Source: Clostridia bacterium
Lineage (GTDB): Bacteria > Bacillota > Clostridia > Peptostreptococcales > Anaerovoracaceae
NCBI GenBank assembly: GCA_030537495.1
Contig: JAUNMH010000007.1
Span: 1 to 64,000 of the forward strand
Direction: 5' to 3'
DNA: 64,000 nucleotides
Part shown: in pieces, positions 1 through 64,000 of the stretch
Layout: each line of letters begins with the position of its first letter
How positions within the stretch are numbered: the stretch's first letter is position 1
The notes under the pieces: model-generated
Database searches by the model: none
What the model was told of the DNA's origin: nothing
What the model saw: the letters and a program-made list of their open reading frames with translations, nothing else
Position numbers and translations under genes: made by a program

Positions 1-50
1 AATGTCAGTTTTTTATTAGGAATAGGAAATGCCGATATTTCCTATTAAAT

Positions 51-82
51 GAAAAAAGCACACAGCATTTATACTGTGTGCT
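51..82 (-). terminator. Intrinsic terminator (minus strand)
   Basis: Perfect 9-bp stem AGCACACAG (57-65) / CTGTGTGCT (74-82), 8-nt loop. Read on the minus strand it is followed by a six-T run (56-52). It would end a minus-strand transcript arriving from the repeat-rich stretch upstream. Confidence 0.75.
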
Positions 83-333
83 ACATCAAATTCATATTCA
101 ATTATTCAAATTAGCTCAAACTATGCCAAACTGCCACAGCCAAAAAGCGAGGGGAAGGAGGGCTGAAAAGCACCCCCAAAATCGGCTCTCGGTTAACCAC
201 TTTGGGAACCACTTCCCCCTCTTTTTGCCCTCTTTTTAGCCAGTTAACCACTTGCGGACCACTAAAAATTGGATGAAATCGGCTCTCGTTTTGCCAAATT
301 TGGTCAAACCATATCAGCCCGTTTAGATATAGC

Positions 334-368
334 AAAAGCCCGGAAAACCTTGATTTTCCGGGCTTTTT
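334..368 (-). terminator. Bidirectional intrinsic terminator after truncated amidohydrolase
   Basis: 14-bp perfect stem AAAAGCCCGGAAAA (334-347) / TTTTCCGGGCTTTT (354-367), loop of 6. Flanking A and T runs make it usable in both directions. It closes the gene at 399-1118. Confidence 0.9.
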
Positions 369-398
369 GAACCATTTTGATATAGTCTGAGCAGTCGA

Positions 399-1118
399 TT
401 ATCGCTTGCTGAACTGCGGAGCGCGACGAGCTGCTTTGAGACCAAGCTTGTGCGCTTCGTCGCAGGCGGCTTTGATAATTTCAGGAGGCATTCTGAGAAC
501 GCCGGGCTCGCCTTCAACGTCAGCATCCATAACACCGCCGGTGACCATTAGTTTTATCAAATCAGGCTTAGATGCGGCAATTCTTCTCACATCTGCAGCT
601 GCCTCTTCCGGAGTGTTTGCCTCTGTCGCCAAAGAACCTGCGAAATGTCCGCCCGGAACGGATACGCCCCAGTTACCTGCCAAAATTCGTGGTCCAATTT
701 TGTCGCCCTTGTTAATTAAATCGCGGATCTGGCCATCAAAATCTAGAATTCCGCCAACGGTTCTTATGGTAGTAACGCCACTCATTAGTTCAGTTTTTGC
801 ACGCTTCGCCGTCTGATTTCTCACAACGCTCATTACCAAATGCGACTTGGTCAAAACCTGAAAAAGCCTCTTATAGTTCACTGCCTTGGCCTTCTGCTTC
901 GGCGGCTTCCCATCTGTGGCCAAGTGAACGTGAAGGTTAATCAGCCCCGGCAATAAATATGCGCCCTGTAAATCTATGTTTTTACAATCCTCTGGAATCT
1001 CAGTCTCTGGAACAATTGCCGAAATATTCTCGCCCTCCGTAATAACCGCAAGACCAGTCCTCGGCTCCATGTCCCTCGTCCCATCTAGAATTGTGCAATT
1101 GGTGTATGCGTATTTCAT
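399..1118 (-). CDS. Amidohydrolase-family protein, C-terminally truncated
   Basis: 239 residues matching the N-terminal half of metal-dependent amidohydrolases of the prolidase / imidazolonepropionase-like group, which are usually about 400 residues. Visible: beta-sandwich start, first metal motif HVH at residues 63-65 (NLHVHLATDG), and the lysine likely to be carbamylated, K189, in DLIKLMVTGG. The later metal-binding histidines and the catalytic aspartate are absent because the frame ends about 10 residues after HKLGLK in an unrelated basic tail (ARRAPQFSKR). An intrinsic terminator follows at once, so the lost part is not downstream. The start is supported by GGAAGG about 7 nt upstream. It is probably an inactive remnant (inference); sequencing error is an alternative. 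Confidence 0.7.
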   Translation of the reverse strand: MKYAYTNCTILDGTRDMEPRTGLAVITEGENISAIVPETEIPEDCKNIDLQGAYLLPGLINLHVHLATDGKPPKQKAKAVNYKRLFQVLTKSHLVMSVVRNQTAKRAKTELMSGVTTIRTVGGILDFDGQIRDLINKGDKIGPRILAGNWGVSVPGGHFAGSLATEANTPEEAAADVRRIAASKPDLIKLMVTGGVMDADVEGEPGVLRMPPEIIKAACDEAHKLGLKAARRAPQFSKR

Positions 1119-1219
1119 AATCTATCCTTCCTTTTCTGCGGGTCGCGACACCGTATTTTGAAAGTAACCTTTTGCCGTTCCTCTCTACATATAATGCCTT
1201 TGTTTTCGGGTTTTGTCAA

Positions 1220-1248
1220 TTGCGCTTTGGCCGGACAGATGCTATTAT
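1220..1248 (+). promoter_or_regulatory. Putative sigma-A promoter of the secreted Fn3-like protein
   Basis: TTGCGC (1220-1225), 17-bp spacer, TATTAT (1243-1248), about 40 nt ahead of the coding start at 1289. The -35 box is a weak match. Confidence 0.5.
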
Positions 1249-1288
1249 ATAGGCAAGAGAGGGGATTTCCGTCGAAAGGAGAATGCAT

Positions 1289-2242
1289 ATGAAGACCTTA
1301 TCAACGAAGTCTATGAGAAAGTTTTTGACCATAGTTGTCGCCTTTGCCATGGTTTTAACATCAAGCGTTGGGGTTTACGGCGCAGACAATATCAAAACCA
1401 ACCCTAAAGAGTACGTGGCTCGTCCCACTATTAAGGTGACTTTACCAAAGGACCTGCACGTAAAAATCAGCTGGAGCAAGGTCTCTGGTGCTAGTGGTTA
1501 TCAAGTATATCGAAAGAAAGCCAGTGCCAAGAACTGGAAGTGCTTTAAAAATGTTGGCGCTAAAAAGCTCTCAGTCATTGATAATCTCTATGGCAACTCT
1601 TATTATCCACAGGGTAAAAACGGCCCTGTTGGCTATGACTACGATGACATTAAATACCTTTGGCAATATAAGGTACGAGCATATAAGGTTATTAATGGAA
1701 AGAAAGTATATGGGAAATTTTCCAAACCTGTGAGTTTTGTTCCTCAGTGGACCATAGACGAGGTGTATAATAAGGTATGGAAATACATCGAAAGCGTGGA
1801 GTGGCCAGTCTACGAGTTTTCCGCAAAACCTGACAAAAATGGCAACTATCTTCGCCCGAAAAAAGACGGCAGCGTGTACCACTTGAAGCACGTCGTCGGT
1901 GAATACACTGTAGGCGACGGCACACGCTATGCCCTGTATACGAACCCGGCCAACGGCGCGATCAAGGTTCCCGACGGCGCCACATACCGAAAGTACACAA
2001 AAGCCGATGCGGTCAAGGCCCCGGAATGGCCACGAGTAATCAACATTTACCTAACCAAGCGTACCGTTGTGGAAACCATGAAACACAACTTTGAAGCCCA
2101 GCTAATAACCGTTACCGCCCAGTCGCCACTTTACTGGAATCCAGAATTCGAAGCATATCGCGGCGTAGACGAATTCACCTTCTGCTACCAGAAAAAAAAT
2201 TGCTTCTACAAAATCTGGTGCCTGAATGTTTACACGAACTAG
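1289..2242 (+). CDS. Secreted Fn3-like domain protein
   Basis: 317 residues. A signal peptide is clear: basic start with a hydrophobic run (FLTIVVAFAMVLTSSVGVYG) and likely cleavage after VYGA. Residues about 45-140 look like a fibronectin type III-like repeat (VKISWSKVSGASGYQVYRK and, later, VRAYKVINGKKVYGKFS). The rest has no family I recognise. The VxAYKxxNGxKVYGxxS signature recurs at the C-terminus of the alpha-barrel protein at 34351-35667. The ATG at 1289 is preferred over 1283 because AAAGGAG (1275-1281) is 7 nt before the former and only 1 nt before the latter. It stands alone, with its own promoter and a terminator downstream. The function is unknown; exported and perhaps wall-associated. 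Confidence 0.75.
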   Translation: MKTLSTKSMRKFLTIVVAFAMVLTSSVGVYGADNIKTNPKEYVARPTIKVTLPKDLHVKISWSKVSGASGYQVYRKKASAKNWKCFKNVGAKKLSVIDNLYGNSYYPQGKNGPVGYDYDDIKYLWQYKVRAYKVINGKKVYGKFSKPVSFVPQWTIDEVYNKVWKYIESVEWPVYEFSAKPDKNGNYLRPKKDGSVYHLKHVVGEYTVGDGTRYALYTNPANGAIKVPDGATYRKYTKADAVKAPEWPRVINIYLTKRTVVETMKHNFEAQLITVTAQSPLYWNPEFEAYRGVDEFTFCYQKKNCFYKIWCLNVYTN

Positions 2243-2290
2243 CGACTTAAGCTGTTGACATTTATACTTTTTCTGATATACTGATTTCGA

Positions 2291-2346
2291 GGGAATCGCT
2301 AATGTTGAAGTATTGGACTTCTTCATTTAAGGTGGTTCCCTTTTTT
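2291..2346 (+). terminator. Probable terminator of the secreted Fn3-like protein
   Basis: GGGAATCGC (2291-2299) pairs with GGTGGTTCCC (2331-2340) using G-T pairs, encloses an inner GAAGT/ACTTC hairpin, and is followed by six T (2341-2346). Confidence 0.6.
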
Positions 2347-2495
2347 AACTCTATCATTTCTGGCACATTCGAGGGTTTTCGGTGCCTCCAGTATCATTGC
2401 TCCGATCTAAATATGAGGTTAATACTAAATCTAATAAGAGAAGCATCCTTTAGAGATAATAATCATCCATAATGGAAGAGTTATTCATACACCCT

Positions 2496-3503
2496 CTAAA
2501 ACTCAATTCCCATATTTCTTTTTTCCTTCAACTCAGGATAATACCCCTCTATTTTTTCATATAACGGTTCGAACATTTTCTCAAGCCGTATTTCAAGACC
2601 TAGCGTGTAAAACTCTTTTCTTGCAGGTGAACAAACCAGTTCGCCTTCGTATGTTTCAGGGATTTCAGAAATAAACTCTGAAATTTCATCAAATTTACTT
2701 CTTATAAGTTCTACATTCTTTTTTAAAGCTCTGCAAAACTCTGTATTATCAATAAACTTCTCTGCAAGCTTCTTGAACGTTAAAATTTTTCCGTCATCAG
2801 AATACAGTGTAGCTGCGTTCAAAGCACTCGATTCCATAGCATGAGGATTTGCTAACATTCTTTTGATTTTCTCCTCAGAAGCTTTATTGGCAAAGGAAGC
2901 TCCGTTGTCAAATATTGGAGCTAATTTGTATTCGTTGTTTTCTACTAACAAACCCCAGTTGCCATTATTTCTATCATTATTTGCGATAAAAGCATCTACT
3001 ACTACACAATCCCAAAATCTTTCTGTAATACCTTCTATTTTTGATAATATTGGATTGTATTTCAAATGAATCAGTAACTCTTCTATTTCTAGTGAATTCG
3101 AAGAACTTGTTGAAGATAAATGTTCTTCTATCATGCTTTCAACATCTTTATTGTATATGTTTTTTATTGTTCTGAATTCTCTTAAGAAGACATTCTCGCT
3201 TTCGCAAAAATCTTTACATGCAACCACTATTTTATTATTTCGATAACCTAAGATTGTTTCATGTACATCGTAGCCTAATATAGCATATATATTACTACCA
3301 ATAAATTCTGATAACGGCGCTGTAGAATATGAACCCAACTCACGTTTATCTCCAGATAAGAATTTTGTACTTTTAGGATATTTTACTATCCAGTACTCGC
3401 CATCAATCAGTATCCCGTCTTTTGAGCCAGCGTTACCACCATACATTCCGTTCCTGTTGCTCAACTCATAATTATCTAAATTTCTTATAGTTATTTCTTT
3501 CAT
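2496..3503 (-). CDS. CtkA/HipA-family serine/threonine kinase
   Basis: 335 residues. Resembles the Helicobacter CtkA / HipA C-terminal kinase fold: N-terminal strand pair with a nucleotide-binding lysine (YWIVKYPK), SEF helix region, then NKIVVACKDF, the catalytic loop NNDRNNGNWG (HipA-type D-R-x-x-x-N), and the metal-binding APIFDNGAS. All key residues appear intact, so active protein phosphorylation is expected (family knowledge). There is no N-terminal HipA subdomain 1 and no HipB-type DNA-binding partner. It starts 17 nt after the end of the 74-residue gene and has AGGAGA 10 nt before its ATG, so the two form a likely operon. Toxin-antitoxin function is inference; a stand-alone regulatory kinase is the alternative. 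Confidence 0.82.
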   Translation of the reverse strand: MKEITIRNLDNYELSNRNGMYGGNAGSKDGILIDGEYWIVKYPKSTKFLSGDKRELGSYSTAPLSEFIGSNIYAILGYDVHETILGYRNNKIVVACKDFCESENVFLREFRTIKNIYNKDVESMIEEHLSSTSSSNSLEIEELLIHLKYNPILSKIEGITERFWDCVVVDAFIANNDRNNGNWGLLVENNEYKLAPIFDNGASFANKASEEKIKRMLANPHAMESSALNAATLYSDDGKILTFKKLAEKFIDNTEFCRALKKNVELIRSKFDEISEFISEIPETYEGELVCSPARKEFYTLGLEIRLEKMFEPLYEKIEGYYPELKEKRNMGIEF

Positions 3504-3520
3504 CTAAATATAATCTCCTG

Positions 3521-3745
3521 CTATCCTCTAAATCTTTTATATATCAATTCTCTTTGATAAGCAGTCATCTTTCCTTCACTGTAAAGCAATTTAGCAAGAC
3601 TATCTAAGACTTCTATATAACTAAAATATGCATAGTTTTCGTCTAAATCAAACTGCTCAACCTCTTTTATCAGTTCTTCTATTATCTTAGGCATCTTAAA
3701 ATCAAGTTTAATACTATCATCTATCCATCTGAATTTCTTCTCCAT
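3521..3745 (-). CDS. Small acidic/basic protein upstream of the CtkA-like kinase
   Basis: 74 residues, no domain I recognise. The predicted structure is largely helical with two charged helices (KMPKIIEELIKEVEQFDL and YIEVLDSLAKLLYSEGKMT) and a basic end. AAAGGGG lies 7 nt upstream of the ATG and a good promoter lies upstream (3771-3798). It is co-transcribed with the kinase (17-nt gap). By position it could be the antitoxin or a kinase substrate/regulator, but nothing in the sequence shows DNA binding. Confidence 0.7.
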   Translation of the reverse strand: MEKKFRWIDDSIKLDFKMPKIIEELIKEVEQFDLDENYAYFSYIEVLDSLAKLLYSEGKMTAYQRELIYKRFRG

Positions 3746-3770
3746 AATAATGCCCCTTTCTATTTCTTTA

Positions 3771-3798
3771 ATTATAGTCTATATCTGAGAAAATTCAA
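3771..3798 (-). promoter_or_regulatory. Promoter of the kinase pair
   Basis: TTGAAT (minus strand, 3798-3793), 16-bp spacer, perfect TATAAT (3776-3771), about 30 nt before the start of the 74-residue gene. A short AGCTTAAGCT palindrome lies upstream near 3832-3841 and could be an operator (speculative). Confidence 0.7.
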
Positions 3799-3931
3799 GA
3801 AGGCAGCGTTATTTCAGCTCCTAAATTCTTAATAGCTTAAGCTTAATGTAAATGGTAAGTGCAACACCTCATACCACTAAATAGCACTATTTTACCTCAA
3901 AAATGTAATAATATGTCACTAAAAAGGCAAT

Positions 3932-3984
3932 AAAAATACCACCGCTAAATGTCGAAATTTCAATGTTTAACGGTGGTTTTCTTT
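3932..3984 (-). terminator. Terminator after tRNA-Thr
   Basis: 12-bp stem ACCACCGCTAAA (3938-3949) / TTTAACGGTGGT (3966-3977) with one wobble. Read on the minus strand it ends in ATTTTTATT. T-rich sequence on the other side (TTTCTTTT) could make it bidirectional. Confidence 0.85.
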
Positions 3985-4060
3985 TGGAGCTCCCAATGGG
4001 ACTCGAACCCATGACCTGCGCGTTACGAATGCGCTGCTCTACCAACTGAGCCATGGAAGC
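3985..4060 (-). tRNA. tRNA-Thr (anticodon CGU)
   Basis: 76 nt including an encoded CCA end. Acceptor stem GCTTCCA (4060-4054) pairs with TGGGAGC (3995-3989); discriminator U. D arm, TpsiC arm (GGTTCGAGTCCC) and a 7-nt anticodon loop TTCGTAA with CGT at the centre are all readable. The innermost anticodon-stem pair (31-39) is an A-C mismatch rather than the usual A-U. Terminator directly downstream. Confidence 0.95.
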
Positions 4061-4061
4061 A

Positions 4062-4196
4062 CATGGCAAGGGGAAAATTTTGCGAAGCAAAAGCACACGC
4101 TTGCCTCATGGCAAGGGGAAATTTCATGAAGTGAAAGCACACGCTTGCCCCAAGCTTTTCATGGCAAGGGGAAAATCTGCAAGATTTTCCCCTGCA
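4062..4196. repeat. Three tandem imperfect hairpin repeats
   Basis: Units start at 4062, 4107 and 4160 with CATGGCAAGGGGAAA and the first two end in AGCACACGCTTGCC. Each carries a different stem at the same place: TTTTGC-GAA-GCAAAA (4078-4092), TTTCA-TGAAG-TGAAA (4122-4136), GGGGAAAATCT-GCA-AGATTTTCCCC (4168-4192). The third may end the addB transcript but lacks a T run. Confidence 0.75.
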
Positions 4197-4200
4197 CAAT

Positions 4201-7200
4201 TTAAATCATCTCATAATTGCAACCTTTGAAATCAGTGTCAAAACGGCAGACGCCTTTGTACTGGCAGTACACACACGGCGAAGTTTTGTCCGTTTTCTTA
4301 GGTTTGATTTCAATGCGACCGGAAATCATTTCGTTGGCGATTTTTCTTAGCTGATCGTCTACATCGGATTGAAGCTGCGCAAAGTCTGCTTCATCCAATA
4401 GGAATTCGGATCCCGTTTCTATAATTGTGCCGTCTTTTTTCTTGCGTAGAGGCACAACGTCTGAGTAGCCATTAAAGTTTCCTGCGATACTGTCTATGAC
4501 TTCAGGGTCATTTATCATTATACCATTTAATCGGAAAAATTTCTTCAAATCCGCAGAAATTTTTTCTGCAAATTTTTCACGCCCCGTGCCGGTTAAGTCG
4601 CTCTTTGGATCATCGATTAAGAAATAGAAGACGCCAGCCGGTTCGAGTTGCCCAGCATCGCCATCACGCAAAGCAGTTTCTAGCGTGTCCCCTCCATTCA
4701 TTGCGGTTCCTGCCACACCGCTACCCTGCTGGGCAGCCTTCAAGTAAGTCATAAGCTGTAACCTGTAACCCTTGCGTGCTTCATTTATGTTGAAGTCCTC
4801 GTGTCCTGTTTTGTAGTCGATGATTTTTACGCGACCATTTTCCATGTAGTCCACGCGGTCAATTTTACCTTCGATGTAGACCTTGCCACCAGCTCCGTCC
4901 TTGCCACACTCGATTTCAATAGAAGGCACTGGCTTGCCGCGGCCAAAAGGTGCTTCAAAAAGACTACTCTGGATTTTGCCCTCGCGAACCTGCTCCACAA
5001 TGCCCCAACAAGTGTAAAAAGCTTCCTCGGCAAGTCTCTTAGTGCTGTAAATTTCAGCATTGCTATAGCCAAACAATCCGTCGCGGTACCCTGCCGTCTC
5101 GGCCTCTACAATGTCACGAACAAAACCCTTACACTGCTCTTCCTCAACGGAGTGCCACAGATTCTCCTCAGTGAGTTTTTCCGACAGCTTCATAATGCAA
5201 GCATGGTACACATCTCCAATTTCTCTGCCACCAGTCTCATAAATCCTGCGTTCCTCTGGGCGCAAGCCATAACTTATAAAGTGAGAGAACGGGCACCTGC
5301 TGAAAGTTTCCATACGCGACGGGCTTACCTTCAGTTCAAAGTCGCTCATGTCCGCAGCACCCATAGCATCAACGGTCCTTTTCTCATACAATTTCCTAAC
5401 AACATCCGTCGATAGGTTCTTCTGCTCATTGGCAAAGTTAAAGCCTTCCAGCATCAAAGCCAACTTCGCTGGATAGTTTTCCTCATACCACTTCATTACA
5501 GCAGACCATCCCGCTGGCAAAACTTCCTTCTTTAGCTTCTTATGAACAGCCTCAGAAAGATGACGAAGAGTACTCATTTCCCCTCCGATTAAATCGGTCA
5601 TATCAGACCTGTTAAGAATATCCCTCTCAACAATCATCTTAGGGAAAACACGCTGAAGTTCTCCTGCGATTTCCGACGGTCTCGCCGCCTTTCCTTCCGT
5701 ATCCCCTGTGCAATAGCTGATCCACAGCGAATCCGAAGCCTTTGAAAGATTACGATATATTGCAAGTTTCTCCTCAAGAAGCCTTACCTTTTCTACCTTA
5801 CAAATTTCCTTACCCTGCTCCGAAAGAGACTCAAGCTCGGCTATAGTAAATAGGTTTTGACCGGAAGCGCCAGACGGGAGAATTCCCTCGTTGGCGCCTA
5901 GAACCACTACGGCGCGCACGTCTGCACTTCGAGTTCTCTGCATAGTACCTAGCATAACTGAGTCACCGGACTGTGGCAACACTCCAACCTCTATTTGAGA
6001 AAGTCCCAGAGCCAGAAGTTCAACAAAAGAACCAAGGTCTAGTTTTTCCCCACCCATGAGCTCATAAATTTGGTCAAGGAGACCCATTATGCTTGCCCAG
6101 ATTTGTCTGGTTTCGTCGGCTAAGTCGAGAAGTTCCATGTCTTCCTGGGTTTTTATAAGGGTTTCGATTTTGTCAATAAGGCCCGCTGCGCCAAGGAGAT
6201 ATTCATAGAAAGCTTTGATAAATTCCCCATAGGTTTCGCAGCCAGCAACTATTTTTTCAAGTACTTCAAGTGGCCAGGCTGCCGTCTTGCGCAAGCCGTC
6301 CAGCCTTTCCAGCTCCTCTTCCCCATACTCAAAGGTGCCGCGCAAAAACTGTTTTTTCCACATGTTGCCTTTGATTCTATATTTGTATGTATAGTTTTCT
6401 AAGGCCTCCACATCGTCGTCGCTGAGATCTGAAAACCCTGTTTTCAGGGTTCTAATAAGATCACTGGTTCTATATTTATTAGCAATGCACTCCAAAATGG
6501 AAATTACATAAACAGCTATTGGTGAGTTCAAGATGACTCTCTTTCTGTCGTCAAAAAGGCTGATTCCATATTCCCCAAAGACTCTGCTGATAATTGATCC
6601 GCGAGAATCCAGGTCATTGCAGATTACGACAATATCTCTGTATCTGAATCCACAGTCTCTCACTAAATGCAAAATATGAGCAGCTGCTGATTCGGCTTCG
6701 TTATAGGCATTTGCCGCTTCCACAATTGTCAGCCCTCTAAAGTTCCCTGATGCCGCCTTTCTTGTAGCATAAATCTGCTTCTCGATTTCCTCCACTGCTG
6801 GACAATCTCGGCTTATAACGAAATCTTCTGGAATCTGCATTTTCGCATAATCTGAGCCCTTCTCGCGAGCCACTGCCTCCAGTTTTCCCATAACGATATG
6901 AGAAAGGGTGAAAATCTCCTCGTCAGGGCAGCCGTAATCACTAGTCAAAACCACATTAACGTCCTGCGCCGTTCCGATGAATTCTCCAATTACAGAAATC
7001 ATCTTCGGAGCAAAACTGTCAAAGCCATAAATCCAGATATGGCTCTTCTTTAGCATCTCAGACTGAGCAATTTTGTTTTTGTATAGCTCGATGTAGTCCT
7101 CAGTATCTGTATATTTTCCTGCAATGTGGTCCTCATAAGTTGCAAAGATCTTGTGCAAATCTGCCAGCTTACGTTCCAAAATGCCCTCGCAGCCGATAAG

Positions 7201-7602
7201 ATTTCTGAGATCCTCAGGCGTCACATTGTACTGCTTCATCTCGGAAATGAAGTTATTAACCATTTCAATGAAGGAGTTTTTCTTTTCCATATTGCGAAAA
7301 ACCTTCAGATCCCCGGACACTTCCTGCAGAATCTGAGATAAAAGCATATGGCGGCCGTACTTGTCTATGAAGGTTTTGTTCTCGCCGCCCTCAGCCTTGA
7401 GAACGCGTCCACCCAGTCTGGAAAAACTCAGAATTTCCATATTCAGAAGACACTCCTCATTTAAAATGCGGAATGCCTTTTTCTCTGCCTCGAGAGTATA
7501 CTGGTCCGGCACGAGGACAAGAGTGTTCTCTGTCCTGCCGATACTCTCATATATAAATTTTTCTTTGTCTATGCTTTCTCTGCCATAAAAAATATTAAGC
7601 AT
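4201..7602 (-). CDS. addB: Helicase-exonuclease AddAB, AddB subunit
   Basis: 1,133 residues. AddB partners AddA in RecBCD-type resection of double-strand breaks in Firmicutes. Visible: N-terminal inactive-helicase region starting MLNIFYGRE, RecB-type nuclease motif IIDYKTGHEDF near the C-terminus, and the four cysteines of the 4Fe-4S staple (C in SRCPFSHF, then C-x2-C-x5-C in SPCVYCQYKGVC plus the final C). The ATG at 7602 is chosen over longer frames because GGAG lies 7 nt ahead and homology begins there; it overlaps the HAD gene by 8 nt. Oddity: the Walker A site, normally GRxGSGKS, reads GRESIDKEK, so only the lysine remains. addA is not in the window. Confidence 0.93.
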   Translation of the reverse strand: MLNIFYGRESIDKEKFIYESIGRTENTLVLVPDQYTLEAEKKAFRILNEECLLNMEILSFSRLGGRVLKAEGGENKTFIDKYGRHMLLSQILQEVSGDLKVFRNMEKKNSFIEMVNNFISEMKQYNVTPEDLRNLIGCEGILERKLADLHKIFATYEDHIAGKYTDTEDYIELYKNKIAQSEMLKKSHIWIYGFDSFAPKMISVIGEFIGTAQDVNVVLTSDYGCPDEEIFTLSHIVMGKLEAVAREKGSDYAKMQIPEDFVISRDCPAVEEIEKQIYATRKAASGNFRGLTIVEAANAYNEAESAAAHILHLVRDCGFRYRDIVVICNDLDSRGSIISRVFGEYGISLFDDRKRVILNSPIAVYVISILECIANKYRTSDLIRTLKTGFSDLSDDDVEALENYTYKYRIKGNMWKKQFLRGTFEYGEEELERLDGLRKTAAWPLEVLEKIVAGCETYGEFIKAFYEYLLGAAGLIDKIETLIKTQEDMELLDLADETRQIWASIMGLLDQIYELMGGEKLDLGSFVELLALGLSQIEVGVLPQSGDSVMLGTMQRTRSADVRAVVVLGANEGILPSGASGQNLFTIAELESLSEQGKEICKVEKVRLLEEKLAIYRNLSKASDSLWISYCTGDTEGKAARPSEIAGELQRVFPKMIVERDILNRSDMTDLIGGEMSTLRHLSEAVHKKLKKEVLPAGWSAVMKWYEENYPAKLALMLEGFNFANEQKNLSTDVVRKLYEKRTVDAMGAADMSDFELKVSPSRMETFSRCPFSHFISYGLRPEERRIYETGGREIGDVYHACIMKLSEKLTEENLWHSVEEEQCKGFVRDIVEAETAGYRDGLFGYSNAEIYSTKRLAEEAFYTCWGIVEQVREGKIQSSLFEAPFGRGKPVPSIEIECGKDGAGGKVYIEGKIDRVDYMENGRVKIIDYKTGHEDFNINEARKGYRLQLMTYLKAAQQGSGVAGTAMNGGDTLETALRDGDAGQLEPAGVFYFLIDDPKSDLTGTGREKFAEKISADLKKFFRLNGIMINDPEVIDSIAGNFNGYSDVVPLRKKKDGTIIETGSEFLLDEADFAQLQSDVDDQLRKIANEMISGRIEIKPKKTDKTSPCVYCQYKGVCRFDTDFKGCNYEMI

Positions 7603-8248
7603 TTTCCTTCTCCAGTAAAGTAAGCAGATCCTCTGCCTTCTCAATGCAATAGTCGGGACCCTCTGGCCCGTTTTTTTCTTCCTCGTTGACCGCCAGCGCC
7701 CAGGAAACAAGCACTGCCTTAACTCCTGCGTTGTGAGCACACCTAATGTCAAACATGCTGTCCCCAATCATCAAAGCTTCCTCAGCCTTAGCACCCAGTT
7801 TGTCTAGGGAAATAAGCACCGGTTCAGGGTCGGGTTTGTGCTTCGTGGTGTCCTCTACCGTGACAATGGCATCGAGGTAAGGGACAATTCCAAATTTATT
7901 AAGTCCAATCATTGTTGTGTTTCTCACTCTTGATGTGGCTATTCCGACCTTAAAACCTCTATTTTTCAATTCTTTTATTAGTTCAACGGTTCCTGGAAAT
8001 GGCTCAATCTCGTCTTCAAAGATTTTCTCCATATGTACTCTATAAATATCCACGGACTCATTTACAGGCACATTGGGGAAAGCTTTTTCCATACTGATTG
8101 ACAGTGGTTCTCCAAAGGTTCTGCAAATTTCTTCCCTTGATGGTTTCTCGACACCTAGTGTTTCATAAGTATGAAACCATGAGTTTATTACCATACCATT
8201 GGTATCTGCCACTGTTCCGTCAAAATCAAAAATTATAGTATCTATCAT
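7595..8248 (-). CDS. HAD-superfamily phosphatase (phosphoglycolate/pyrophosphatase-like)
   Basis: 217 residues. All four HAD motifs are present: DFDGTVAD (motif I, nucleophile D9), TSR (motif II), KPDPEP (motif III lysine) and GDSMFDI (motif IV), with a helical C1 cap between motifs I and II, as in Gph/PpaX enzymes. The expected role is hydrolysis of a small phosphate ester such as phosphoglycolate or PPi; the exact substrate cannot be read. Its start overlaps the tex stop by ATGA and its end overlaps addB, so tex, this gene and addB are translationally coupled. Confidence 0.85.
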   Translation of the reverse strand: MIDTIIFDFDGTVADTNGMVINSWFHTYETLGVEKPSREEICRTFGEPLSISMEKAFPNVPVNESVDIYRVHMEKIFEDEIEPFPGTVELIKELKNRGFKVGIATSRVRNTTMIGLNKFGIVPYLDAIVTVEDTTKHKPDPEPVLISLDKLGAKAEEALMIGDSMFDIRCAHNAGVKAVLVSWALAVNEEEKNGPEGPDYCIEKAEDLLTLLEKENA

Positions 8249-10422
8249 TTTAATCCTTTCATGGTCAGTCCAACCTTCTGCTTCTCATGGTCAATGTTAA
8301 TAATCTTTACCTTAACTGTATCTCCAACGGAAACTACATCCATAGGATGCTTAATATACTTATCGCTTAATTGCGATATGTGGACAAGACCGTCGTGTTT
8401 TACACCAATATCAACGAAGGCGCCGAAGTCAACAACATTTCTTACTGTTCCTGTCAGCTCCATGTCAACCTTCAGGTCTTCGAAAGCTTTTACGTCGTTT
8501 CTGAAGATTACAGGTGGTGCATCTTCTCTTGGGTCTCTTGCAGGTTTCTTCATTTCAGCGATAATGTCGTTTAAAGTCATTTCACCGATACCAAGGTCTT
8601 CTGCCATTTTCTTAACGCTGCCAGAAACCTTCGCATCTGGATATGCAGCCTGAATCTTTGCGTCCATATCTGCTGAACCGCCACCTGCTATGTCAGCGTC
8701 TGTGATTCCAACCTTGGCCATCATTTCCTCAGCGGCCTTATATGATTCAGGGTGCACGCTTGTGCTATCTAAGGCATTATCTCCATCAGAAATTCTAAGA
8801 AAACCTGCACATTGCTTAAATGCTTTTTCACCTAGCTTAGAAACCTTCATAAGCTGTTTTCTGTTGGTGAACTTTCCGTTTTCTTCTCTGTATGCAACGA
8901 TATTCTTTGCAATTCCGGAGTTGATTCCGGCAATATACGAAAGTAGCGATGGTGAAGCAGTATTCAAATCCACCCCTACTCTATTTACACAGTCTTCAAC
9001 AACATTGGTAAGTGCTGTATCCAGCTGCTTTTGGTTGATGTCGTGCTGGTACTGTCCTACGCCAATGTGCTTAGGGTCTATTTTTACTAGTTCTGCCAGT
9101 GGGTCCTGAAGTCTTCTTCCTAAGGACATTGCGCCTCTTGTTGTAACGTCAAGGTCAGGATATTCCTCACTTGCTAGTTTTGATGCGGAGTAGACTGACG
9201 CGCCGGCCTCGTTGACAATTGTGTACTGAATGTCATAATTGTTTTTCTTCAGGTAATTGGCCACAACCTCCTCAGTTTCGCGAGATGCTGTGCCGTTGCC
9301 GATTACGATGACATCGCAGCCGAACTTGTCGATAATTTTGGTCAGGGTCTTTTCTGTTCCGGCAATATCGTTTTTTGGCTGAGTCGGGTAAATTGTGCTG
9401 TATGCCATTAACTTACCGAACTCGTTGAGAACTGCAACTTTACAGCCTGTTCTATACCCTGGGTCAATGGAAATAATTCTCTTGCCCTTTACAGGCGGCT
9501 GCATAAGAAGTTTCTCTGTATTCTTTGCAAAGACCTTAACTGCGTCGGTTTCGGCTCTTTCTGAAAGAACATTTCTCATTTCTCGTTCTACTGACGGTGC
9601 GATTAGACGCTTGTAGGAGTCTGCAATTGTATCCTTAAGGATGTCTGTGAAGATTGATTTTCCGCGTATTACCTGCTTTTCGATTAGGCTTGTAATATCA
9701 GTTGGCTCAATGGTCACCTTTACCTTAAGTTTCTTTTCTTTTTCTCCTCTGTTTACGGCAAGGACTCTGTGGTTAGGCATTTTTGCAATGGCCTCAGTGC
9801 TGCCGTAGTACATATCGTAAACTGTTTTTTCCTCAGGGTCTGTGGCTTCAGTTGAAATAAGACCATTTGCGAAAGTTTTTTCTCTGATTTCTTTAGTAAG
9901 GTCGGCATCATCTGCAATCATTTCAGCTATAATGTCCATAGCACCCTGGATTGCAGCTTCTGCTGTCTCGACTTCTTTTTCAGGATTGATAAAATCTGCA
10001 GCTATTTCTTCTACGCTTCCGCTTTTCTGTTGCTGTGCATAGAAAATCATTGCCAGTGGCTCCAGGCCTCTTTCCTTTGCCTTAGATGCTCTTGTAGCCT
10101 TCTTCTGTTTGAACGGTTTGTACAGGTCCTCAACTCTCTGAAGAACTTCTGCCTTTTCGATTTCTTTCTTTAGTTCAGGTGTAAGCTTGCCCTGTTCTTC
10201 AATTAGTCTGATAACCTCTTCTTTTCTATCTTCCAGATTGCGAAGATACTGAAGTCTTTCATCCATATCACGAAGGGTAACGTCGGAAAGACCTCCGGTT
10301 ACTTCCTTTCTATATCTCGCGATAAATGGAATTGTATTTCCTTCGTCAATAAGCTCTACAGTATGTTCTACCTGTGAAACCTTTACATTAAACTCTGCTG
10401 CGATTTTCTCAATTATATTCAT
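8245..10422 (-). CDS. tex: Tex-type RNA-binding transcription accessory protein
   Basis: 725 residues, full length for Tex. Order: N-terminal HTH-like helical region, YqgF/RNase H-like domain (ISIDPGYRTGCKVAVLN near 325), two helix-hairpin-helix motifs (LLSYIAGINSGIAKNIV, then TNRKQLMKVSKLGEKAF), and a C-terminal S1 domain (GTVRNVVDFGAFVDIGVKHD) from about 650. Tex acts with the transcription elongation complex and RNA; the precise role varies between species. Overlaps the HAD gene by 4 nt and follows prfB by 6 nt. Confidence 0.95.
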   Translation of the reverse strand: MNIIEKIAAEFNVKVSQVEHTVELIDEGNTIPFIARYRKEVTGGLSDVTLRDMDERLQYLRNLEDRKEEVIRLIEEQGKLTPELKKEIEKAEVLQRVEDLYKPFKQKKATRASKAKERGLEPLAMIFYAQQQKSGSVEEIAADFINPEKEVETAEAAIQGAMDIIAEMIADDADLTKEIREKTFANGLISTEATDPEEKTVYDMYYGSTEAIAKMPNHRVLAVNRGEKEKKLKVKVTIEPTDITSLIEKQVIRGKSIFTDILKDTIADSYKRLIAPSVEREMRNVLSERAETDAVKVFAKNTEKLLMQPPVKGKRIISIDPGYRTGCKVAVLNEFGKLMAYSTIYPTQPKNDIAGTEKTLTKIIDKFGCDVIVIGNGTASRETEEVVANYLKKNNYDIQYTIVNEAGASVYSASKLASEEYPDLDVTTRGAMSLGRRLQDPLAELVKIDPKHIGVGQYQHDINQKQLDTALTNVVEDCVNRVGVDLNTASPSLLSYIAGINSGIAKNIVAYREENGKFTNRKQLMKVSKLGEKAFKQCAGFLRISDGDNALDSTSVHPESYKAAEEMMAKVGITDADIAGGGSADMDAKIQAAYPDAKVSGSVKKMAEDLGIGEMTLNDIIAEMKKPARDPREDAPPVIFRNDVKAFEDLKVDMELTGTVRNVVDFGAFVDIGVKHDGLVHISQLSDKYIKHPMDVVSVGDTVKVKIINIDHEKQKVGLTMKGLK

Positions 10423-10428
10423 ATTTTA

Positions 10429-11529
10429 TTAATCCCTCTGTTTAAGTTTTTCGTTTATAAAGTAATCTATGTCTCCATCCATAACTGCGTTAACATTTCC
10501 CACTTCTGCTCCTGTTCTATGGTCTTTTACCATAGTATAAGGCTGAAATACATAGGATCTGATCTGGGAGCCCCATGTAATAAGGGAAAAGTCACCCTTA
10601 AGTTCCTTCAGATTCTCCTTGTGTTCCTGTTCCTTCAGTTCTGTTAGTCTGGACATCATAATTTTCATAGCCATTTCTTTGTTTTGATGTTGGCTTCGCT
10701 CATTCTGACATGTAACTACGATGTGAGTCGGCAAGTGAGTGATTCTAATGGCTGAGTCTGTTTTGTTAACGTGCTGACCGCCGGCGCCGCTGCTTCGGTA
10801 CGTGTCAATTCGTAAATCTTCCGGATCGATTTCAACTGAAACGTCATCGTCGATTTCTGGCATTACCTCCAAGGCAGCAAAACTTGTCTGGCGCTTGCCT
10901 GCTGCGTTAAATGGAGAAATTCTTACCAGCCTGTGAGTACCCTTTTCATTTTTCAGGTATCCATAGGCGTTTTCGCCCTCAATTATAAGGGTTGCGCTCT
11001 TTATTCCTGCCTCTGTGTCATCCTGGAGGTCAACCAAGGTGACCTTGAAACCCTTCTTCTCTGCCCATCTTGTGTACATTCGAAGAAGCATCTGGGCCCA
11101 GTCCATGGCGTCCACTCCGCCGGTTCCCGCATGTATGGAAATAATGGCATTGTTGTGGTCATACTTTCCGTCCAGAAGCGTGTCTAGCTTCAGAGTCTCC
11201 AAATCTTCCAAAAGAACGTTGAAAGAGCTGACAATAGTGTCAGCTTCTTCCTCGTCTTCCAGTTCCTCAGCGATTTCAATGAGCGCAGGCATATCCTGAA
11301 AGCCTTTCTCGATAGCGTTATACTTATCCAGACGGGCTTGCAGATTTTTCTTCTGTTTCAGCAGTTCCTGAGCCTTTTCTGGTTTGTTCCAGAACTCCGG
11401 ATCCTGTACGTCTCTATTCAATTCTTCGAGCTTGCCTTTTATGCCATCTAAGTTCAGTGCCGAACCTACCTCTTTCAGGCTTTCCATGACGGAAGGCAGA
11501 TCTGCTTTCAACTGGTCAAGCTGAATCAT
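10429..11529 (-). CDS. prfB: Peptide chain release factor 2
   Basis: 366 residues. Contains the peptidyl-tRNA hydrolysis GGQ loop (SSGAGGQHVNKTDSA) and the SPF anticodon-like tripeptide (VRISPFNAAGK) that reads UGA, so RF2 rather than RF1. The whole protein is encoded in one frame from the ATG at 11529 (AGGGGG 5 nt upstream): the in-frame UGA and +1 programmed frameshift near codon 25 found in many prfB genes are absent. Starts 12 nt after secA ends, in the same transcription direction. Confidence 0.95.
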   Translation of the reverse strand: MIQLDQLKADLPSVMESLKEVGSALNLDGIKGKLEELNRDVQDPEFWNKPEKAQELLKQKKNLQARLDKYNAIEKGFQDMPALIEIAEELEDEEEADTIVSSFNVLLEDLETLKLDTLLDGKYDHNNAIISIHAGTGGVDAMDWAQMLLRMYTRWAEKKGFKVTLVDLQDDTEAGIKSATLIIEGENAYGYLKNEKGTHRLVRISPFNAAGKRQTSFAALEVMPEIDDDVSVEIDPEDLRIDTYRSSGAGGQHVNKTDSAIRITHLPTHIVVTCQNERSQHQNKEMAMKIMMSRLTELKEQEHKENLKELKGDFSLITWGSQIRSYVFQPYTMVKDHRTGAEVGNVNAVMDGDIDYFINEKLKQRD

Positions 11530-11541
11530 CTTTTCCCCCTA

Positions 11542-14304
11542 TTACTGTCTACCGCAGCAGTTCTTGTATTTCTTTCCGCTTCCGCAAGGACAAGGATCGT
11601 TTCTTCCGATTTTAGGTTCCTCTCTTCTTACGGTATGCGGTTTGCTTTCTCTATCAGGCACCTGTGCGCTATCTGGAAGCTGTCCCTGGCCCTGCATAGC
11701 GCGAGTAGTCTGATCATCAACGTATTCGGACTTAGACGCTTCGCCGATTTCAACAACAGCTTTTCTTTCAGTCTTAGTTTCAACAGTTACGTTGTAGCAG
11801 TACTTAACAGTATCTTCCTGAATAGCTGCAATCATCTGCTCAAACATATCAAAACCTTCCTGGGCGTATGCCGCAGCAGGGTCCTGCTGTCCCAAAGCAC
11901 GAAGACCGATACCTGATTTCAGCTGATCCATTGCATCAATGTGATCCATCCATAGGTTATCAACTACACGAAGCAGAATCATTCTTTCAACTTCTCTCAT
12001 CTGTTCAAGTCCGATTTCTGTTTCCTTAGCTGCGTATAGGTCTTCAAGTTCCTTAATTACTGACTCGCGAAGTGATTCTTCAGTCATTGCATTAAGTTCA
12101 TCTACTGTATACTTACTCTTGCCTCTATAGCTGTTTCCAACAAGCTTACGAACATTCTTTGTTAAAGTTTCAAAATCCCATTCTTCTGGATACTTGGATC
12201 CAACAACAATTGGGTCAATAATTGAATTAACCATTGTGTGCATCATGTTCATAATGTATTCACGAAGGTCATCCCCAAATAGAACCTTGCGACGTTCATC
12301 ATAAATGATTTCTCTCTGCTTGTTCATTACATTGTCATACTGCAAAACGTACTTTCTGATACCGAAGTTCTTACCTTCAACCTTCTTCTGCGCACCTTCA
12401 ATTGACTTAGATAAAACGCCTGCTTCAATAGCTTCGTCCTCTTCCAGACCCATTCTACCAACTAGCTTCTGCATTCTTTCTCCGCCAAACAGCCTCATAA
12501 GCTCGTCTTCAAGAGAAATATAGAACTGAGTCACACCAGGGTCTCCCTGACGTCCAGAACGTCCACGTAGCTGGTTGTCGATACGTCTTGATTCGTGTCT
12601 TTCAGTACCTAAGATACAAAGACCACCCAGCTCTCTAACTTTTTCCTGTTCTTCTTTTCTCTCTTCGCGGAACTGATCATGAAGCTCGTTGAATTTCGCT
12701 CTTGCAGCATTCAGTTCAGGGTCATTAGATTTAACAAAACTTGTAGCGAAGGAAATCTGCTCATCTGTATATCCCAGCTTGTGCATTTCTCTCTTAGCTT
12801 CAAATTCAGGGTTACCACCTAAGATAATGTCGGTACCACGACCAGCCATATTTGTTGCAATTGTAACCATGCCCAGACGACCTGCTTCAGCAACAATTTC
12901 AGCTTCCTTGTCATGCTGCTTAGCATTCAGTACGTTATGCTTGATTCCTCTTTTCTTCAGCATTTCACTGATAAGCTCGGATTTTTCAATTGAAATAGTA
13001 CCAACCAAAACTGGCTGTCCAGTTTCATGAACTTCTGCAATTTTATTAGCAAGTGCTAAGAACTTGCCCTTCTCAGTCTGGTAAACTGCATCATCCTCGT
13101 CAACTCTGGCAATTGGTTTATTTGTAGGGATTACTACAACGTCCATGTTATAGATATCTCTGAATTCATCTTCCTCAGTCTTTGCTGTACCAGTCATACC
13201 AGCTAACTTGTTGTACATTCTGAAGTAGTTTTGAAGTGTGATAGTTGCAAGAGTCTTGGACTCTGAACGAACTAGTACGTGTTCCTTTGCTTCAATGGCC
13301 TGGTGCAGACCGTTGCTGTACCTTCTACCAAACATCAGACGACCTGTAAATTCGTCAACGATTACGATTTCTCCGTCCTTAACGATATAGTCTACGTCAC
13401 GCTCCATAAGATTTCTTGCCTTTAATGCCTGAAGAACGTGGTGGTTGATTTCCATATTTTCAGGATCACCATAGTTTTCTACGTTGAAGAATGCTTCTGC
13501 CTTAGCAACGCCTTCGTCAGTAAGAGAAACCTGCTCATCCTTTTCTTCTACAGTGAAATCAGCTTCCTTAGTCAGACCCTTTACGAATCTGTCAGCCTTC
13601 TGATAAAGGTCAGTTGATTTTTCTCCGTGTCCCGAAATGATCAGAGGAGTTCTAGCTTCATCGATTAAGATGGAGTCAACTTCGTCGATGATGGCATAGT
13701 TAAGTTCTCTCTGCATCAAATCCTCCTTGTAGATAACCATGTTATCTCTCAGGTAATCGAAACCAAATTCGTTGTTTGTTCCGTATGTAATATCAGCATT
13801 GTAAGCCGCTTTTCTTTCTTCATTGTCAACGCCGTGAATAACCACACCAACAGTCAGACCAAGGAATGAATAAAGCTTACCCATCCACTCAGCGTCACGC
13901 TTTGCCAGGTAGTCATTGACAGTAATTACATGAACTCCCTTGCCTTCGAGTGCATTCAGATATGCTGGAAGAGTAGCAACTAAAGTCTTACCTTCACCTG
14001 TCTTCATTTCGGAAATTCTTCCCTGGTGAAGAGCTACACCACCGATTAGCTGAACTCTGAAGTGCTTCATTCTCAGACATCTTGACGCCGCTTCTCTACA
14101 AACCGCAAAAGCTTCAGGAAGCAAGTCATCTAAAGTTTCACCATTCTTAATTCTTTCCTTAAACTCGGGAGTCTTAGCCTGCAGTTCCTCATCGCTAAGT
14201 GCCTGCATCTGTTCGTCCAAAGCTTCAACTTTATCTACAATTTTTCCAATCTTCTTTACCTCTTTTTCATTAAGGTCTCCAAAGATTTTTTCCATTAAAC
14301 CCAT
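11542..14304 (-). CDS. secA: Preprotein translocase ATPase SecA
   Basis: 920 residues, full length. Walker A MKTGEGKT near residue 100, DEAD-like IDEVDS near 210, preprotein cross-linking domain, second helicase half with motif VI ([13 protein letters not shown]), helical wing/scaffold, and the zinc-binding SEC-C tail [13 protein letters not shown]. It drives Sec-dependent export from the cytosolic face of the membrane. The start follows AAAGGGGA by about 9 nt. Followed by prfB, a common clostridial neighbour. Confidence 0.97.
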
Positions 14305-14321
14305 TCTTTATAGTCCCCTTT

Positions 14322-15593
14322 CTACTCATCGTCTTCTGGTTTTAGATTTACTCGTAAATTAATTTCTATAGATTTTCTCTCATCAGCCTTAGTAACCCGG
14401 CCTTCAAAGATTTTATTTCCAACCTCATAAGTAAAGGTGTCTCCCTGCTTAGGCAGTCTATCAAGCTGAAGCACAACCCATCCGTTTACCGTGGTTGCAT
14501 CCTCCAGCTCCACCTCTTCATCGAAGTAGTCAAACATTTTTTCAACATTTGTGCTTGCCAGAACCCTATAACTTCCGTCCTGAAGTTCAGTAATTCCCTC
14601 TGACAAAACCTCATCGTGCTCATCGTAAATATCTCCGACAAGCTCTTCAATTATATCTTCCAGCGTAACAAGGCCAGCCGTTCCGCCGTATTCGTCTACA
14701 ATAATCGCTATGTGCGACTTGTTATCCTGCAACTTCTTAAGAAGCGCCGCAGCCTTCATAGATCCAGCCACATAAACAACCGGCTTCACGTAATCAGATA
14801 TGGTTTTCTTAGAACCTGCAATATAGTTGTGGAAGTCCTTCTGGTTCAAAACCCCCAGAATTCTATCCAGATCATCTTCATAGACCGGCAGTCTGGAGTA
14901 CCCCGTCTCCATAAACAGCTTAGCTACGTCCTTCTTCGTCGAGTCGATTTCAATTGCCTTAATATCTACACGCGGCGTCAAAACATCCCACGCCTCCAAA
15001 TCGCTAAACTCAATGGCATTCTGAATCAGCTCACTCTGTCCAGCCTCAATAGACCCTTCAGTCTCAGCCTCCTCAACAATTGTCAGCAGCTCATCCTCCG
15101 TTATACTTCTGCTGTTATTCAGGTTGAACAATCTAGCAAGCAATAATTTCCACTTGCTAAACAAAAAGTTAATCGGCGTCAAAAGCACCATAATCGCCTT
15201 TATAAACGGCGCTGAAAACATTGCGAATTTTTCTGGACTCTCCTTAGCAAGGCCCTTCGGCGAAATTTCCCCAAATACTAAAACAACAGGTGTAATAACA
15301 ATCGTCGATAGTGTAGCACCATATTTTGGATACAGCTCAACGAACAGTACAGTTGCAACCGCTGTCATAGCAATGTTCACTATGTTGTTACCGATAAGTA
15401 TGGATGATAGAAGTGAGTCATATTTCTCTTCCAATTCCAAAACCATCTTCGCCTTCTTGTTTCCGTCTGCAGCCAGGTTCTTCAGCCTTATTCTATTTAT
15501 GGACGTGAACGCTGTCTCCGTAGCGGAAAAGTACGCTGACAAAATAAGTAACACTACAATAAGCCCAATCGAATACCCTATATGATCTTCCAT
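14322..15593 (-). CDS. CNNM/CorC-HlyC family membrane protein with CBS pair
   Basis: 423 residues. Three to four N-terminal membrane segments of the DUF21/CNNM fold (IGLIVVLLILSAYFSATETA with the S-x-x-E-T signature), a CBS pair at about 200-330 (LTPRVDIKAIEI, IVDEYGGTAGLVTLEDIIEELVG) and a C-terminal CorC_HlyC domain. Members are implicated in Mg/Co export or membrane ion homeostasis; the hemolysin label is historical. The best Shine-Dalgarno (AAGGAG) is unusually far, about 15 nt, from the ATG. secA starts 18 nt downstream. Confidence 0.9.
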   Translation of the reverse strand: MEDHIGYSIGLIVVLLILSAYFSATETAFTSINRIRLKNLAADGNKKAKMVLELEEKYDSLLSSILIGNNIVNIAMTAVATVLFVELYPKYGATLSTIVITPVVLVFGEISPKGLAKESPEKFAMFSAPFIKAIMVLLTPINFLFSKWKLLLARLFNLNNSRSITEDELLTIVEEAETEGSIEAGQSELIQNAIEFSDLEAWDVLTPRVDIKAIEIDSTKKDVAKLFMETGYSRLPVYEDDLDRILGVLNQKDFHNYIAGSKKTISDYVKPVVYVAGSMKAAALLKKLQDNKSHIAIIVDEYGGTAGLVTLEDIIEELVGDIYDEHDEVLSEGITELQDGSYRVLASTNVEKMFDYFDEEVELEDATTVNGWVVLQLDRLPKQGDTFTYEVGNKIFEGRVTKADERKSIEINLRVNLKPEDDE

Positions 15594-15814
15594 TTTTTAA
15601 ATTTTTCTCTCCTTTTTCAATCACATACGAGTCGCTTCTGCGACTCTAAATTATACAGTCTCTCAACATATTATTTTATCACAAAATCCCTTGAAAATAA
15701 AGGGATTTGTGCTGTGGCTGCCAGGGATATACAGCCATTTTCAGTTTACATTGCAATTATGATGAATATGTGTGCTGATGCTGATTAATCGATGAGATAT
15801 TTCGCGGCGCGCCC

Positions 15815-15852
15815 ATGGAAAAAGGCACCAGTGCGTAATGCCCGATGCCTTT
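15815..15852 (-). terminator. Terminator of the phosphoribosyltransferase transcript
   Basis: Stem AAAGGCATC / GGTGCCTTT (15852-15844 with 15829-15821 on the minus strand), followed by a T run. A second hairpin at 15680-15711 (CACAAAATCCCTT / AAGGGATTTGTG) has no T run and no assigned role. Confidence 0.75.
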
Positions 15853-15870
15853 GCTCTCCACATTATTTTT

Positions 15871-16422
15871 TTACAGTGGTTCTCCCGCTGCATTGAACAA
15901 TGGTAATTTTTCTAGGAAGATGATGTCGTCTCTGTTCGCAGCATCGCCTTCTGCTAGAACCGTCATCTTTCCAACGATGTTTCCGCCTACTTCATTAACA
16001 AGAGTTTCTATTGAATGAAGTGATTCCCCTGTGCTAATAACATCGTCTACGATAAGAACTCTTTTTCCCTTCATCATGTCAGCTTCATGCTGGCCTAGGC
16101 AAAGGTGCTGAATGTGATCTGTAGTAATGGAATTAACTTCTACAGTGATTACATTTTCCATGTAAAGTTTTTCACCTTTGCGGGCTACGATGTAGTCGTT
16201 AGTTCCTGCCTGTCTTGCCATTTCGTAAGCAAGTGGAATTCCCTTAGATTCAGCTGTAACGATTACGTCAAATTCCGGTGCTTTCTTTAGGAGCTCAGTT
16301 GCTGCGGCCTTTGTAATTTCAACATCGCTGAACATAATAAATGCTCCGATATATAGGTCGTCATTGATTTTGCATAGTGGAAGCTGGCGCTTCAGTCCAG
16401 CAATTGTCATTTCATAATTCAT
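15871..16422 (-). CDS. Phosphoribosyltransferase family protein (purine-type)
   Basis: 183 residues. Type I phosphoribosyltransferase fold with the PRPP-binding loop VLIVDDVISTGES near 122-134 and the flexible-loop region around MENVITVEVNSITT. It resembles adenine/xanthine phosphoribosyltransferases and the PurR effector domain, but no substrate-specific residue lets me name it. Salvage of a purine base is the likeliest role. It shares orientation with the HD gene 40 nt upstream and ends at a clear terminator. Confidence 0.75.
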   Translation of the reverse strand: MNYEMTIAGLKRQLPLCKINDDLYIGAFIMFSDVEITKAAATELLKKAPEFDVIVTAESKGIPLAYEMARQAGTNDYIVARKGEKLYMENVITVEVNSITTDHIQHLCLGQHEADMMKGKRVLIVDDVISTGESLHSIETLVNEVGGNIVGKMTVLAEGDAANRDDIIFLEKLPLFNAAGEPL

Positions 16423-16462
16423 TGATTTTTCCTCCCAGTCATAACATTTTAGCTATAATTGC

Positions 16463-17029
16463 TTATTCCTGTGCTAGGACGGCGTCTTCTGTTGCCTGCA
16501 TTGCTTCCAGAGTTTCGGCCTGAAGCTTTTCCAGTTCCCAACCTAGCATTTCAGCGCCCTGAGCAATTACCTGACGATCACAGCCGGCAGCAAATTTCTT
16601 GTCCTTGTACTTTTTCTTTAATGATTTCAGCTCCATGTCTTTGCAACTCTTGGACGGACGCATCAAAGCAGCCGCTCCCACAAGTCCAGTAAGTTCATCG
16701 GTTGCGAACAAAACTTTCTCCATCTCGCGTTCCGGTTTTACGTCACAGCATAAGCCATATCCATGAGAAACTATTGCATGAATCATATCCTCGTCGACTC
16801 CGGCCTCTCTTAGAAGTTCTGGAGCCTTGGTGCAGTGTTCCTCAGGCCACATTTCGAAATCAATATCATGTAGTAAGCCTACAGTAGCCCAAAAGTCTGC
16901 ATCTTCGCCGTAGCCCAGTTTTTCTGCCATATATCTCATAACAGCTTCAACTGTAAGGCCGTGATGGATGTGAAAAGCCTCTTTGTTATATTTTTTCAAT
17001 AACTCAAGTGCATTTTCTCTGCTAATCAT
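16463..17029 (-). CDS. HD-domain phosphohydrolase
   Basis: 188 residues. HD fold with IHHGLTVEAVM (first H), LLHDIDFE (the HD pair) and a later H (HAIVSHGYG) and D (FATDELTG). Such stand-alone HD proteins hydrolyse phosphate esters, often nucleotides, with a divalent metal; the substrate is unknown. The ATG at 17029 is favoured over TTG at 17035 because AGGAGA at 17044-17039 is about 10 nt before the ATG but only 3-4 nt before the TTG. Confidence 0.8.
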   Translation of the reverse strand: MISRENALELLKKYNKEAFHIHHGLTVEAVMRYMAEKLGYGEDADFWATVGLLHDIDFEMWPEEHCTKAPELLREAGVDEDMIHAIVSHGYGLCCDVKPEREMEKVLFATDELTGLVGAAALMRPSKSCKDMELKSLKKKYKDKKFAAGCDRQVIAQGAEMLGWELEKLQAETLEAMQATEDAVLAQE

Positions 17030-17129
17030 TTTCAATCATCTCCTATATATACAATTATTTAAGGCGACGTGCATCGCCATGCCCGTCGCCGAAATGTTAA
17101 GTTTATTTGCCCAATTGTTTTTTGCTCTC

Positions 17130-18065
17130 TTATTTTTCTGCTTGCTTTGCCTGCAATCTTTCTTCCTTAGATGGAATCTGCGGAATGATAACTGCAATAA
17201 AGATTACGATGCATCCGACTATTTCGATAAAAGTTAGCTTTTCTCCAAGAAGGATGACACCAAACAGTACCGCAAATACAGACTCTAAGCTCATAATTAA
17301 AGTAGCAACCGTAGGTTCTGCATCTTTCTGTGCAAGTACCTGAAGAGTATATGCAACTCCTGATGACAGAATACCACAGTAAAGAATAGGGAGCCAGCAA
17401 TCAATAATGTCTGAAAGCACAGGGTTTTCAAATATTGCCATCAAGATTAGGCAAATAATACCTGCAGTTATGAACTGAATGCATGACAATTTAATGCCAT
17501 CGCACTTAGGAGAAAAGTGGTCTACTACCATAATGTGACATGCAAAGCAGAATGCACATAGTAATACGAATAAATCTCCTGTGTGTAAAGCGAATCCTTC
17601 ATTTGATCCAGCCATAGTAAGCATGTAGAATCCAACGATACCCATAGCGACACAAGCCCAGATAATCGGTCTTACTTTCTTGCCTAAAATAATTCCTAGG
17701 ATAGGAACGATTATGATATAAAGTGAAGTGATGAATCCGGCTTTTCCAGCGTCTGTGTCAAAGAACATACCAAACTGCTGAAGGCTGCTGGCAATACATA
17801 GCGCTACACCACAGCAGATACCACCGATTAGAGTAGTCTTATCAATGAACTTCTCTTCCCCACCTTCAGCAGGCATTTCATCGCCTATTCCCTTCTTGCT
17901 GAAAATAAAGATTACTGGTATAAGAACCAGGCCTCCGATGATCATACGGACTCCGTTATATGTGAACGGCTCCAGTACAGTTCCGGCCTTCTGGGCAACG
18001 AAAGCCGAGCCCCAAATTAGAGCTGTGATCAGTAACATAATGTTACTCTTCATTTTTTTCCCCAT
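17130..18065 (-). CDS. EamA/DMT-superfamily transporter
   Basis: About 312 residues with ten predicted membrane helices in two EamA repeats (ITALIWGSAFVAQKAGTVLEP is the typical first helix; LSSGVAYTLQVLAQK in the second half). Cytoplasmic membrane drug/metabolite carrier of unknown substrate. A longer frame reaches 18152, but homology starts at MGKKMKSNIM, and AGAGGA lies about 10 nt before that ATG. It is divergent from cobT, with about 185 bp between; this alone does not make it a cobalamin-precursor carrier. Confidence 0.85.
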   Translation of the reverse strand: MGKKMKSNIMLLITALIWGSAFVAQKAGTVLEPFTYNGVRMIIGGLVLIPVIFIFSKKGIGDEMPAEGGEEKFIDKTTLIGGICCGVALCIASSLQQFGMFFDTDAGKAGFITSLYIIIVPILGIILGKKVRPIIWACVAMGIVGFYMLTMAGSNEGFALHTGDLFVLLCAFCFACHIMVVDHFSPKCDGIKLSCIQFITAGIICLILMAIFENPVLSDIIDCWLPILYCGILSSGVAYTLQVLAQKDAEPTVATLIMSLESVFAVLFGVILLGEKLTFIEIVGCIVIFIAVIIPQIPSKEERLQAKQAEK

Positions 18066-18183
18066 GTCTAATAAATCCTCTTTCAAAAAATAATGTCTTA
18101 GGTGCCAAACTTGAACGCTCAAACACCCACCATCATTATATTCAATTTTCACCTGCTTTACAAGCCGAAAAACTTTAATTCTT

Positions 18184-18195
18184 CACAAATTTGTG
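18184..18195. promoter_or_regulatory. 12-bp perfect palindrome ahead of cobT
   Basis: CACAAATTTGTG sits just before TATTATAT (18197-18204), a possible -10 for cobT, so it overlaps the likely core promoter and could be an operator. No cobalamin riboswitch fits in the leader, which is under 60 nt. Confidence 0.35.
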
Positions 18196-18249
18196 ATATT
18201 ATATCGATGTATGCGTGCGCAGATTTTTATTATAGTTGGGAGGAAGAAA

Positions 18250-19383
18250 ATGGACAAGGAAAAAAGACTTTATAAGCTGATTGGGAGCATCCCTTCAGTC
18301 GATGAAAAAGCCATTAAAGAAGCAAGGGATAGGCAGGCTTATCTGGCGAAACCACCTGGAAGCCTGGGCGCTCTTGAGGATATATCTGTTAAAATTGCCG
18401 GTATTACAGGCAAGGCCGTTGGAAATGATGTAACCAAGCAGTGCATCGCTGTTATGTCCGCGGACAACGGCGTTGTTGCTGAAGGTGTAGCATCTGCTCC
18501 TCAATCCGTAACTCTTTCTCAGACTATTAACTTTACAAGAAGATACACAGGTGTAAGTTCTATGGCAAAATATTTCGGCATCGACCTGCTAGTTACTGAT
18601 GTAGGCGTTGCAATGGAAATCCCACAGGAGCTTTACACTGACTCTATGCTTACAGAAGACAACAAAATTCCTGTTAGGATTGTAAATAGAAGAATCGCAA
18701 ATGGTACAAAGAACCTGGCAAAAGAGCCCGCTATGACTAGAGAGCAGGCTGTTGAGGCTATGCTTATTGGCTTCGAGGCTGCCGACGCTGCGAAAAAATC
18801 GGGAGCTCAGCTCTTTGGTATTGGTGAAATGGGCATCGGTAACACTACTACAAGCTCCGCGCTTTTAAGTGCTTTAACTGGAGCAAAGGCTGAGGACCTT
18901 GTTGGGCGCGGCGGCGGGCTAAATGACGAGGGCCTAAATAAGAAGGTTCAGGTAGTAAGGGATGCGGTGAACATGTACTGCATGGGTGACCCAATTGATA
19001 AGCTTGCAAACGTTGGAGGTTTTGATATTTGCGCTATGGTAGGCGCCTTCCTCGGTGCTGCTGTTAACAGAATGCCTGTCGTAGTTGACGGATTCATTTC
19101 TATTGTTGCGGCTTGCTACGCCAAGGAGCTTAATCCGAAGGTTGTGGACTACATGTTTGCATCGCACAAATCTTTTGAAATTGGCTACCAGATCGCCATG
19201 GACAGACTTGGACTGAAGCCTATGTTTGACCTTTCCATGAGACTTGGAGAAGGCAGCGGCTGCCCAATCGCATTTAAGATAATCGAGACGGCTATCGCGT
19301 CTATGAACATAATGAAAACTCTCGATGAGGCGTCCATTGACGGCGACTATCTGGAGGAAATCAGAAGGGATAATTTGTTCTAA
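18250..19383 (+). CDS. cobT: Nicotinate-nucleotide:dimethylbenzimidazole phosphoribosyltransferase
   Basis: 377-378 residues. CobT makes alpha-ribazole phosphate from NaMN and a lower-ligand base. Motifs: KPPGSLG near the start, SADNGVV, GEMGIGNTTT, GRGGG, and RLGEGSGC with the catalytic glutamate. The ATG at 18250 follows GGGAGG by 6 nt; upstream in-frame codons lack a ribosome binding site and homology. First gene of the nucleotide-loop assembly cluster; its TAA overlaps the cobU ATG by 1 nt. No bluB or base-synthesis gene is nearby, so the base is probably scavenged (inference). Confidence 0.96.
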   Translation: MDKEKRLYKLIGSIPSVDEKAIKEARDRQAYLAKPPGSLGALEDISVKIAGITGKAVGNDVTKQCIAVMSADNGVVAEGVASAPQSVTLSQTINFTRRYTGVSSMAKYFGIDLLVTDVGVAMEIPQELYTDSMLTEDNKIPVRIVNRRIANGTKNLAKEPAMTREQAVEAMLIGFEAADAAKKSGAQLFGIGEMGIGNTTTSSALLSALTGAKAEDLVGRGGGLNDEGLNKKVQVVRDAVNMYCMGDPIDKLANVGGFDICAMVGAFLGAAVNRMPVVVDGFISIVAACYAKELNPKVVDYMFASHKSFEIGYQIAMDRLGLKPMFDLSMRLGEGSGCPIAFKIIETAIASMNIMKTLDEASIDGDYLEEIRRDNLF

Positions 19384-19919
19384 TGAATGTTTTTATAAGT
19401 GGTGGTTGCAAGAACGGCAAGTCCATGTATGCCCAGGAAATTGCTCGTGATATGGCCCGCGAGCAAGGCGTTCCTCTGTATTACCTTGCGACGATGATTC
19501 CCGTTGACGATGAGGACCGGGCGCGAATTAAAAGGCATATTGGCGAGCGCGAAGGTTGGGGTTTTACAACAATCGAGCAGGGGCGCAACATTCTTGTGGC
19601 TTTGGATCAGGAGGATGTGGATCCTCGCGGGGTTTTTCTCCTAGACAGCGTTACGGCGTTACTTTCTAACGAAATGTTCCAGCCGAATTTTGTCACTGAT
19701 TTTCAGGCTGGCCCAAGGGTGTCGGCGGAGCTAGTCCAGTTCTCAAAACTCACAGGGAACACAGTTTTTGTTTCTGACGGGATTTACTCCGACGCTCGGA
19801 TTTTCGACGATTATACAGAAGGCTATCGCAAGGCTCTTGCCACTGCGGACAAGGCTCTTGCTAAGGTTTGTGACCAGGTAATCGAAGTGGCTTACGGCCA
19901 CAGGCATTTCTATAAGTAG
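19383..19919 (+). CDS. cobU: Adenosylcobinamide kinase / guanylyltransferase
   Basis: 178 residues. CobU phosphorylates adenosylcobinamide and adds GMP. Walker A GGCKNGKSMYA, then YYLATMIPVDDEDRARIKRH (the family's DxxMxxRI-type region) and FLLDSVTALLSNEMF (Walker B). The usual C-terminal GIVP segment is altered here (SDGIYSDARIFDDYTEGYR), while a classic GIVP segment occurs in the short paralogue at 20821-21201. Coupled to cobT by a 1-nt overlap and 11 nt ahead of cobS. Confidence 0.9.
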   Translation: MNVFISGGCKNGKSMYAQEIARDMAREQGVPLYYLATMIPVDDEDRARIKRHIGEREGWGFTTIEQGRNILVALDQEDVDPRGVFLLDSVTALLSNEMFQPNFVTDFQAGPRVSAELVQFSKLTGNTVFVSDGIYSDARIFDDYTEGYRKALATADKALAKVCDQVIEVAYGHRHFYK

Positions 19920-19930
19920 AGGTATAAAAT

Positions 19931-20758
19931 ATGAAGTATATTACTGCTTTTTTCATGGCATGGGGTAATTTCATTACGCTCCCTTGTCCGCTGAAAAAAT
20001 GGGATAACAATTTAAAGAACCTGATGTTGGCGTTTTTGCCGGCTGTGGGGGCTGTTGTTGGAGTTCTGTGGATGGTGCTTTTTGTCGTTTTGCGCTCTCT
20101 GAACGCCCCGGTTTCTCTTGCATCTCTTGTTATGGTTTTCTATATTTTCGCTATTTGCGGTTTCATGCACATGGATGGATATATGGACTGTATGGATGCA
20201 ATTTTATCTAGACGCCCTCTCGAGGACAGACAGAGAATTTTAAAGGACTCCAATGTTGGAGCTTTTGCTGTTGTAACCTTGGTATTTTTAGTTCTCGCCT
20301 GGTACGCGACAATGAACATAGCGCTGCCTGTCAGCGACCAAATAAGCTTTCTGCTTATTCCTGTAATAAGCAGAGGCATGGCTGGATCTTTTGTCCTATC
20401 TTATAAGCCTATTGGACACAGTCAGTATGTAGAGGATTATAAGCAGCCTAACAGAGGAAAATACCATGCTGTTGTTCTTGTTCAAATGGCTGTAATCGTT
20501 ACTATTGCTGTAGTCTTTACATATATGTATTCTGCATCTGTCTTAGGTGCAGGAGTGAAAACTTGCCTCATTAATATGGCAATTCTCATAATTGTGCAGG
20601 CAATCGCATCTTTCATAGCTTGTGCCTACGCAAGAAAGCAGCTAGGAGGTATGAGTGGCGATATTGCTGGCTACACTATTTGTTTCAGTGAGCTGGCTGG
20701 CATTTTCACTCTGGCTCTTACTCAGTATTACACAGAAATGTTTGTTATGCCGATTTAA
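19931..20758 (+). CDS. cobS: Adenosylcobinamide-GDP ribazoletransferase (cobalamin synthase)
   Basis: 275 residues, integral membrane protein. Joins AdoCbi-GDP with alpha-ribazole (phosphate). The family's Asp-rich motif appears as HMDGYMDCMDA followed by RILKDSNVGAFAVV; several hydrophobic helices follow, with AYARKQLGGMSGDIAGY near the end. It ends in a hairpin formed by ATGCCGA / TCGGCAT (20747-20768). Confidence 0.95.
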   Translation: MKYITAFFMAWGNFITLPCPLKKWDNNLKNLMLAFLPAVGAVVGVLWMVLFVVLRSLNAPVSLASLVMVFYIFAICGFMHMDGYMDCMDAILSRRPLEDRQRILKDSNVGAFAVVTLVFLVLAWYATMNIALPVSDQISFLLIPVISRGMAGSFVLSYKPIGHSQYVEDYKQPNRGKYHAVVLVQMAVIVTIAVVFTYMYSASVLGAGVKTCLINMAILIIVQAIASFIACAYARKQLGGMSGDIAGYTICFSELAGIFTLALTQYYTEMFVMPI

Positions 20759-20760
20759 AA

Positions 20761-20792
20761 GTCGGCATAAATTTTGGTCGGCATAAATTTAA
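20761..20792 (+). repeat. 16-bp tandem duplication between cobS and the CobU-like gene
   Basis: GTCGGCATAAATTT occurs at 20761-20774 and 20777-20790 in two adjoining 16-bp units. Either TCGGCAT copy can pair with ATGCCGA at the cobS stop (20747-20753), giving two alternative hairpins. Confidence 0.7.
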
Positions 20793-20820
20793 AGCAACAT
20801 ATATTCACGGAGGAATTCTT

Positions 20821-21201
20821 ATGATATTAGTGTTTGGCGGAGCTTACCAGGGCAAGCTTGACTATGTTTTAGAAAAATATAACCTAAACAAGGATGATGT
20901 AGAGAGATGCAACGTTGGGAAGGCCTCTTTGGGTTTTGATAAAAAGGTAATTTACGGCCTGGATAAGTTTGTCTATGCCTGCGTTAAGGAAGGCGTAGAG
21001 GCTAAGGAAGTTTTAGTAGAAAATTTAGATAAGCTGCAGGATAAGATTATTATCTGCGATGATATTTCCCAGGGAATCGTGCCTCTGGACAAAGATGAGC
21101 GTGAGTGGCGTGAGGCTACGGGAAGGGCCATGGTTGCTTTGGGGAAAATGGCTGATGACGTTTACCGCGTGTTCTGCGGACTTGCGACGAAGATAAAATA
21201 G
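20821..21201 (+). CDS. Short CobU-like P-loop protein
   Basis: 126 residues. A P-loop-like start (LVFGGAYQGKLDYV) and a C-terminal segment GIVPLDKDEREWREATGRA that closely matches the GIVPxxxxxRxxRDxxGxxN region of CobU. The middle of CobU is shortened, and Walker A ends in GKL instead of GKS/T. It follows cobS and precedes cobC by 8 nt, so a role in cobinamide activation is likely, perhaps complementing the cobU at 19383. A non-catalytic or alternative kinase is equally possible. Confidence 0.7.
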   Translation: MILVFGGAYQGKLDYVLEKYNLNKDDVERCNVGKASLGFDKKVIYGLDKFVYACVKEGVEAKEVLVENLDKLQDKIIICDDISQGIVPLDKDEREWREATGRAMVALGKMADDVYRVFCGLATKIK

Positions 21202-21209
21202 GAGAGTAT

Positions 21210-21896
21210 ATGGAATCGAAGATTTTTTTAATTAGACATGGAATAACGGAGGGGAACCTGAACAGCTGGTATTACGGCGCCTCAGATATTCCTCTAGCGC
21301 AGGAGGGTGTGGACAAGGTTACCCGCATGAAGGAGGCCGGCTGCTATCCTGAATTTGCTGAGGACGCTCAATATGTGACTACTGGTCTTACTAGAACTGA
21401 GCACACTCTTGAGCTAGTTGTTGGACCTCGTGAACACAAACAGATTACTGACTTACAGGAAATGAAGTTTGGGGAATATGAGTGCGTTGCCTTTGACGAT
21501 GTTAAGGATGACCCTGTTTTTCTAGAGTGGGGATATGACAAAACCGGCGATGTAGCCCTTCCCGGTGCTGAAAGTCTTAACCAGTTTAAGGCCAGAGTAC
21601 AAAGAGGTCTGGATGAGTTAATTGCAATTCACAGGTTGGGTGAGCTGGCCCACAGACACAATGGAAAGCCGACTCATACGGTTATGTTTTGTCATGGGGG
21701 CGTTATTTCCTGCATTATGGGGGATCTTTTCCCTGAAGATGCGGAGACTATTTGGGATATGATGCCAGATCCAGGTGAAGGCTTTATCCTAAATGTTGAG
21801 GGTGGCAAGCCTGTATCCTATGAGAAAATTGTAGACACTACTAAAGAAGCAAAGAAAGAAGACGATCTTTCTTTCGATGGCCTTCTTCCTGATTAA
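21210..21896 (+). CDS. cobC: Histidine phosphatase, probable alpha-ribazole phosphatase
   Basis: 228 residues. Histidine-phosphatase fold: phospho-acceptor LIRHGITEGN, second arginine in TGLTRTEHTLEL, glutamate region LQEMKFGEYE, and the second catalytic histidine in MFCHGGVIS. Members of this branch in cob clusters dephosphorylate alpha-ribazole-5'-phosphate or cobalamin-5'-phosphate. Specificity is inferred from its place as the last gene of the cluster. Convergent with the RidA gene, 9 nt apart. Confidence 0.8.
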   Translation: MESKIFLIRHGITEGNLNSWYYGASDIPLAQEGVDKVTRMKEAGCYPEFAEDAQYVTTGLTRTEHTLELVVGPREHKQITDLQEMKFGEYECVAFDDVKDDPVFLEWGYDKTGDVALPGAESLNQFKARVQRGLDELIAIHRLGELAHRHNGKPTHTVMFCHGGVISCIMGDLFPEDAETIWDMMPDPGEGFILNVEGGKPVSYEKIVDTTKEAKKEDDLSFDGLLPD

Positions 21897-21905
21897 TACT
21901 TATGA

Positions 21906-22286
21906 TTATTTTACTGCCCACATTACCAATTCAACTTGGTATCCGGGCAGTAATTTTACTTCTAGGGCTTTTCTGCACGGAAACGGATTGTCTGGCATAA
22001 GCTCTCTATATATCTTGTTAAAATCTCCCCATTTATCCAGGTCTTCCATATAAACTTCAACATTGAAGACATTAGTAAGGTCGCAGCCCGCTTCTTTCAG
22101 AAAGGCTTCGCAGGCCAAAATCGTATTTCTTGCCTGGGTTTCTATATCCTCAGGAATCGTTCCGTCATAGTCATCACAACAAATGCCAGAGGTTACTACA
22201 ATTTCCTTGCCTTCTATGGAAAGAACAGGTGCGAAGGGATAGCCCGTAGGCTCTGTTATATATTTTTCAGGTAATGTCTTTGTCAT
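21906..22286 (-). CDS. RidA/YjgF-family protein
   Basis: 126 residues with the Rid fold: SGICCDDYDGTIPEDIETQ, then NVFNVEVYMEDLDKWGDFN, and the arginine of the ligand pocket in FPCRKALEVKLLPG. Archetypal RidA deaminates reactive enamine/imine intermediates from PLP enzymes; other Rid subgroups differ. The altered front (SGICCDD where RidA has SGQ) suggests a non-RidA subgroup. Confidence 0.85.
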   Translation of the reverse strand: MTKTLPEKYITEPTGYPFAPVLSIEGKEIVVTSGICCDDYDGTIPEDIETQARNTILACEAFLKEAGCDLTNVFNVEVYMEDLDKWGDFNKIYRELMPDNPFPCRKALEVKLLPGYQVELVMWAVK

Positions 22287-22393
22287 TTTCTCATTCTCCT
22301 CATCTTGCTGAATTTTCTACAGTATACCATAGAATCTCATGAGCAACACTAATTTTTTCTTTTATAGTATACGGATATTCCTATATTACAGTA

Positions 22394-22422
22394 TTGACTG
22401 TGTGCTTGGATGCTAGTATTAT
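22394..22422 (+). promoter_or_regulatory. Strong sigma-A promoter for the 37-residue ORF
   Basis: TTGACT (22394-22399), exactly 17 bp, TATTAT (22417-22422). The ORF starts 64 nt downstream of the -10. Confidence 0.75.
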
Positions 22423-22485
22423 TTAGGTAATATCAACGGAAGTTATACACCCTGAAAAGGAAAATACTGAAATGGAGTTTTTAAC

Positions 22486-22599
22486 ATGATTAGAACTGAA
22501 TATCATATATTGCCAATTGCTATTTGGTCGTGTGTTGCCATTTATTTACTATACAGATATATCAAAAATTGCATAAAAAATAACAAGAAAAGAAAGTAA
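22486..22599 (+). CDS. Small single-pass membrane peptide (37 residues)
   Basis: A short ORF that would be easy to miss: ATG at 22486 with GGAG 8 nt upstream, stop TAA at 22597-22599. The peptide has a polar start (MIRTEYH), a hydrophobic stretch of about 18 residues (ILPIAIWSCVAIYLLYRY) and a strongly basic tail (NCIKNNKKRK), i.e. a positive-inside membrane anchor. It has its own promoter and terminator, so it is an independent transcription unit. Layout is compatible with a type I toxin-like or regulatory membrane peptide, or a small enzyme-complex subunit; none can be proven from the sequence. Confidence 0.6.
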   Translation: MIRTEYHILPIAIWSCVAIYLLYRYIKNCIKNNKKRK

Positions 22600-22615
22600 T
22601 ATATTATTTTCTAAC

Positions 22616-22668
22616 AAAAAGGCGATACCCTTATCCATCCATTACGACAGTCAGGGCATCGCCTTTTA
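22616..22668 (+). terminator. Terminator of the small membrane peptide gene
   Basis: A-run, GGCGATaCCC (22621-22630), long loop, GGGcATCGCC (22654-22663), TTTTATT. Could also work toward the minus strand for the gene ending at 22735. Confidence 0.75.
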
Positions 22669-22734
22669 TTGACACATTATTGATTTAAAAAGATTAATTA
22701 TTATGTTCTTGCTTTACATATCTATTATCCATAT

Positions 22735-24021
22735 TTATTTGCCGTTGATTTCTTCAACTGCGTGTGTAAGCATTTCAATAGCTGCAGGAATTGCATCTTC
22801 GTCAAGGTCAAACTCTGCATTGTGAAGAGTCTGAGTTGTATCAGTGCCGATTCCGATGTATGTTGCGATTCCGCCATGTTCCTGAACCTTGTTCATCATT
22901 ACTGATGCGTCATCGCTTCCGCCTACATTGCCCTCAAAGTAAATCTTTGAGAACCAAGGAGTCTTTTCTGCTGCGCGCTGTACGATTTCCATAATAGCAT
23001 CGTCGCTTTCACCTGCAGGAGTTTCTCCCAGGTCAACTACTGTATATGTTAAGTCATATGCTCTTGAAGCGCCTTCGATAATGTCAAATACACGCTTTCT
23101 TGCATAGTCTGTAACCTCTCTGTTTACGCCTCTGTACTCAACATTCATATCTGCCTTACCTGCAATAGTGTTAATTGCAGTTCCTGCGTTTAAGATACCA
23201 ACGTTTACGCGGAACATTCCGGCTTCGTGTGGTGCAATGGCATGAATGTTAAGAGCCGCTGTACATGCGGCAAGTAATGCATTTTTACCTTCCTGAGAAG
23301 CTCCGCAAGGGTGTGCTTCCTTTCCGTGGAAAGTGAAATCCAGTTCATCATAAGCTAAGAAGTCTTTGCATCCACAACAAATTGTGTTTGATGGAAGTGG
23401 ATGTCCTTCAGCTGTAAGCGCCATATGAACTGAAAGGAAGTATTCAACATCGTCAAGATGTCCGTGGTCCACAATTGACTGTGCTCCATGATAGCTTTCC
23501 TCAGCCGGCTGGAAAATTACCTTGAACCTACCCTTTAACTGATCCTTCATCTCTAGAAGTTTTGATGCAACGCCTAGACCGATGGCAGTGTGCGCATCGT
23601 GACCGCAAGCGTGTACACAACCGTCATTGCATGAGATGTATCCCTCGTCGAAAGGTCTGAATCCTTCCTTCTGAGGTTCGTCGTATGGTAAGCAGTCTAT
23701 ATCAAAACGGAAAGCGGTCACAGGTCCTTCTACTCCTGTGTCTAGTTCCACGATTACACCTGGATAACCCTTTGTACGCTCTACGTACTCTGGTTTCGCA
23801 CCCTGTGCAATTGCTCTTTCCATTTCAGCTTTCTTTTCTTCATCACTAAGCATTTCGAAGCCGATAGATTCTTCTCTAACAACATCGGGACCCATAATTG
23901 CCTTGTATCCCATGTCTTCTAGAATTTCTGCAATTCTTGCGCTTGTTCTGATTTCTCTCCATGCTAATTCTGCATAGTGATGAAATTCTCTACGATATTC
24001 TATAAATTTGTTCAATTTCAC
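22735..24021 (-). CDS. AbgA-like M20 peptidase/amidohydrolase
   Basis: 428 residues. M20 family close to aminobenzoyl-glutamate utilisation protein A: FRREFHHYAE-type start (EYRREFHHYAELAWRE), the AbgA-type insert before GVIVELDTG, metal motifs VHACGHDAHTAIGLG and FQPAEES, and GSDDASVMM near the end. Likely hydrolyses an amide of an amino acid or folate breakdown product; the substrate is not fixed by sequence. Start is ambiguous: GTG at 24021 has AGGAGG only 2 nt before it, while TTG at 24015 has it 8 nt before. It is 19 nt downstream of the MFS gene, so import and hydrolysis are probably linked. Confidence 0.85.
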   Translation of the reverse strand: MKLNKFIEYRREFHHYAELAWREIRTSARIAEILEDMGYKAIMGPDVVREESIGFEMLSDEEKKAEMERAIAQGAKPEYVERTKGYPGVIVELDTGVEGPVTAFRFDIDCLPYDEPQKEGFRPFDEGYISCNDGCVHACGHDAHTAIGLGVASKLLEMKDQLKGRFKVIFQPAEESYHGAQSIVDHGHLDDVEYFLSVHMALTAEGHPLPSNTICCGCKDFLAYDELDFTFHGKEAHPCGASQEGKNALLAACTAALNIHAIAPHEAGMFRVNVGILNAGTAINTIAGKADMNVEYRGVNREVTDYARKRVFDIIEGASRAYDLTYTVVDLGETPAGESDDAIMEIVQRAAEKTPWFSKIYFEGNVGGSDDASVMMNKVQEHGGIATYIGIGTDTTQTLHNAEFDLDEDAIPAAIEMLTHAVEEINGK

Positions 24022-24040
24022 TGCCTCCTAGATGCTTTTT

Positions 24041-25339
24041 TTATGCTTCTGCTGCAGTTTCAGTGTTTTCTCTTGAACCTGGCTGGATGTTTAATTTTTT
24101 TCTGTATCTATCCCAGATAACAAGTGTTACAATACCGATTGCAAAGCAGATGCCGATTCCTGTGAACATATAATCATATCCCTTGTCTCCGAATACGTCA
24201 AGTACTTTACCGAATAAATATGGAACTGCTACTTCTGGGAAGAATCCGATTGTTGAGATAACGCCTACTGCTGTACCTGCAACGCTTAGTGGAATTCCGC
24301 CTTCGTCCATCATTGACCATACTAAGCTGTATCCACCGTACATACCAACGTAAATAATGATACAAAGTGCGATGAATAATGTTGAACTCATGCTGTGCAT
24401 GAATACCATCATGAATGTAGGAATCATCATCATTGTGAATGTTACGTATAATACTCTTGATCTTCCGAATTTATCAGCAAGGGCACCGCCACCAAAGGAT
24501 GCTACCGGACGTACGTACTGAGCTGCGATTGTAATGATCGCTGCAGCTGCTCCAGCCATTCCGAATGCTGATGTTGAGTATGGTGTGAAATAATAGAACG
24601 CGATGTTCATTGTATATGTACAGCAAAGGATGATTGATAAGAACCAAACTGCTGGCATTTTTAATACTTTAAGAACTCCTTCAACTGTAATCTTTTCTTT
24701 CTTTTCTTCAACTACAGCTACCTTTTCCTTCTCGCTTCCCTTTAGTAGGAAGAATACTAAGATACCTAATACGATTGCGATTACTGAGTAGTAGATGATT
24801 ACTCCGTTTAGTCCGCCTACGTCTCCTGCTTTCTTGCTGAAGTATGCGAAGATTGATACGATACATACGCCGTCAATTGCATACACGATTCCTCTTCCTC
24901 CGTCGAAGAATCCGAATGCCTTACTTTGTTCGTTTTCGTTTGAGATTTCACGTAAGCTCTTTACTACTGCTGGCCAGAATGCAAATAGTGAAGTGAATCC
25001 CCATAATGCATAGATAGCAAGTAATACATAGTAGCCAGGGTTTAACATGTGGATGAATCCACCGATACCTGTTAAGATAAGTGATACTGTCATTAACTTT
25101 CTAGTTGATACCATGTCGGCTACAACTCCGCCGAACAGGTAGGAAATCATACCGAATAATCCGAAGATCGATCCGAATGTACCCATCTGAGCGTTTGTCA
25201 GATGATATGTAGTTAGGTATGCGTCATAGAAATATGATCTGAAGTACGGTAGACCGTAAATCATTGCACCTGCTACTGTGATAACTACTAGATGGAAAAT
25301 GTGCTTCTTTAATTTAGAAGTTTGTTGTTCTGCACCCAT
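24041..25339 (-). CDS. Major facilitator superfamily transporter
   Basis: 432 residues, 12 predicted helices in two six-helix halves. The MFS loop signature GGVVADMVSTRK follows helix 2, and GGALADKFGRSR is its counterpart in the second half. The N-terminus SKLKKHIFHL is cytoplasmic. The substrate is not identifiable; co-transcription with the AbgA-like hydrolase suggests an amidated amino acid or peptide-like compound. AAGGAG lies about 8 nt ahead of the ATG. Confidence 0.88.
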   Translation of the reverse strand: MGAEQQTSKLKKHIFHLVVITVAGAMIYGLPYFRSYFYDAYLTTYHLTNAQMGTFGSIFGLFGMISYLFGGVVADMVSTRKLMTVSLILTGIGGFIHMLNPGYYVLLAIYALWGFTSLFAFWPAVVKSLREISNENEQSKAFGFFDGGRGIVYAIDGVCIVSIFAYFSKKAGDVGGLNGVIIYYSVIAIVLGILVFFLLKGSEKEKVAVVEEKKEKITVEGVLKVLKMPAVWFLSIILCCTYTMNIAFYYFTPYSTSAFGMAGAAAAIITIAAQYVRPVASFGGGALADKFGRSRVLYVTFTMMMIPTFMMVFMHSMSSTLFIALCIIIYVGMYGGYSLVWSMMDEGGIPLSVAGTAVGVISTIGFFPEVAVPYLFGKVLDVFGDKGYDYMFTGIGICFAIGIVTLVIWDRYRKKLNIQPGSRENTETAAEA

Positions 25340-25450
25340 TTTTTCGTTCTCCTTTTCAATTACATTTTCTTTTTTCGTTCATAAATGATTGCGTTATAAA
25401 ATCTACCTACATCATAGTTATTTTTCAGCAACATTAAAGTACCATCAAAA

Positions 25451-25505
25451 ATTAAAAAGGACTATCTTTAGTCCATTGGAACTTTGTCGATAGTCCATTT
25501 TTTGT
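25451..25505. terminator. Bidirectional hairpin between aminotransferase-like and MFS genes
   Basis: GGACTATC (25459-25466) / GATAGTCC (25489-25496) flanked by A and T runs on the two sides. It can end the aminotransferase-like... MFS-facing transcripts in either direction, but lies upstream of the MFS gene on the minus strand, so it must sit before that gene's promoter. The same bases carry the TGGACTA operator repeats. Confidence 0.45.
25469..25499 (-). promoter_or_regulatory. Candidate MocR operator upstream of the MFS gene
   Basis: AATGGACTA occurs twice in the same orientation on the minus strand (complement of 25469-25477 and 25491-25499), 22 bp apart, i.e. about two helical turns. The core TGGACTA also occurs twice ahead of the HTH gene at 27033-27074. 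MocR/GntR regulators commonly bind spaced direct repeats. Confidence 0.55.
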
Positions 25506-25551
25506 GTTTATTTTGTGAAAATTCATGGTGATGAATGCATATACCATTCAA

Positions 25552-26718
25552 CTATTCGTTCATCTCATCAAGAACCTGTCCAATAACCTTAATGCCCTTA
25601 ATAATATCCTCGTCGCTAACCTTGGAGAAAGATAGTCTGATATGTCCATAGTCATTTTTATTCAGGTAAAAAACCCTTCCAGGGTAAACAATTACATCTT
25701 GCTCGGCTAGCCTCTTGCATAGAGCCTTCTCGCTTATACCCTTTTTCAGGCGACACCAGACAGTAAGACCTCCATTTGGCTTATTGAAGCACAGGCCCTT
25801 TTCCCTTAGTTTATCAAGCTCTGAGCACATAAGGTCTCTTTTATATTTGTAATGCTCCTTTAGGACAGCTGTTCGCTCCCTCATCTGGCCGCTTTCCATA
25901 TATTCATCGAGGAAATATTCCCCTATGTTTCCAACAATAGTCTCGTCCAGGTTCAGGGCACGCCCCATCATTTCAACTAAATCTGTTGGCCCTACTAAAT
26001 ATCCGGTTTTTACGGCATAAGGAAAAAGTAAGGTAAAACTGTTGATATAAACAACTAAATGATTGATATCTAGCAAATACAGCGATGGTATATATCTCTC
26101 GTCATACTTGAAATCGTAAGGATAATCATCTTCAATAATTGGAACGTTGTAGGTGTTTGCAAGCTGAAGAATTTTCTTGCGCTTCTCCAAAGACGTTGTA
26201 ATTCCAGTAGGATTGTGGTAATTAGGCATGGTGTATATAAACTTTGGCTTGAACTTTCTTATGGATGCCTCCAGGGTCTCCATATCCATCCCGTCTTTTT
26301 CCATTGGAACTGGAATTACCTCAATTCCGTAGTTGCACATAATGCTCATAATATCAGGTACAACAGGCTCCTCAACGATAACCCTGTCCCCCGTTCTCAG
26401 GTACAGCAGGGTCAAATAGCTAATGGCCTGGTTTGTCTCCGCCACAATTTGAATGTTTTTTGGTTCAACCTCCATATTGCGCTCTTCCAGGAAATCGCAA
26501 ATATTTTTCTTTAGCCTTTCTGTTTCAGCGCCCAGAGTCTGGGTGTCACCATCATCTTCACCTCTGAAAATTCTTTCGACCACATGCTTCATGCCGCTGA
26601 CGGGAAAAACTGAGTTATCCATTATCATTCCGCCAAAGTTAATAGCCTCTTTATTGGCAAAATTCTGATAATAAATCTCGTTGAAATCCCTAGCTTCCTT
26701 GCTATATTCATACTTCAT
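25552..26718 (-). CDS. Aminotransferase-like domain of a split MocR regulator, catalytic lysine lost
   Basis: 388 residues with fold type I aminotransferase features typical of the MocR effector domain: MPNYHNPTG, IEDDYPYDFKYDERYIPSL, GGLTVWCRL, HIRLSFSK. Where MocR proteins have GTFSKxLxPxxRxGY with the PLP lysine, this reads NSFTLLFPYAVKTGY (around 26000-26045), so the lysine is leucine. It therefore cannot form the usual internal aldimine and is probably a sensor or degenerate. The matching GntR-type domain is a separate gene 36 nt upstream. GGGG touches the ATG, an unusually tight Shine-Dalgarno, directly after a hairpin. Confidence 0.8.
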   Translation of the reverse strand: MKYEYSKEARDFNEIYYQNFANKEAINFGGMIMDNSVFPVSGMKHVVERIFRGEDDGDTQTLGAETERLKKNICDFLEERNMEVEPKNIQIVAETNQAISYLTLLYLRTGDRVIVEEPVVPDIMSIMCNYGIEVIPVPMEKDGMDMETLEASIRKFKPKFIYTMPNYHNPTGITTSLEKRKKILQLANTYNVPIIEDDYPYDFKYDERYIPSLYLLDINHLVVYINSFTLLFPYAVKTGYLVGPTDLVEMMGRALNLDETIVGNIGEYFLDEYMESGQMRERTAVLKEHYKYKRDLMCSELDKLREKGLCFNKPNGGLTVWCRLKKGISEKALCKRLAEQDVIVYPGRVFYLNKNDYGHIRLSFSKVSDEDIIKGIKVIGQVLDEMNE

Positions 26719-26721
26719 CCC

Positions 26722-26752
26722 CTTTTCAAGAGGGAAAAACCTTCTTGAAAAG
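26722..26752 (-). promoter_or_regulatory. Intercistronic hairpin at the ribosome binding site of the aminotransferase-like gene
   Basis: Ten-bp perfect stem CTTTTCAAGA / TCTTGAAAAG (26722-26731 with 26743-26752), extended by two more pairs after a mismatch. Read on the minus strand it ends next to GGGGATG and has no T run, so it looks like a translational or processing element rather than a terminator. Confidence 0.5.
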
Positions 26753-26754
26753 TC

Positions 26755-27006
26755 CTAGTTCACTGACTCGCCTACAAAATATCCCTTAGGTTTAACCGAC
26801 GAAGCCGTTACAATTCCACTGCTCACCAGTTCCCCGTATGCCCTGACTACAGTATTTCTGTGTACTCCTAACTCCTCAGCCAGCTTTCTTTCAGAGGGCA
26901 GCTTGGTTCCACGAGGCAGCTGTCCATTTTCAACCATCTGTTCAATTTCAATGGCAATCTGCTCATATACGGGAATTGCACTTTCCCTATTTAAACTTAT
27001 CTTCAT
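26755..27006 (-). CDS. GntR-type winged-helix regulator (HTH half of a split MocR)
   Basis: 83 residues, just the winged-helix domain: PVYEQIAIEIEQMVENGQL, KLPSERKLAEELGVHRNTV (recognition helix) and RAYGELVSSGIVTASS. MocR proteins fuse this to an aminotransferase domain in about 470 residues; here the frame stops with TAG at 26757-26755 and the second half is a separate ORF. YtrA-like small GntR proteins are an alternative family, but the neighbour argues for MocR. Two TTTTGGACTA repeats lie just upstream (27033-27074) and suggest autoregulation. Confidence 0.82.
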   Translation of the reverse strand: MKISLNRESAIPVYEQIAIEIEQMVENGQLPRGTKLPSERKLAEELGVHRNTVVRAYGELVSSGIVTASSVKPKGYFVGESVN

Positions 27007-27032
27007 AATTCCTACTCCATATCAAATGCAGG

Positions 27033-27074
27033 TAGTCCAAAAATTCTCAATTATGCAAACTTTCTAGTCCAAAA
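27033..27074 (-). promoter_or_regulatory. Candidate MocR operator ahead of the HTH gene
   Basis: TTTTGGACTA twice in the same orientation on the minus strand (complement of 27033-27042 and 27065-27074), 32 bp apart, about three helical turns, within 70 bp of the HTH start. Confidence 0.55.
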
Positions 27075-27141
27075 CACAGTTTTTTGGTACAGCACTTTTT
27101 TAACAATTATTTAACAATCTTTCGGCAAACTCTCGTAAATC

Positions 27142-28974
27142 CTATTTTTTATAGTTTGCAATTGCCTCTGCAATTTCGCTCAAGTACTCCCAACGCCCCA
27201 TTTTCTCCGTAAGTTCTTCCTCTTTGGCGTCCTTTTCCTTTTGAAGTTCGTTGAGTTTCCCATAGTCGCTGCCGCACTTGCCCATTTCCTTGTCGATTTC
27301 AGCAAGTCTCTCCTCCAGCTCGGCGATTTCGTCGTCGATGGTCTCGTACTCCTTCTGCTCCTTATATGTAAACTTCGGCTTCGCCGCCACCTGTCTGTTA
27401 GGGTCTCGGCTATTCCCTAGGTTATCCAAACCTCTAGCCTCAGCCTCAGCTTTTTTCTTTTCCTTAGCCTCCTGCTTGGCGATTTCAACCTCTTCATCCT
27501 TCTTTGCCTTGTAATCGCTATAGCTTCCGTTATAGTTTCCTATACGTCCGCCTTCCTCAAAGGCAAAGGTTCTTCTAGTAGTCCTGTCCAGAAAATACCT
27601 GTCATGGGATACCACAATTAAGGCCCCCTCGAAGTCATCTAGATAGTCCTCTAGAATTGTCAATGTGTTAATATCCAGGTCATTAGTAGGCTCGTCTAGA
27701 ATCAAAACATTAGGAGCCTTCATCAAAACGCTAAGTAAATATAGCCTTCTCTTTTCTCCACCAGATAAGTGCTTAACAAGCACTGAATGCATGTGAGGTG
27801 GGAAAAGAAAACGTTCAAGCATCTGAGAAGCGGAAATATAGCCGTCGGTGGTTTTGATATTGGTTGCAATATCCGAGACGAACTTGATTAACCGCGCATC
27901 CTCGTCAAGCCCCTCATTGTGCTGAGAGAAGTAGCCGATCTTCACCGTCTCGCCACGTTCGATCCAGCCTTCGTCTGCCTCGATATTTCCCATAATCATG
28001 TTAAGCAAAGTGGTTTTGCCGCAGCCGTTAGGGCCTACAATCCCGACTCTGTCATTACGAAGAAGCACATATTCGAAGTCCTTAATCAGCTGCCTTTCCC
28101 CATAGGACTTAGAAATGTTGTTGATTTCAATAATCTTGCGGCCCAGACGACTGGATACAGACGTCATCTCTATGGTAGAATCATCTATTTCCAGCTTGCT
28201 GTCCTCCAAGTCGTGGAAGCGCTGAATTCTGCCTTTGGCCTTTGTAGTACGGGCCTGAGCGCCTCGCCTAATCCATGCCAATTCCTTCTTATATATTGAA
28301 AACCTTTTGCGCTCCGATGCCAGCTCCATTTCCTTTCTGGAGGCTTTGGTCGTAAGGTAATAATCGTAATTTCCCTCATAGGAGTAAAGAATGCCGTTGT
28401 CAATTTCCACGATGACATTGCAGATTCTGTCCAGGAAGTATCTGTCGTGGGTAATCATAAAGACAGCACCCTTATATCGAGTCAGATAGTCTTCCAGGAA
28501 AATTATAATCTCGCTGTCCATGTGGTTAGTAGGCTCGTCGAGAATCAAAAGATTGCTTTCGCATGCTAGCACTGCTGCAATTGCTACTTTCTTACGCTGT
28601 CCACCTGACAAGGTTTTCATCTTGGCACTGAAATCGAAAAGGCCCAGCTTAGTAAGCATGCTCTGGCACTCATATTCCTCGCAAGGAAGGTGCTGCATTT
28701 TGGCATATTCCATGGCTTGCTCCATTATTGTCATCTCACCATCAAAAGGTGGATTCTGCGGCAGGTATGCCCTCATCAGCTGATTGGAAGTGGTTATAGT
28801 GCCTCCTTCTTCCTCTACAACACCTGCAATGATTTTCAGCAAGGTAGATTTTCCACTGCCGTTAACGCCGATTAGTCCTATTTTATCTCCTGAATTAATT
28901 GTAATATTTATATCATCTAAAAGTCTTTTTTCTGTATAACTTTTTTTAATATGTTCCGCTGATAGTAGAATCAT
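27142..28974 (-). CDS. ABC-F family ATPase (Uup/EttA-like)
   Basis: 610 residues, two ABC cassettes with no membrane segment. First cassette: Walker A GVNGSGKST, signature LSGGQRKK, Walker B LLILDEPTNH; second: GPNGCGKTT, LSGGEKRR, VLILDEPTNDLD. The interdomain P-site tether linker (KGRIQRFHDLEDSK region) and a charged C-terminal coiled coil (DEIAELEERLAEIDKEMG) point to a ribosome-associated translation factor; the C-terminal extension is Uup-like. Antibiotic-resistance ABC-F cannot be excluded but nothing suggests it. AGGAGG is 12 nt upstream. Confidence 0.9.
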   Translation of the reverse strand: MILLSAEHIKKSYTEKRLLDDINITINSGDKIGLIGVNGSGKSTLLKIIAGVVEEEGGTITTSNQLMRAYLPQNPPFDGEMTIMEQAMEYAKMQHLPCEEYECQSMLTKLGLFDFSAKMKTLSGGQRKKVAIAAVLACESNLLILDEPTNHMDSEIIIFLEDYLTRYKGAVFMITHDRYFLDRICNVIVEIDNGILYSYEGNYDYYLTTKASRKEMELASERKRFSIYKKELAWIRRGAQARTTKAKGRIQRFHDLEDSKLEIDDSTIEMTSVSSRLGRKIIEINNISKSYGERQLIKDFEYVLLRNDRVGIVGPNGCGKTTLLNMIMGNIEADEGWIERGETVKIGYFSQHNEGLDEDARLIKFVSDIATNIKTTDGYISASQMLERFLFPPHMHSVLVKHLSGGEKRRLYLLSVLMKAPNVLILDEPTNDLDINTLTILEDYLDDFEGALIVVSHDRYFLDRTTRRTFAFEEGGRIGNYNGSYSDYKAKKDEEVEIAKQEAKEKKKAEAEARGLDNLGNSRDPNRQVAAKPKFTYKEQKEYETIDDEIAELEERLAEIDKEMGKCGSDYGKLNELQKEKDAKEEELTEKMGRWEYLSEIAEAIANYKK

Positions 28975-29040
28975 TCTCTAAAATATCCTCCTGGTTTAAT
29001 AGTAAACGCTCTTAATATTCTACCATATCTCTTATATTCC

Positions 29041-29069
29041 TTGCCATCTTTACTTTCATAAAATATAAT
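29041..29069 (+). promoter_or_regulatory. Sigma-A promoter of the phosphohexomutase gene
   Basis: TTGCCA (29041-29046), 17-bp spacer, perfect TATAAT (29064-29069), about 60 nt before the ATG at 29128. Confidence 0.8.
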
Positions 29070-29127
29070 AGAATGTAGAGAAATCACTGAAATCACAAAG
29101 ATAAAGACTATTGGAGGAATTTACAAA

Positions 29128-30654
29128 ATGCCTAATTACGATTTTACAAAACTGCAAAACGGCAGTGATATAAGAGGTGTTGCTCTTGAAGGCGTGGAAG
29201 GCCAGACAGTCAACCTTACTGAAACAGCTGTAGAAAGACTTTCTCTTGGCTTCCTTTACTGGCTAAGCAATATGACCGACAAGAAGCCTTCTGACCTGAC
29301 AATTGCTATTGGCCACGACCCCAGACTTTCCGGCGAAGCAATCGCCGAAGCCTTTACGAAAGCCGTTTCAACAAAAGGCGCTCAAATTCTTGATGCAGGC
29401 CTGGCCTCAACTCCAGCTATGTTCATGTCAACAGTATTCCCAGAATACGACTGCGACGGCGCTGTTATGATTACAGCCAGCCACCTTCCATGGAACAGAA
29501 ACGGCCTAAAATTCTTCAGCAAGAACGGCGGTCTGGAAAAAGGCGATATTACAGATATCATCACCTTTGCTGAATCAAATTCAATTCTGAATTCCATGGT
29601 TCCAAGCGCACCTAAGGAAGTAAAGTCAATTCCACTTCTAGACACATATTCTGCACATCTTCGCAAACTGATTATTGATGGCGTAGGTGAAGGCGAAAAG
29701 CCACTGGAAGGCATGAAAATTACAGTAGATGCAGGAAATGGTGCAGGTGGATTCTACGCGACAAAGGTTCTAGAACCATTAGGTGCAGATGTTTCTACAA
29801 GCCAGTTCCTAAAGCCGGACGGAAGCTTCCCTAACCACGCTCCAAATCCGGAAGACAAGGCGGCTATGAAGTCAATCTGTGATAAGGTAAAAGCGTCAAA
29901 TGTAGATCTAGGCCTTATCTTCGATACAGACGTTGACCGTTCATCAGCCGTTGACGAAAACGGTAACGAAATCAATAGAAATGCCATCGTTGCAATGGCT
30001 GCTGCTCTTATCGCCATAGAACATCCGGGAACAACAGTTGTTACAGACAGCATTACAAGCAATCAGCTGACAGTATTCCTAGAAGAATGTCTAGGCCTGA
30101 AGCATCTTCGCTTCAAGCGTGGCTACAGAAACGTTATTAACAAGTCCATCCAGCTTAACGACTCCGGCGTTGACAGCCAGCTAGCCATCGAAACCTCCGG
30201 CCACGGCGCTTTCAAGGAAAACTACTTCCTAGACGATGGAGCATACCTGGCAACAAAAATCGTTATCAAAACAGCCAAGCTTAAGAAGTCCGCAACTCCA
30301 ATTTCTGCAATTTTAAGCTCACTTCAGCACCCTGTAGAAGCTGAAGAAATCAGATTCCCAATTACAGCCGAAGATTTCGGACCATGTGGAGACAAAATCC
30401 TAGCAGAACTGGAAAATCTCTTCGGATCCGGTCAAATCAAGGGCGCAAATCTCGTATCGCCTAATTACGAAGGGATAAGAGTTGACTTCAATTTACCTGA
30501 ATTTACAGGTTGGTTCTTACTTCGTAAGTCACTTCACGATCCAATTATGCCGCTGAACATCGAAAGTGATACTGAAGGTGGTTGCATGGAAATTCGCAAG
30601 GTGCTTAAACCACTTCTTGCAGGATACACTGAATTAAATACTGAGGCACTTTAG
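29128..30654 (+). CDS. Phosphoglucomutase/phosphomannomutase family protein
   Basis: 508 residues with the four-domain alpha-D-phosphohexomutase layout: NGSDIRGVALEG at the start, the phosphoserine loop TASHLPWNRNGLKFF (usually TASHNP), the metal loop FDTDVDRSSAV (DxDxDR), the sugar-binding ETSGHGAFKENYF, and a C-terminal phosphate-binding domain. Interconverts hexose-1- and hexose-6-phosphates; the glucose/mannose preference cannot be fixed. GGAGG about 10 nt before the ATG. Stands alone between its promoter and a terminator. Confidence 0.92.
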   Translation: MPNYDFTKLQNGSDIRGVALEGVEGQTVNLTETAVERLSLGFLYWLSNMTDKKPSDLTIAIGHDPRLSGEAIAEAFTKAVSTKGAQILDAGLASTPAMFMSTVFPEYDCDGAVMITASHLPWNRNGLKFFSKNGGLEKGDITDIITFAESNSILNSMVPSAPKEVKSIPLLDTYSAHLRKLIIDGVGEGEKPLEGMKITVDAGNGAGGFYATKVLEPLGADVSTSQFLKPDGSFPNHAPNPEDKAAMKSICDKVKASNVDLGLIFDTDVDRSSAVDENGNEINRNAIVAMAAALIAIEHPGTTVVTDSITSNQLTVFLEECLGLKHLRFKRGYRNVINKSIQLNDSGVDSQLAIETSGHGAFKENYFLDDGAYLATKIVIKTAKLKKSATPISAILSSLQHPVEAEEIRFPITAEDFGPCGDKILAELENLFGSGQIKGANLVSPNYEGIRVDFNLPEFTGWFLLRKSLHDPIMPLNIESDTEGGCMEIRKVLKPLLAGYTELNTEAL

Positions 30655-30730
30655 TATATGCAGCCTGGCCGCGGGCTATATATTAAAGGAATTTAATTTC
30701 TCAAAAACAATTAATGTTTTCAGAAGCAGC

Positions 30731-30778
30731 AAATGCTCGATGACCGGCTAATTACGCCAGCACCGAGCATTTATTTTT
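30731..30778 (+). terminator. Terminator of the phosphohexomutase gene
   Basis: AAATGCTCG (30731-30739) / CGAGCATTT (30764-30772) followed by ATTTTT. Confidence 0.85.
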
Positions 30779-30794
30779 CCCTATAAGTTTTACC

Positions 30795-31784
30795 TTATCT
30801 GTAAATTCCGTATTTAATCTTTATTCTTTCTAGCTTTTCAATCATAGGATTTCCAATTACGAATATGCTTACTGCAGCTGTAATTCCGTGATACAAGTCA
30901 TAAGGCAAACCAGAAATGTACAGCATTCTCAAAGTATTAAAGCTAATATCACTTCCCGGAAGACCGCTCGACGTAAACATTGCCGCAATATTCATAATTC
31001 CCCCATAAATAATAACCGTAGTAAACAAGGTAAAAACAGTCAGACTTATGCTATCCACAGGCATTCTCTTTCTCTGAAGCAAGGCTCCAACTAAGAGTCC
31101 TAAGGCTCCAAAGGCATAAACTCTCCATCCCCAGAAAGTTGTATCTTTTCCCGGAACAAAGATATATGTGATATAGGCGACAACAATTCCAAAGAAGACG
31201 CACATAACAGGTCCCATTACCACTCGGAAAACTCTGGATTTCCTTTCTTCAAGAGCTGCTCCCGAGAATTCGCCTTCCCCATTGATTTCCTCGTATCTGT
31301 TTTTAACGGTAACCTTGTTGAAAGTCAAGCCAGCCAGGAATCCCAGCAGCCCCCAACAAAACATTTGCCACGGCGACCAAGGTCCCTGCCCCATATAGAA
31401 ATTGCAAACAAAACGTCCTAACGCGCCTACCATAAAGCCAGCCTCAGGCCCAAGGGCAACGCCAGAAATAATAATCATGGCAGTACCGATCTGGATTGGC
31501 ACTGTTACATGGAAGAAAAGCTGAGCGGCCACAGTAATAGCCGTCATCATAGCTATAATAACCACTTCCCTAGCCTTAGGCTTTCTCTTCTCGTAAATCA
31601 TGAAAAAAGGAACCATAGTGTAAATAACTATAAGTAAGCTGGTAATCATATACCTAGCGCCATCTAGCACAAGTGTACTGAATAAAATTGTAGCCGGCAT
31701 CAGAATAAAGATAAACAGCGCCGCCACAAGAGTTCTCTTTTTTGCAGCTTTCTGCCCTATTTCATCCAGGTTTCTTCTATCCAC
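30795..31784 (-). CDS. ECF transporter S component, probable cobalamin
   Basis: About 330 residues, eight or more hydrophobic helices with a charged internal loop (EEINGEGEFSGAALEERKSR). ECF S-component features: VTVPIQIGTAMIIISGVALGP and GRFVCNFYMGQGPWSPWQM. GTG at 31784 is preferred over ATG at 31802 because GGAGGAGG sits about 7 nt before the GTG, inside the end of the ATPase gene (28-nt overlap). Substrate is not readable from the sequence; cobalamin is inferred from the B12 riboswitch and the transcobalamin-like proteins in the operon. Last gene of the operon. Confidence 0.85.
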   Translation of the reverse strand: MDRRNLDEIGQKAAKKRTLVAALFIFILMPATILFSTLVLDGARYMITSLLIVIYTMVPFFMIYEKRKPKAREVVIIAMMTAITVAAQLFFHVTVPIQIGTAMIIISGVALGPEAGFMVGALGRFVCNFYMGQGPWSPWQMFCWGLLGFLAGLTFNKVTVKNRYEEINGEGEFSGAALEERKSRVFRVVMGPVMCVFFGIVVAYITYIFVPGKDTTFWGWRVYAFGALGLLVGALLQRKRMPVDSISLTVFTLFTTVIIYGGIMNIAAMFTSSGLPGSDISFNTLRMLYISGLPYDLYHGITAAVSIFVIGNPMIEKLERIKIKYGIYR

Positions 31785-33448
31785 TGAGCAACCTCCTCCC
31801 ATGTGATTCCTTCAGGGAACCATCTTCTTACGATGCGGTTAGCTGATGTTGTATAGAAGCTGTTTCCTGCAAAGAATTCCTTCGGCGTCCCTTCAGAAAC
31901 TACATCTCCATCAAAGAACATTGCACATCTATCTGCATATTCCGCACAGAACTCAATGTCATGAGAAACCATAAATATGGTAACTCCTGATGCAACGAGC
32001 TTATGAAGCACTCCTGCCAAAGTAATCTTAAAGAATGGATCCAGGCCCTTAGTCGGTTCGTCAAGAAGCAGAATTTCTGGATTTAAAAGAAGGATTTTTC
32101 CCATAGCCAGTCTCTGCTGTTCGCCACCCGACAAGTCATAAGGGTGAGATTTTCTCAAATGCTCAATTTCCATAAGTGCTAACATCTTCTCAATTTTATC
32201 AATTTTCTCTTCGTCTGAAATCTTCTCATAGTACAAAGCTTCCAGAAGCTCTTCCTCCACGGTGATCTCAGTGAACAGAGCCTGTGGGTTTTGGGGTAAC
32301 ATAGAAACCTTGCTCTGGTCAACCTTCACGCTACCCCTCTGCGGTTTGATAATGCCGTTAATAGCCTTCAGGGTAGTGGACTTACCGGCGCCGTTTCCGC
32401 CTAGCAAGCAGAAAAGTTCACCCTTTCTCACCGAAAGATTCAACCCTCTAAGTACATCCCCCGAGTCCTTGCTATATTTGAACCATAAGTCTTTTACCTT
32501 AATTACTTCCTCGCAGGCGCTCTTGTCACCGTCTTCTTTTCTATCAAAACCTCCAGCCCAAGCAGCTTCTTCTTTATCATTTAAGAAGCTTTCCAGCCAC
32601 AGTCTGCCCTCTCTAATAGTCAGCGGAGAAACTTCCTTATCATTTCTCTTGTACACAGGAACTCCTGCACCCCTGCACTGAGAATAAATCTTCATAATAG
32701 ACGGCATACCGTAGAACATTGGATGCCTGTCATTTTCACCCTCTCCTGCCAGAACATTTCCAATATTCCATGGCTCATCAAAGTCAACAATTTTTCCCTT
32801 ATCAATTACCATAACCTTGTCCGCCATAGTAAACAATTCTTCTAATCTGTGCTCAGAAATAATAATTGTAGTTCCCAGTTCTCTGTTAATTCTGTAGATT
32901 GTCTTCAGAAATTCAGACGCTGCAATAGGGTCAAGCTGTGAAGTCGGCTCATCTAATATCAAGACCTTCGGCTGCATAACCATAATTGAAGCCAGGTTCA
33001 AAAGCTGCTTCTGTCCTCCAGACAGCTCACTTACATTCTTTCTAAACCAGGTTTGAATATCAAAGAAGCTGGCCATTTCTGCAACTCTTCTCTTAATAGT
33101 TTTATTATCTAGTCCCAGACTTTCCAGTCCGAAGGCTAGCTCGTGCCATACCTTGTCAGTTACAATCTGGTTGTCTGGGTTTTGTTGTACGAAGCCGATT
33201 TCAGAGGCATTAAGTCTATCGTCTAAATCCGCAATAGCCTTGCCATTATAAAGCACTTCTCCCTCAAGCCTGCCGTAAGGCATTAGATTTTTCTTCAAAT
33301 GGCGCAATAAAGTACTCTTACCACAGCCGGATTTACCGCAAACTACTATGAACTCTGACTGCTCAACTGAAAAGGTAACATCCTCAAGTGCAGGCTTCAC
33401 AGCCGTTGGATATGTAAAATTTAAATCTTTAACTCGTATTGTTGCCAT
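31757..33448 (-). CDS. ECF transporter ATPase, fused EcfA-EcfA'
   Basis: 563 residues with two ABC cassettes in one chain. First: GKSGCGKSTLLRH, Q-loop FVQQNPDNQIVTD, signature LSGGQKQLL, LILDEPTSQLDP. Second (from about 315): GGNGAGKSTTLK, LPQNPQALFTE, LSGGEQQRLAMG, LLLDEPTKGLDP. The QNP Q-loops are typical of ECF ATPases that couple to EcfT. Start ATG at 33448 has AGGAG 7 nt upstream. Overlaps ecfT and the S gene by 28 nt each, consistent with strict co-translation. Confidence 0.93.
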   Translation of the reverse strand: MATIRVKDLNFTYPTAVKPALEDVTFSVEQSEFIVVCGKSGCGKSTLLRHLKKNLMPYGRLEGEVLYNGKAIADLDDRLNASEIGFVQQNPDNQIVTDKVWHELAFGLESLGLDNKTIKRRVAEMASFFDIQTWFRKNVSELSGGQKQLLNLASIMVMQPKVLILDEPTSQLDPIAASEFLKTIYRINRELGTTIIISEHRLEELFTMADKVMVIDKGKIVDFDEPWNIGNVLAGEGENDRHPMFYGMPSIMKIYSQCRGAGVPVYKRNDKEVSPLTIREGRLWLESFLNDKEEAAWAGGFDRKEDGDKSACEEVIKVKDLWFKYSKDSGDVLRGLNLSVRKGELFCLLGGNGAGKSTTLKAINGIIKPQRGSVKVDQSKVSMLPQNPQALFTEITVEEELLEALYYEKISDEEKIDKIEKMLALMEIEHLRKSHPYDLSGGEQQRLAMGKILLLNPEILLLDEPTKGLDPFFKITLAGVLHKLVASGVTIFMVSHDIEFCAEYADRCAMFFDGDVVSEGTPKEFFAGNSFYTTSANRIVRRWFPEGITWEEVAQWIEETWMK

Positions 33449-34332
33449 TTAAGTTCTCCTATTATATCTATCATTAGTGGAATCATCAGAAGTGCAGTGT
33501 ATGCTATGAAAGTCACTACAGTCATTAGATCCCAATTTGTAAGTACCACTACCGGATAGTAGTAAATTGAAGTTTTTCCAAGGGCACATCCTATAGCAGC
33601 GATGCCTCCACATAGGCCCATTGCTGCTAGCAACATTTTGTCTGTTTGTGTAAGCTTGAATAGGTGGAAGCTAGTTCTTCCCGGAAGTCCGTAGCCTCTC
33701 GCTTCCATGGAGTCCGAAGTTTCAATAGCCGCTTCTAGAGACCAGGAAATCAGAATAGAAACCTCTTTTGCTGTCTGACGAAGTTTTGATAAGTAGCTGC
33801 CTTTCTGATGGCGTCCCATGCACCTTTGCCCCATGGAGATTTCCTTATATCTGCTCTTTAGAAGTGGTATGAACCTGAAAATCATTGACAAAGTCAACCC
33901 CAGCACCGGCGCTATTTTACCAAAGAAATATATCAGTTTGTCAGAAGACATAATCACATTGAAACAGCTGAACCACACGATTACCGAAGACAACAGAACC
34001 GCTGCTGCCAGCCCATATAGTAAAGCCTCCAGAGTTATCCTTCCATAGTTCAAATAGAAGAGCACTGTAGCTCCGTTATGAGTAAAGAAAGTATTTATTA
34101 CCGTCATTATTATCAAAACAGGCACAGTGAATATTATATTTGTCTTAATCGCTTTCTTCCCGTTTAGCAGTATGGAATATGTCCACGAAAAAACAAGGGT
34201 CTCAGCAAGAAATGCCGGGCCCGTGGAAAACATGGTTATTCCGATTGTGAAAACAAAGTACATTAGATTAACTGCCGGGTGGCAGCACGCAAAGGTGCTG
34301 CCCTCTCCCAGGCCATTCTTAAACATTTTCAT
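33421..34332 (-). CDS. ECF transporter transmembrane component (EcfT)
   Basis: 303 residues. Five to six membrane helices and the long cytoplasmic coupling region with MGQRCMGRH and SMEARGYGLPGR, the two Ala-Arg-Gly-type coupling motifs that bind the ATPases (the first is degenerate). Forms the scaffold between the S component and the fused ATPase. Overlaps the ATPase gene by 28 nt and lies 18 nt downstream of the secreted alpha-barrel gene. Confidence 0.9.
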   Translation of the reverse strand: MKMFKNGLGEGSTFACCHPAVNLMYFVFTIGITMFSTGPAFLAETLVFSWTYSILLNGKKAIKTNIIFTVPVLIIMTVINTFFTHNGATVLFYLNYGRITLEALLYGLAAAVLLSSVIVWFSCFNVIMSSDKLIYFFGKIAPVLGLTLSMIFRFIPLLKSRYKEISMGQRCMGRHQKGSYLSKLRQTAKEVSILISWSLEAAIETSDSMEARGYGLPGRTSFHLFKLTQTDKMLLAAMGLCGGIAAIGCALGKTSIYYYPVVVLTNWDLMTVVTFIAYTALLMIPLMIDIIGELKWQQYELKI

Positions 34333-34350
34333 TATATCTTTAAATCTTCC

Positions 34351-35667
34351 CTATAGTTTTACCTTTTTAACCTCGCTATATGTTCCATATACTTTTACGC
34401 CGTTTACAGTCTTATATGCGCGAACTTTAACGAAGTAAGTTTTGTTCTTCTTCAGGCCGTTAACCTTTCCAGACACTGTATTTCTATTCTTTACAGTAGC
34501 CTTCTTAACGTCTTTGTTGAAGTTGGCGTTTGTTGATGTTGTAATCTGGTAGCCATCGCAAGCAGTTTTTGCTACAGCCTTCTTCCAAGTTGCCTTTAGA
34601 GTAGTCTTATTAACCTTTGCAACTTTGGAAATTGTTGTTCCCTCAGGAACTCTGCTCTTATATTCTGCTAGTGCATAGTATGCCTGCTCTGTTGCCATCT
34701 GGTTTACTACTGGCTTATAACCTGTTGTTGCCGTATTTACATGTCTGAATCCGCCACTCTTCTCATCATAGAATGTCATAATTGCGTCAACAGCAGACTT
34801 TCCATTTTTTACGAATCTCTTATCAGCATTAGGATTGATTCCGCAGGCTGTTAGTCCGCAGATAACTTGCGCGCTACTTTCAGAAGTAGTTGCGCCCATT
34901 GTAGAAAAGCCACCTTTGCTATCCTGAATCTTGGATAATGCAGCAACGCCCTTGTCTATTGCTTTCTTAACCTTCGTCTGGTTTCTATAAGGTGCAAGAG
35001 CAGATAAAGTCATGCCTGTAATGTCAGGATCAGCTTTTAACCTAGACTTGTTTTTCTCAAAATCTGCTTCTTTAGGATCGCTTACATATAGATTCCATCC
35101 ACCATCTTTTAACTGTGCATTAAGAATATGGTTGATCAGTTTCTGTTTGGTGGTTGGGTTCTTTACGCTGGCATCCTTTGGAATAGTATAATTCCCTGAA
35201 TCAAGTGCGCGAAGTGCCCAGATTGGTCCATTTAATCCCTGCCATATTACCTTGTCAAAATCAGCAAGTTTGGCTACCATGTCGTATCCAGCAATATTTG
35301 TAGGATCAAGGCCAATTGCGGAATATGCCACTATAACACGTGAATACTCAGTATACTTTCTATCGTGAAGAATCCCCGGAGTTCCGCGGAATCCTTCCTT
35401 TACTGCGTCTTCAACGGATTTCTGGTATGAGCTAATGTATTCTTTGGACATGGGGTATCCTGATATTCCAAATCCATACATTACCCACTCTCCGCCTATA
35501 CTGCCGAATTTCGGTTCTTTTATAGTCTTATAAATAAAGTTACCACATTTCTCGAAGTTTTGATTAATCTCTTTCTGTGTCGCTGCTGAAACGCTTGCTG
35601 CTCCACCAAATACTGATGAAGCTACCACTGCTACAGCTAGCAATGCTGATAATAATTTCTTTTTCAT
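34351..35667 (-). CDS. Secreted transcobalamin-like alpha/alpha-barrel protein with Fn3-like tail
   Basis: 438 residues. Signal peptide (LLSALLAVAVVASSVFGGAASVSA). Residues about 30-340 contain helical repeats of the squalene-cyclase/prenyltransferase type: NGPIWALRAL, QLKDGGWNLY, DITGMTLSALAPY, SKGGFSTMG, EKSGGFRHV. No DxDD cyclase motif is visible, so catalysis is unlikely. The animal B12 carriers intrinsic factor and transcobalamin use this fold for their large domain. Residues about 345-438 are an Fn3-like domain ending VKVYGTYSEVKKVKL. It lies between the DUF4430 gene (28 nt) and ecfT (18 nt). I infer an extracellular cobalamin- or corrinoid-binding protein. Confidence 0.8.
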   Translation of the reverse strand: MKKKLLSALLAVAVVASSVFGGAASVSAATQKEINQNFEKCGNFIYKTIKEPKFGSIGGEWVMYGFGISGYPMSKEYISSYQKSVEDAVKEGFRGTPGILHDRKYTEYSRVIVAYSAIGLDPTNIAGYDMVAKLADFDKVIWQGLNGPIWALRALDSGNYTIPKDASVKNPTTKQKLINHILNAQLKDGGWNLYVSDPKEADFEKNKSRLKADPDITGMTLSALAPYRNQTKVKKAIDKGVAALSKIQDSKGGFSTMGATTSESSAQVICGLTACGINPNADKRFVKNGKSAVDAIMTFYDEKSGGFRHVNTATTGYKPVVNQMATEQAYYALAEYKSRVPEGTTISKVAKVNKTTLKATWKKAVAKTACDGYQITTSTNANFNKDVKKATVKNRNTVSGKVNGLKKNKTYFVKVRAYKTVNGVKVYGTYSEVKKVKL

Positions 35668-35695
35668 TGTTGCTCTCCTCTTTGTTAGTTCGTTT

Positions 35696-36559
35696 CTATA
35701 GTGTTGAACCCATTGAGTTGTCCCCTACATCCTTACCTAAATCGCAAGTATATACCCATTTAATAACGTCTCCATCCTTCAAATAGTATGAGGAACATCC
35801 GTAATTAGGGAACCATCCATTTACCTTATACATCCAACCCGATAATTTTCCGCCGTCGAATTCGTAAAGATAATTAATTCCTTCGATATAATATGACTCG
35901 AATACCGGTGTATAACTGAATTCAAGCTGAATATCGTTGTTTCTGCAAAGAGCATTTAGCGCATCAAATACCGTGTTTTCTGTCGTTCCCTTATAAGTTG
36001 AAGTCTTCAAAATAACTCCATCCTTGGGAATGTAATCTTTAATTGCTGGGTTTTCCAGCTTGCTCATATCCGATGAAAGCGTATCGCATCTGATTTCTAA
36101 TGTTACTGTTACAGGCTTCGGTTTGCTAGGCTTAAGGGCCGCATTTCCTCCGTTGGAAGCAGTGAAATCATCCTTATTGTCCACAGCAACGTCGGACGGC
36201 TTAATGTTTTCTTTTTCCTTATCTGTCAACTTGGAAAGATCCTTCTTAGGCTTGCTTGTTGAATTAGATTTGTTGGACTTGTTGCTGTTCTTATCTTTAG
36301 CTTCCTCAGACTTCTTGCTGTCCTTCTTTTCCTTCTTGTCCTTGGTGTCTTTCTTGTCCTTTGCTTCAGCGGCATCCTTATCACTACCATCCGCAACAAG
36401 AGTAGTCTGACCATCCGGCAGCTTAGCATCTTTCTTTTCTATGTTCAATCCAACCACAGCCGAAATAATCACAAAAGCTGCCAGAGCCAGAAGCGCATAT
36501 TTCTTCCTACGCTTGTTCTTTAAGCTGGTAGCCAGTTCATTCTTTCTATCATCGCTCAT
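35696..36559 (-). CDS. Membrane-anchored DUF4430 (transcobalamin C-terminal-like) protein
   Basis: 287 residues. Basic N-terminus, single hydrophobic segment (YALLALAAFVIISAVVGL) as a signal anchor, a long Lys/Asp/Ser-rich linker (about 55-110) that can span the wall, then DUF4430 at about 150-280: TVFDALNALCRNNDIQLEFS, YEFDGGKLSGWMYKVNGWFP, SSYYLKDGDVIKWVYT. In intrinsic factor/transcobalamin the equivalent beta domain closes over B12. First gene behind the cobalamin riboswitch and 28 nt before the alpha-barrel gene, so the two halves of the animal carrier exist here as separate neighbours. AGGAGAG lies about 9 nt before the ATG. Confidence 0.88.
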   Translation of the reverse strand: MSDDRKNELATSLKNKRRKKYALLALAAFVIISAVVGLNIEKKDAKLPDGQTTLVADGSDKDAAEAKDKKDTKDKKEKKDSKKSEEAKDKNSNKSNKSNSTSKPKKDLSKLTDKEKENIKPSDVAVDNKDDFTASNGGNAALKPSKPKPVTVTLEIRCDTLSSDMSKLENPAIKDYIPKDGVILKTSTYKGTTENTVFDALNALCRNNDIQLEFSYTPVFESYYIEGINYLYEFDGGKLSGWMYKVNGWFPNYGCSSYYLKDGDVIKWVYTCDLGKDVGDNSMGSTL

Positions 36560-36600
36560 AAACTATCGCTCTCCTCTCACATTTCCTATGGTTTTCGCAT

Positions 36601-36630
36601 AAAAAAACTGCAAGCGATGTCTCGCCGCAG
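36601..36630 (-). terminator. Riboswitch-controlled intrinsic terminator
   Basis: Minus-strand hairpin CTGCGGCGA / TCGCTTGCAG (36630-36608, one bulge) followed by seven T (36607-36601). It lies between the aptamer and the DUF4430 start, as expected for a transcriptional OFF switch when cobalamin is bound. Confidence 0.85.
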
Positions 36631-36695
36631 CCCGTTTTTGCTGGTATCCAAATATTTTACACTTTTTGCTCGTGCTCCTTAGACACGTCAAAACC

Positions 36696-36890
36696 AACAG
36701 CTACGCATGTCTCCTGACTAAAATATCATCATCTTGCTCGCCTTCCCACCGGATTTTTCTTTTGCATTCACCCAGCAGTGGCTACCCGAACAAAACTCCA
36801 TCATTACAGTGGCGGGACCGTGCAGGACTCTAACCTGCTTCCATCTTAGCTCTGCAGAAGTGCAATCTTGCTGCAGAGAACATAGCTGTT
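36696..36890 (-). promoter_or_regulatory. Cobalamin riboswitch (canonical)
   Basis: All landmark elements are present on the minus strand: P1 AACAGCTA (36890-36883) pairs perfectly with TAGCTGTT (36703-36696); core hairpin GCAGG...CCTGC (36838-36822); CCCGCCACTG (36816-36807); GTGGGAAGGCGAGC; and the B12 box GTCAGGAGACATGC (36718-36705). It precedes the DUF4430-ECF operon. Confidence 0.95.
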
Positions 36891-36917
36891 CGTGCTTATT
36901 TAATTACTATCCATTTG

Positions 36918-36946
36918 ATTATATCATACGGACCTTTTCATTTCAA
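36918..36946 (-). promoter_or_regulatory. Sigma-A promoter of the riboswitch-ECF operon
   Basis: TTGAAA (36946-36941), exactly 17 bp, perfect TATAAT (36923-36918). The predicted start near 36911 is about 20 nt before P1. The -35 box touches the terminator hairpin of orr. Confidence 0.8.
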
Positions 36947-36974
36947 GAGGCGAGAATATGATAATCCTCGCCTC
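36947..36974 (-). terminator. Hairpin terminator after orr
   Basis: GAGGCGAG (36974-36967) / CTCGCCTC (36954-36947) on the minus strand. The following sequence (TTGAAATG) is a poor T run, so termination may be partial. Confidence 0.6.
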
Positions 36975-37014
36975 CTTAGAAATATCTCTATGTAAGTTTT
37001 GATCAATGAAAAGC

Positions 37015-38103
37015 CTATTTGATGTATGCTCTGTCAACGTATGGACTTGTTGCAACCTTAAGCATGCCGCCGTATCCAAGCTCGAATTCAATAACATCTC
37101 CAACCTGGTAGTCTCTGTCGCAGTGAGTAACGTCCAAAATGATGTGGTCAGAGCTTCCTCCCATAATGTCAATCTGGCTGTCAACTGGTGTCATGCTGCC
37201 AAGATCAGTATCCTGCTTACCAACGCCGATAATGGCTCTCTTCATAATGCCTCTGTCCTCATAGTAAGGTTTTTCACCAAAGGCATCTACTCCTACTTCG
37301 CCGATTGGAAGAGAAGGTTTTTCCTTAAGCTCGATGATCTGAGCCTGAAGAATAAGCGCGTCGCTGACAGTGCCTGGAAGTTTTGTTTCATAAGCTGTGT
37401 CGTTTCCAAGAAGGAAGGACTCGCCAAGTCTTAGATTGTTGATTCCTTCAGGCATTTCGCCCTTATCAATTAGATAGATGGAGCTGGAGTTTCCGCCGGA
37501 AATCATTTCTAGCTTGATTCCGAATTTTTCTTCGATCTTTCTGCCGATTTCAACTAGCTGTGACAGGTTTTCGTTCTTTGGAATGATTGCACCGTAGCAA
37601 GTCAGGTTAACGCCGATTCCGTAAAGGTTGATGTTTTCCATTGATAAAATTTCTTCAACTGCTTCGAAAATCATTTCTTCGTTCTGGAAGAAGATTCCTT
37701 CTCTTAGGTCTCCAAGGTCAATCATTAGAAGGATATCGTGAACCTTCTTGGCTTTTGCAGCTTCCTTATTCAGAAGTCTGATTGTTGAAATTTCTGAGTT
37801 AAATGAAAGGTCAACATACTTAACAACATCTGCAACTTCGCTATGCATTGGAATTCTAAGAAGAACTGTCTTCTTGCCGTGATTTCTTACAAGCTTTGCG
37901 TAGCTTGCAATATTCTTAACTCTTGAGTCAGCAACGAAATCAACAGCCTCGCTTCTCGCGATCATCTTCACAACTTCCTTGTCAGCACAAACTCCCTTTG
38001 TTACAACCATTAGTGAACAATTTCCGTGGTCCTTAGTAATTGTTGCACATGCGTCAAGGTTTCCCTGCAACTTCTTTAAGTCGATTACTAGTCTTGGATA
38101 CAT
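37015..38103 (-). CDS. orr: Ornithine racemase
   Basis: About 362 residues. Alanine-racemase-like PLP barrel: RLVIDLKKLQGNLDA at the start, PLP lysine in LMVVTKGVCAD, MIDLGDLREGIFF, ISGGNSSS, NNLRLGESFLLG. Makes D-ornithine, the substrate of ornithine 4,5-aminomutase. The ATG at 38103 is favoured over 38109 because AAGGAG is 7 nt before the former and 1 nt before the latter. Last gene of the ornithine cluster, 31 nt after the GlmL-like gene. Confidence 0.93.
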   Translation of the reverse strand: MYPRLVIDLKKLQGNLDACATITKDHGNCSLMVVTKGVCADKEVVKMIARSEAVDFVADSRVKNIASYAKLVRNHGKKTVLLRIPMHSEVADVVKYVDLSFNSEISTIRLLNKEAAKAKKVHDILLMIDLGDLREGIFFQNEEMIFEAVEEILSMENINLYGIGVNLTCYGAIIPKNENLSQLVEIGRKIEEKFGIKLEMISGGNSSSIYLIDKGEMPEGINNLRLGESFLLGNDTAYETKLPGTVSDALILQAQIIELKEKPSLPIGEVGVDAFGEKPYYEDRGIMKRAIIGVGKQDTDLGSMTPVDSQIDIMGGSSDHIILDVTHCDRDYQVGDVIEFELGYGGMLKVATSPYVDRAYIK

Positions 38104-38133
38104 TTTCATTCTCCTTTTTAAATTTACAATTTA

Positions 38134-39849
38134 CTATTTCACTCTGTTCGGGCAATTTCTTCTAGTGCAGTGTTTGCAGTCGTGAGTGCAGTCGCCCATA
38201 TCCTGTCCCTTAGCTTCCCATTTGCCCTGGACACCGCCACCTGCTCTCAGCTCCGCCTTATCATCAAAACCCACTTCCGGCTTCTTGCCCAATTCATGTG
38301 CTCCGCCAATAGGTTCTTCTTCCTTAAATGCGCTCATATCGTAGCCCATTGCTTCGCATTCTTCAATGTGCTTCTTGTATTCCGCATCTCTCTCCTCAGC
38401 TTCTCTTGTAACTCTATCAACTTCCTCCATATACTTGGCAGTTGAAACAATTGCCTCGTCATTTTTCTTTTCAGGGAACTTCATTCCTAAACTCTTTTCA
38501 AGAAGTCTGATAGCTCCCTCTCTGTGAGTCTTTGACAAAACTCCCAAAGATGCCATAATATAATCGTTATCAACAAGAATCTTAGCATGATCAGTTGGGA
38601 ACAACATCATGCCTGTCTCATTATGCTTTGCGATCTCCTCCATAATTTCAACTCTATGAGGTAGTCTCGTCAAAGCTCCACCTGTTCCAACAATATATTT
38701 AACCTGTGTCAGGTCCTTGCCTTCAGCAACGGTGCTTCTTCCAGATGGTCCGTAGATATATCTGATAATTCCTGCATGTCTTTCGACTGCCTTAAGAACA
38801 GCTTCCTTAGTAAGTCTTTCAACGAGCTTAATTTCGTCCTCAGTCTTAGGAATTGCGACATAGCTTTCAAGAGTTTTATCTAAATCGATACCCATCTGCT
38901 CGCATTCTTTTCTCAGCTTTGGCTCACCGATTGATTCAATTACCTTCATTCTATTGACGTATACGCCTAGGTCTCCCTCTACGGTTCTCTTAGCCTTAGG
39001 TTCAGGCGAAATCATAATTCTAGCAATTTTGTCAGACTCTGTAGCCACAGAGTGAAGGTCCGTAGTTGCTCCACCAACGTCAAGAACGATTAAATCTCCC
39101 AGACAGTCATAAAGAAGCTTGGTACATTCCATAACCGCACCCGGTGTAGGAATAATTGGTCCATTAACCATGTCTCTTACATGTTCCATTCCCGGTGCAT
39201 GAATAATGTGGTCCTCAAAGGCATCCTGAATAACCTTTCTGCAAGGTTCAACATTTAGATCGTCAATCTTAGGATATACATTTTCTACATTATATAGCTT
39301 CTGTCCGCTTTCTTCATCGAAGATGAGTCTCATTTCTTCCTGATTCTCGATATTTCCTGCATAAATTACAGGAGTCTTCAAGCCCATGGAGCGAATAAGC
39401 TCTGCGTTATCTAAAGCTGTATCTCTTTCACCATAATCTACTCCACCTGCAATTAAGATAAGATTAGGGTTAATTTCTTTAATCTTTGCTACGTCAGTTC
39501 TTCTAAGTCTTCCTGCAGTAATGTAGTGAATAATTCCACCTGCGCCAAGAGCTGCTTCCTTTGCTGCCTTTGCTGTCATATCGTATACTAGACCGTGAAC
39601 CGTCATCTTAAGTCCGCCTGCTGCTGATGAAGTTGCAAGCATTTCGTCATATTCCAGACTATCTATTCCCATTTTTTGGCAAAGATCATCTACTGCGCCC
39701 TGCAATCCAATTCTTACATCGCCATCCATAACAGATGTTGGTGCTTGACCCTGAGCCCAGAATACAGGATTCTCTGTATCTAGATCCTTAAAAGCATTTA
39801 CAACGGTAGTAGTAGAACCGATTTCAGCTACTAATACATCTACTTTCAT
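38134..39849 (-). CDS. GlmL/MutL-like protein of ornithine degradation
   Basis: About 571 residues, ASKHA ATPase fold: VLVAEIGSTTTVVNAF (phosphate 1), LILIAGGVDYGERDT, LIVLDVGGATTDLHSV (phosphate 2), YIVGTGGALTRLP. Related to GlmL of glutamate mutase; in ornithine clusters it is thought to reactivate the B12 mutase by releasing damaged cofactor (family inference). The extreme C-terminus is Cys-rich, C-x3-C-x2-C-x4-C (CTHDCKHCTRRNC), possibly a metal or cluster site. The ATG at 39849 has AGGAGG 8 nt upstream. It is separated from oraE by 184 nt with a strong terminator-like hairpin. Confidence 0.88.
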   Translation of the reverse strand: MKVDVLVAEIGSTTTVVNAFKDLDTENPVFWAQGQAPTSVMDGDVRIGLQGAVDDLCQKMGIDSLEYDEMLATSSAAGGLKMTVHGLVYDMTAKAAKEAALGAGGIIHYITAGRLRRTDVAKIKEINPNLILIAGGVDYGERDTALDNAELIRSMGLKTPVIYAGNIENQEEMRLIFDEESGQKLYNVENVYPKIDDLNVEPCRKVIQDAFEDHIIHAPGMEHVRDMVNGPIIPTPGAVMECTKLLYDCLGDLIVLDVGGATTDLHSVATESDKIARIMISPEPKAKRTVEGDLGVYVNRMKVIESIGEPKLRKECEQMGIDLDKTLESYVAIPKTEDEIKLVERLTKEAVLKAVERHAGIIRYIYGPSGRSTVAEGKDLTQVKYIVGTGGALTRLPHRVEIMEEIAKHNETGMMLFPTDHAKILVDNDYIMASLGVLSKTHREGAIRLLEKSLGMKFPEKKNDEAIVSTAKYMEEVDRVTREAEERDAEYKKHIEECEAMGYDMSAFKEEEPIGGAHELGKKPEVGFDDKAELRAGGGVQGKWEAKGQDMGDCTHDCKHCTRRNCPNRVK

Positions 39850-39972
39850 TAACGTTTCCTCCTTAACTTTTTCTAATAAATCCACACAACTAACAGTTTT
39901 GGTTGAAGCCTTTTGTGGCTTTAGGGCTTCTATTGACTCCTTTCGGTGCCTGGTTATCTCTATGCATTTATT

Positions 39973-40002
39973 AAAAAACGGGAACGGGCACAGCCCGTCC
40001 CC
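39973..40002 (-). terminator. Terminator between oraE and the GlmL-like gene
   Basis: Minus-strand hairpin GGGGACGGGC / GCCCGTTCCC (40002-39993 with 39989-39980, one mismatch), then GTTTTTT (to 39973). It should reduce transcription into the GlmL-like and orr genes. A second hairpin GAAGCCC / GGCTTC lies at 39930-39905. Confidence 0.8.
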
Positions 40003-40033
40003 TTATAATTTGCTTTTACAGCTGAGATTCGGA

Positions 40034-42250
40034 TTATAATTCTCCTCTTCTTCTCATAGCTTCTTCTGCTAAGAATGTAGCAACATCGATACCATGTGAG
40101 TCTCTTCCGAAACCTGCATCGATACCAGTCTTAACAGCATCTTCAGGAATAACCTGAGTACCGCCAGCAGCGATAATAACCTTATCTCTGATACCCTTTT
40201 CAACTGCTAGGTCGTTGATTCTCTTCATGTTCTTGTAGTGGATGTTGTCATGTGAAATGATTGTTGAAGCTAAGATAGCATCAGCATTCAATTCGATTGC
40301 AGCGTCAACAAGCTTTTCAACTGGTACTGAAGTTCCTAGGTAGTTAACCTTGATACCCCATTTTTCGATTCCGCCGTGCTTGATGTTGATGATTTCACGA
40401 AGACCTACTGAGTGTTCGTCTTCACCAACTGTACCGCAAACTACTACCATTGGATGTTCTGAGAACTCATTGAATAGAGTAGCGTCATCTAAGTGATGTG
40501 GTTCAGGTGGAATTTCCAGGTTAGTTGGGTCAACATCGAATGTAAGTTTACCCTTCATTTCGATTCTTGTACCTTCAGCTTCCTGCATTACTTCCTTACT
40601 GATAACTGTTGGTTCTTCTAAGCCTAGCTTTCTACCAATTTCTACAGCTACAGCTTCAGCCATTCTAGCGTTTGTAGGAATCATCATTGTAATCATGATG
40701 GTTCCGTCTCCACACCATTCCATTTCAGGCTTAACAGCTTCGCCATCCAGGTATTTTTCGACCTTTTCTAATCTTCTGTCAACGCAGTCTTCTTCGTCTA
40801 ATTCGTCAATGTATACGATCTTACTTCTGTCTTCGAATGTACATCCGCCGATTAAAGCAGCTGGATCTTCAGGATCTCCACCGTACTGTTCAACGTTGTT
40901 GTAACCGAAGTGAGCTGTTACTGGAGCCATGTAGTCATCTTCTCTTTCGAAGATGTATCCATAGCCTACGCCACCTTCGATCTTTCTAGCGATACCGTCT
41001 CCGTTTCTTTCAGGATACTTAGCTGAGTCTACGAAGAAGCCTTCCTGTACAGCCTGGAAGTATCCGCCAACTTCGATGATTTCTTCCATGAACAGAACTG
41101 CTCTTTCCTTAATGTCTCTAGCCATTTCACGAAGAGGTCCGTCCTGCTTTAATTCTACCATTTCCATTAGACCATCTAATCCGATTAATGTCTGCTTAGC
41201 ATTGTCGCAAGCTTCCATGTTGTAGATGTGCCATGGAACGTTTCTTCCTTCGTCAGGAGTGATTGTTGACTGAATATCAGCGCTAGTTAACTTGGAAATG
41301 AACATGTTCATTACGTGAGTTACTGTAGCTTCTCTTGCTGATGAGCAGATGTACTTAGTATTCTGCTGAGCTCTCATCTTGTATCTTCCGCAGAAGTCAC
41401 GAAGTGCTACTGCATATGGAAGGTCATAGTATACGCAAGGTGCAGGAGTTGCAGTTGGAGGTACAGTTGAAAGAGCGATGTGGTCAGGCTTGATACCAAC
41501 TTTTTCTGAGAACAGTGAGTTGATAGCGTGTTGAACGATTAGCTCTGGCATTACCTTCCAAGCTTCTCTTGCTGTAGCGTTAGCGTTATGAGCTCCGTCA
41601 ATCTGAAGGATATCAGCCCATGCTAAGATTTTCTTTGATTCGCAAGCGTCTACGAATGATCTTACGCAGTTGATATCTCTGTAAAGTACGTTGTACTGAG
41701 GGTCCTGGTGAGCACCGTTGATACCTTCTTCAGCGAACATTACTGCTACGTCTGGTCCTGCTACACCTGATACATATGAATGATAGTTGATTGGACGACC
41801 AACTTCATCTTCAATTAGATCTAAAGCCTTTCTCTGAGCTCTAACCTGTTTTCTAGTTACAGGAATACCACCGATACCTTGTGGAGTACCTTCCATAAGT
41901 CCGTCGATATGTGACTGACCCATATGTCTGATAACCATGATATGGTCTGCACCATGCCATGCAGCCATTCTCATTCTTCTGATGTCGTCTTCGAATCTAC
42001 CGGAAGCGATTTCTGTAGTGATTACAGGAAGTGGCTGTGGGTCGATGTTTTCGAAGAACTTAGCTGGTGGAAGACCAACGCTGTTCTTTAGAGGTTCTGA
42101 AGCATCATGGTATTCAAAAGGTCCCATTTCAATTCCAGGAGCAGGTTTTCTCCAAACCCATCCTCTTCTTCTTGGTTCATATTTATCAAGATCTTTTAGT
42201 ATTTCTCTTACGTCTAACTTTTCGTTTGGCTGTAATTTGATTTCTGACAT
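40034..42250 (-). CDS. oraE: D-ornithine 4,5-aminomutase, large (beta) subunit
   Basis: 738 residues. Adenosylcobalamin- and PLP-dependent; moves the terminal amino group of D-ornithine to give 2,4-diaminopentanoate. TIM-barrel domain first, then a C-terminal Rossmann-type B12 domain with the base-off motif D-x-H-x-x-G as DEHSVG (axial H613), and K624 eleven residues later, the same spacing as the axial histidine and PLP lysine reported for the Clostridium sticklandii enzyme. GGxQ-type end IIAAGGTQVIPEDA. GGGAGG precedes the ATG. It is 13 nt after oraS. It is the main B12-requiring enzyme in the window. Confidence 0.96.
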   Translation of the reverse strand: MSEIKLQPNEKLDVREILKDLDKYEPRRRGWVWRKPAPGIEMGPFEYHDASEPLKNSVGLPPAKFFENIDPQPLPVITTEIASGRFEDDIRRMRMAAWHGADHIMVIRHMGQSHIDGLMEGTPQGIGGIPVTRKQVRAQRKALDLIEDEVGRPINYHSYVSGVAGPDVAVMFAEEGINGAHQDPQYNVLYRDINCVRSFVDACESKKILAWADILQIDGAHNANATAREAWKVMPELIVQHAINSLFSEKVGIKPDHIALSTVPPTATPAPCVYYDLPYAVALRDFCGRYKMRAQQNTKYICSSAREATVTHVMNMFISKLTSADIQSTITPDEGRNVPWHIYNMEACDNAKQTLIGLDGLMEMVELKQDGPLREMARDIKERAVLFMEEIIEVGGYFQAVQEGFFVDSAKYPERNGDGIARKIEGGVGYGYIFEREDDYMAPVTAHFGYNNVEQYGGDPEDPAALIGGCTFEDRSKIVYIDELDEEDCVDRRLEKVEKYLDGEAVKPEMEWCGDGTIMITMMIPTNARMAEAVAVEIGRKLGLEEPTVISKEVMQEAEGTRIEMKGKLTFDVDPTNLEIPPEPHHLDDATLFNEFSEHPMVVVCGTVGEDEHSVGLREIINIKHGGIEKWGIKVNYLGTSVPVEKLVDAAIELNADAILASTIISHDNIHYKNMKRINDLAVEKGIRDKVIIAAGGTQVIPEDAVKTGIDAGFGRDSHGIDVATFLAEEAMRRRGEL

Positions 42251-42263
42251 CTTTTTTTCCTCC

Positions 42264-42617
42264 CTACTTGAATAGTGCTACTGCATCATCCCAGTATTCA
42301 CCCTGAGCAAGCTTTTCGCTAGCTTCTCTGATGGAGATGCCTTTATCTTTAGCTACTTTGTATACAACGTGTCCAGTTCCATGTCCCATAAGTCCTCTGT
42401 CCATGCAACCTTCTACGATTTTCTGAGTGTCCAGTGATGATACACCCATTCTTAGAAGTACAGCTCTTTCTACGGAAGGAGTTGTATTCTTTCTTCCTAA
42501 TTCAAGTAGAGGATCAACAACCTGAGCTGTTAATTCCCAGAATCTGTCGTATAATTCTTCGTCAGTAAGATTTGCAATGTGTGCTCTTCTCTGAGCGAAA
42601 TCGTCTGCTCTTTTCAT
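42264..42617 (-). CDS. oraS: D-ornithine 4,5-aminomutase, small (alpha) subunit
   Basis: 117 residues, the usual size. All-helical: FAQRRAHIANLTDEELYDRFW, then DPLLELGRKNTTPSVERAVLLRMG and GRGLMGHGTGHVVYK-like region (RGLMGHGTGHVVYKVAKDKG). Partner of OraE in the heterodimer-of-dimers. GGGAG 7 nt before the ATG; 25 nt after ortB. Confidence 0.95.
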   Translation of the reverse strand: MKRADDFAQRRAHIANLTDEELYDRFWELTAQVVDPLLELGRKNTTPSVERAVLLRMGVSSLDTQKIVEGCMDRGLMGHGTGHVVYKVAKDKGISIREASEKLAQGEYWDDAVALFK

Positions 42618-42642
42618 TCTTTTTCTCCCTTATGTTTAAAAA

Positions 42643-44052
42643 TTATAATGCTGCTAAAGCTTCTTTTACGAATGCTTCGTCAGTTTTAGTCTCAGCGATT
42701 AAGAACTTAATGTCGTCTTCTGATAATTCAGCAGGAGCCAGTCCTGACTTCTTAACTGCCTTCTTGATAAGTGATCTTCTGAAGCGGTTAATGTCTGCTT
42801 CCTTATACTTCATAAGACCTGGATCTGAAGGAAGAATTAGGTTCACACCTGGGTGATCTTCTTCAGGGCTTCCGAATCTTACATCGATTCCATTTTCTTT
42901 TGCGAATGCAAGCTGAGGCTGGATATGTTTTCCTGCACCAGTGTATTCAGTTTCAGATACAACTAGAACTGCATCTTCAGGAAGTTCCTGAGCTAGTGAG
43001 AATGCTGCTGCTAAAGCTGTATTTCCTGCAGGTCCTCTTTCGATACCTTCGATGTTTGCAAGCATTTCAGTAGTGTACATTACTTCACCCTGAGTTACTG
43101 TTACATATCTATCCATATATCTTAGAGGTCTTGCTGCTGAACGTGGAACGTCACTGTGGTCTGGATCAGTTGCATAAGGAACACCGAATCCAGTATGTCC
43201 AGTTGTACATGATTTCTTGTTAAAGTCGGTATCTGATGCCATTGAAAGTCCTGTTAGGTCGATGGAAGCAGCTACTACTGTAGCGTCACAGCCAGCTTTC
43301 TTAAGTCCTCTGGCTGTACCTGTTACCATACCGCCACCTGCTGTAGTGCAAACTACCATGTCAGGGTCTTTTCCTAACTTTTCACGGCACTGCATTGCGA
43401 TTTCATAACCCAATGTATCGATACCTGCGATACCAAATGGTGAGTACAGTGATGCGTTGAAGTATCCTGTATCTTCAAGAATTGAAAGGAATGAATAGAA
43501 AAGTTCTGGTCCTACAGTAAGCTGAACAACTTCTGCGCCTAGAGCTTCGCACTTTCTTGCCTTTTCAACGATTTCAGGCTGTCCAATTCCCTTTGAGTCG
43601 TAGCATTCCTGAACGATGATGCACTTCAATCCCTGCATAGCAGCCTGTGATGCAACTGCAGCACCATAGTTTCCTGATGTAGCAGCCATAACGCCCTTAT
43701 AGCCTAGCTTCTTAGCGTGAGCAACTGCACATGCAGCACGTCTGTCCTTAAATGAACCTGATGCGTTGCAAGCTTCGTCCTTAACGAAAATTCTAGCACC
43801 ATATCCTGGTTTAGCATATTTTCTGGATAATTCAGTCATATTTCTCAGTTCAAGTAGCGGAGTATTTCCTACGCCGTGTAATCCCTGAATTCTGTTGATT
43901 TCATCAAGAGTATATCCTGTTGAAGTCATAAGAGCATCGTAATCGAATGCGATTGGAGATCTTTCGAAGTCTGCATAGTCAAGACCTAAAGCGTTCTTCT
44001 GGATCTCATTTGATCTTCCCATTACTGACTGGTAGTCTTTTGCTAATGCCAT
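42643..44052 (-). CDS. ortB: 2-Amino-4-oxopentanoate thiolase, OrtB subunit
   Basis: 469 residues. PLP fold type II like threonine synthase: PLP lysine in CNASGSFKDRRAAC, ATSGNYGAAVAS, TTAGGGMVTGTARGL, and SETEYTGAGKHI near the end. With OrtA it cleaves 2-amino-4-oxopentanoate with CoA into acetyl-CoA and alanine. The ATG overlaps the ortA TAA (TAATG), so the subunits are translationally coupled. Confidence 0.95.
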   Translation of the reverse strand: MALAKDYQSVMGRSNEIQKNALGLDYADFERSPIAFDYDALMTSTGYTLDEINRIQGLHGVGNTPLLELRNMTELSRKYAKPGYGARIFVKDEACNASGSFKDRRAACAVAHAKKLGYKGVMAATSGNYGAAVASQAAMQGLKCIIVQECYDSKGIGQPEIVEKARKCEALGAEVVQLTVGPELFYSFLSILEDTGYFNASLYSPFGIAGIDTLGYEIAMQCREKLGKDPDMVVCTTAGGGMVTGTARGLKKAGCDATVVAASIDLTGLSMASDTDFNKKSCTTGHTGFGVPYATDPDHSDVPRSAARPLRYMDRYVTVTQGEVMYTTEMLANIEGIERGPAGNTALAAAFSLAQELPEDAVLVVSETEYTGAGKHIQPQLAFAKENGIDVRFGSPEEDHPGVNLILPSDPGLMKYKEADINRFRRSLIKKAVKKSGLAPAELSEDDIKFLIAETKTDEAFVKEALAAL

Positions 44053-44357
44053 TATTCTTCACCTCCAAATTTCATGATTTCTCTGAGCTGTCTATCAATC
44101 TCGATGATTTCAGGAACGAATACACCGTAGCTGTGGTTGTAGTAAGGATTTTCTTCGATAAGAGTTCCTTCTACCAAACGACCAACTGCAGTCTTAACTG
44201 TTACTTCGTCACCAATCTTAGCTTCTTCATCCTGAAGGAATCCCTTTGTCCACTGCTGAAGGTCGCACTTCATAGTGTCTTCAGGAAGCTTAGCTGTTCT
44301 TTCTTCTGCTTTAAGAACGATGGAGTGAATGCGCACCCAATCTCCTCTCTTTGCCAT
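44052..44357 (-). CDS. ortA: 2-Amino-4-oxopentanoate thiolase, OrtA subunit
   Basis: About 101 residues, a small beta-rich protein: AKRGDWVRIHSIVLKAEER, VTVKTAVGRLVEGTL, SYGVFVPEIIEIDRQLRE. ATG at 44357 is favoured over 44366 because AGGAG abuts the latter but is 9 nt before the former. Partner of OrtB, overlapping it by 1 nt. A hairpin without a proper T run separates it from ord upstream. Confidence 0.93.
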   Translation of the reverse strand: MAKRGDWVRIHSIVLKAEERTAKLPEDTMKCDLQQWTKGFLQDEEAKIGDEVTVKTAVGRLVEGTLIEENPYYNHSYGVFVPEIIEIDRQLREIMKFGGEE

Positions 44358-44393
44358 GGTTATCATCTCCTATTCAGATAAAAATGAGCACAC

Positions 44394-44421
44394 AAGCGGG
44401 AAGTATCTCATACCCCCGCTT
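44394..44421 (-). other. Hairpin between ord and ortA
   Basis: AAGCGGG / CCCGCTT (44421-44415 with 44400-44394) closing a second GTAT/ATAC stem. A short T run (CATTTTTATC) follows 8 nt later, so it may be a partial terminator or a processing site. Confidence 0.55.
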
Positions 44422-44479
44422 ATGTTAAAAATATGTAATGTTATAGGTTTTTAATTTTTCGTATTAACAAGTCGCAGGA

Positions 44480-45541
44480 CTATTTTACGATTTTGCAATC
44501 TTCGTCAACTAAGTTTCTCATGTCTCCCATGATAGCTCTAGGTACAGGAATGTCAATCATTGTCTTAAGACCTGGCTTAGCGTTGATTACGTGTGGAATT
44601 GTGTTCATGATCATAGCCATCGTTCCGATTCCGCCTTCGATTTCTGGAGTATTAGCCATGTTTACAGGTGGAATACCCTTAATTTCTACATAGTCACCAG
44701 TGTGAACGCCAACCTGTTCAGGTTCGATCTGCTGAGGGTGATCCATTTCGATCTTAACTTCTCCGTCAACAGTTCCCCATCCCTTCATTGCAACGCCAGC
44801 AACCTGTCCAGCAGCAGCAAATCCGTAAGGTGATTTTCTATCAACATCTGTTACGATTGGTTCCATATCCTGTTCGAACTTTTCAAGATCCCAGCCAAGA
44901 GCATCGCAGATCATTCCTACGGATTCAGCGAATCCTACGTGACCAGCCATAGTTCCGTCAGCTTTTCTCTTCATGAAGTCTTCTACTTCTACGCCGATTC
45001 CCTGTTCTTCCATTACAGCAGGTCCGAATGGTGATAAGCTGTTAACTCTTCTTGATACGATGTGGTCAACAGTTTCACAAGCACCTGTCCAAAGAATTAC
45101 AAGAAGGTCCATGATAAGACCAGGGTTGATTCCTGTTCCTAGAACAGTAACTCCGTTAGCCTTAGCGATTTCGTCTAACTTCTTAGCTAATTCAGGTTCC
45201 TGAGCCTGAGGGTAAGCCATTTCTTCAGCTGAAGTAATAACGTTCATTCCGTTTTCCATTACGAAAACTAACTTATCATATACTTTTGAAGTGAATGAGT
45301 CTGTGCAAACTACTACGATATCAGCAGCACCTGGCTTGATAACTTCTTCAGCAGTTCCAACGATAACATCTTCTCTATCGCCTCTTTCGATTCCAGGAAC
45401 TACTTCGTATAAGCTCTTGCCAAGCTTGTTTCCGATGTCGATAGCGCCAACGATGTCAACACCTTTTTTCTTAGTTAACATTTTGCCGATTCCGCCGCCC
45501 ATAGCGCCTAATCCCCAAAGGATTACTTTTACATTTTTCAT
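44480..45541 (-). CDS. ord: 2,4-Diaminopentanoate dehydrogenase
   Basis: 353 residues. NAD(P)-dependent oxidative deamination of 2,4-diaminopentanoate to 2-amino-4-oxopentanoate. Rossmann start VKVILWGLGAMGGGIGKML, GAADIVVVCTDSF, GTGINPGLIMDLLVI. A longer frame reaches 45622 but homology and AGGAG (10 nt away) support the ATG at 45541. First gene of the ornithine operon, about 90 nt downstream of a consensus sigma-54 promoter. Confidence 0.95.
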   Translation of the reverse strand: MKNVKVILWGLGAMGGGIGKMLTKKKGVDIVGAIDIGNKLGKSLYEVVPGIERGDREDVIVGTAEEVIKPGAADIVVVCTDSFTSKVYDKLVFVMENGMNVITSAEEMAYPQAQEPELAKKLDEIAKANGVTVLGTGINPGLIMDLLVILWTGACETVDHIVSRRVNSLSPFGPAVMEEQGIGVEVEDFMKRKADGTMAGHVGFAESVGMICDALGWDLEKFEQDMEPIVTDVDRKSPYGFAAAGQVAGVAMKGWGTVDGEVKIEMDHPQQIEPEQVGVHTGDYVEIKGIPPVNMANTPEIEGGIGTMAMIMNTIPHVINAKPGLKTMIDIPVPRAIMGDMRNLVDEDCKIVK

Positions 45542-45630
45542 TTGCTTTTCTCTCCTTTTTTCATTAAAAAATAATCTGAACTGAATTTGCGTCGTTCTTG
45601 GGTGCCCCGAGGCACTCTGCACATATATAA

Positions 45631-45647
45631 TGCAATTAAAGTGCCAA
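45631..45647 (-). promoter_or_regulatory. Sigma-54 (-24/-12) promoter of the ornithine operon
   Basis: Minus strand TTGGCAC-TTTAA-TTGCA (45647-45631) fits the consensus TGGCAC-N5-TTGCA perfectly. It faces ord and sits next to the gene for a sigma-54 activator. Confidence 0.93.
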
Positions 45648-45754
45648 CTGCCATTTTGTATACAGAATTTTTTTCCGAATTATCTTTTGGGTGATTTCAA
45701 CGGTTACAGCCGTCAATTTTGTGATGACTTTAACACAGCAAAGTTTTTTTGACA

Positions 45755-45794
45755 AAAAATAACAAAAAGATTTGCATATATGCAAATCTTTTTG
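45755..45794 (-). terminator. Terminator of the sigma-54 activator gene (32-nt perfect palindrome)
   Basis: A perfect 32-nt palindrome at 45763-45794 with core TTTGCA-TATA-TGCAAA, followed on the minus strand by TTATTTTTT. It terminates the activator transcript; its TTTGCA/TGCAAA core resembles the operator half-sites nearby. Confidence 0.7.
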
Positions 45795-45802
45795 CAGTAA
45801 TA

Positions 45803-45820
45803 GTGCAAATATGTTTGCAC
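45803..45820. promoter_or_regulatory. Upstream activator site of the ord promoter
   Basis: Perfect inverted repeat GTGCAAATATGTTTGCAC (plus strand), about 155-190 bp upstream of the -24/-12 promoter, a usual distance for an enhancer-binding site. Nearly the same 18-mer lies on the activator's own promoter (47316-47333). Confidence 0.8.
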
Positions 45821-45839
45821 TGAGTGAGTCGTTTATGCG

Positions 45840-47231
45840 TTAATGGGAGATCTCATATTTTTTTAGCTTGTGCTGCAGGGTCTGCCTCTTAAGTGACAAA
45901 ACCTCCGCAGCCTTGGAAACATTATTTTTCTGCTCCCTCATAACATCTTCTATCAGTTCCTTTTCAATGCCGCTGAGGAACTCATATAAAGAAGTATGCC
46001 CGTCCCAGAAGACGCCTTTTTTCTCTCCATTTCCTCCGTATGATGGCATCAGGATTAAATCGGAGCTTAACTCAGTTTCATCATCAGCCATTGCTACAGC
46101 CTGCATAATTATATTTTCCAGTTCTCTTACGTTACCAGGGTAATCATAGTCACTAAGGAGTTTGACTGCATCTTCTGAAATCTTTGTAAGGGGCTTGTTG
46201 AAGCGGGTTGCGTGTTTCTTAAGCAAAACGTCTGCAAGTATTGGTATATCTCCTTCTCTTTCTCTGAGAGGTGGAATATGTATGCCCACTACATTAAGTC
46301 TGTAGTACAAGTCCTTTCTGAGCTTTCCTTCTTCGATTAGCTTCTCAGGTCTCTCGTTTACAGTGGCAATTATTCTTACATCTATTGGAATATCTTTGCT
46401 TCCTCCAACTCTTCTAATATAGTCTTCTTGCAAAACTCGTAGTAGCTTGCTCTGTAATTCGTATGGCATGGAGTTAATTTCATCTAAAAGAAGCGTTCCA
46501 CCATTAGCCTGTTCGAACAGTCCTGGTCTGTCAATGGCGCCTGTAAATCCGCCCTTAGTTGTACCAAATAGTATGCCCTCTAGCAAAGTTTCCGGAAGTG
46601 CTGCACAGTTTTGTGCAAGAAATGGCTTATTTTTTCTGGAACTATCATAGTGAATACTTTGTGCCATAAGCTCTTTACCGGTTCCGGTTTCCCCATAAAT
46701 AAATACTGACGCATCTGTCTTAGCAGCTGTCTTTCCACGGGTTACAGCTGCCTCAAACTGCGTGCTATGCCCAGTCAAATCCTCGAAAGTATACTTCTTA
46801 ATCTTAGGTTCCACCTTATGTGGTTCCAGTTCTTTTTCTCTAAGTGTAAGAATTGTATCCGTCATGGTTTTGATATTGGTGATATCCTTTGCAACCTCTA
46901 TGGCTGCAATGGGCATACCGTCCTCAGTCACAGGAACCGTACTGTTAACGGTTGTAACTTCTTTACCATATCTGTTTTTGTATGTTTGTGTCTTGTTTAA
47001 GGTAGAAACTCCCTTTCTCCATGCCTGATAAATGGTGCTATCCTTTAAGTTAATCTCCGGAAATGCCTCACTGAAATCCTTTCCAACCACTTCATCTGCA
47101 GCAATCTCCTCAATTTTAGTCATGGCTCCATTGTAAAATAAACCCACGCCCCTATTGTCTACAATATGGACGCCGGCATCAATGAGCTTAAGGAGTTCTT
47201 CAATAATCCTTTTATAATATCTTTCTTCCAT
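45840..47231 (-). CDS. Sigma-54-dependent transcriptional activator of ornithine degradation
   Basis: 463 residues. N-terminal PAS sensor (about 10-125: VHIVDNRGVGLFYNGAMTKIE), central AAA+ domain with Walker A GETGTGKELMAQ, sigma-54 contact loop GGFTGA (usual GAFTGA), Walker B GTLLLDEINSMP and R-fingers LRKDLYYRLNV, and a C-terminal Fis-type HTH (NVSKAAEVLSLKRQTLQHKLKKY). RocR-like. It is divergent in role but same-strand upstream of ord. A vegetative promoter overlapped by its operator suggests negative autoregulation, and the matching enhancer site suggests activation of ord. The PAS ligand is unknown; ornithine is a guess. Confidence 0.92.
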   Translation of the reverse strand: MEERYYKRIIEELLKLIDAGVHIVDNRGVGLFYNGAMTKIEEIAADEVVGKDFSEAFPEINLKDSTIYQAWRKGVSTLNKTQTYKNRYGKEVTTVNSTVPVTEDGMPIAAIEVAKDITNIKTMTDTILTLREKELEPHKVEPKIKKYTFEDLTGHSTQFEAAVTRGKTAAKTDASVFIYGETGTGKELMAQSIHYDSSRKNKPFLAQNCAALPETLLEGILFGTTKGGFTGAIDRPGLFEQANGGTLLLDEINSMPYELQSKLLRVLQEDYIRRVGGSKDIPIDVRIIATVNERPEKLIEEGKLRKDLYYRLNVVGIHIPPLREREGDIPILADVLLKKHATRFNKPLTKISEDAVKLLSDYDYPGNVRELENIIMQAVAMADDETELSSDLILMPSYGGNGEKKGVFWDGHTSLYEFLSGIEKELIEDVMREQKNNVSKAAEVLSLKRQTLQHKLKKYEISH

Positions 47232-47292
47232 GTTGTCACCTGGCTCTCATTCTTAAGTTTTATATTTTAAGTCATTCATTCTTTTCATTACT

Positions 47293-47333
47293 ATTATACA
47301 ATGGAATCAAAGCCGGTGCAAATATTTTTGCAC
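47293..47333 (-). promoter_or_regulatory. Autoregulated promoter and operator of the activator gene
   Basis: TTGCAC (47321-47316), 17-bp spacer, perfect TATAAT (47298-47293). The -35 box is part of the inverted repeat GTGCAAATATTTTTGCAC (47316-47333), which matches the ord upstream site. A further palindrome CTGAATATTT-C-AAATATTCAG (47333-47353) adjoins it. Confidence 0.8.
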
Positions 47334-47373
47334 TGAATATTTCAAATATTCAGAGGGGGATTTAAAGTATTGC

Positions 47374-47399
47374 AAAAGAGCGCCAAAGTTGACGCTCTT
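47374..47399 (-). terminator. Terminator of the giant DUF4430 gene
   Basis: Minus-strand AAGAGCG / CGCTCTT (47399-47393 with 47382-47376) with inner CAA/TTG pairs; only a short T-rich tail follows. Confidence 0.6.
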
Positions 47400-47421
47400 A
47401 GCAAAATATTGTTTAATTGTG

Positions 47422-50400
47422 TTATTTAACCCAAACTCTGCTTGCGCACTTGCTGTTCTTAAGAGTAGTCTTTGTAATTAACTTGCCCTTCTTGTCGTAT
47501 ATGCGAATCTGAGTCTTGTAGTAGTAGCGCTTAGCCTTCTTACCCTTTACGTAAGTGTAAGTGTTTGCTTTCTTAGTCGCTGCTACCTTATAGCTTCCGT
47601 TCTTCTTTGTTGAACGGTAGAAACTGTACTTAACGTTGTAACCAAGTTTCTTAAGTGCCTTAATGTCTGTCTTAGTCTTCTTAGTCATCTTAACGTTAAC
47701 TTTTACAGTCTTCTTCTTTGTCTTTGTTGCAACTGTTGTAAGCTTCATCTTAGAAGCAATCTTCTTTGCTTCCTTGACCTTATCAACCTTGTCATCATTG
47801 TCATCTACGGTAATTCCTGCTTCCTTAGCATCAACTAGTCCGAATTCACTGAAGTGTGTAGTATCGAATACGTAGTAATCCTTCTTAGCTTCTGTTACAC
47901 GCTTACCATCCATTACGGTGAATTTGTCTGCACTATCGAAGTGAACTGCTGCAACAGTCTTATCAAGAAGCACTGCAGGAATAGGAAGTTTGACAGTAAT
48001 CTTACCATTGAACTGGCTGATTACCTCATTTCCTGACATTATAGTCAGCTTATAAACAGTTGTGCTTTCACCAGTAAGCTTCTTCTGTTCTTCAGTTGCA
48101 GTCTTAGCCTTAGAAATAATAACTGTTATAGATCCTCCCTTAGCATCCTTAGAAATCTGAGCTAAAGTTTCTCTATCAATTGTCATTTCACCCTGTTCTG
48201 ACTTAACAGTTACAACTGCCTGAGTATCCTTAACAATTGAATTTACCATATCCTTAGGAAGTTCTAACTGAATGTTATCTGCGCCCTTTGAGTCGGTTGC
48301 TGCAACGTCTAGAACGATTTCCTTAGAATTATTTTCTTTGGCCTGCTTGATGATTTCTTCCTGGTTTTCCTTCTTAACAGTTACAACCGCTGTAGATTCG
48401 GAAGTTCCGTCTGCGTTGGTTTTGTTAGAAACTGTTACTTCGGTAGCGGAAGTGGTTATCTTGTCGTTTGTCGACTCTCCGGAAGTAGTTACATCTGCTT
48501 TAGGCGTATCTGGATTAACTAAATCGCCGAAGTCCGGCTCTTCCTTATAGTCACCCGTATAGTAAAGTACGATGTTGTCATTGTTAGCCAGGTAGTATGA
48601 ACCCATGTATACGTTAGGCAATTTTCCGTTTACTTTATACAACCAACCTGAGTTCTTAGTGTCAGTGTCTGAAAGAGTTACACCCTTCGGGTCAGTAATT
48701 GATGCAACGTAATCGCCTACGCCACTGTAGGTGTATCCTGCTTTTGTAAATGCAGTTCTAACTGCATCCCATGCTGTTGATGTGTCAGCATCCAGGCCAT
48801 CTACCTTGATGTTATTAGTTCCTACAAAACCCTGAGTTCCTTTTCCGTCAATAGAAACATTGACAGAAATAGTTGTAGGCTGCGGATTAGGATCTACGGT
48901 ATTCTTAGTGCCTATAACTGTAACAGTTGTTGCAACTGGTCTCTTATAGAACTGTTCGAATTCCTTGTACTTCTCATTATCAGAGAATTTCTTCCAATAC
49001 TTAGCAAACTCACTGTGTGAAAGTACGCTATCAATCTTTACCTTAGTATTGTATTCAGGCTGGGCGATTAACAGAGATTCGCAGGCAACAACTGAGTGCT
49101 TACTAGAACGGAACTGTCTCCATGGCTGTGTGTGCATAGAATCATATCCGGGAAGGTCATCGACTTCCGCTCCGCCGAACGTAAGATTAATTGCTCCGCG
49201 TACGTATTCTGTTTCGCCATTCTTATTTAAAATTTCTTCAAAAGAAGCCAGAGGACTGGTGATATTATCCTTGGAAGTATTTTCTCCCTTAATTCCATTC
49301 CAGTAAACTTCTTCTGTACATATCTCATTCATCCACTTAGCAGCATCGTCAATTTCCTTCTGAGTCAGCGGAAGCACAGTGATTTCGAATGTCTTTTCTC
49401 CTAGAAGTGCATTATTTCTTCTGTCTAAGATCTTAACTGTGTATTCGACTGTCTTTGCTTTTTCGCCAGGAAGTGGGCGATAAACTACAGCGTGATATCC
49501 GTTAAACTCGAGGACATCAGTATCAGCACTAGTCATAACTACCTTCTGGTTGTATCTGTCTGGTAGAATTCCAAGTTCTTCTAAGTCTGCTGGTCTCGGC
49601 ATCTGAAGGTCATTACTTACCTTGCTAGTGTCAATTTCCTTAGTCTTGTCTACAAAATCTTTTATCTTTGTAGGATATTTGTCCAGTGCTTCCTGAATCT
49701 GGTCAGACTGATCATCTGAGTTGGCTGGAACAGAAAGGTTAAACAACTTGATACTTTCTGCTGGATCAGTTTTGACCCCCTGTGATGTCAGTTCGTCGAT
49801 TGTGTAGTCATCCCAGAAATTGAACGTTGCAACTCCTTTAAGAATAAACTTGTTAGGTTCTTCTCCCTTAGCTGGTCTCTCTAGGTTAGCAGTGTATGTT
49901 CCATCGTTGTTGTCAGTAACATACAGTGCCTTCATGTCGCTAGCTGACCACTTGATTGTTGCATAAGTGATTTTATCCAAAGTATATGGAAGAATCAACT
50001 CGCCGGTTACATCACCGTTTACTAAAGTTGTGCTCCATAAATCGGACTCGTTTACCTCAGCAATATTTGTATTGGTGCCCTTAATGGTATCCCAAGTCAC
50101 CTTTTCCATAGCCTTATTAAGAAGTTCTTCAACATAAGCAGCATCCCAGCCAATGTGCGCTCTTGTGCTTACTTCTGTCACTGCACCCTTGTATTCAAGC
50201 TTGAACTTTACACCATCGTAAATTGCAAACTTAGTGCCAAAACCATATTCAGTTCCCTTGAAGTATTTAATAGTTCCCTTCTCATCGCTAGTGATGTAAG
50301 TTTTGTTGTCGCACGGCATAGTCTGCTTGCCCGCTTCGAGGAATGTAACCTTAATGCCTTCATCGTCCAGGCCATCTACAGGTGCATCCTGTCTTCCAAT

Positions 50401-53400
50401 CCACTGCTCCATGGCCTGCGTAATATTAGTGTGTCCATAAACATGAAGCGGCTGAATGAACGTACTTGTCTTCTCAGCCTTAGCCTTAAGGTTTGCAAGA
50501 AGCTCTTCCGCCTCGCTGCCCTCTGACCATAGACTGAAGATGAACGTTTTCGTCTTTACACATGTTCCCTTGCTCACGGTAGCGGTCAAAACCACCTCAG
50601 CCTTACCACTCTCTGGCATAGTTACATTGCCAGTTTCGATATTAATTAGGTCTTCTTTATTGCTTGACCATTTAATATTACAATCGTTTTCACCTTTTGC
50701 AGGTAGCTGAAGGCGAATGTTTTTCTTAATCTGATATACATTATTGGTGTCCGCTGTTAGCGTTCCATCATCATCTAGATCAATATCATTAGCACGGTAA
50801 ATGTCTTCCATGGTCATTTCCGGCTCATCAAACATTTCTCTCCATTTTTCTAGCCCACCATCAGCTGCAACTTCATCATCAATTGCCTTCTTCTGAGCCG
50901 CAAGTTCCTCGGCACGAGCAAGGTCTTTCATGATAATAGCCTTAACAGCTCCATCAACATGCTGTTCAAATTCTGGAACAACTGGTACGCTTCCACCCTG
51001 CCATTTTAGGATTGGATATCCGTTGTTGATGCTGTTTTCCGTGCTGTCCTGGTTAAATGCATTACCTAATTTATAGGCAAACATTCCGCCCTTCATTTCG
51101 GCAGACGTCTTAACTTCAATACCAGGCGCAGCCTGTGACTTATTATTTGCAACTGCCTTTGATGCTATGCCTTCAAGAACATAACAGTTTTCTATAGTTC
51201 CTGAGTTGTCTCCAACTAATGCACCGATTCCACTTTCTGGACCAGTTACAGAAGCGATTGAATAGCAATTCTTAATGTTTCCGGAGGCATATATCACACC
51301 AGCTAGACCACCGATGGCCTTGTTTGATACCTTGCTAGGATCGGCATATATGCTGCCCGTAAAGTAGCAATTCTCGATGCTGCCATAAGTATATCCTGCT
51401 ATTCCACCTATTCTTAGTTCACTGTTATAATATGTGCACGTGTTGCGAATCGCAGCATCACTATAACAGTTCATTATTTTGTTCCCAGCTGGTCCACGTC
51501 CAATGATTCCTCCTGAGGAGGTTGCGGAAGAATTGGTAACTGCTCCAGAAAATTTACAATTTTCAATTGTACCCTTACTTGTCCCCGCAATTCCTGCAAT
51601 ATGCCCGCTTCCTGCTACGGTTCCATCTACGCTCAAATTCTTTACTAAACCATTTGGAGCAAGGCAAGAAATGAATCCCTCCGAACTCTTCAGTCCGATA
51701 ATGGTCATTCCATTTCCGTCTATTGTTCCTGCATAACCACTGTTATCATCATTGTAATCGTATTTGCCAAACCCTGTCCATTCCTTGCCGTTAAGGTTAA
51801 TATTTTTCAGAAGCTTCGCACTAATGCTTGGGTTTTCTCCTACCTTATCCGCAAACCATGCGAGCTCTGCTCCATTATTAATCTGATAAACCCCATCTAC
51901 TAACGCTGGTTCAGTCTTAGTTGTTCCGTCCCAAGCATCTCCTGCAGATTCAAGTTCAACCTCAATTGTTTTTTCTTTATCTGCCGTAAAGTATCCAGTT
52001 TTACCTACATGTCCGCCAGCGCTTACAGCATACGAATATGTTTCTCCTTTTGGAAGGCTGAATTGCTTTGCATTATCTTCGTTTGCTGTCATTGTATCCC
52101 CATCAGCATTCTTTACAACTATGCTTGCATTTTCAGGGGCAACTGTAAATGTAACATTGGTACGTGCAGTTGGAGTCATGGATACGTTAACAACGTCTTC
52201 ATCTTTTTCACATGTTACTTCCAATTCGGTAGCGTTTATTGGTTCATAACCAAACGCTGTGATAGTGTAATTATATGTACCCTTCTCAAGAAGATAATTC
52301 CCCTCTACGGGTGAAATTTCTTCTTTGCCCTTCATTATCTTAATTTTGGCATTCTCAGGCATTCCGTTAAAGGTCATTTTTGTCAAAGGCTCAGCCTTGA
52401 AATCCTTTACTTTGATCCAGTTTTCATCTTCCTTGTTGAATGCATTGTCATTATCATAGCACTTGTATTCAATGGTTATCTTGTCACCTTGTTTCGCAAG
52501 TACTTCATAATCCCCCCAATTCTTACTGATTTCTTCGTAACGGTCTACAGTCTTTCCGTTCCTCGTGACTTTCAAACCGTAGTCACCGCGCGTATAGCTA
52601 GAGCCTGACTCTGAAACCATATACTTGAAGCTCATTCTTGTGGGCTTATTAAAGTTGAAAGTTATTTTACTAGTAGTTCCACTAACAACATTTGTAGATT
52701 GGAGATACTTTTCTCCTTTTTCTTTCTTGGCATTAAAGGCTTTTGCCTTATCATTCTCGACAGTAGCTCTTCCCTTGAACTGTCCAAAGAAATCCTCAAA
52801 GACAAGTTTTTTTTCTAATACAACATTTACCGTCTTCGCTTCTTTTTCCACCATGAAGCTACCGTTTTCCTTTTCGCAGCCTTCACAAGTCACGGTGTAA
52901 TCGTAATTTCCAGCTGGCAGTTTATAACTACCGTTTGTTTCGGCTGAAATAGTTTTGTTGCCTTGTTTTACGACTACAGCTGCATCTGCAGTAATACCTT
53001 CTGGCTTTGTAATTGCAAAGTGTACATCCTGAGTTTCAGATTTAACTAGTTCGACTTTTTCATTAATGTCAGCGCTATCTACAGTGATAGTTCCTGACTT
53101 AGATTCATATCCGAATGCTGTTGCAGTGTAAGTATACTCACCCTTTTCAAGAGCATATGTACCGTCACTTTCTGCTTCAATAACGGTATCGCCCTGCTTT
53201 ATGACAATATCTGTTCCTTCAGGTGCACCTGTGAATGACAGAGTGTGTAAATCTACAACATTGAAATTCTTTAAAGTTACTGTATCAACATTATGTGATC
53301 CATAATAACCTTTATTATATTTAAGAACAAGAACATCATTTGGAGATAACTTTGTGGAGAACTGTTCCCAGTCTAGATCTCCTTTTTTATTAAGAAGTTC

Positions 53401-56052
53401 TTTTTCATTCTTCTGCACTATAAACTTGTCATAATAAGAATTACATGCAACTTTATATTCGAAGCTGACTTTTTTCGCAGCGTTTGAAACTATCTTCATT
53501 GCTGCTGTTGAGTTCTTTTGGCCTTTATTATCAGAGATAAGTACAATATCGTCATATATCTTGGATGGCATAAATCCATAATCGGTGTTATCAGAAGCAC
53601 CATTCCCTTTGGATTTATTTGTTGCTTCTATGCCTTTTATCCCATCAAAAACATCTGCAAATACAAGCTTACGTGTCAAAGTCACGGCTATCGGCACATC
53701 AGCGTCTGCTACAGTAAAGTTTCCACTTTCAGTTTCACAATTAGGATGTGTAATAGTGTATGTGTACTCACCGGCAGGTAATCTATAGTTCTTAGCAGAA
53801 CCATTTTCAACCACCTTGTTTCCAGTCTTTATTTCGATATTGACATTACCTTCCACACCCTGAGGAAGACTGATTGAAAAATTAACCACTTTCTTTGTCA
53901 ATTCTTTCAAAGTAACGGGTTTTTCCACATCTTTACCCTCTACGGTAATATCTCCTTCGCTGGTTTCGTATCCGAACTTAGATATTACATAATGGTATGT
54001 TCCGTCTTCAACGGAATATACACCGTTGTCGGCCTTGATAGTTTTGCCAGTTTCGTCTTTTAAGGCGATGTCTGCCCCTGTTACACCAGGTGTCGAAATA
54101 TTAAGGTTATGCAGTTCTACTAAACGGAAATTCTTGAGCCAAATACAGTCAGAGCCGTTATCGCCACTATAGTCTTTAACATAGGCAATCTTAACGGAGT
54201 CTCCACCTTTTACCTGCATTTCATGAGTAACAAAGCCATCGGTTGTACCAATCCTGGGACCTTTATTTATCTCTAGTCTGTCCGAAGCATAATTCGAACT
54301 ACTCTCACTGCTTACTTCATAATCAAAATAAAGCTTAGATGCCTTTACACCATCATTAATTTTAATATTAACAGCTACTTCAGAGCTGTCCATTTTCATA
54401 CTGTTAGATTTTAAAGCTTCTTTTTCGGCATCGTCGACAAACTCCTTGCCGTCCTCTCCCTTAAAGGAAGCATTATGAGAATATTCAACAGTTACTTTCC
54501 CTTTGAGCGCATTAAATACACTACTTGGGAACAGCTTCTCACCTATTACAATATCATATGTGGCTGTCTTTCCCTTATATGAAACTGTAAGGGTCTGGCT
54601 TTCAGCAACATCTTTAGAGTCAAAACCCTCTACCTTAAATCCTTCAGTTATAACTTTACTAGTTCCGTCATCATACTTAACAGTAACCTCTAGGCCTGTT
54701 GTATCAAGCTTATCACCCTGAACATATTCTGTCTTATACGTTCCACCTAATTCAATGTTATCAATTTTTTTAAGCGTAACATTCTTTGTCGCTCCATCAG
54801 CTTCGAAGCTATAAGATCCGCTTTCATCTTCATATCCTTCAGCAGTCGCTTCAAATGTATAATTGCGACTCTTTAAAAGAGTATACTCATATGGTTCGCC
54901 TCCTGACTTAGCCTCAACTACTTCGCCATTATCCTTAAGAACAAACTCAGCTGTATTTGGTTCTATGTTGAAGCTAACTTCCGCCCACTGTGAATCATCT
55001 TTTGCAAGATTGGCAGTTACACTTGCCGGACTAGCGGTCAAAACTCCCCCGCTCTCAGTTACAGTAACAGTTCCTGCCTGAGATGTATAGCCTTCTCTGC
55101 TAATAGTGTACTCATGTGTACCTACTGCTAATGCTACGTTACAGCTCCCAGTGTAGTCCTTTCCTCCAATATTGAGAACGGCATCCTCAGGAGTAACTGT
55201 AAATGCGACAGCTACAGTTGGAGTTTCCCATTTAAGAGCTGGATAATCCCCTGCTTTGCTCATAAATGCATCGCCTAGTGCTGTTGCAAAGTCAGCTGTC
55301 TTCATTTCATCAGCAGTTTTACCTATAGTAGGGTCTTCATAGTTATATCCATTTGCACCTGCAGTTAATCCCTCTGCCGTTAGATAGTAACAGTTAGTAA
55401 TAGTTGTATTGCTAACCCAACCTGCTATTCCACCGATTTGAGTTGTAGAGATAAAGGTGAATGAACCCGTATTATAACAGTTCACGATACTTGTGTTTTC
55501 GGATTGCCCTGTGATTCCCCCTAGACCAACTCTCGAGGATCTTTCTGAACTAATAGGGCCTAAATTATAACAGTCTGATATCTGGCCTGCCTTGTTACGT
55601 CCACTTATACCTGCTACATATCTTCCCTTCGCGGCAACATTAGCGGTGTTCTTGCAGTTCTGAATATTTCCGCTATTTATGCCTGCGATTCCGCCAACAT
55701 TTTCATTTCCCTTTACGCTACCTGCTGTACACAGATTTTTAATTTTGGCTCCGGTGCCTAGCGTACTAAACAAGCCAACATTACTCTTGTCAGGCATATC
55801 AACGTCTAACGTAACTGTATGTCCATCGCCGTCAAAGGTTCCATTAAATTCTGGATACGGTTCAGTCACAGTAATGTCCGCCGCAAGCTTATAATTACCA
55901 CTTGGGTTCATGCCAGCGAAGTCCTCAGCAGTCTTAACTTTGCTTGCTGCACCCGTTTCATCCGCCCATGCCATGGCAGGCATGTAAGTGAACACCATAA
56001 TTATTGCCATGATCATCGCTAACGACCTTTTGAAATAACTATTTTCTCTCAT
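47422..56052 (-). CDS. Giant secreted multidomain protein with DUF4430 domain
   Basis: About 2,876 residues. Signal peptide (SLAMIMAIIMVFTYMPAMAWA). Order: GLUG-type beta repeats (about 30-270, e.g. NVGGIAGINSGNIQNCKN), PEGA-like and Ig-like domains (to about 500), three tandem modules of about 290 residues (starting KLFPSSVF, KLVFADVF, KLVFEDFF), a second GLUG block (about 1380-1680), atrophied Ig-like domains (to about 2370), DUF4430 at about 2388-2502 (NSGWLYKVNGKLPN, GSYYLANNDNIVLYYT), then a Thr/Ser-rich beta region and a basic Fn3-like tail. No LPxTG or other wall anchor is visible. ATG 56052 has AGGAG 8 nt upstream. Own cobalamin riboswitch upstream. I infer a surface corrinoid-capture protein or adhesin. 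Confidence 0.88.
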   Translation of the reverse strand: MRENSYFKRSLAMIMAIIMVFTYMPAMAWADETGAASKVKTAEDFAGMNPSGNYKLAADITVTEPYPEFNGTFDGDGHTVTLDVDMPDKSNVGLFSTLGTGAKIKNLCTAGSVKGNENVGGIAGINSGNIQNCKNTANVAAKGRYVAGISGRNKAGQISDCYNLGPISSERSSRVGLGGITGQSENTSIVNCYNTGSFTFISTTQIGGIAGWVSNTTITNCYYLTAEGLTAGANGYNYEDPTIGKTADEMKTADFATALGDAFMSKAGDYPALKWETPTVAVAFTVTPEDAVLNIGGKDYTGSCNVALAVGTHEYTISREGYTSQAGTVTVTESGGVLTASPASVTANLAKDDSQWAEVSFNIEPNTAEFVLKDNGEVVEAKSGGEPYEYTLLKSRNYTFEATAEGYEDESGSYSFEADGATKNVTLKKIDNIELGGTYKTEYVQGDKLDTTGLEVTVKYDDGTSKVITEGFKVEGFDSKDVAESQTLTVSYKGKTATYDIVIGEKLFPSSVFNALKGKVTVEYSHNASFKGEDGKEFVDDAEKEALKSNSMKMDSSEVAVNIKINDGVKASKLYFDYEVSSESSSNYASDRLEINKGPRIGTTDGFVTHEMQVKGGDSVKIAYVKDYSGDNGSDCIWLKNFRLVELHNLNISTPGVTGADIALKDETGKTIKADNGVYSVEDGTYHYVISKFGYETSEGDITVEGKDVEKPVTLKELTKKVVNFSISLPQGVEGNVNIEIKTGNKVVENGSAKNYRLPAGEYTYTITHPNCETESGNFTVADADVPIAVTLTRKLVFADVFDGIKGIEATNKSKGNGASDNTDYGFMPSKIYDDIVLISDNKGQKNSTAAMKIVSNAAKKVSFEYKVACNSYYDKFIVQKNEKELLNKKGDLDWEQFSTKLSPNDVLVLKYNKGYYGSHNVDTVTLKNFNVVDLHTLSFTGAPEGTDIVIKQGDTVIEAESDGTYALEKGEYTYTATAFGYESKSGTITVDSADINEKVELVKSETQDVHFAITKPEGITADAAVVVKQGNKTISAETNGSYKLPAGNYDYTVTCEGCEKENGSFMVEKEAKTVNVVLEKKLVFEDFFGQFKGRATVENDKAKAFNAKKEKGEKYLQSTNVVSGTTSKITFNFNKPTRMSFKYMVSESGSSYTRGDYGLKVTRNGKTVDRYEEISKNWGDYEVLAKQGDKITIEYKCYDNDNAFNKEDENWIKVKDFKAEPLTKMTFNGMPENAKIKIMKGKEEISPVEGNYLLEKGTYNYTITAFGYEPINATELEVTCEKDEDVVNVSMTPTARTNVTFTVAPENASIVVKNADGDTMTANEDNAKQFSLPKGETYSYAVSAGGHVGKTGYFTADKEKTIEVELESAGDAWDGTTKTEPALVDGVYQINNGAELAWFADKVGENPSISAKLLKNINLNGKEWTGFGKYDYNDDNSGYAGTIDGNGMTIIGLKSSEGFISCLAPNGLVKNLSVDGTVAGSGHIAGIAGTSKGTIENCKFSGAVTNSSATSSGGIIGRGPAGNKIMNCYSDAAIRNTCTYYNSELRIGGIAGYTYGSIENCYFTGSIYADPSKVSNKAIGGLAGVIYASGNIKNCYSIASVTGPESGIGALVGDNSGTIENCYVLEGIASKAVANNKSQAAPGIEVKTSAEMKGGMFAYKLGNAFNQDSTENSINNGYPILKWQGGSVPVVPEFEQHVDGAVKAIIMKDLARAEELAAQKKAIDDEVAADGGLEKWREMFDEPEMTMEDIYRANDIDLDDDGTLTADTNNVYQIKKNIRLQLPAKGENDCNIKWSSNKEDLINIETGNVTMPESGKAEVVLTATVSKGTCVKTKTFIFSLWSEGSEAEELLANLKAKAEKTSTFIQPLHVYGHTNITQAMEQWIGRQDAPVDGLDDEGIKVTFLEAGKQTMPCDNKTYITSDEKGTIKYFKGTEYGFGTKFAIYDGVKFKLEYKGAVTEVSTRAHIGWDAAYVEELLNKAMEKVTWDTIKGTNTNIAEVNESDLWSTTLVNGDVTGELILPYTLDKITYATIKWSASDMKALYVTDNNDGTYTANLERPAKGEEPNKFILKGVATFNFWDDYTIDELTSQGVKTDPAESIKLFNLSVPANSDDQSDQIQEALDKYPTKIKDFVDKTKEIDTSKVSNDLQMPRPADLEELGILPDRYNQKVVMTSADTDVLEFNGYHAVVYRPLPGEKAKTVEYTVKILDRRNNALLGEKTFEITVLPLTQKEIDDAAKWMNEICTEEVYWNGIKGENTSKDNITSPLASFEEILNKNGETEYVRGAINLTFGGAEVDDLPGYDSMHTQPWRQFRSSKHSVVACESLLIAQPEYNTKVKIDSVLSHSEFAKYWKKFSDNEKYKEFEQFYKRPVATTVTVIGTKNTVDPNPQPTTISVNVSIDGKGTQGFVGTNNIKVDGLDADTSTAWDAVRTAFTKAGYTYSGVGDYVASITDPKGVTLSDTDTKNSGWLYKVNGKLPNVYMGSYYLANNDNIVLYYTGDYKEEPDFGDLVNPDTPKADVTTSGESTNDKITTSATEVTVSNKTNADGTSESTAVVTVKKENQEEIIKQAKENNSKEIVLDVAATDSKGADNIQLELPKDMVNSIVKDTQAVVTVKSEQGEMTIDRETLAQISKDAKGGSITVIISKAKTATEEQKKLTGESTTVYKLTIMSGNEVISQFNGKITVKLPIPAVLLDKTVAAVHFDSADKFTVMDGKRVTEAKKDYYVFDTTHFSEFGLVDAKEAGITVDDNDDKVDKVKEAKKIASKMKLTTVATKTKKKTVKVNVKMTKKTKTDIKALKKLGYNVKYSFYRSTKKNGSYKVAATKKANTYTYVKGKKAKRYYYKTQIRIYDKKGKLITKTTLKNSKCASRVWVK
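51930..54540 (-). repeat. Three intragenic modules of about 870 bp
   Basis: Modules begin near 54540, 53670 and 52810 and each encodes a beta-rich domain (pattern ..KKVSFEYKV..., with a LxNFxVVDLH-type end) followed by two PEGA-like repeats ending in ExGNFTV / ENGSFMV-type motifs. They are diverged at the DNA level, so old duplications. Confidence 0.7.
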
Positions 56053-56203
56053 GTTTTCTCTCCTTCTTTTATTTCGTATGGTTGCTAGCCTTTCCATGTC
56101 CTTTCTTTGCCTCGTCTATACCTATACGATATCTATATAAAACACATCTACTGTGTAAAAGTCCAATTTGCTTCATAGGCATTAGCTACAAAATATAAGA
56201 CAG

Positions 56204-56233
56204 AAAAAAAACGATGAATTAAAAGGTTCATCG
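56204..56233 (-). terminator. Riboswitch-controlled terminator of the giant gene
   Basis: Minus-strand CGATGAA / TTCATCG (56233-56227 with 56218-56212), 8-nt loop, followed by eight T (56211-56204). Lies between the second cobalamin aptamer and the coding start. Confidence 0.88.
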
Positions 56234-56311
56234 CTTTTGGGGTAAATCATCTTAATAAGATTAATGCAAAAATAAGCTATACAAATTACAGCTATTTCAC
56301 TTCTTATGTTT

Positions 56312-56605
56312 TGTAGGTCTTCTGACTTATGCATTCAGGAGTTTCTATCAAAACTCACAACGCGCAGATTTCGCCTTCTCTCCAAACCATCACAGTCTTT
56401 CCAATGACCGGTTTTCACCGCACACAGATACTTTATCTGTATGGAAACAGCACTTTGCACTCACAGCTACTAAGGATATTCTTCTCACATTTTCCATGAA
56501 TCGTTTATCCACGTGTTCAGGATTCTCACCTGATTCCCTTGTTCAGCAAGAACAAGAATGCGTGTCCTTTCGGTGCTACTGACGTTGCTTACGCATTGTC
56601 TACAT
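56312..56605 (-). promoter_or_regulatory. Cobalamin riboswitch, divergent
   Basis: B12 box GTCAGAAGACCTACA (56326-56312), GAGAAGGCG upstream of it, and the core GGGAATCAGGTGAGAATCC (56538-56520) with TCAGG/CCTGA stem are clear on the minus strand. P2-like hairpins ATGCGT/ACGCAT and CTTGTTC/GAACAAG lie at the 5' side. The segment normally reading CCCGCCACTGT is not canonical and the middle is longer than in the other riboswitch. The 5' limit (TGTAG near 56600 as P1) is approximate. Confidence 0.82.
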
Positions 56606-56649
56606 CCATCCGGGTCGCGCATTTGCCACAAAAGCCATACTATTTATTT

Positions 56650-56678
56650 TTTATACAAAAAGACCTCTCTAATCCAAA
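56650..56678 (-). promoter_or_regulatory. Probable promoter of the second riboswitch
   Basis: TTTGGA (56678-56673), 17-bp spacer, TATAAA (56655-56650), about 45 nt before the inferred aptamer start. Confidence 0.45.
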
Positions 56679-56751
56679 TATGTCAAATTAAAGAAGTCTT
56701 GGTTATTAAATATTTAATTTCTTGGCACGCAAAAATAACAGGCTTATATGC

Positions 56752-56774
56752 TCTGTCTGTCTGTCTGTCTGTCT
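56752..56774. repeat. (TCTG)5 tetranucleotide tract
   Basis: Five perfect TCTG units plus TCT, about 75-100 bp upstream of the putative promoter of the giant gene. No credible ORF contains it. Confidence 0.85.
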
Positions 56775-57136
56775 CAACTACTGTGCCAGCCTTGCAATTA
56801 TTCAGAAGATTGTACATCATTTTGCATACCCTTTCTATGAATCAATTTCTATTAATTCAAAATTCTACCACTAATGCTATCACAGGATCCAAATAAAAGC
56901 AATACTTATATTCATCTTTATTCATTTCCAGGATCCGCATTCTCTTCTAGAATTTCTCTCGTCTCACTTTATGCATAAAGTGTATATTACCATAGGTTTA
57001 TGCAGGTATTATACACACTCTCGGTAAGAGCTGTCTTTGAGTTAACACATTCCTACGGTAAAAGTAGCAAATGTTATAAAACGATAGACCTTTTGAAGGT
57101 TCTGGCCGAGCCGCAGCTCAGCAACACCCATCTTCT

Positions 57137-58264
57137 TTACAGCATCAGCTTCACCAAATTACTATCTCCTGCAAAATTGCTCAGCTGGTATAAGAACAGG
57201 ATATCATCTGCGCCTTCAAGCACTTCCTTTGGGTTTCCTGCGAAGTATCTCAGGTCGATCATGGTGATCTCGCTGTAATCATTGACTAGTAAAGGAGCAA
57301 AGCAGTTGGCAAAGGAGTCTTTAATTATAACAAGTTTATTCCCCTTACCTGTCGTTCCTCCTATTCCTGCGGTCTGCTGGCCTTTAATATTCACAATGCC
57401 ATAGTTTCCGCCAAAGTATACCTTGTATTTGTCCTTTTCTTCCAATGCCTTTTGGTAGAAAATCGGAATATCAGAGCCGTCAGCTGTAACCTTTACATGC
57501 TCGTCAATTACAGGAATCTCTATGTTATCTAAGGAGCCGCCTTCGTTCACTGGCTTTCTAGCTTTCTCATCAAGGACCTTGGAATACAAAGTTCCTAAGA
57601 AGGAATCGCTCACCTGCTTTCTCTCAAGTTTGCAGTCTTTTCCCATAAACGCCTTGTAGCCTGCATAGGCTCCTGCCTGGGTCCAGTGGTGGTCAGTTCT
57701 ATAGTAAAGTTGATCCGGCTTATCTGCAGCCAAAGCCTCTTGCGGATTTACAAGCCTGCATTTTTCCAGAGTCTGACTAGCTTCCTCATACATTTTCTCA
57801 TGGTTAAAGATTTTGGCATCCTTCGGAAGAAGCTCAGGATAAACATTGCCGCTTTCAGGTACTAACATAAGGCTCACATTCTTTTCGCCATATGCAGAGG
57901 CTATTCTTTCAACCTTCTCAAGATTTTTTCCATACCGATTGAAATCAATATCCTTGTCCAGCTTTTTCTCAAAGTAGAAGCCTTCTTTACCTAAATAGAC
58001 ATTGCCGATGTCCTCACGTCCAGTCATCTTCTTCAACAAAGTGGAAGCCTCCATATAATTGTCTCTCCCTGGAATCTGGTCGCTACCATAGGCAGTCAGC
58101 TCTTTCTGAAAATCACCTGAAAGCACCTTCGCAGAGGTCACATCGCCTAAAATCGTTAAATAACGATTTTCATTTTCCGAAAAGCTCCTGTCTCCTCCTG
58201 CGAAGACCGAAACCCCTGTTATTGCAAGAAGAAGAGCAAAACCATATACAAAAAATCTTTTCAT
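57137..58264 (-). CDS. DHHW-family exported protein
   Basis: 375 residues. N-terminal hydrophobic segment (FFVYGFALLLAITGVSVFAG) acting as signal/anchor, then an SGNH-hydrolase-like domain related to AlgX/AlgJ with the signature YRTDHHWTQAGAYAGY at about 190 and a serine in IIKDSFANCFAPLL. Such proteins pair with an MBOAT acyltransferase to O-acetylate an envelope polysaccharide. Lies 11 nt after the MBOAT gene. The glycan is not identifiable. Confidence 0.88.
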   Translation of the reverse strand: MKRFFVYGFALLLAITGVSVFAGGDRSFSENENRYLTILGDVTSAKVLSGDFQKELTAYGSDQIPGRDNYMEASTLLKKMTGREDIGNVYLGKEGFYFEKKLDKDIDFNRYGKNLEKVERIASAYGEKNVSLMLVPESGNVYPELLPKDAKIFNHEKMYEEASQTLEKCRLVNPQEALAADKPDQLYYRTDHHWTQAGAYAGYKAFMGKDCKLERKQVSDSFLGTLYSKVLDEKARKPVNEGGSLDNIEIPVIDEHVKVTADGSDIPIFYQKALEEKDKYKVYFGGNYGIVNIKGQQTAGIGGTTGKGNKLVIIKDSFANCFAPLLVNDYSEITMIDLRYFAGNPKEVLEGADDILFLYQLSNFAGDSNLVKLML

Positions 58265-58275
58265 AATCTCCCCTC

Positions 58276-59688
58276 CTAGAATCTAAAATAAAGGAACGGA
58301 TTGTAGCTGTCCCCAATTATAAACGCCACTGATAAGGCAAGCATTGCCAGAGCAAAAGCAAATCCTAAAGCCTGCAGAATCTTGTTATTCTTAAATATTC
58401 TAGCTGGCAAGTCGTGCATAAAGTGCAGAGAGCCCAAGGCTCCTGCTGCAATCAAAAGTCCATAAGAACGCAAATAGTACATGCTCATTGTTGACGCTTC
58501 TGCACCCATGCCAAACATCGACTTCAAGTACGGAACTAAAATCGACATGTCATCGCAGGCGAAAATCACCCAGCCAACTACGATGAAAAATAAAGCGTAG
58601 AGATGCTGTATTGGCGCTGGAAGTTTTGATAGCAAATCTCCTAGGAAGAGTTTTTCTGTAGCAATAAGTACAAAGTAATATAGCCCCCAGATTATGAAAT
58701 TCCAGCCGGCGCCATGCCACAGTCCGGTCAAAAACCAGACTATTAACAGATTGAGAACCTGGCGCTTCGCCCCTTTACGATTCCCGCCGAGTGGAATATA
58801 TAGGTATTCCCTAAACCAGGTGCCTAAGGTCATGTGCCATCTGCGCCAAAATTCCGTTATACTCTTTGACTCATAGGGATACCTGAAGTTCTCGGGGAAC
58901 TTGAAGCCGAAGATCTTGCCAAGACCAATGGCCATATCACTGTAACCTGAGAAATCATAGTATATCTGCAGGGTAAATGCCAGTGCACCAAGCCATGCCA
59001 TAAGGGCTGGCACATTGCCTCCGTATGAGTAAATCTCATCCCAAAGAAGCCCACATTGGTTAGCAATGAGAACTTTTTTTGCAAGCCCTGCTGTGAATCT
59101 TACGATTCCGTCATCAGCCATATCACAGTCCATAGGTCTGTGACTTAGTTGCGATTCAATATCTGTATATCTTACAATTGGTCCCGCTATAAGCTGCGGG
59201 AAGAAGGTTATGTACATGCCGAAGTCGACGATGTTCTTCTGGACTTTCACTGTGCCCCTATACACGTCAATTACGTAAGAAAGCACCTGGAATGTATAGA
59301 AAGATATTCCTATAGGCAGAGCCAGGCTTAGTCCCGAAAAACCTGCTCCGAAGATGCTGTTCACAGTGTTAATTGCAAAATTTGTGTACTTAAAGAAGCA
59401 CAGCATGCCGATATTCACTGCGACGCAAGCTATTAAAATCCAATCTTTTCTTCTAAGTTTTCTGCTGCCGCCATTACCTACGCCACATTTTTCCATTTCC
59501 AATCCCATAAAGTAATTGAAAACTATGGAAAAAATCATAAGAAAAACATACACAGGCTCGCCCCATGCATAAAAGATAAGGCTTGCTATGAGGAGCAAGC
59601 CATTTTTCATTTTTTCGGGTATAAACCTGTATAGGATCATTACGGCAGGCAGAAACATAAAAATGAAAACTATGCTACTGAATACCAT
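58276..59688 (-). CDS. MBOAT-family O-acyltransferase
   Basis: 470 residues, about ten membrane helices. Conserved MBOAT segments YYDFSGYSDMAIGLGKIFGF, WRRWHMTLGTWFREYLYIPLGG and TGLWHGAGWNFIIWG with the invariant histidine. Closest in layout to AlgI/PatA-type acetyltransferases that move acetyl groups across the membrane; DltB is less likely because no dltA/C/D genes adjoin. AGGAGG lies 4 nt before the ATG. Pairs with the DHHW gene. Confidence 0.92.
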   Translation of the reverse strand: MVFSSIVFIFMFLPAVMILYRFIPEKMKNGLLLIASLIFYAWGEPVYVFLMIFSIVFNYFMGLEMEKCGVGNGGSRKLRRKDWILIACVAVNIGMLCFFKYTNFAINTVNSIFGAGFSGLSLALPIGISFYTFQVLSYVIDVYRGTVKVQKNIVDFGMYITFFPQLIAGPIVRYTDIESQLSHRPMDCDMADDGIVRFTAGLAKKVLIANQCGLLWDEIYSYGGNVPALMAWLGALAFTLQIYYDFSGYSDMAIGLGKIFGFKFPENFRYPYESKSITEFWRRWHMTLGTWFREYLYIPLGGNRKGAKRQVLNLLIVWFLTGLWHGAGWNFIIWGLYYFVLIATEKLFLGDLLSKLPAPIQHLYALFFIVVGWVIFACDDMSILVPYLKSMFGMGAEASTMSMYYLRSYGLLIAAGALGSLHFMHDLPARIFKNNKILQALGFAFALAMLALSVAFIIGDSYNPFLYFRF

Positions 59689-59697
59689 AAATCCTCC

Positions 59698-60195
59698 TTA
59701 TTTTGCAATAAACTCTTCGAACGCTTTCTTCACCGCGTTTTGTTTGTCGCTGATGATAAGCACTGCATATTGCTCCCTAGAAAAGACTAAGGCACCTTCC
59801 GCCTTCTTCACCTGGTCTGGCGCATACTGCTTGAAAACTCCGATTCTCTTCTGCACATGCGCATCTAAGGATTTAGTTGCTTCATTGATATCAGCATTGT
59901 CCTTCACTGCAATTACTGCGATTTCATCGGCAGTTCCCTCGTTGGAATATGACACAAAGAATTTGTCTACCTTATCGTAGTCCATATCGGAAATATATGT
60001 AAACAAATCTGCTGCATCGTCCGCGCTGCTGTCTGCCGACATCATTTCTCCCAAGGAATCATCGGCTGCTTCCATAGCAGTGCGCAGGTCGTACATGCTT
60101 ACTGTCTCGCTTTTGCTATCGCATCCAGAAATAATGAAAACCATTGAAAGCACCAACATTATTGCTATATGTTTTTTTAATCTATTTAGTTTCAT
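59698..60195 (-). CDS. DUF4358 lipoprotein
   Basis: 165 residues. Lipoprotein signal peptide with lipobox ISGC (cysteine at about 25), then a small alpha/beta domain typical of DUF4358 (DEIAVIAVKDNADINEATKSL, ALVFSREQYAVLIISDKQNAV). Members occur beside MBOAT/DHHW pairs in Firmicutes, as here (9 nt upstream of the MBOAT gene). Role unknown; anchored outside the membrane. Confidence 0.85.
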   Translation of the reverse strand: MKLNRLKKHIAIMLVLSMVFIISGCDSKSETVSMYDLRTAMEAADDSLGEMMSADSSADDAADLFTYISDMDYDKVDKFFVSYSNEGTADEIAVIAVKDNADINEATKSLDAHVQKRIGVFKQYAPDQVKKAEGALVFSREQYAVLIISDKQNAVKKAFEEFIAK

Positions 60196-60228
60196 TAGAA
60201 TTCTCCTATTTAGTGAGTTTTGATATTT

Positions 60229-61401
60229 CTAGGCATTAGGGTTGGCTCCGCCAGTGATATCGTTAGTATTGTCGCCACTGCTACTACCGTCTACATCGCC
60301 TTCCATGTTAGCATCCATGTCGTTATCCGCGCTGTTGTCGCCACTGTGTCCGGCTCCGAATGCTTTGTTAATCTTCTTGTCAATCTTGTCCTGCTGCTCA
60401 GGTGTAATCTGCTGAGTATCGTCTTTGCTAATGAAGATATTCACAAGCAGTACAAAGTTGCCGTCTGCGTCTTTGTGCCAGCTCCACTCCATGTACGAGT
60501 CAATGTAATCCATGGAGACTCTGTCCTGAATAGTCGTCATCATTGATTCAACAACTGCGCCGTCGCTGTCTACAGGTTGTTTATCAAAACCAATAGTGAA
60601 GACATATTTTCCGTCATCTAACTTATCCTTTACAACCTGCGGAATTCCGTAAATGTCCTTGGCTTTCTCCATATTCATAAATGCATAGCAGTATTTTGTT
60701 CCAACTGCTGCAGGGAAGAAGTCCTTTGTCCAGGTGTGACCGGATTCTGCCATTTCATCATTCATGTTGAAGTTAGCATAGTTTCCATTGTTGGAATCCA
60801 TATAAATATCTGTGTGGTACCAGTCATCGCCTAGTTTTACAAGGTCCCAAGTATGTCCTCTATCTGAACTGTGAATTACTTTACATTCTATGTCCATCAT
60901 CTGCATAAACATTCTGAACGTTGTAGCATATCCTACGCAAACTGCGTTGTGATATTTAAGTACTCCGTATGGATTGTCGCTGTCAGCTTCGCTATTTGGA
61001 ATTACAGCTAGAAGGCCCTTGTCCTGGCCAACGTTCTTTAGAAGCCATTCGTAAACTGCCTTTTCCTTTTCGTAGTCAGACATGTCTTTTTTGATTATTT
61101 CCTTAAGCACATCTGATGCAATTTTAAGTGTTTCCTTTTCCTTGTCGTTAAGGCTAGAATCATCGCCTTTTTTATACGCATCTGAAATATTCAGTGTTGA
61201 TTCTACCTTGTACTGATCCATAATTGTAATATCATCTTCCTGGTCGATATCGCCATCGCCTCCGGCCACTGATAATACTTCTTTTTTAAGGCTTCCCATG
61301 GAAACCAGCGAGCAAACGCTCACAACTGTGCTTGCAACTATGCATAAGCTTAGTATTATAATCAGCACAGTCATCCCTTTTCCCTTGAATTTTTCGTTCA
61401 T
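60229..61401 (-). CDS. Exported transglutaminase-like protein
   Basis: 390 residues. N-terminal membrane segment (MTVLIIILSLCIVASTVVSVCSL), then a transglutaminase-like cysteine-protease fold: catalytic Cys in NAVCVGYATTFRMFM, His in DRGHTWDLVKLGDDWYHTD and the following Asp. The C-terminus is rich in Asp, Gly, Asn and Ser (about 350-390). Such domains act as peptidases or cross-linkers on the cell surface. First gene of the surface operon, 33 nt before the DUF4358 gene. Confidence 0.87.
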   Translation of the reverse strand: MNEKFKGKGMTVLIIILSLCIVASTVVSVCSLVSMGSLKKEVLSVAGGDGDIDQEDDITIMDQYKVESTLNISDAYKKGDDSSLNDKEKETLKIASDVLKEIIKKDMSDYEKEKAVYEWLLKNVGQDKGLLAVIPNSEADSDNPYGVLKYHNAVCVGYATTFRMFMQMMDIECKVIHSSDRGHTWDLVKLGDDWYHTDIYMDSNNGNYANFNMNDEMAESGHTWTKDFFPAAVGTKYCYAFMNMEKAKDIYGIPQVVKDKLDDGKYVFTIGFDKQPVDSDGAVVESMMTTIQDRVSMDYIDSYMEWSWHKDADGNFVLLVNIFISKDDTQQITPEQQDKIDKKINKAFGAGHSGDNSADNDMDANMEGDVDGSSSGDNTNDITGGANPNA

Positions 61402-61522
61402 TTTGATAATACCCCCCTCGTTGGTCCGTTATGTATTTTCCGTCCATATTCTACTATCGTATATGTATTGCCGTCAATAGAGAAAATGCTAAAGAATTCT
61501 AAACAATTCTTAAGAAAGTTAC

Positions 61523-61550
61523 AAAAAAACCGCACGATTGTGTTGTGCGG
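61523..61550 (-). terminator. Terminator of the arsR-type gene
   Basis: Minus-strand CCGCAC / GTGCGG (61550-61545 with 61535-61530) followed by seven T (61529-61523). It also insulates the surface operon. Confidence 0.88.
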
Positions 61551-61598
61551 CCTTGCATCCCCATGGGAGGAAAAAATCCCATAAAAGAGAAATAATCG

Positions 61599-61922
61599 TT
61601 ATAAAATTGAAAACCTTTTCGTAGTATTTAAGTACTGCATCAGCATTCCCAGGTTTGCATAGTAGTAAGAATACTTATCTTTTTTCTTTACTTCCACAAG
61701 TCCTGATTTTACTAACTTCTTTACATGCTGCGAAATAGTGGCTTGCGCATATCCAAAGACTTCTACCAATTCCTTGTTACATACTGGTTCCATAGTCTGG
61801 TTGGAATGCATTATATATCTAAATAACTTGAGTCTAACGGGATGTGCTAGTGCGTCCGATACAGTTGCAATCAGATCTATATCCCTTTCTTCTAAGTCAT
61901 CTATCTCTCTACGAATTCTCAT
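61599..61922 (-). CDS. ArsR-family winged-helix regulator
   Basis: 107 residues. ALAHPVRLKLFRYIM, then the recognition helix VFGYAQATISQHVKKLVKSGLVEV and the wing KKDKYSYYYAN. No metal-binding CxC in the helix is visible, so the signal is not obviously a metal. GGAGG 4-5 nt before the ATG. Single-gene unit with its own terminator; target unknown. Confidence 0.88.
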   Translation of the reverse strand: MRIRREIDDLEERDIDLIATVSDALAHPVRLKLFRYIMHSNQTMEPVCNKELVEVFGYAQATISQHVKKLVKSGLVEVKKKDKYSYYYANLGMLMQYLNTTKRFSIL

Positions 61923-62017
61923 TGCGCCTCCGTATTAGCTCATATTAATTTGTCGTATCGTTAAACAACTATATATTATGATACTACATTTTGTTTTTTT
62001 TCGCAATAATTATTTTA

Positions 62018-63208
62018 TTATTTTGTATAATTATCGAAATATCCCTGAATGTAGATGAAAGGAGTTCCCTTGTCTCCACTTCCGCTTGTCAGGTCACAAA
62101 GTGATCCGATAAGGTCAGTAAGTCTTCTAGGAGTTGTTCCCTGAGCAGCCATGGAGTCCCCAAGGTTGTCTTCCTTGTTCTTAATATAGTCGCTAATAGC
62201 CGCTTTTAGCTCATCGCCTGAAAGGTCTGCAAATTCGTTGTCAGCAAGATACTTAAGCTTAACTTCATTTGGTGTTCCTTCTAGTCCTGATGTGTATCCT
62301 GGAGATACTACAGGGTCAGCAAGTTCCCAAATCTTTCCTACAGGATCCTTGAATGCTCCGTCTCCGTAAACCATTACTTCAACTGTCTTTCCTGTAAGTA
62401 CCTTAATCTTGTTCTGAATTCCATCTACGAATTCCTGGCAGTGAATAGGGAACAGCTTAATTGAATCTTCTGTTGCCTTGTTTGAACCTAGGATTCCGTA
62501 CTTATCATTGTATCCGCTTCCGTCAATGCTTTCAGTTAGAAGATCATCCATTCCAAGAACGATTTCTGCTCCTGCCTTAGTAAGCAGTCTCTTAGTTCTT
62601 GCTCTTGTGTGAATGTCACAAGTAAGAACGTTCTTTGTATAATCAAGAATAGTTCTGCAGTTGTTTGAGAAGATAACTTCTGCTTCTGCGCCTTCTTCTT
62701 CGATAATTCCCTTGTAGTAATTTACATAATCTACACCTGTAAAAGTATGTGCTGATTTTCCAAATAATTCTTCAAACTGTGCCTGAGTAAGAACGTCTGA
62801 ATAAGGGTTGATTCCCTTTTCGTCTAATAAATCAATGTCTACTAGGTGATTTCCTACTTCATCTGAAGGGTAGCTTAACTGAAGAACAACCTTCTTTGCT
62901 CCCTTTGCAATTCCTCTTAAGCAAATTGCGAATCTGTTTCTGCTTAGAATTGGGAAGATTACTCCGATTGTTTCTCCACCAAGTTTAGCCTTAACATCCT
63001 TTGCAAGTTGTTCTGTTGTTGCATAGTTTCTCTGAGATCTTGCCAGGATAGATTCTGTAACTGCAATTATATCTCTGTCCTGGATTGTGAATTCGCCTGC
63101 ATTTGCTGCATCCATAACAGTATCAATAACGATCTGGCTTAAATCTTCGCCTTCCTTTACAATTGGACCTCTAAGTCCTCTTGAAACAGTTCCAACTCTT
63201 CTTTCCAT
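62018..63208 (-). CDS. CofE-like (coenzyme F420-0:L-glutamate ligase family) protein
   Basis: 396 residues. N-terminal features of the F420-0:gamma-glutamyl ligase fold: RGLRGPIVKEGEDLSQIV, DRDIIAVTESILARSQRNY, with a longer C-terminal half than archaeal CofE (about 250 residues). No other F420 biosynthesis or F420-dependent gene is in the window, so in this lineage it probably ligates an amino acid to a different acid, or has another role. Starts 1 nt after rnhA ends; AGGAG 9 nt before the ATG. Confidence 0.75.
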   Translation of the reverse strand: MERRVGTVSRGLRGPIVKEGEDLSQIVIDTVMDAANAGEFTIQDRDIIAVTESILARSQRNYATTEQLAKDVKAKLGGETIGVIFPILSRNRFAICLRGIAKGAKKVVLQLSYPSDEVGNHLVDIDLLDEKGINPYSDVLTQAQFEELFGKSAHTFTGVDYVNYYKGIIEEEGAEAEVIFSNNCRTILDYTKNVLTCDIHTRARTKRLLTKAGAEIVLGMDDLLTESIDGSGYNDKYGILGSNKATEDSIKLFPIHCQEFVDGIQNKIKVLTGKTVEVMVYGDGAFKDPVGKIWELADPVVSPGYTSGLEGTPNEVKLKYLADNEFADLSGDELKAAISDYIKNKEDNLGDSMAAQGTTPRRLTDLIGSLCDLTSGSGDKGTPFIYIQGYFDNYTK

Positions 63209-63209
63209 T

Positions 63210-63761
63210 TTATGCCTCTCCTTTTATCTGGTCTATGCCAATGTTAGCAAGTTCATCAGCACGATTATTCATACCTGTAATATACTGAAAATCCTCAAAG
63301 CTGAACCTACTACCGTTCCAACTAACAAACTTCTCATATAACTTGTTGAAGTTTGTGGATTTACTATTCAGGTTAACATGACCTTTTACTCTGTGAAATG
63401 AAACGTTATGTTTACTTACTAATGCAAGAAGTTCTTTCCACAATTCCTGATTCTCAACAGGCTTCTTTGCTGCAGTATGCCAGTTGTTCTTCTGCCAACC
63501 TACATACCACTTCTCTCTGAAACAGTTTGCCACATAGGAACTGTCGGTAAAAACCTCCACGTTCTGGCCGTCCTTTTTCAGTGCCTTGAAAGCTTCAATA
63601 ACTGCAGTAAGCTCCATGCGATTGTTTGTTGTGTCGAGCTCGCCACCGCAAAGCTCTTTTCTGTGTTCACCAAACTCTAATATTGCGCCCCATCCACCGA
63701 TGTTGCTGTCGCTTTGATTTCCTCGGCAAGCACCATCTGTGTACATTTTTAATGTTGTCAT
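63210..63761 (-). CDS. rnhA: Ribonuclease HI
   Basis: 183 residues. All four catalytic carboxylates are visible: D in MYTDGACRGN, E in NNRMELTAV, D in VFTDSSYV and D in NNRADELAN. The handle region WYVGWQKNNWHT is present, with an insert before the last motif. Degrades RNA in RNA-DNA hybrids. The ATG at 63761 is chosen over 63788 because GGGG is 6 nt before it and the family start MYTDGA follows. Operon with the CofE-like gene. Confidence 0.93.
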   Translation of the reverse strand: MTTLKMYTDGACRGNQSDSNIGGWGAILEFGEHRKELCGGELDTTNNRMELTAVIEAFKALKKDGQNVEVFTDSSYVANCFREKWYVGWQKNNWHTAAKKPVENQELWKELLALVSKHNVSFHRVKGHVNLNSKSTNFNKLYEKFVSWNGSRFSFEDFQYITGMNNRADELANIGIDQIKGEA

Positions 63762-63823
63762 GGTAGTCCCCTTTTTTCGTTTTGACATTTAATTATGCAC
63801 TATTTTTCGCTAGATTGCAATAC

Positions 63824-63859
63824 TTTCGTTGAAAAAAGCACGATTTTCGTTGAAAAAAG
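63824..63859. repeat. 15-bp direct repeats between rnhA and the WalJ-type gene
   Basis: TTTCGTTGAAAAAAG at 63824-63838 and 63845-63859, offset 21 bp (two helical turns), directly upstream of the putative plus-strand promoter. They may be a regulator's binding sites. Confidence 0.75.
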
Positions 63860-63860
63860 T

Positions 63861-63888
63861 TTCATATACCTCTCTTTTGTGGTAAAAT
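63861..63888 (+). promoter_or_regulatory. Putative promoter of the WalJ-type gene
   Basis: TTCATA (63861-63866), 16-bp spacer, TAAAAT (63883-63888). Confidence 0.55.
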
Positions 63889-63940
63889 AGTTAAGTGACT
63901 TTTGGAAAAAGACAATTAGGAAAGGGTGGTAATTTAGTTT

Positions 63941-64000
63941 ATGGCGTTGAAGTTTTGTTCCATTGCCAGCGGAAGTTCAGGTAACTCTTATCTTGTAAGT
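63941..64000 (+). CDS. WalJ/YycJ-type metallo-beta-lactamase-fold hydrolase (5' end only)
   Basis: The first 20 codons run off the window. They read MALKFCSIASGSSGNSYLVS, the signature start of the YycJ/WalJ branch of MBL-fold exonuclease-like hydrolases (FCSIASGSSGNS). The metal-binding HxHxDH is beyond the edge. GGGTGG lies about 11 nt before the ATG. Divergent from rnhA. In other Firmicutes walJ ends a walRK operon; here it has its own upstream region. Confidence 0.82.
   Translation, partial: MALKFCSIASGSSGNSYLVS

Follow-up and report, generated by a model that had tools for sequence, protein, structure and literature searches.

A riboswitch-preceded operon in a Clostridia bacterium encodes transcobalamin-like surface proteins and a CbrT-type ECF transporter for probable corrinoid capture and import

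To our knowledge, little is understood of how B12 is captured on the outer side of the membrane in Gram-positive bacteria. ECF importers are viewed as binding the vitamin through their S component alone. In Bacteroides, B12 is captured by surface lipoproteins that we take to be BtuG. As we propose for the proteins studied here, these lipoproteins capture B12 at the surface and feed it to an importer; they differ from the present system in being surface lipoproteins of Gram-negative Bacteroides (PMC6143338). In the ECF-CbrT transporter of Lactobacillus delbrueckii (6FNP), CbrT is a proven B12 S component and is itself described as the binding protein, and the text of that paper never mentions a lipoprotein (PMC5997447). 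Animal transcobalamin, haptocorrin and intrinsic factor combine an (alpha/alpha)6 barrel with a DUF4430 beta domain in one soluble chain. Burroughs et al. 2007 (PMC1796856) predicted that Gram-positive surface proteins resembling transcobalamin, which occur with toroid domains and with CbiO/CbiQ, scavenge B12 or its precursors, and stated that carriers usually lack key B12 synthesis enzymes. The idea of such scavenging is thus not new; our literature search turned up no experiments that put the 2007 prediction to the test.

We analysed a 64,000-nucleotide stretch of DNA from a Clostridia bacterium, hereafter called the window, which contains an operon of this kind (Table 1). As the initial annotation had claimed, five genes for a DUF4430 protein, a barrel protein, EcfT, EcfAA' and an S component follow a cobalamin riboswitch on the minus strand. 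The locus shares with the transcobalamin-like SLBB clade of the 2007 paper a secreted or surface DUF4430-type beta-grasp protein, an alpha/alpha toroid, and genes for a CbiO-like ATPase and a CbiQ-like protein, and this combination recurs in the loci that we analysed. As in ECF-CbrT, the importer is of the ECF type and its S component is related; in contrast to ECF-CbrT, the operon carries dedicated genes for the ATPases and EcfT together with those for two extracellular proteins. Whereas the animal binders are single soluble chains, here two chains, one of them tethered to the membrane, would feed the ECF importer. The 2007 paper makes no mention of riboswitches, and the sections of it used here describe neither an S component nor a split gene pair. 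New here are the statistics on riboswitches, the S component of the CbrT type, the splitting of the pair over two genes, and its occurrence in an apparent B12 producer.

Table 1. Positions of the operon and of other features of the window.
Feature	Coordinates	Strand	Basis or remark
Cobamide lower-loop assembly genes: cobT, then putative cobU-like and cobS-like	18193..20758	+	cobT by search, the others by sequence and order
ECF S component, CbrT-like, 335 aa, extra N-terminal membrane region	30795..31802	-	PF07155/PF12822
Fused EcfAA' ATPase, two ABC domains	31757..33448	-	PF00005 and TIGR04520
EcfT (CbiQ family) transmembrane component	33421..34332	-	PF02361, 27.2 bits, cut-off 25
Secreted (alpha/alpha)6-barrel protein, 438 aa, C-terminal fn3-like module	34351..35667	-	profile and model
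DUF4430 protein, 287 aa, N-terminal membrane anchor and charged linker	35696..36559	-	PF14478
Intrinsic-terminator-like hairpin and T-run, gap between riboswitch and first gene	36610..36626	-	sequence
Cobalamin riboswitch aptamer RF00174	36687..36900	-	101.8 bits, E 2.5e-24, full-length
Candidate sigma-70-type promoter TTGAAA-17-TATAAT, extended -10 (TG)	36918..36946	-	11/12 consensus positions
Ornithine degradation genes: orr, GlmL-like accessory, oraE, ortB, ord	37015..45622	-	adjoin operon
Giant secreted DUF4430 protein, 2891 aa	47422..56097	-	DUF4430 at residues 2440-2514
Divergent cobalamin-riboswitch-like element 5' of giant gene	56294..56566	-	RF00174 21.0 bits; R1 32.8 bits

The aptamer is full-length and lies above the RF00174 gathering score of 31.5 bits (Rfam), and so belongs to this family; our own model R1, which was derived in part from the same related loci, scores it at 113.7 bits. 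The candidate promoter is a consensus match, which suggests a promoter without proving one, and the hairpin with its T-run is probably the off-switch. The riboswitch with promoter and terminator of its own that had been read from the sequence is therefore present in all its parts. Judging from the riboswitch family and the terminator, low intracellular cobalamin would leave the riboswitch without its terminated state, and the operon would be transcribed.

The 287-residue protein is a member of the DUF4430 family (PF14478, 69.2 bits, E 4e-19, curated cut-off 23.8) and appears to be of the transcobalamin C-terminal-like beta-grasp/SLBB type; its membrane anchor and charged linker were read off the sequence, and its ectodomain comprises residues from about 148 to 287. 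Residues 334-406 of human transcobalamin also match PF14478, with 25.0 bits against the same cut-off of 23.8, which places the C-terminal domain of the human protein and the window protein in one Pfam family. Profile searches with the 438-residue protein gave matches to squalene cyclase and fn3, both weak. The profile of the barrel family reached squalene-hopene cyclase (E 6e-9), which confirmed the (alpha/alpha) barrel, and the AlphaFold2 model has the same fold with a core pLDDT of about 95. The barrel comprises residues 31-343. Over 310 residues, this protein shares 40% identity with the barrel part of a natural barrel-DUF4430 fusion. Single-sequence searches of the PDB with the DUF4430 and barrel proteins returned nothing useful, and no relatives were found there with the DUF4430 profile.

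Each of the two proteins is homologous to the corresponding half of one natural fusion, L128. When the predicted structure of L128 was compared with 350,542 PDB chains by Foldseek, every one of ranks 1-15 was taken by an intrinsic factor, haptocorrin or transcobalamin structure (E 2e-10 to 1e-6), with alignments spanning both domains; the two domains of the model are undocked, and its rmsd against transcobalamin is 23 A. The architecture of an (alpha/alpha)6 barrel plus a DUF4430 beta domain thus matches that of transcobalamin and intrinsic factor by way of the fusion. Together with the shared PF14478 domain, this upholds the earlier proposal that the two folds are those of the animal binders. 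The single chain of the latter corresponds to two genes in the window, and is found as a fusion in a paralogue and in relatives. Similarity to the animal proteins in sequence is very weak: the window barrel did not match PF01122, the animal alpha domain, which was detected in 2 of 72 relatives with a best E of 0.008. Comparing profiles of the bacterial families with profiles of three mammalian transcobalamins gave no significant match, although the register of the DUF4430 alignment was plausible.

Terpene cyclases are the best matches of the barrel both in sequence, where squalene-hopene cyclases are closer than the animal B12 binders, and as a single-domain fold, where they surpass transcobalamin. 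The barrel could accordingly be an enzyme, whether like a terpene cyclase or of another kind, and DUF4430 could serve in adhesion, their pairing with a B12 transporter being incidental. We consider this highly improbable, since the DXDD acid motif of class II terpene cyclases is broken (DPDI in the window protein; I, M, V or L at the third Asp position in 70 of 71 family members), the proteins are secreted, and the association with riboswitch and operon is far above chance.

The only credible sequence match of the S component in the PDB is CbrT (6FNP_A, E 4e-7). EcfAA' matches PF00005 with 199 bits over two stretches and exceeds the cut-off of TIGR04520, so that a CbrT-homologous S component, EcfT and two ATPase domains, the parts of a CbrT-type transporter, are all encoded. 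The ECF transporter that had been noted beside the gene pair is thus of the B12 type by the match of its S component to 6FNP. EcfT belongs to the CbiQ family and B12 riboswitches are also found on Ni/Co transporter operons (PMC2667541), as would suit import of cobalt rather than B12 by a module of the CbiMNQO type; this is extremely improbable given the CbrT-like S component (PF07155/PF12822) and an operon that has neither CbiM nor CbiN.

The initial annotation had suggested a search for the gene pair behind B12 riboswitches in relatives. Scanning for riboswitches with a regular expression was too noisy (48 hits vs 18 in reversed sequence) and a covariance model was used instead. Cobalamin riboswitches were found with the Rfam model in 49 of 50 genomes holding related loci. 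In the 80 related loci there were 66 riboswitches, 62 of them on the operon strand, and 48 of the 66 directly precede DUF4430, barrel or EcfT genes, as against about 5% for random positions. Of 77 loci, 48 have EcfT immediately downstream of the DUF4430 gene, and 45 have a barrel gene no more than 400 bp away. The gene order therefore recurs across the 80 loci, and because the same gene set is found again in dozens of genomes, the operon is not a product of chance. The split arrangement, with separate barrel and DUF4430 genes, is common and not peculiar to the present genome. Cultivable carriers include Paenibacillus and Eubacterium callanderi, and one natural fusion, of 478 residues, comes from Bacillus ndiopicus.

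Paralogous systems occur elsewhere in this genome and had been missed in the first reading. One paralogue of 2056 residues, encoded behind a riboswitch, has barrel and DUF4430 fused in one chain, and all assessable DUF4430 gene clusters of the genome lie behind riboswitches, of which one scores below threshold. Many giant proteins carry DUF4430 alone. The weak element before the gene of the 2891-residue protein, also missed, falls below the RF00174 gathering score (E 0.006) and has an E value of 5.6e-5 with R1; this giant may belong to the same regulon as well.

Corrinoid capture and import are well supported by the S component match, the shared folds, the natural fusions and the recurring riboswitch operons, and we put at about 0.85 the probability that the operon serves to capture and import B12 (corrinoids), with both surface proteins acting jointly. 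We infer that these proteins bind corrinoids: the membrane-tethered DUF4430 protein would be the beta half of a binder of the intrinsic-factor/transcobalamin type, and the barrel protein, secreted and kept at the cell surface, its alpha half, and together they would trap corrinoids outside the membrane. From there the ligand would pass to the CbrT-like S component, and EcfT-AA' would import it. Because barrel and DUF4430 are fused in relatives (20 single-chain proteins among the 80 loci), the separate chains may by analogy cooperate as one clamp closing over B12. In a closed sandwich, the conserved D215, Q143/N146, E263/Q267 and Q328 would be expected in the pocket. We give even odds to a fuller proposal. 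In it, the ancestor of animal intrinsic factor and transcobalamin has a homologue in a two-chain clamp tethered to wall and membrane, which would enclose corrinoids at the Gram-positive surface and hand them to the S component; in this genome, whose species also makes B12, the clamp would have been expanded into a riboswitch-controlled set of giant surface binders of corrinoids.

Alternatively, the ECF transporter would import B12 while the surface proteins bind corrinoids separately, the barrel for wall storage and DUF4430 for delivery, for example, with no joint clamp. The numerous natural fusions, the closeness of the barrel gene in the 45 loci and the sandwiching of one B12 between the two domains of transcobalamin argue against this, whereas it is favoured by the separate chains, by 17 of 80 loci with DUF4430 and ECF genes and no barrel gene found nearby (some on short contigs), by the many giants with DUF4430 alone, and by the alpha domain lining much of the cavity in animal transcobalamin (both structural points from PMC1796856). 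We regard separate binding as rather unlikely.

A joint binder need not act on cobalamin itself. The window holds cobT, backed by search, with adjoining salvage-type genes whose cobU-like and cobS-like names are putative, from sequence and order; CbrT also transports cobinamide (PMC5997447), and transporters of B12 precursors in gut genomes have been termed an open problem (PMC6593275). The ligand could be a B12 analogue or precursor such as cobinamide, cobyric acid or another cobamide, which we regard as less likely than not: no feature of the sequence specifies the lower ligand, and the riboswitch senses cobalamin, whatever the species that is transported. The neighbouring ornithine degradation genes, among them oraE for the B12-dependent D-ornithine 4,5-aminomutase, are a local B12 consumer. 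The host is an apparent B12 producer, with a cbi operon and genes for CbiD, CbiJ, CbiG, CbiB, CbiC, CbiA/CobQ-type proteins and CbiL/F/H-type methylases. BtuFCD-like genes are also present, and the ECF import route therefore need not be essential. In having a cbi operon this genome differs from the carriers of 2007; their lack of key synthesis genes, being stated as 'usual', is not a strict criterion.

If the reading of joint capture and import is true, bacteria of gut and soil would share a widespread family of B12 receptors that act outside the cell, and intrinsic factor would have a bacterial relative that may be a competitor for the B12 of the gut. With a two-chain clamp, ECF transporters would have a class of receptors that act outside the cell. 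The reading would also open a direct route to testing the 2007 proposal that animal B12 binders were acquired from Gram-positive bacteria.

The operon proposed in the initial annotation was recovered in full. Its leader combines a promoter close to consensus, a cobalamin riboswitch matched over its full length (101.8 bits) and a terminator-like hairpin. Five genes follow, coding in order for a DUF4430 protein (287 aa), a secreted protein of 438 aa, EcfT, a fused EcfAA' and an S component. Ornithine-degradation genes including oraE lie directly upstream on the same strand. As OraE is a B12-dependent D-ornithine aminomutase, a large B12 consumer adjoins the operon. In the PDB, the S component has a single credible sequence match, 6FNP chain A (E 4e-7), the CbrT chain of ECF-CbrT, for which transport of B12 and cobinamide has been demonstrated (PMC5997447).

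The 287 aa protein matches PF14478 with 69 bits and reads as an N-terminal membrane anchor followed by a lysine/aspartate-rich linker. The C-terminal domain of human transcobalamin (query verified against PDB 2BB5) also matches PF14478, just above the cut-off, in agreement with the proposed transcobalamin-type beta domain. Single-sequence searches with the 438 aa protein gave only weak matches. A profile of its family reached squalene-hopene cyclases (E 6e-9) and revealed S-layer homology domains in relatives, and the AlphaFold2 model of the protein is a helical barrel (core pLDDT about 95) with a poorly predicted fn3-like tail, bearing out the assigned cyclase fold. Foldseek ranked terpene cyclases first and transcobalamin 20th. 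The DXDD motif of the cyclases is broken, a hydrophobic residue replacing its third acid in 70 of 71 relatives, so that a binding role appears more likely than a catalytic one.

Both domains occur in one chain in 20 proteins among related loci. The window's genome itself encodes such a fusion of 2056 aa, again preceded by a cobalamin riboswitch; its barrel shares 34% identity with the 438 aa protein, and its DUF4430 domain shows 60% identity over 55 residues. A compact fusion encoded behind a riboswitch in Bacillus ndiopicus (locus L128) shares 40% identity over 310 residues with the window's barrel and 55% over 84 residues with its DUF4430 protein. With the predicted structure of this fusion (pLDDT 81), transcobalamin, haptocorrin and intrinsic factor occupied Foldseek ranks 1-15 of 350,542 PDB chains, in alignments spanning both domains. 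Overall superposition on transcobalamin was poor (rmsd 23 Å) because the predicted domains are undocked. The model points to the two folds of intrinsic factor and transcobalamin and to their order, but not to a closed clamp.

Of 119 genomes from the same family, 76 gave a barrel match, although part of these matches cover the C-terminal fn3-like module alone. Scanning GTDB species genomes yielded at least 572 DUF4430 relatives. The 80 loci retained for comparison come from Clostridia, Paenibacillus, Bacillus, Enterococcus and one Coriobacteriales MAG. EcfT comes immediately after the DUF4430 gene in 48 of the 77 loci that could be analysed, and 45 of them have a barrel gene no more than 400 bp away. 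Covariance model R1, built here and trained partly on these same loci, detected 66 cobalamin riboswitches, spread over 49 of these 80 loci. Nearly all (62) are on the operon strand, and for 48 the next gene is one for DUF4430, a barrel or EcfT; by a similar measure, 204 of 4000 random positions scored. Offsetting the overlap in training, the Rfam model itself detected cobalamin riboswitches in 49 of 50 of these genomes, several coinciding by coordinates with locus matches (e.g. L056, L096, L123, L128).

In the 1.92 Mb of the window's genome, DUF4430 domains and riboswitches at the gathering threshold number eight each; every DUF4430 gene cluster uncut by contig ends sits behind a riboswitch, one of them sub-threshold. 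Other features of these loci are listed in the table. An extracellular chelatase, if the CbiK-family protein is secreted as read, would be odd. Two C-terminal features were noted among the proteins of window 34351-35667 and 47422-56097 and of L017, L018, L020 and L021. The fn3-like tail (residues 340-437 of the 438 aa protein) recurs at the end of many unrelated-looking secreted proteins of the family, and a nearly identical module (KTKKKTVKVNVK...ASRVWVK) closes the giants. Both are possible wall-attachment modules.

Coordinates of the operon, DUF4430 clusters and riboswitch-associated features
Sequence	Positions	Strand	Feature	Remarks
Window	36946-30795	-	Promoter, riboswitch, hairpin, five genes	Riboswitch 101.8 bits
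Window	47422-56097	-	2891 aa giant secreted protein	GLUG and Big_3 repeats, one DUF4430
Window	56294-56566	-	Divergent cobalamin-riboswitch-like element before the giant	Sub-threshold: Rfam 21.0 bits, R1 32.8
L017 (window's genome, C5)	2420-10907	+	466 aa secreted barrel protein, short cobalamin riboswitch, 2056 aa fusion	Riboswitch 136 nt
L018 (window's genome, C15)	9372-15544	-	Short cobalamin riboswitch, 244 aa and 1528 aa DUF4430 proteins	Adjoins cobQ and cbiC; second weak riboswitch-like match between (R1 27 bits)
L018	7302-8411	-	Strong cobalamin riboswitch before xylose-isomerase-like TIM-barrel protein	103.5 bits
L019 (window's genome, C15)	2328-9194	-	Riboswitch, CbiK cobaltochelatase-family protein, two further secreted proteins, BtuF-like binding protein, ABC genes	CbiK-family protein reads as secreted: signal-like N terminus, C-terminal fn3
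L019	9298-9666	-	Small cysteine-rich protein beside riboswitch	Similar to those of L064
L020 (window's genome, C36)	1939-12232	+	Riboswitch, 3291 aa protein with two DUF4430 domains	Contig ends nearby
L023 (window's genome, C1)	7805-8023	-	Strong cobalamin riboswitch	90 bits; next sizeable same-strand gene 5880-7148, ~650 bp downstream, no obvious B12 gene
L064	6765-8963	+	Three tandem riboswitch units	Two before near-identical 94 aa cysteine-rich proteins

A transcobalamin-like SLBB clade of low-GC Gram-positives, with alpha/alpha toroid fusions and CbiO/CbiQ operons, was described by Burroughs et al. (2007; PMC1796856), who predicted that it scavenges B12 and suggested that it had been transferred to animals. 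The locus therefore belongs to this predicted kind and is not categorically new. The carriers described there usually lack key B12 synthesis enzymes, whereas the window's genome encodes an anaerobic cobamide synthesis operon. Among open papers, the scope of our search, we found no later experimental test; the locus stays of interest since the prediction is old and apparently without experimental follow-up. Evidence for it is now stronger than in 2007, through the riboswitch statistics, the identity of the S component and the fold match of the fusion, and the split gene pair is a common variant. Most likely, low cobalamin would open the riboswitch, the wall-associated barrel and membrane-tethered beta domain would cooperate to trap a corrinoid between them, and the pair would pass this ligand on to the CbrT-like S component, to be imported at the expense of ATP.
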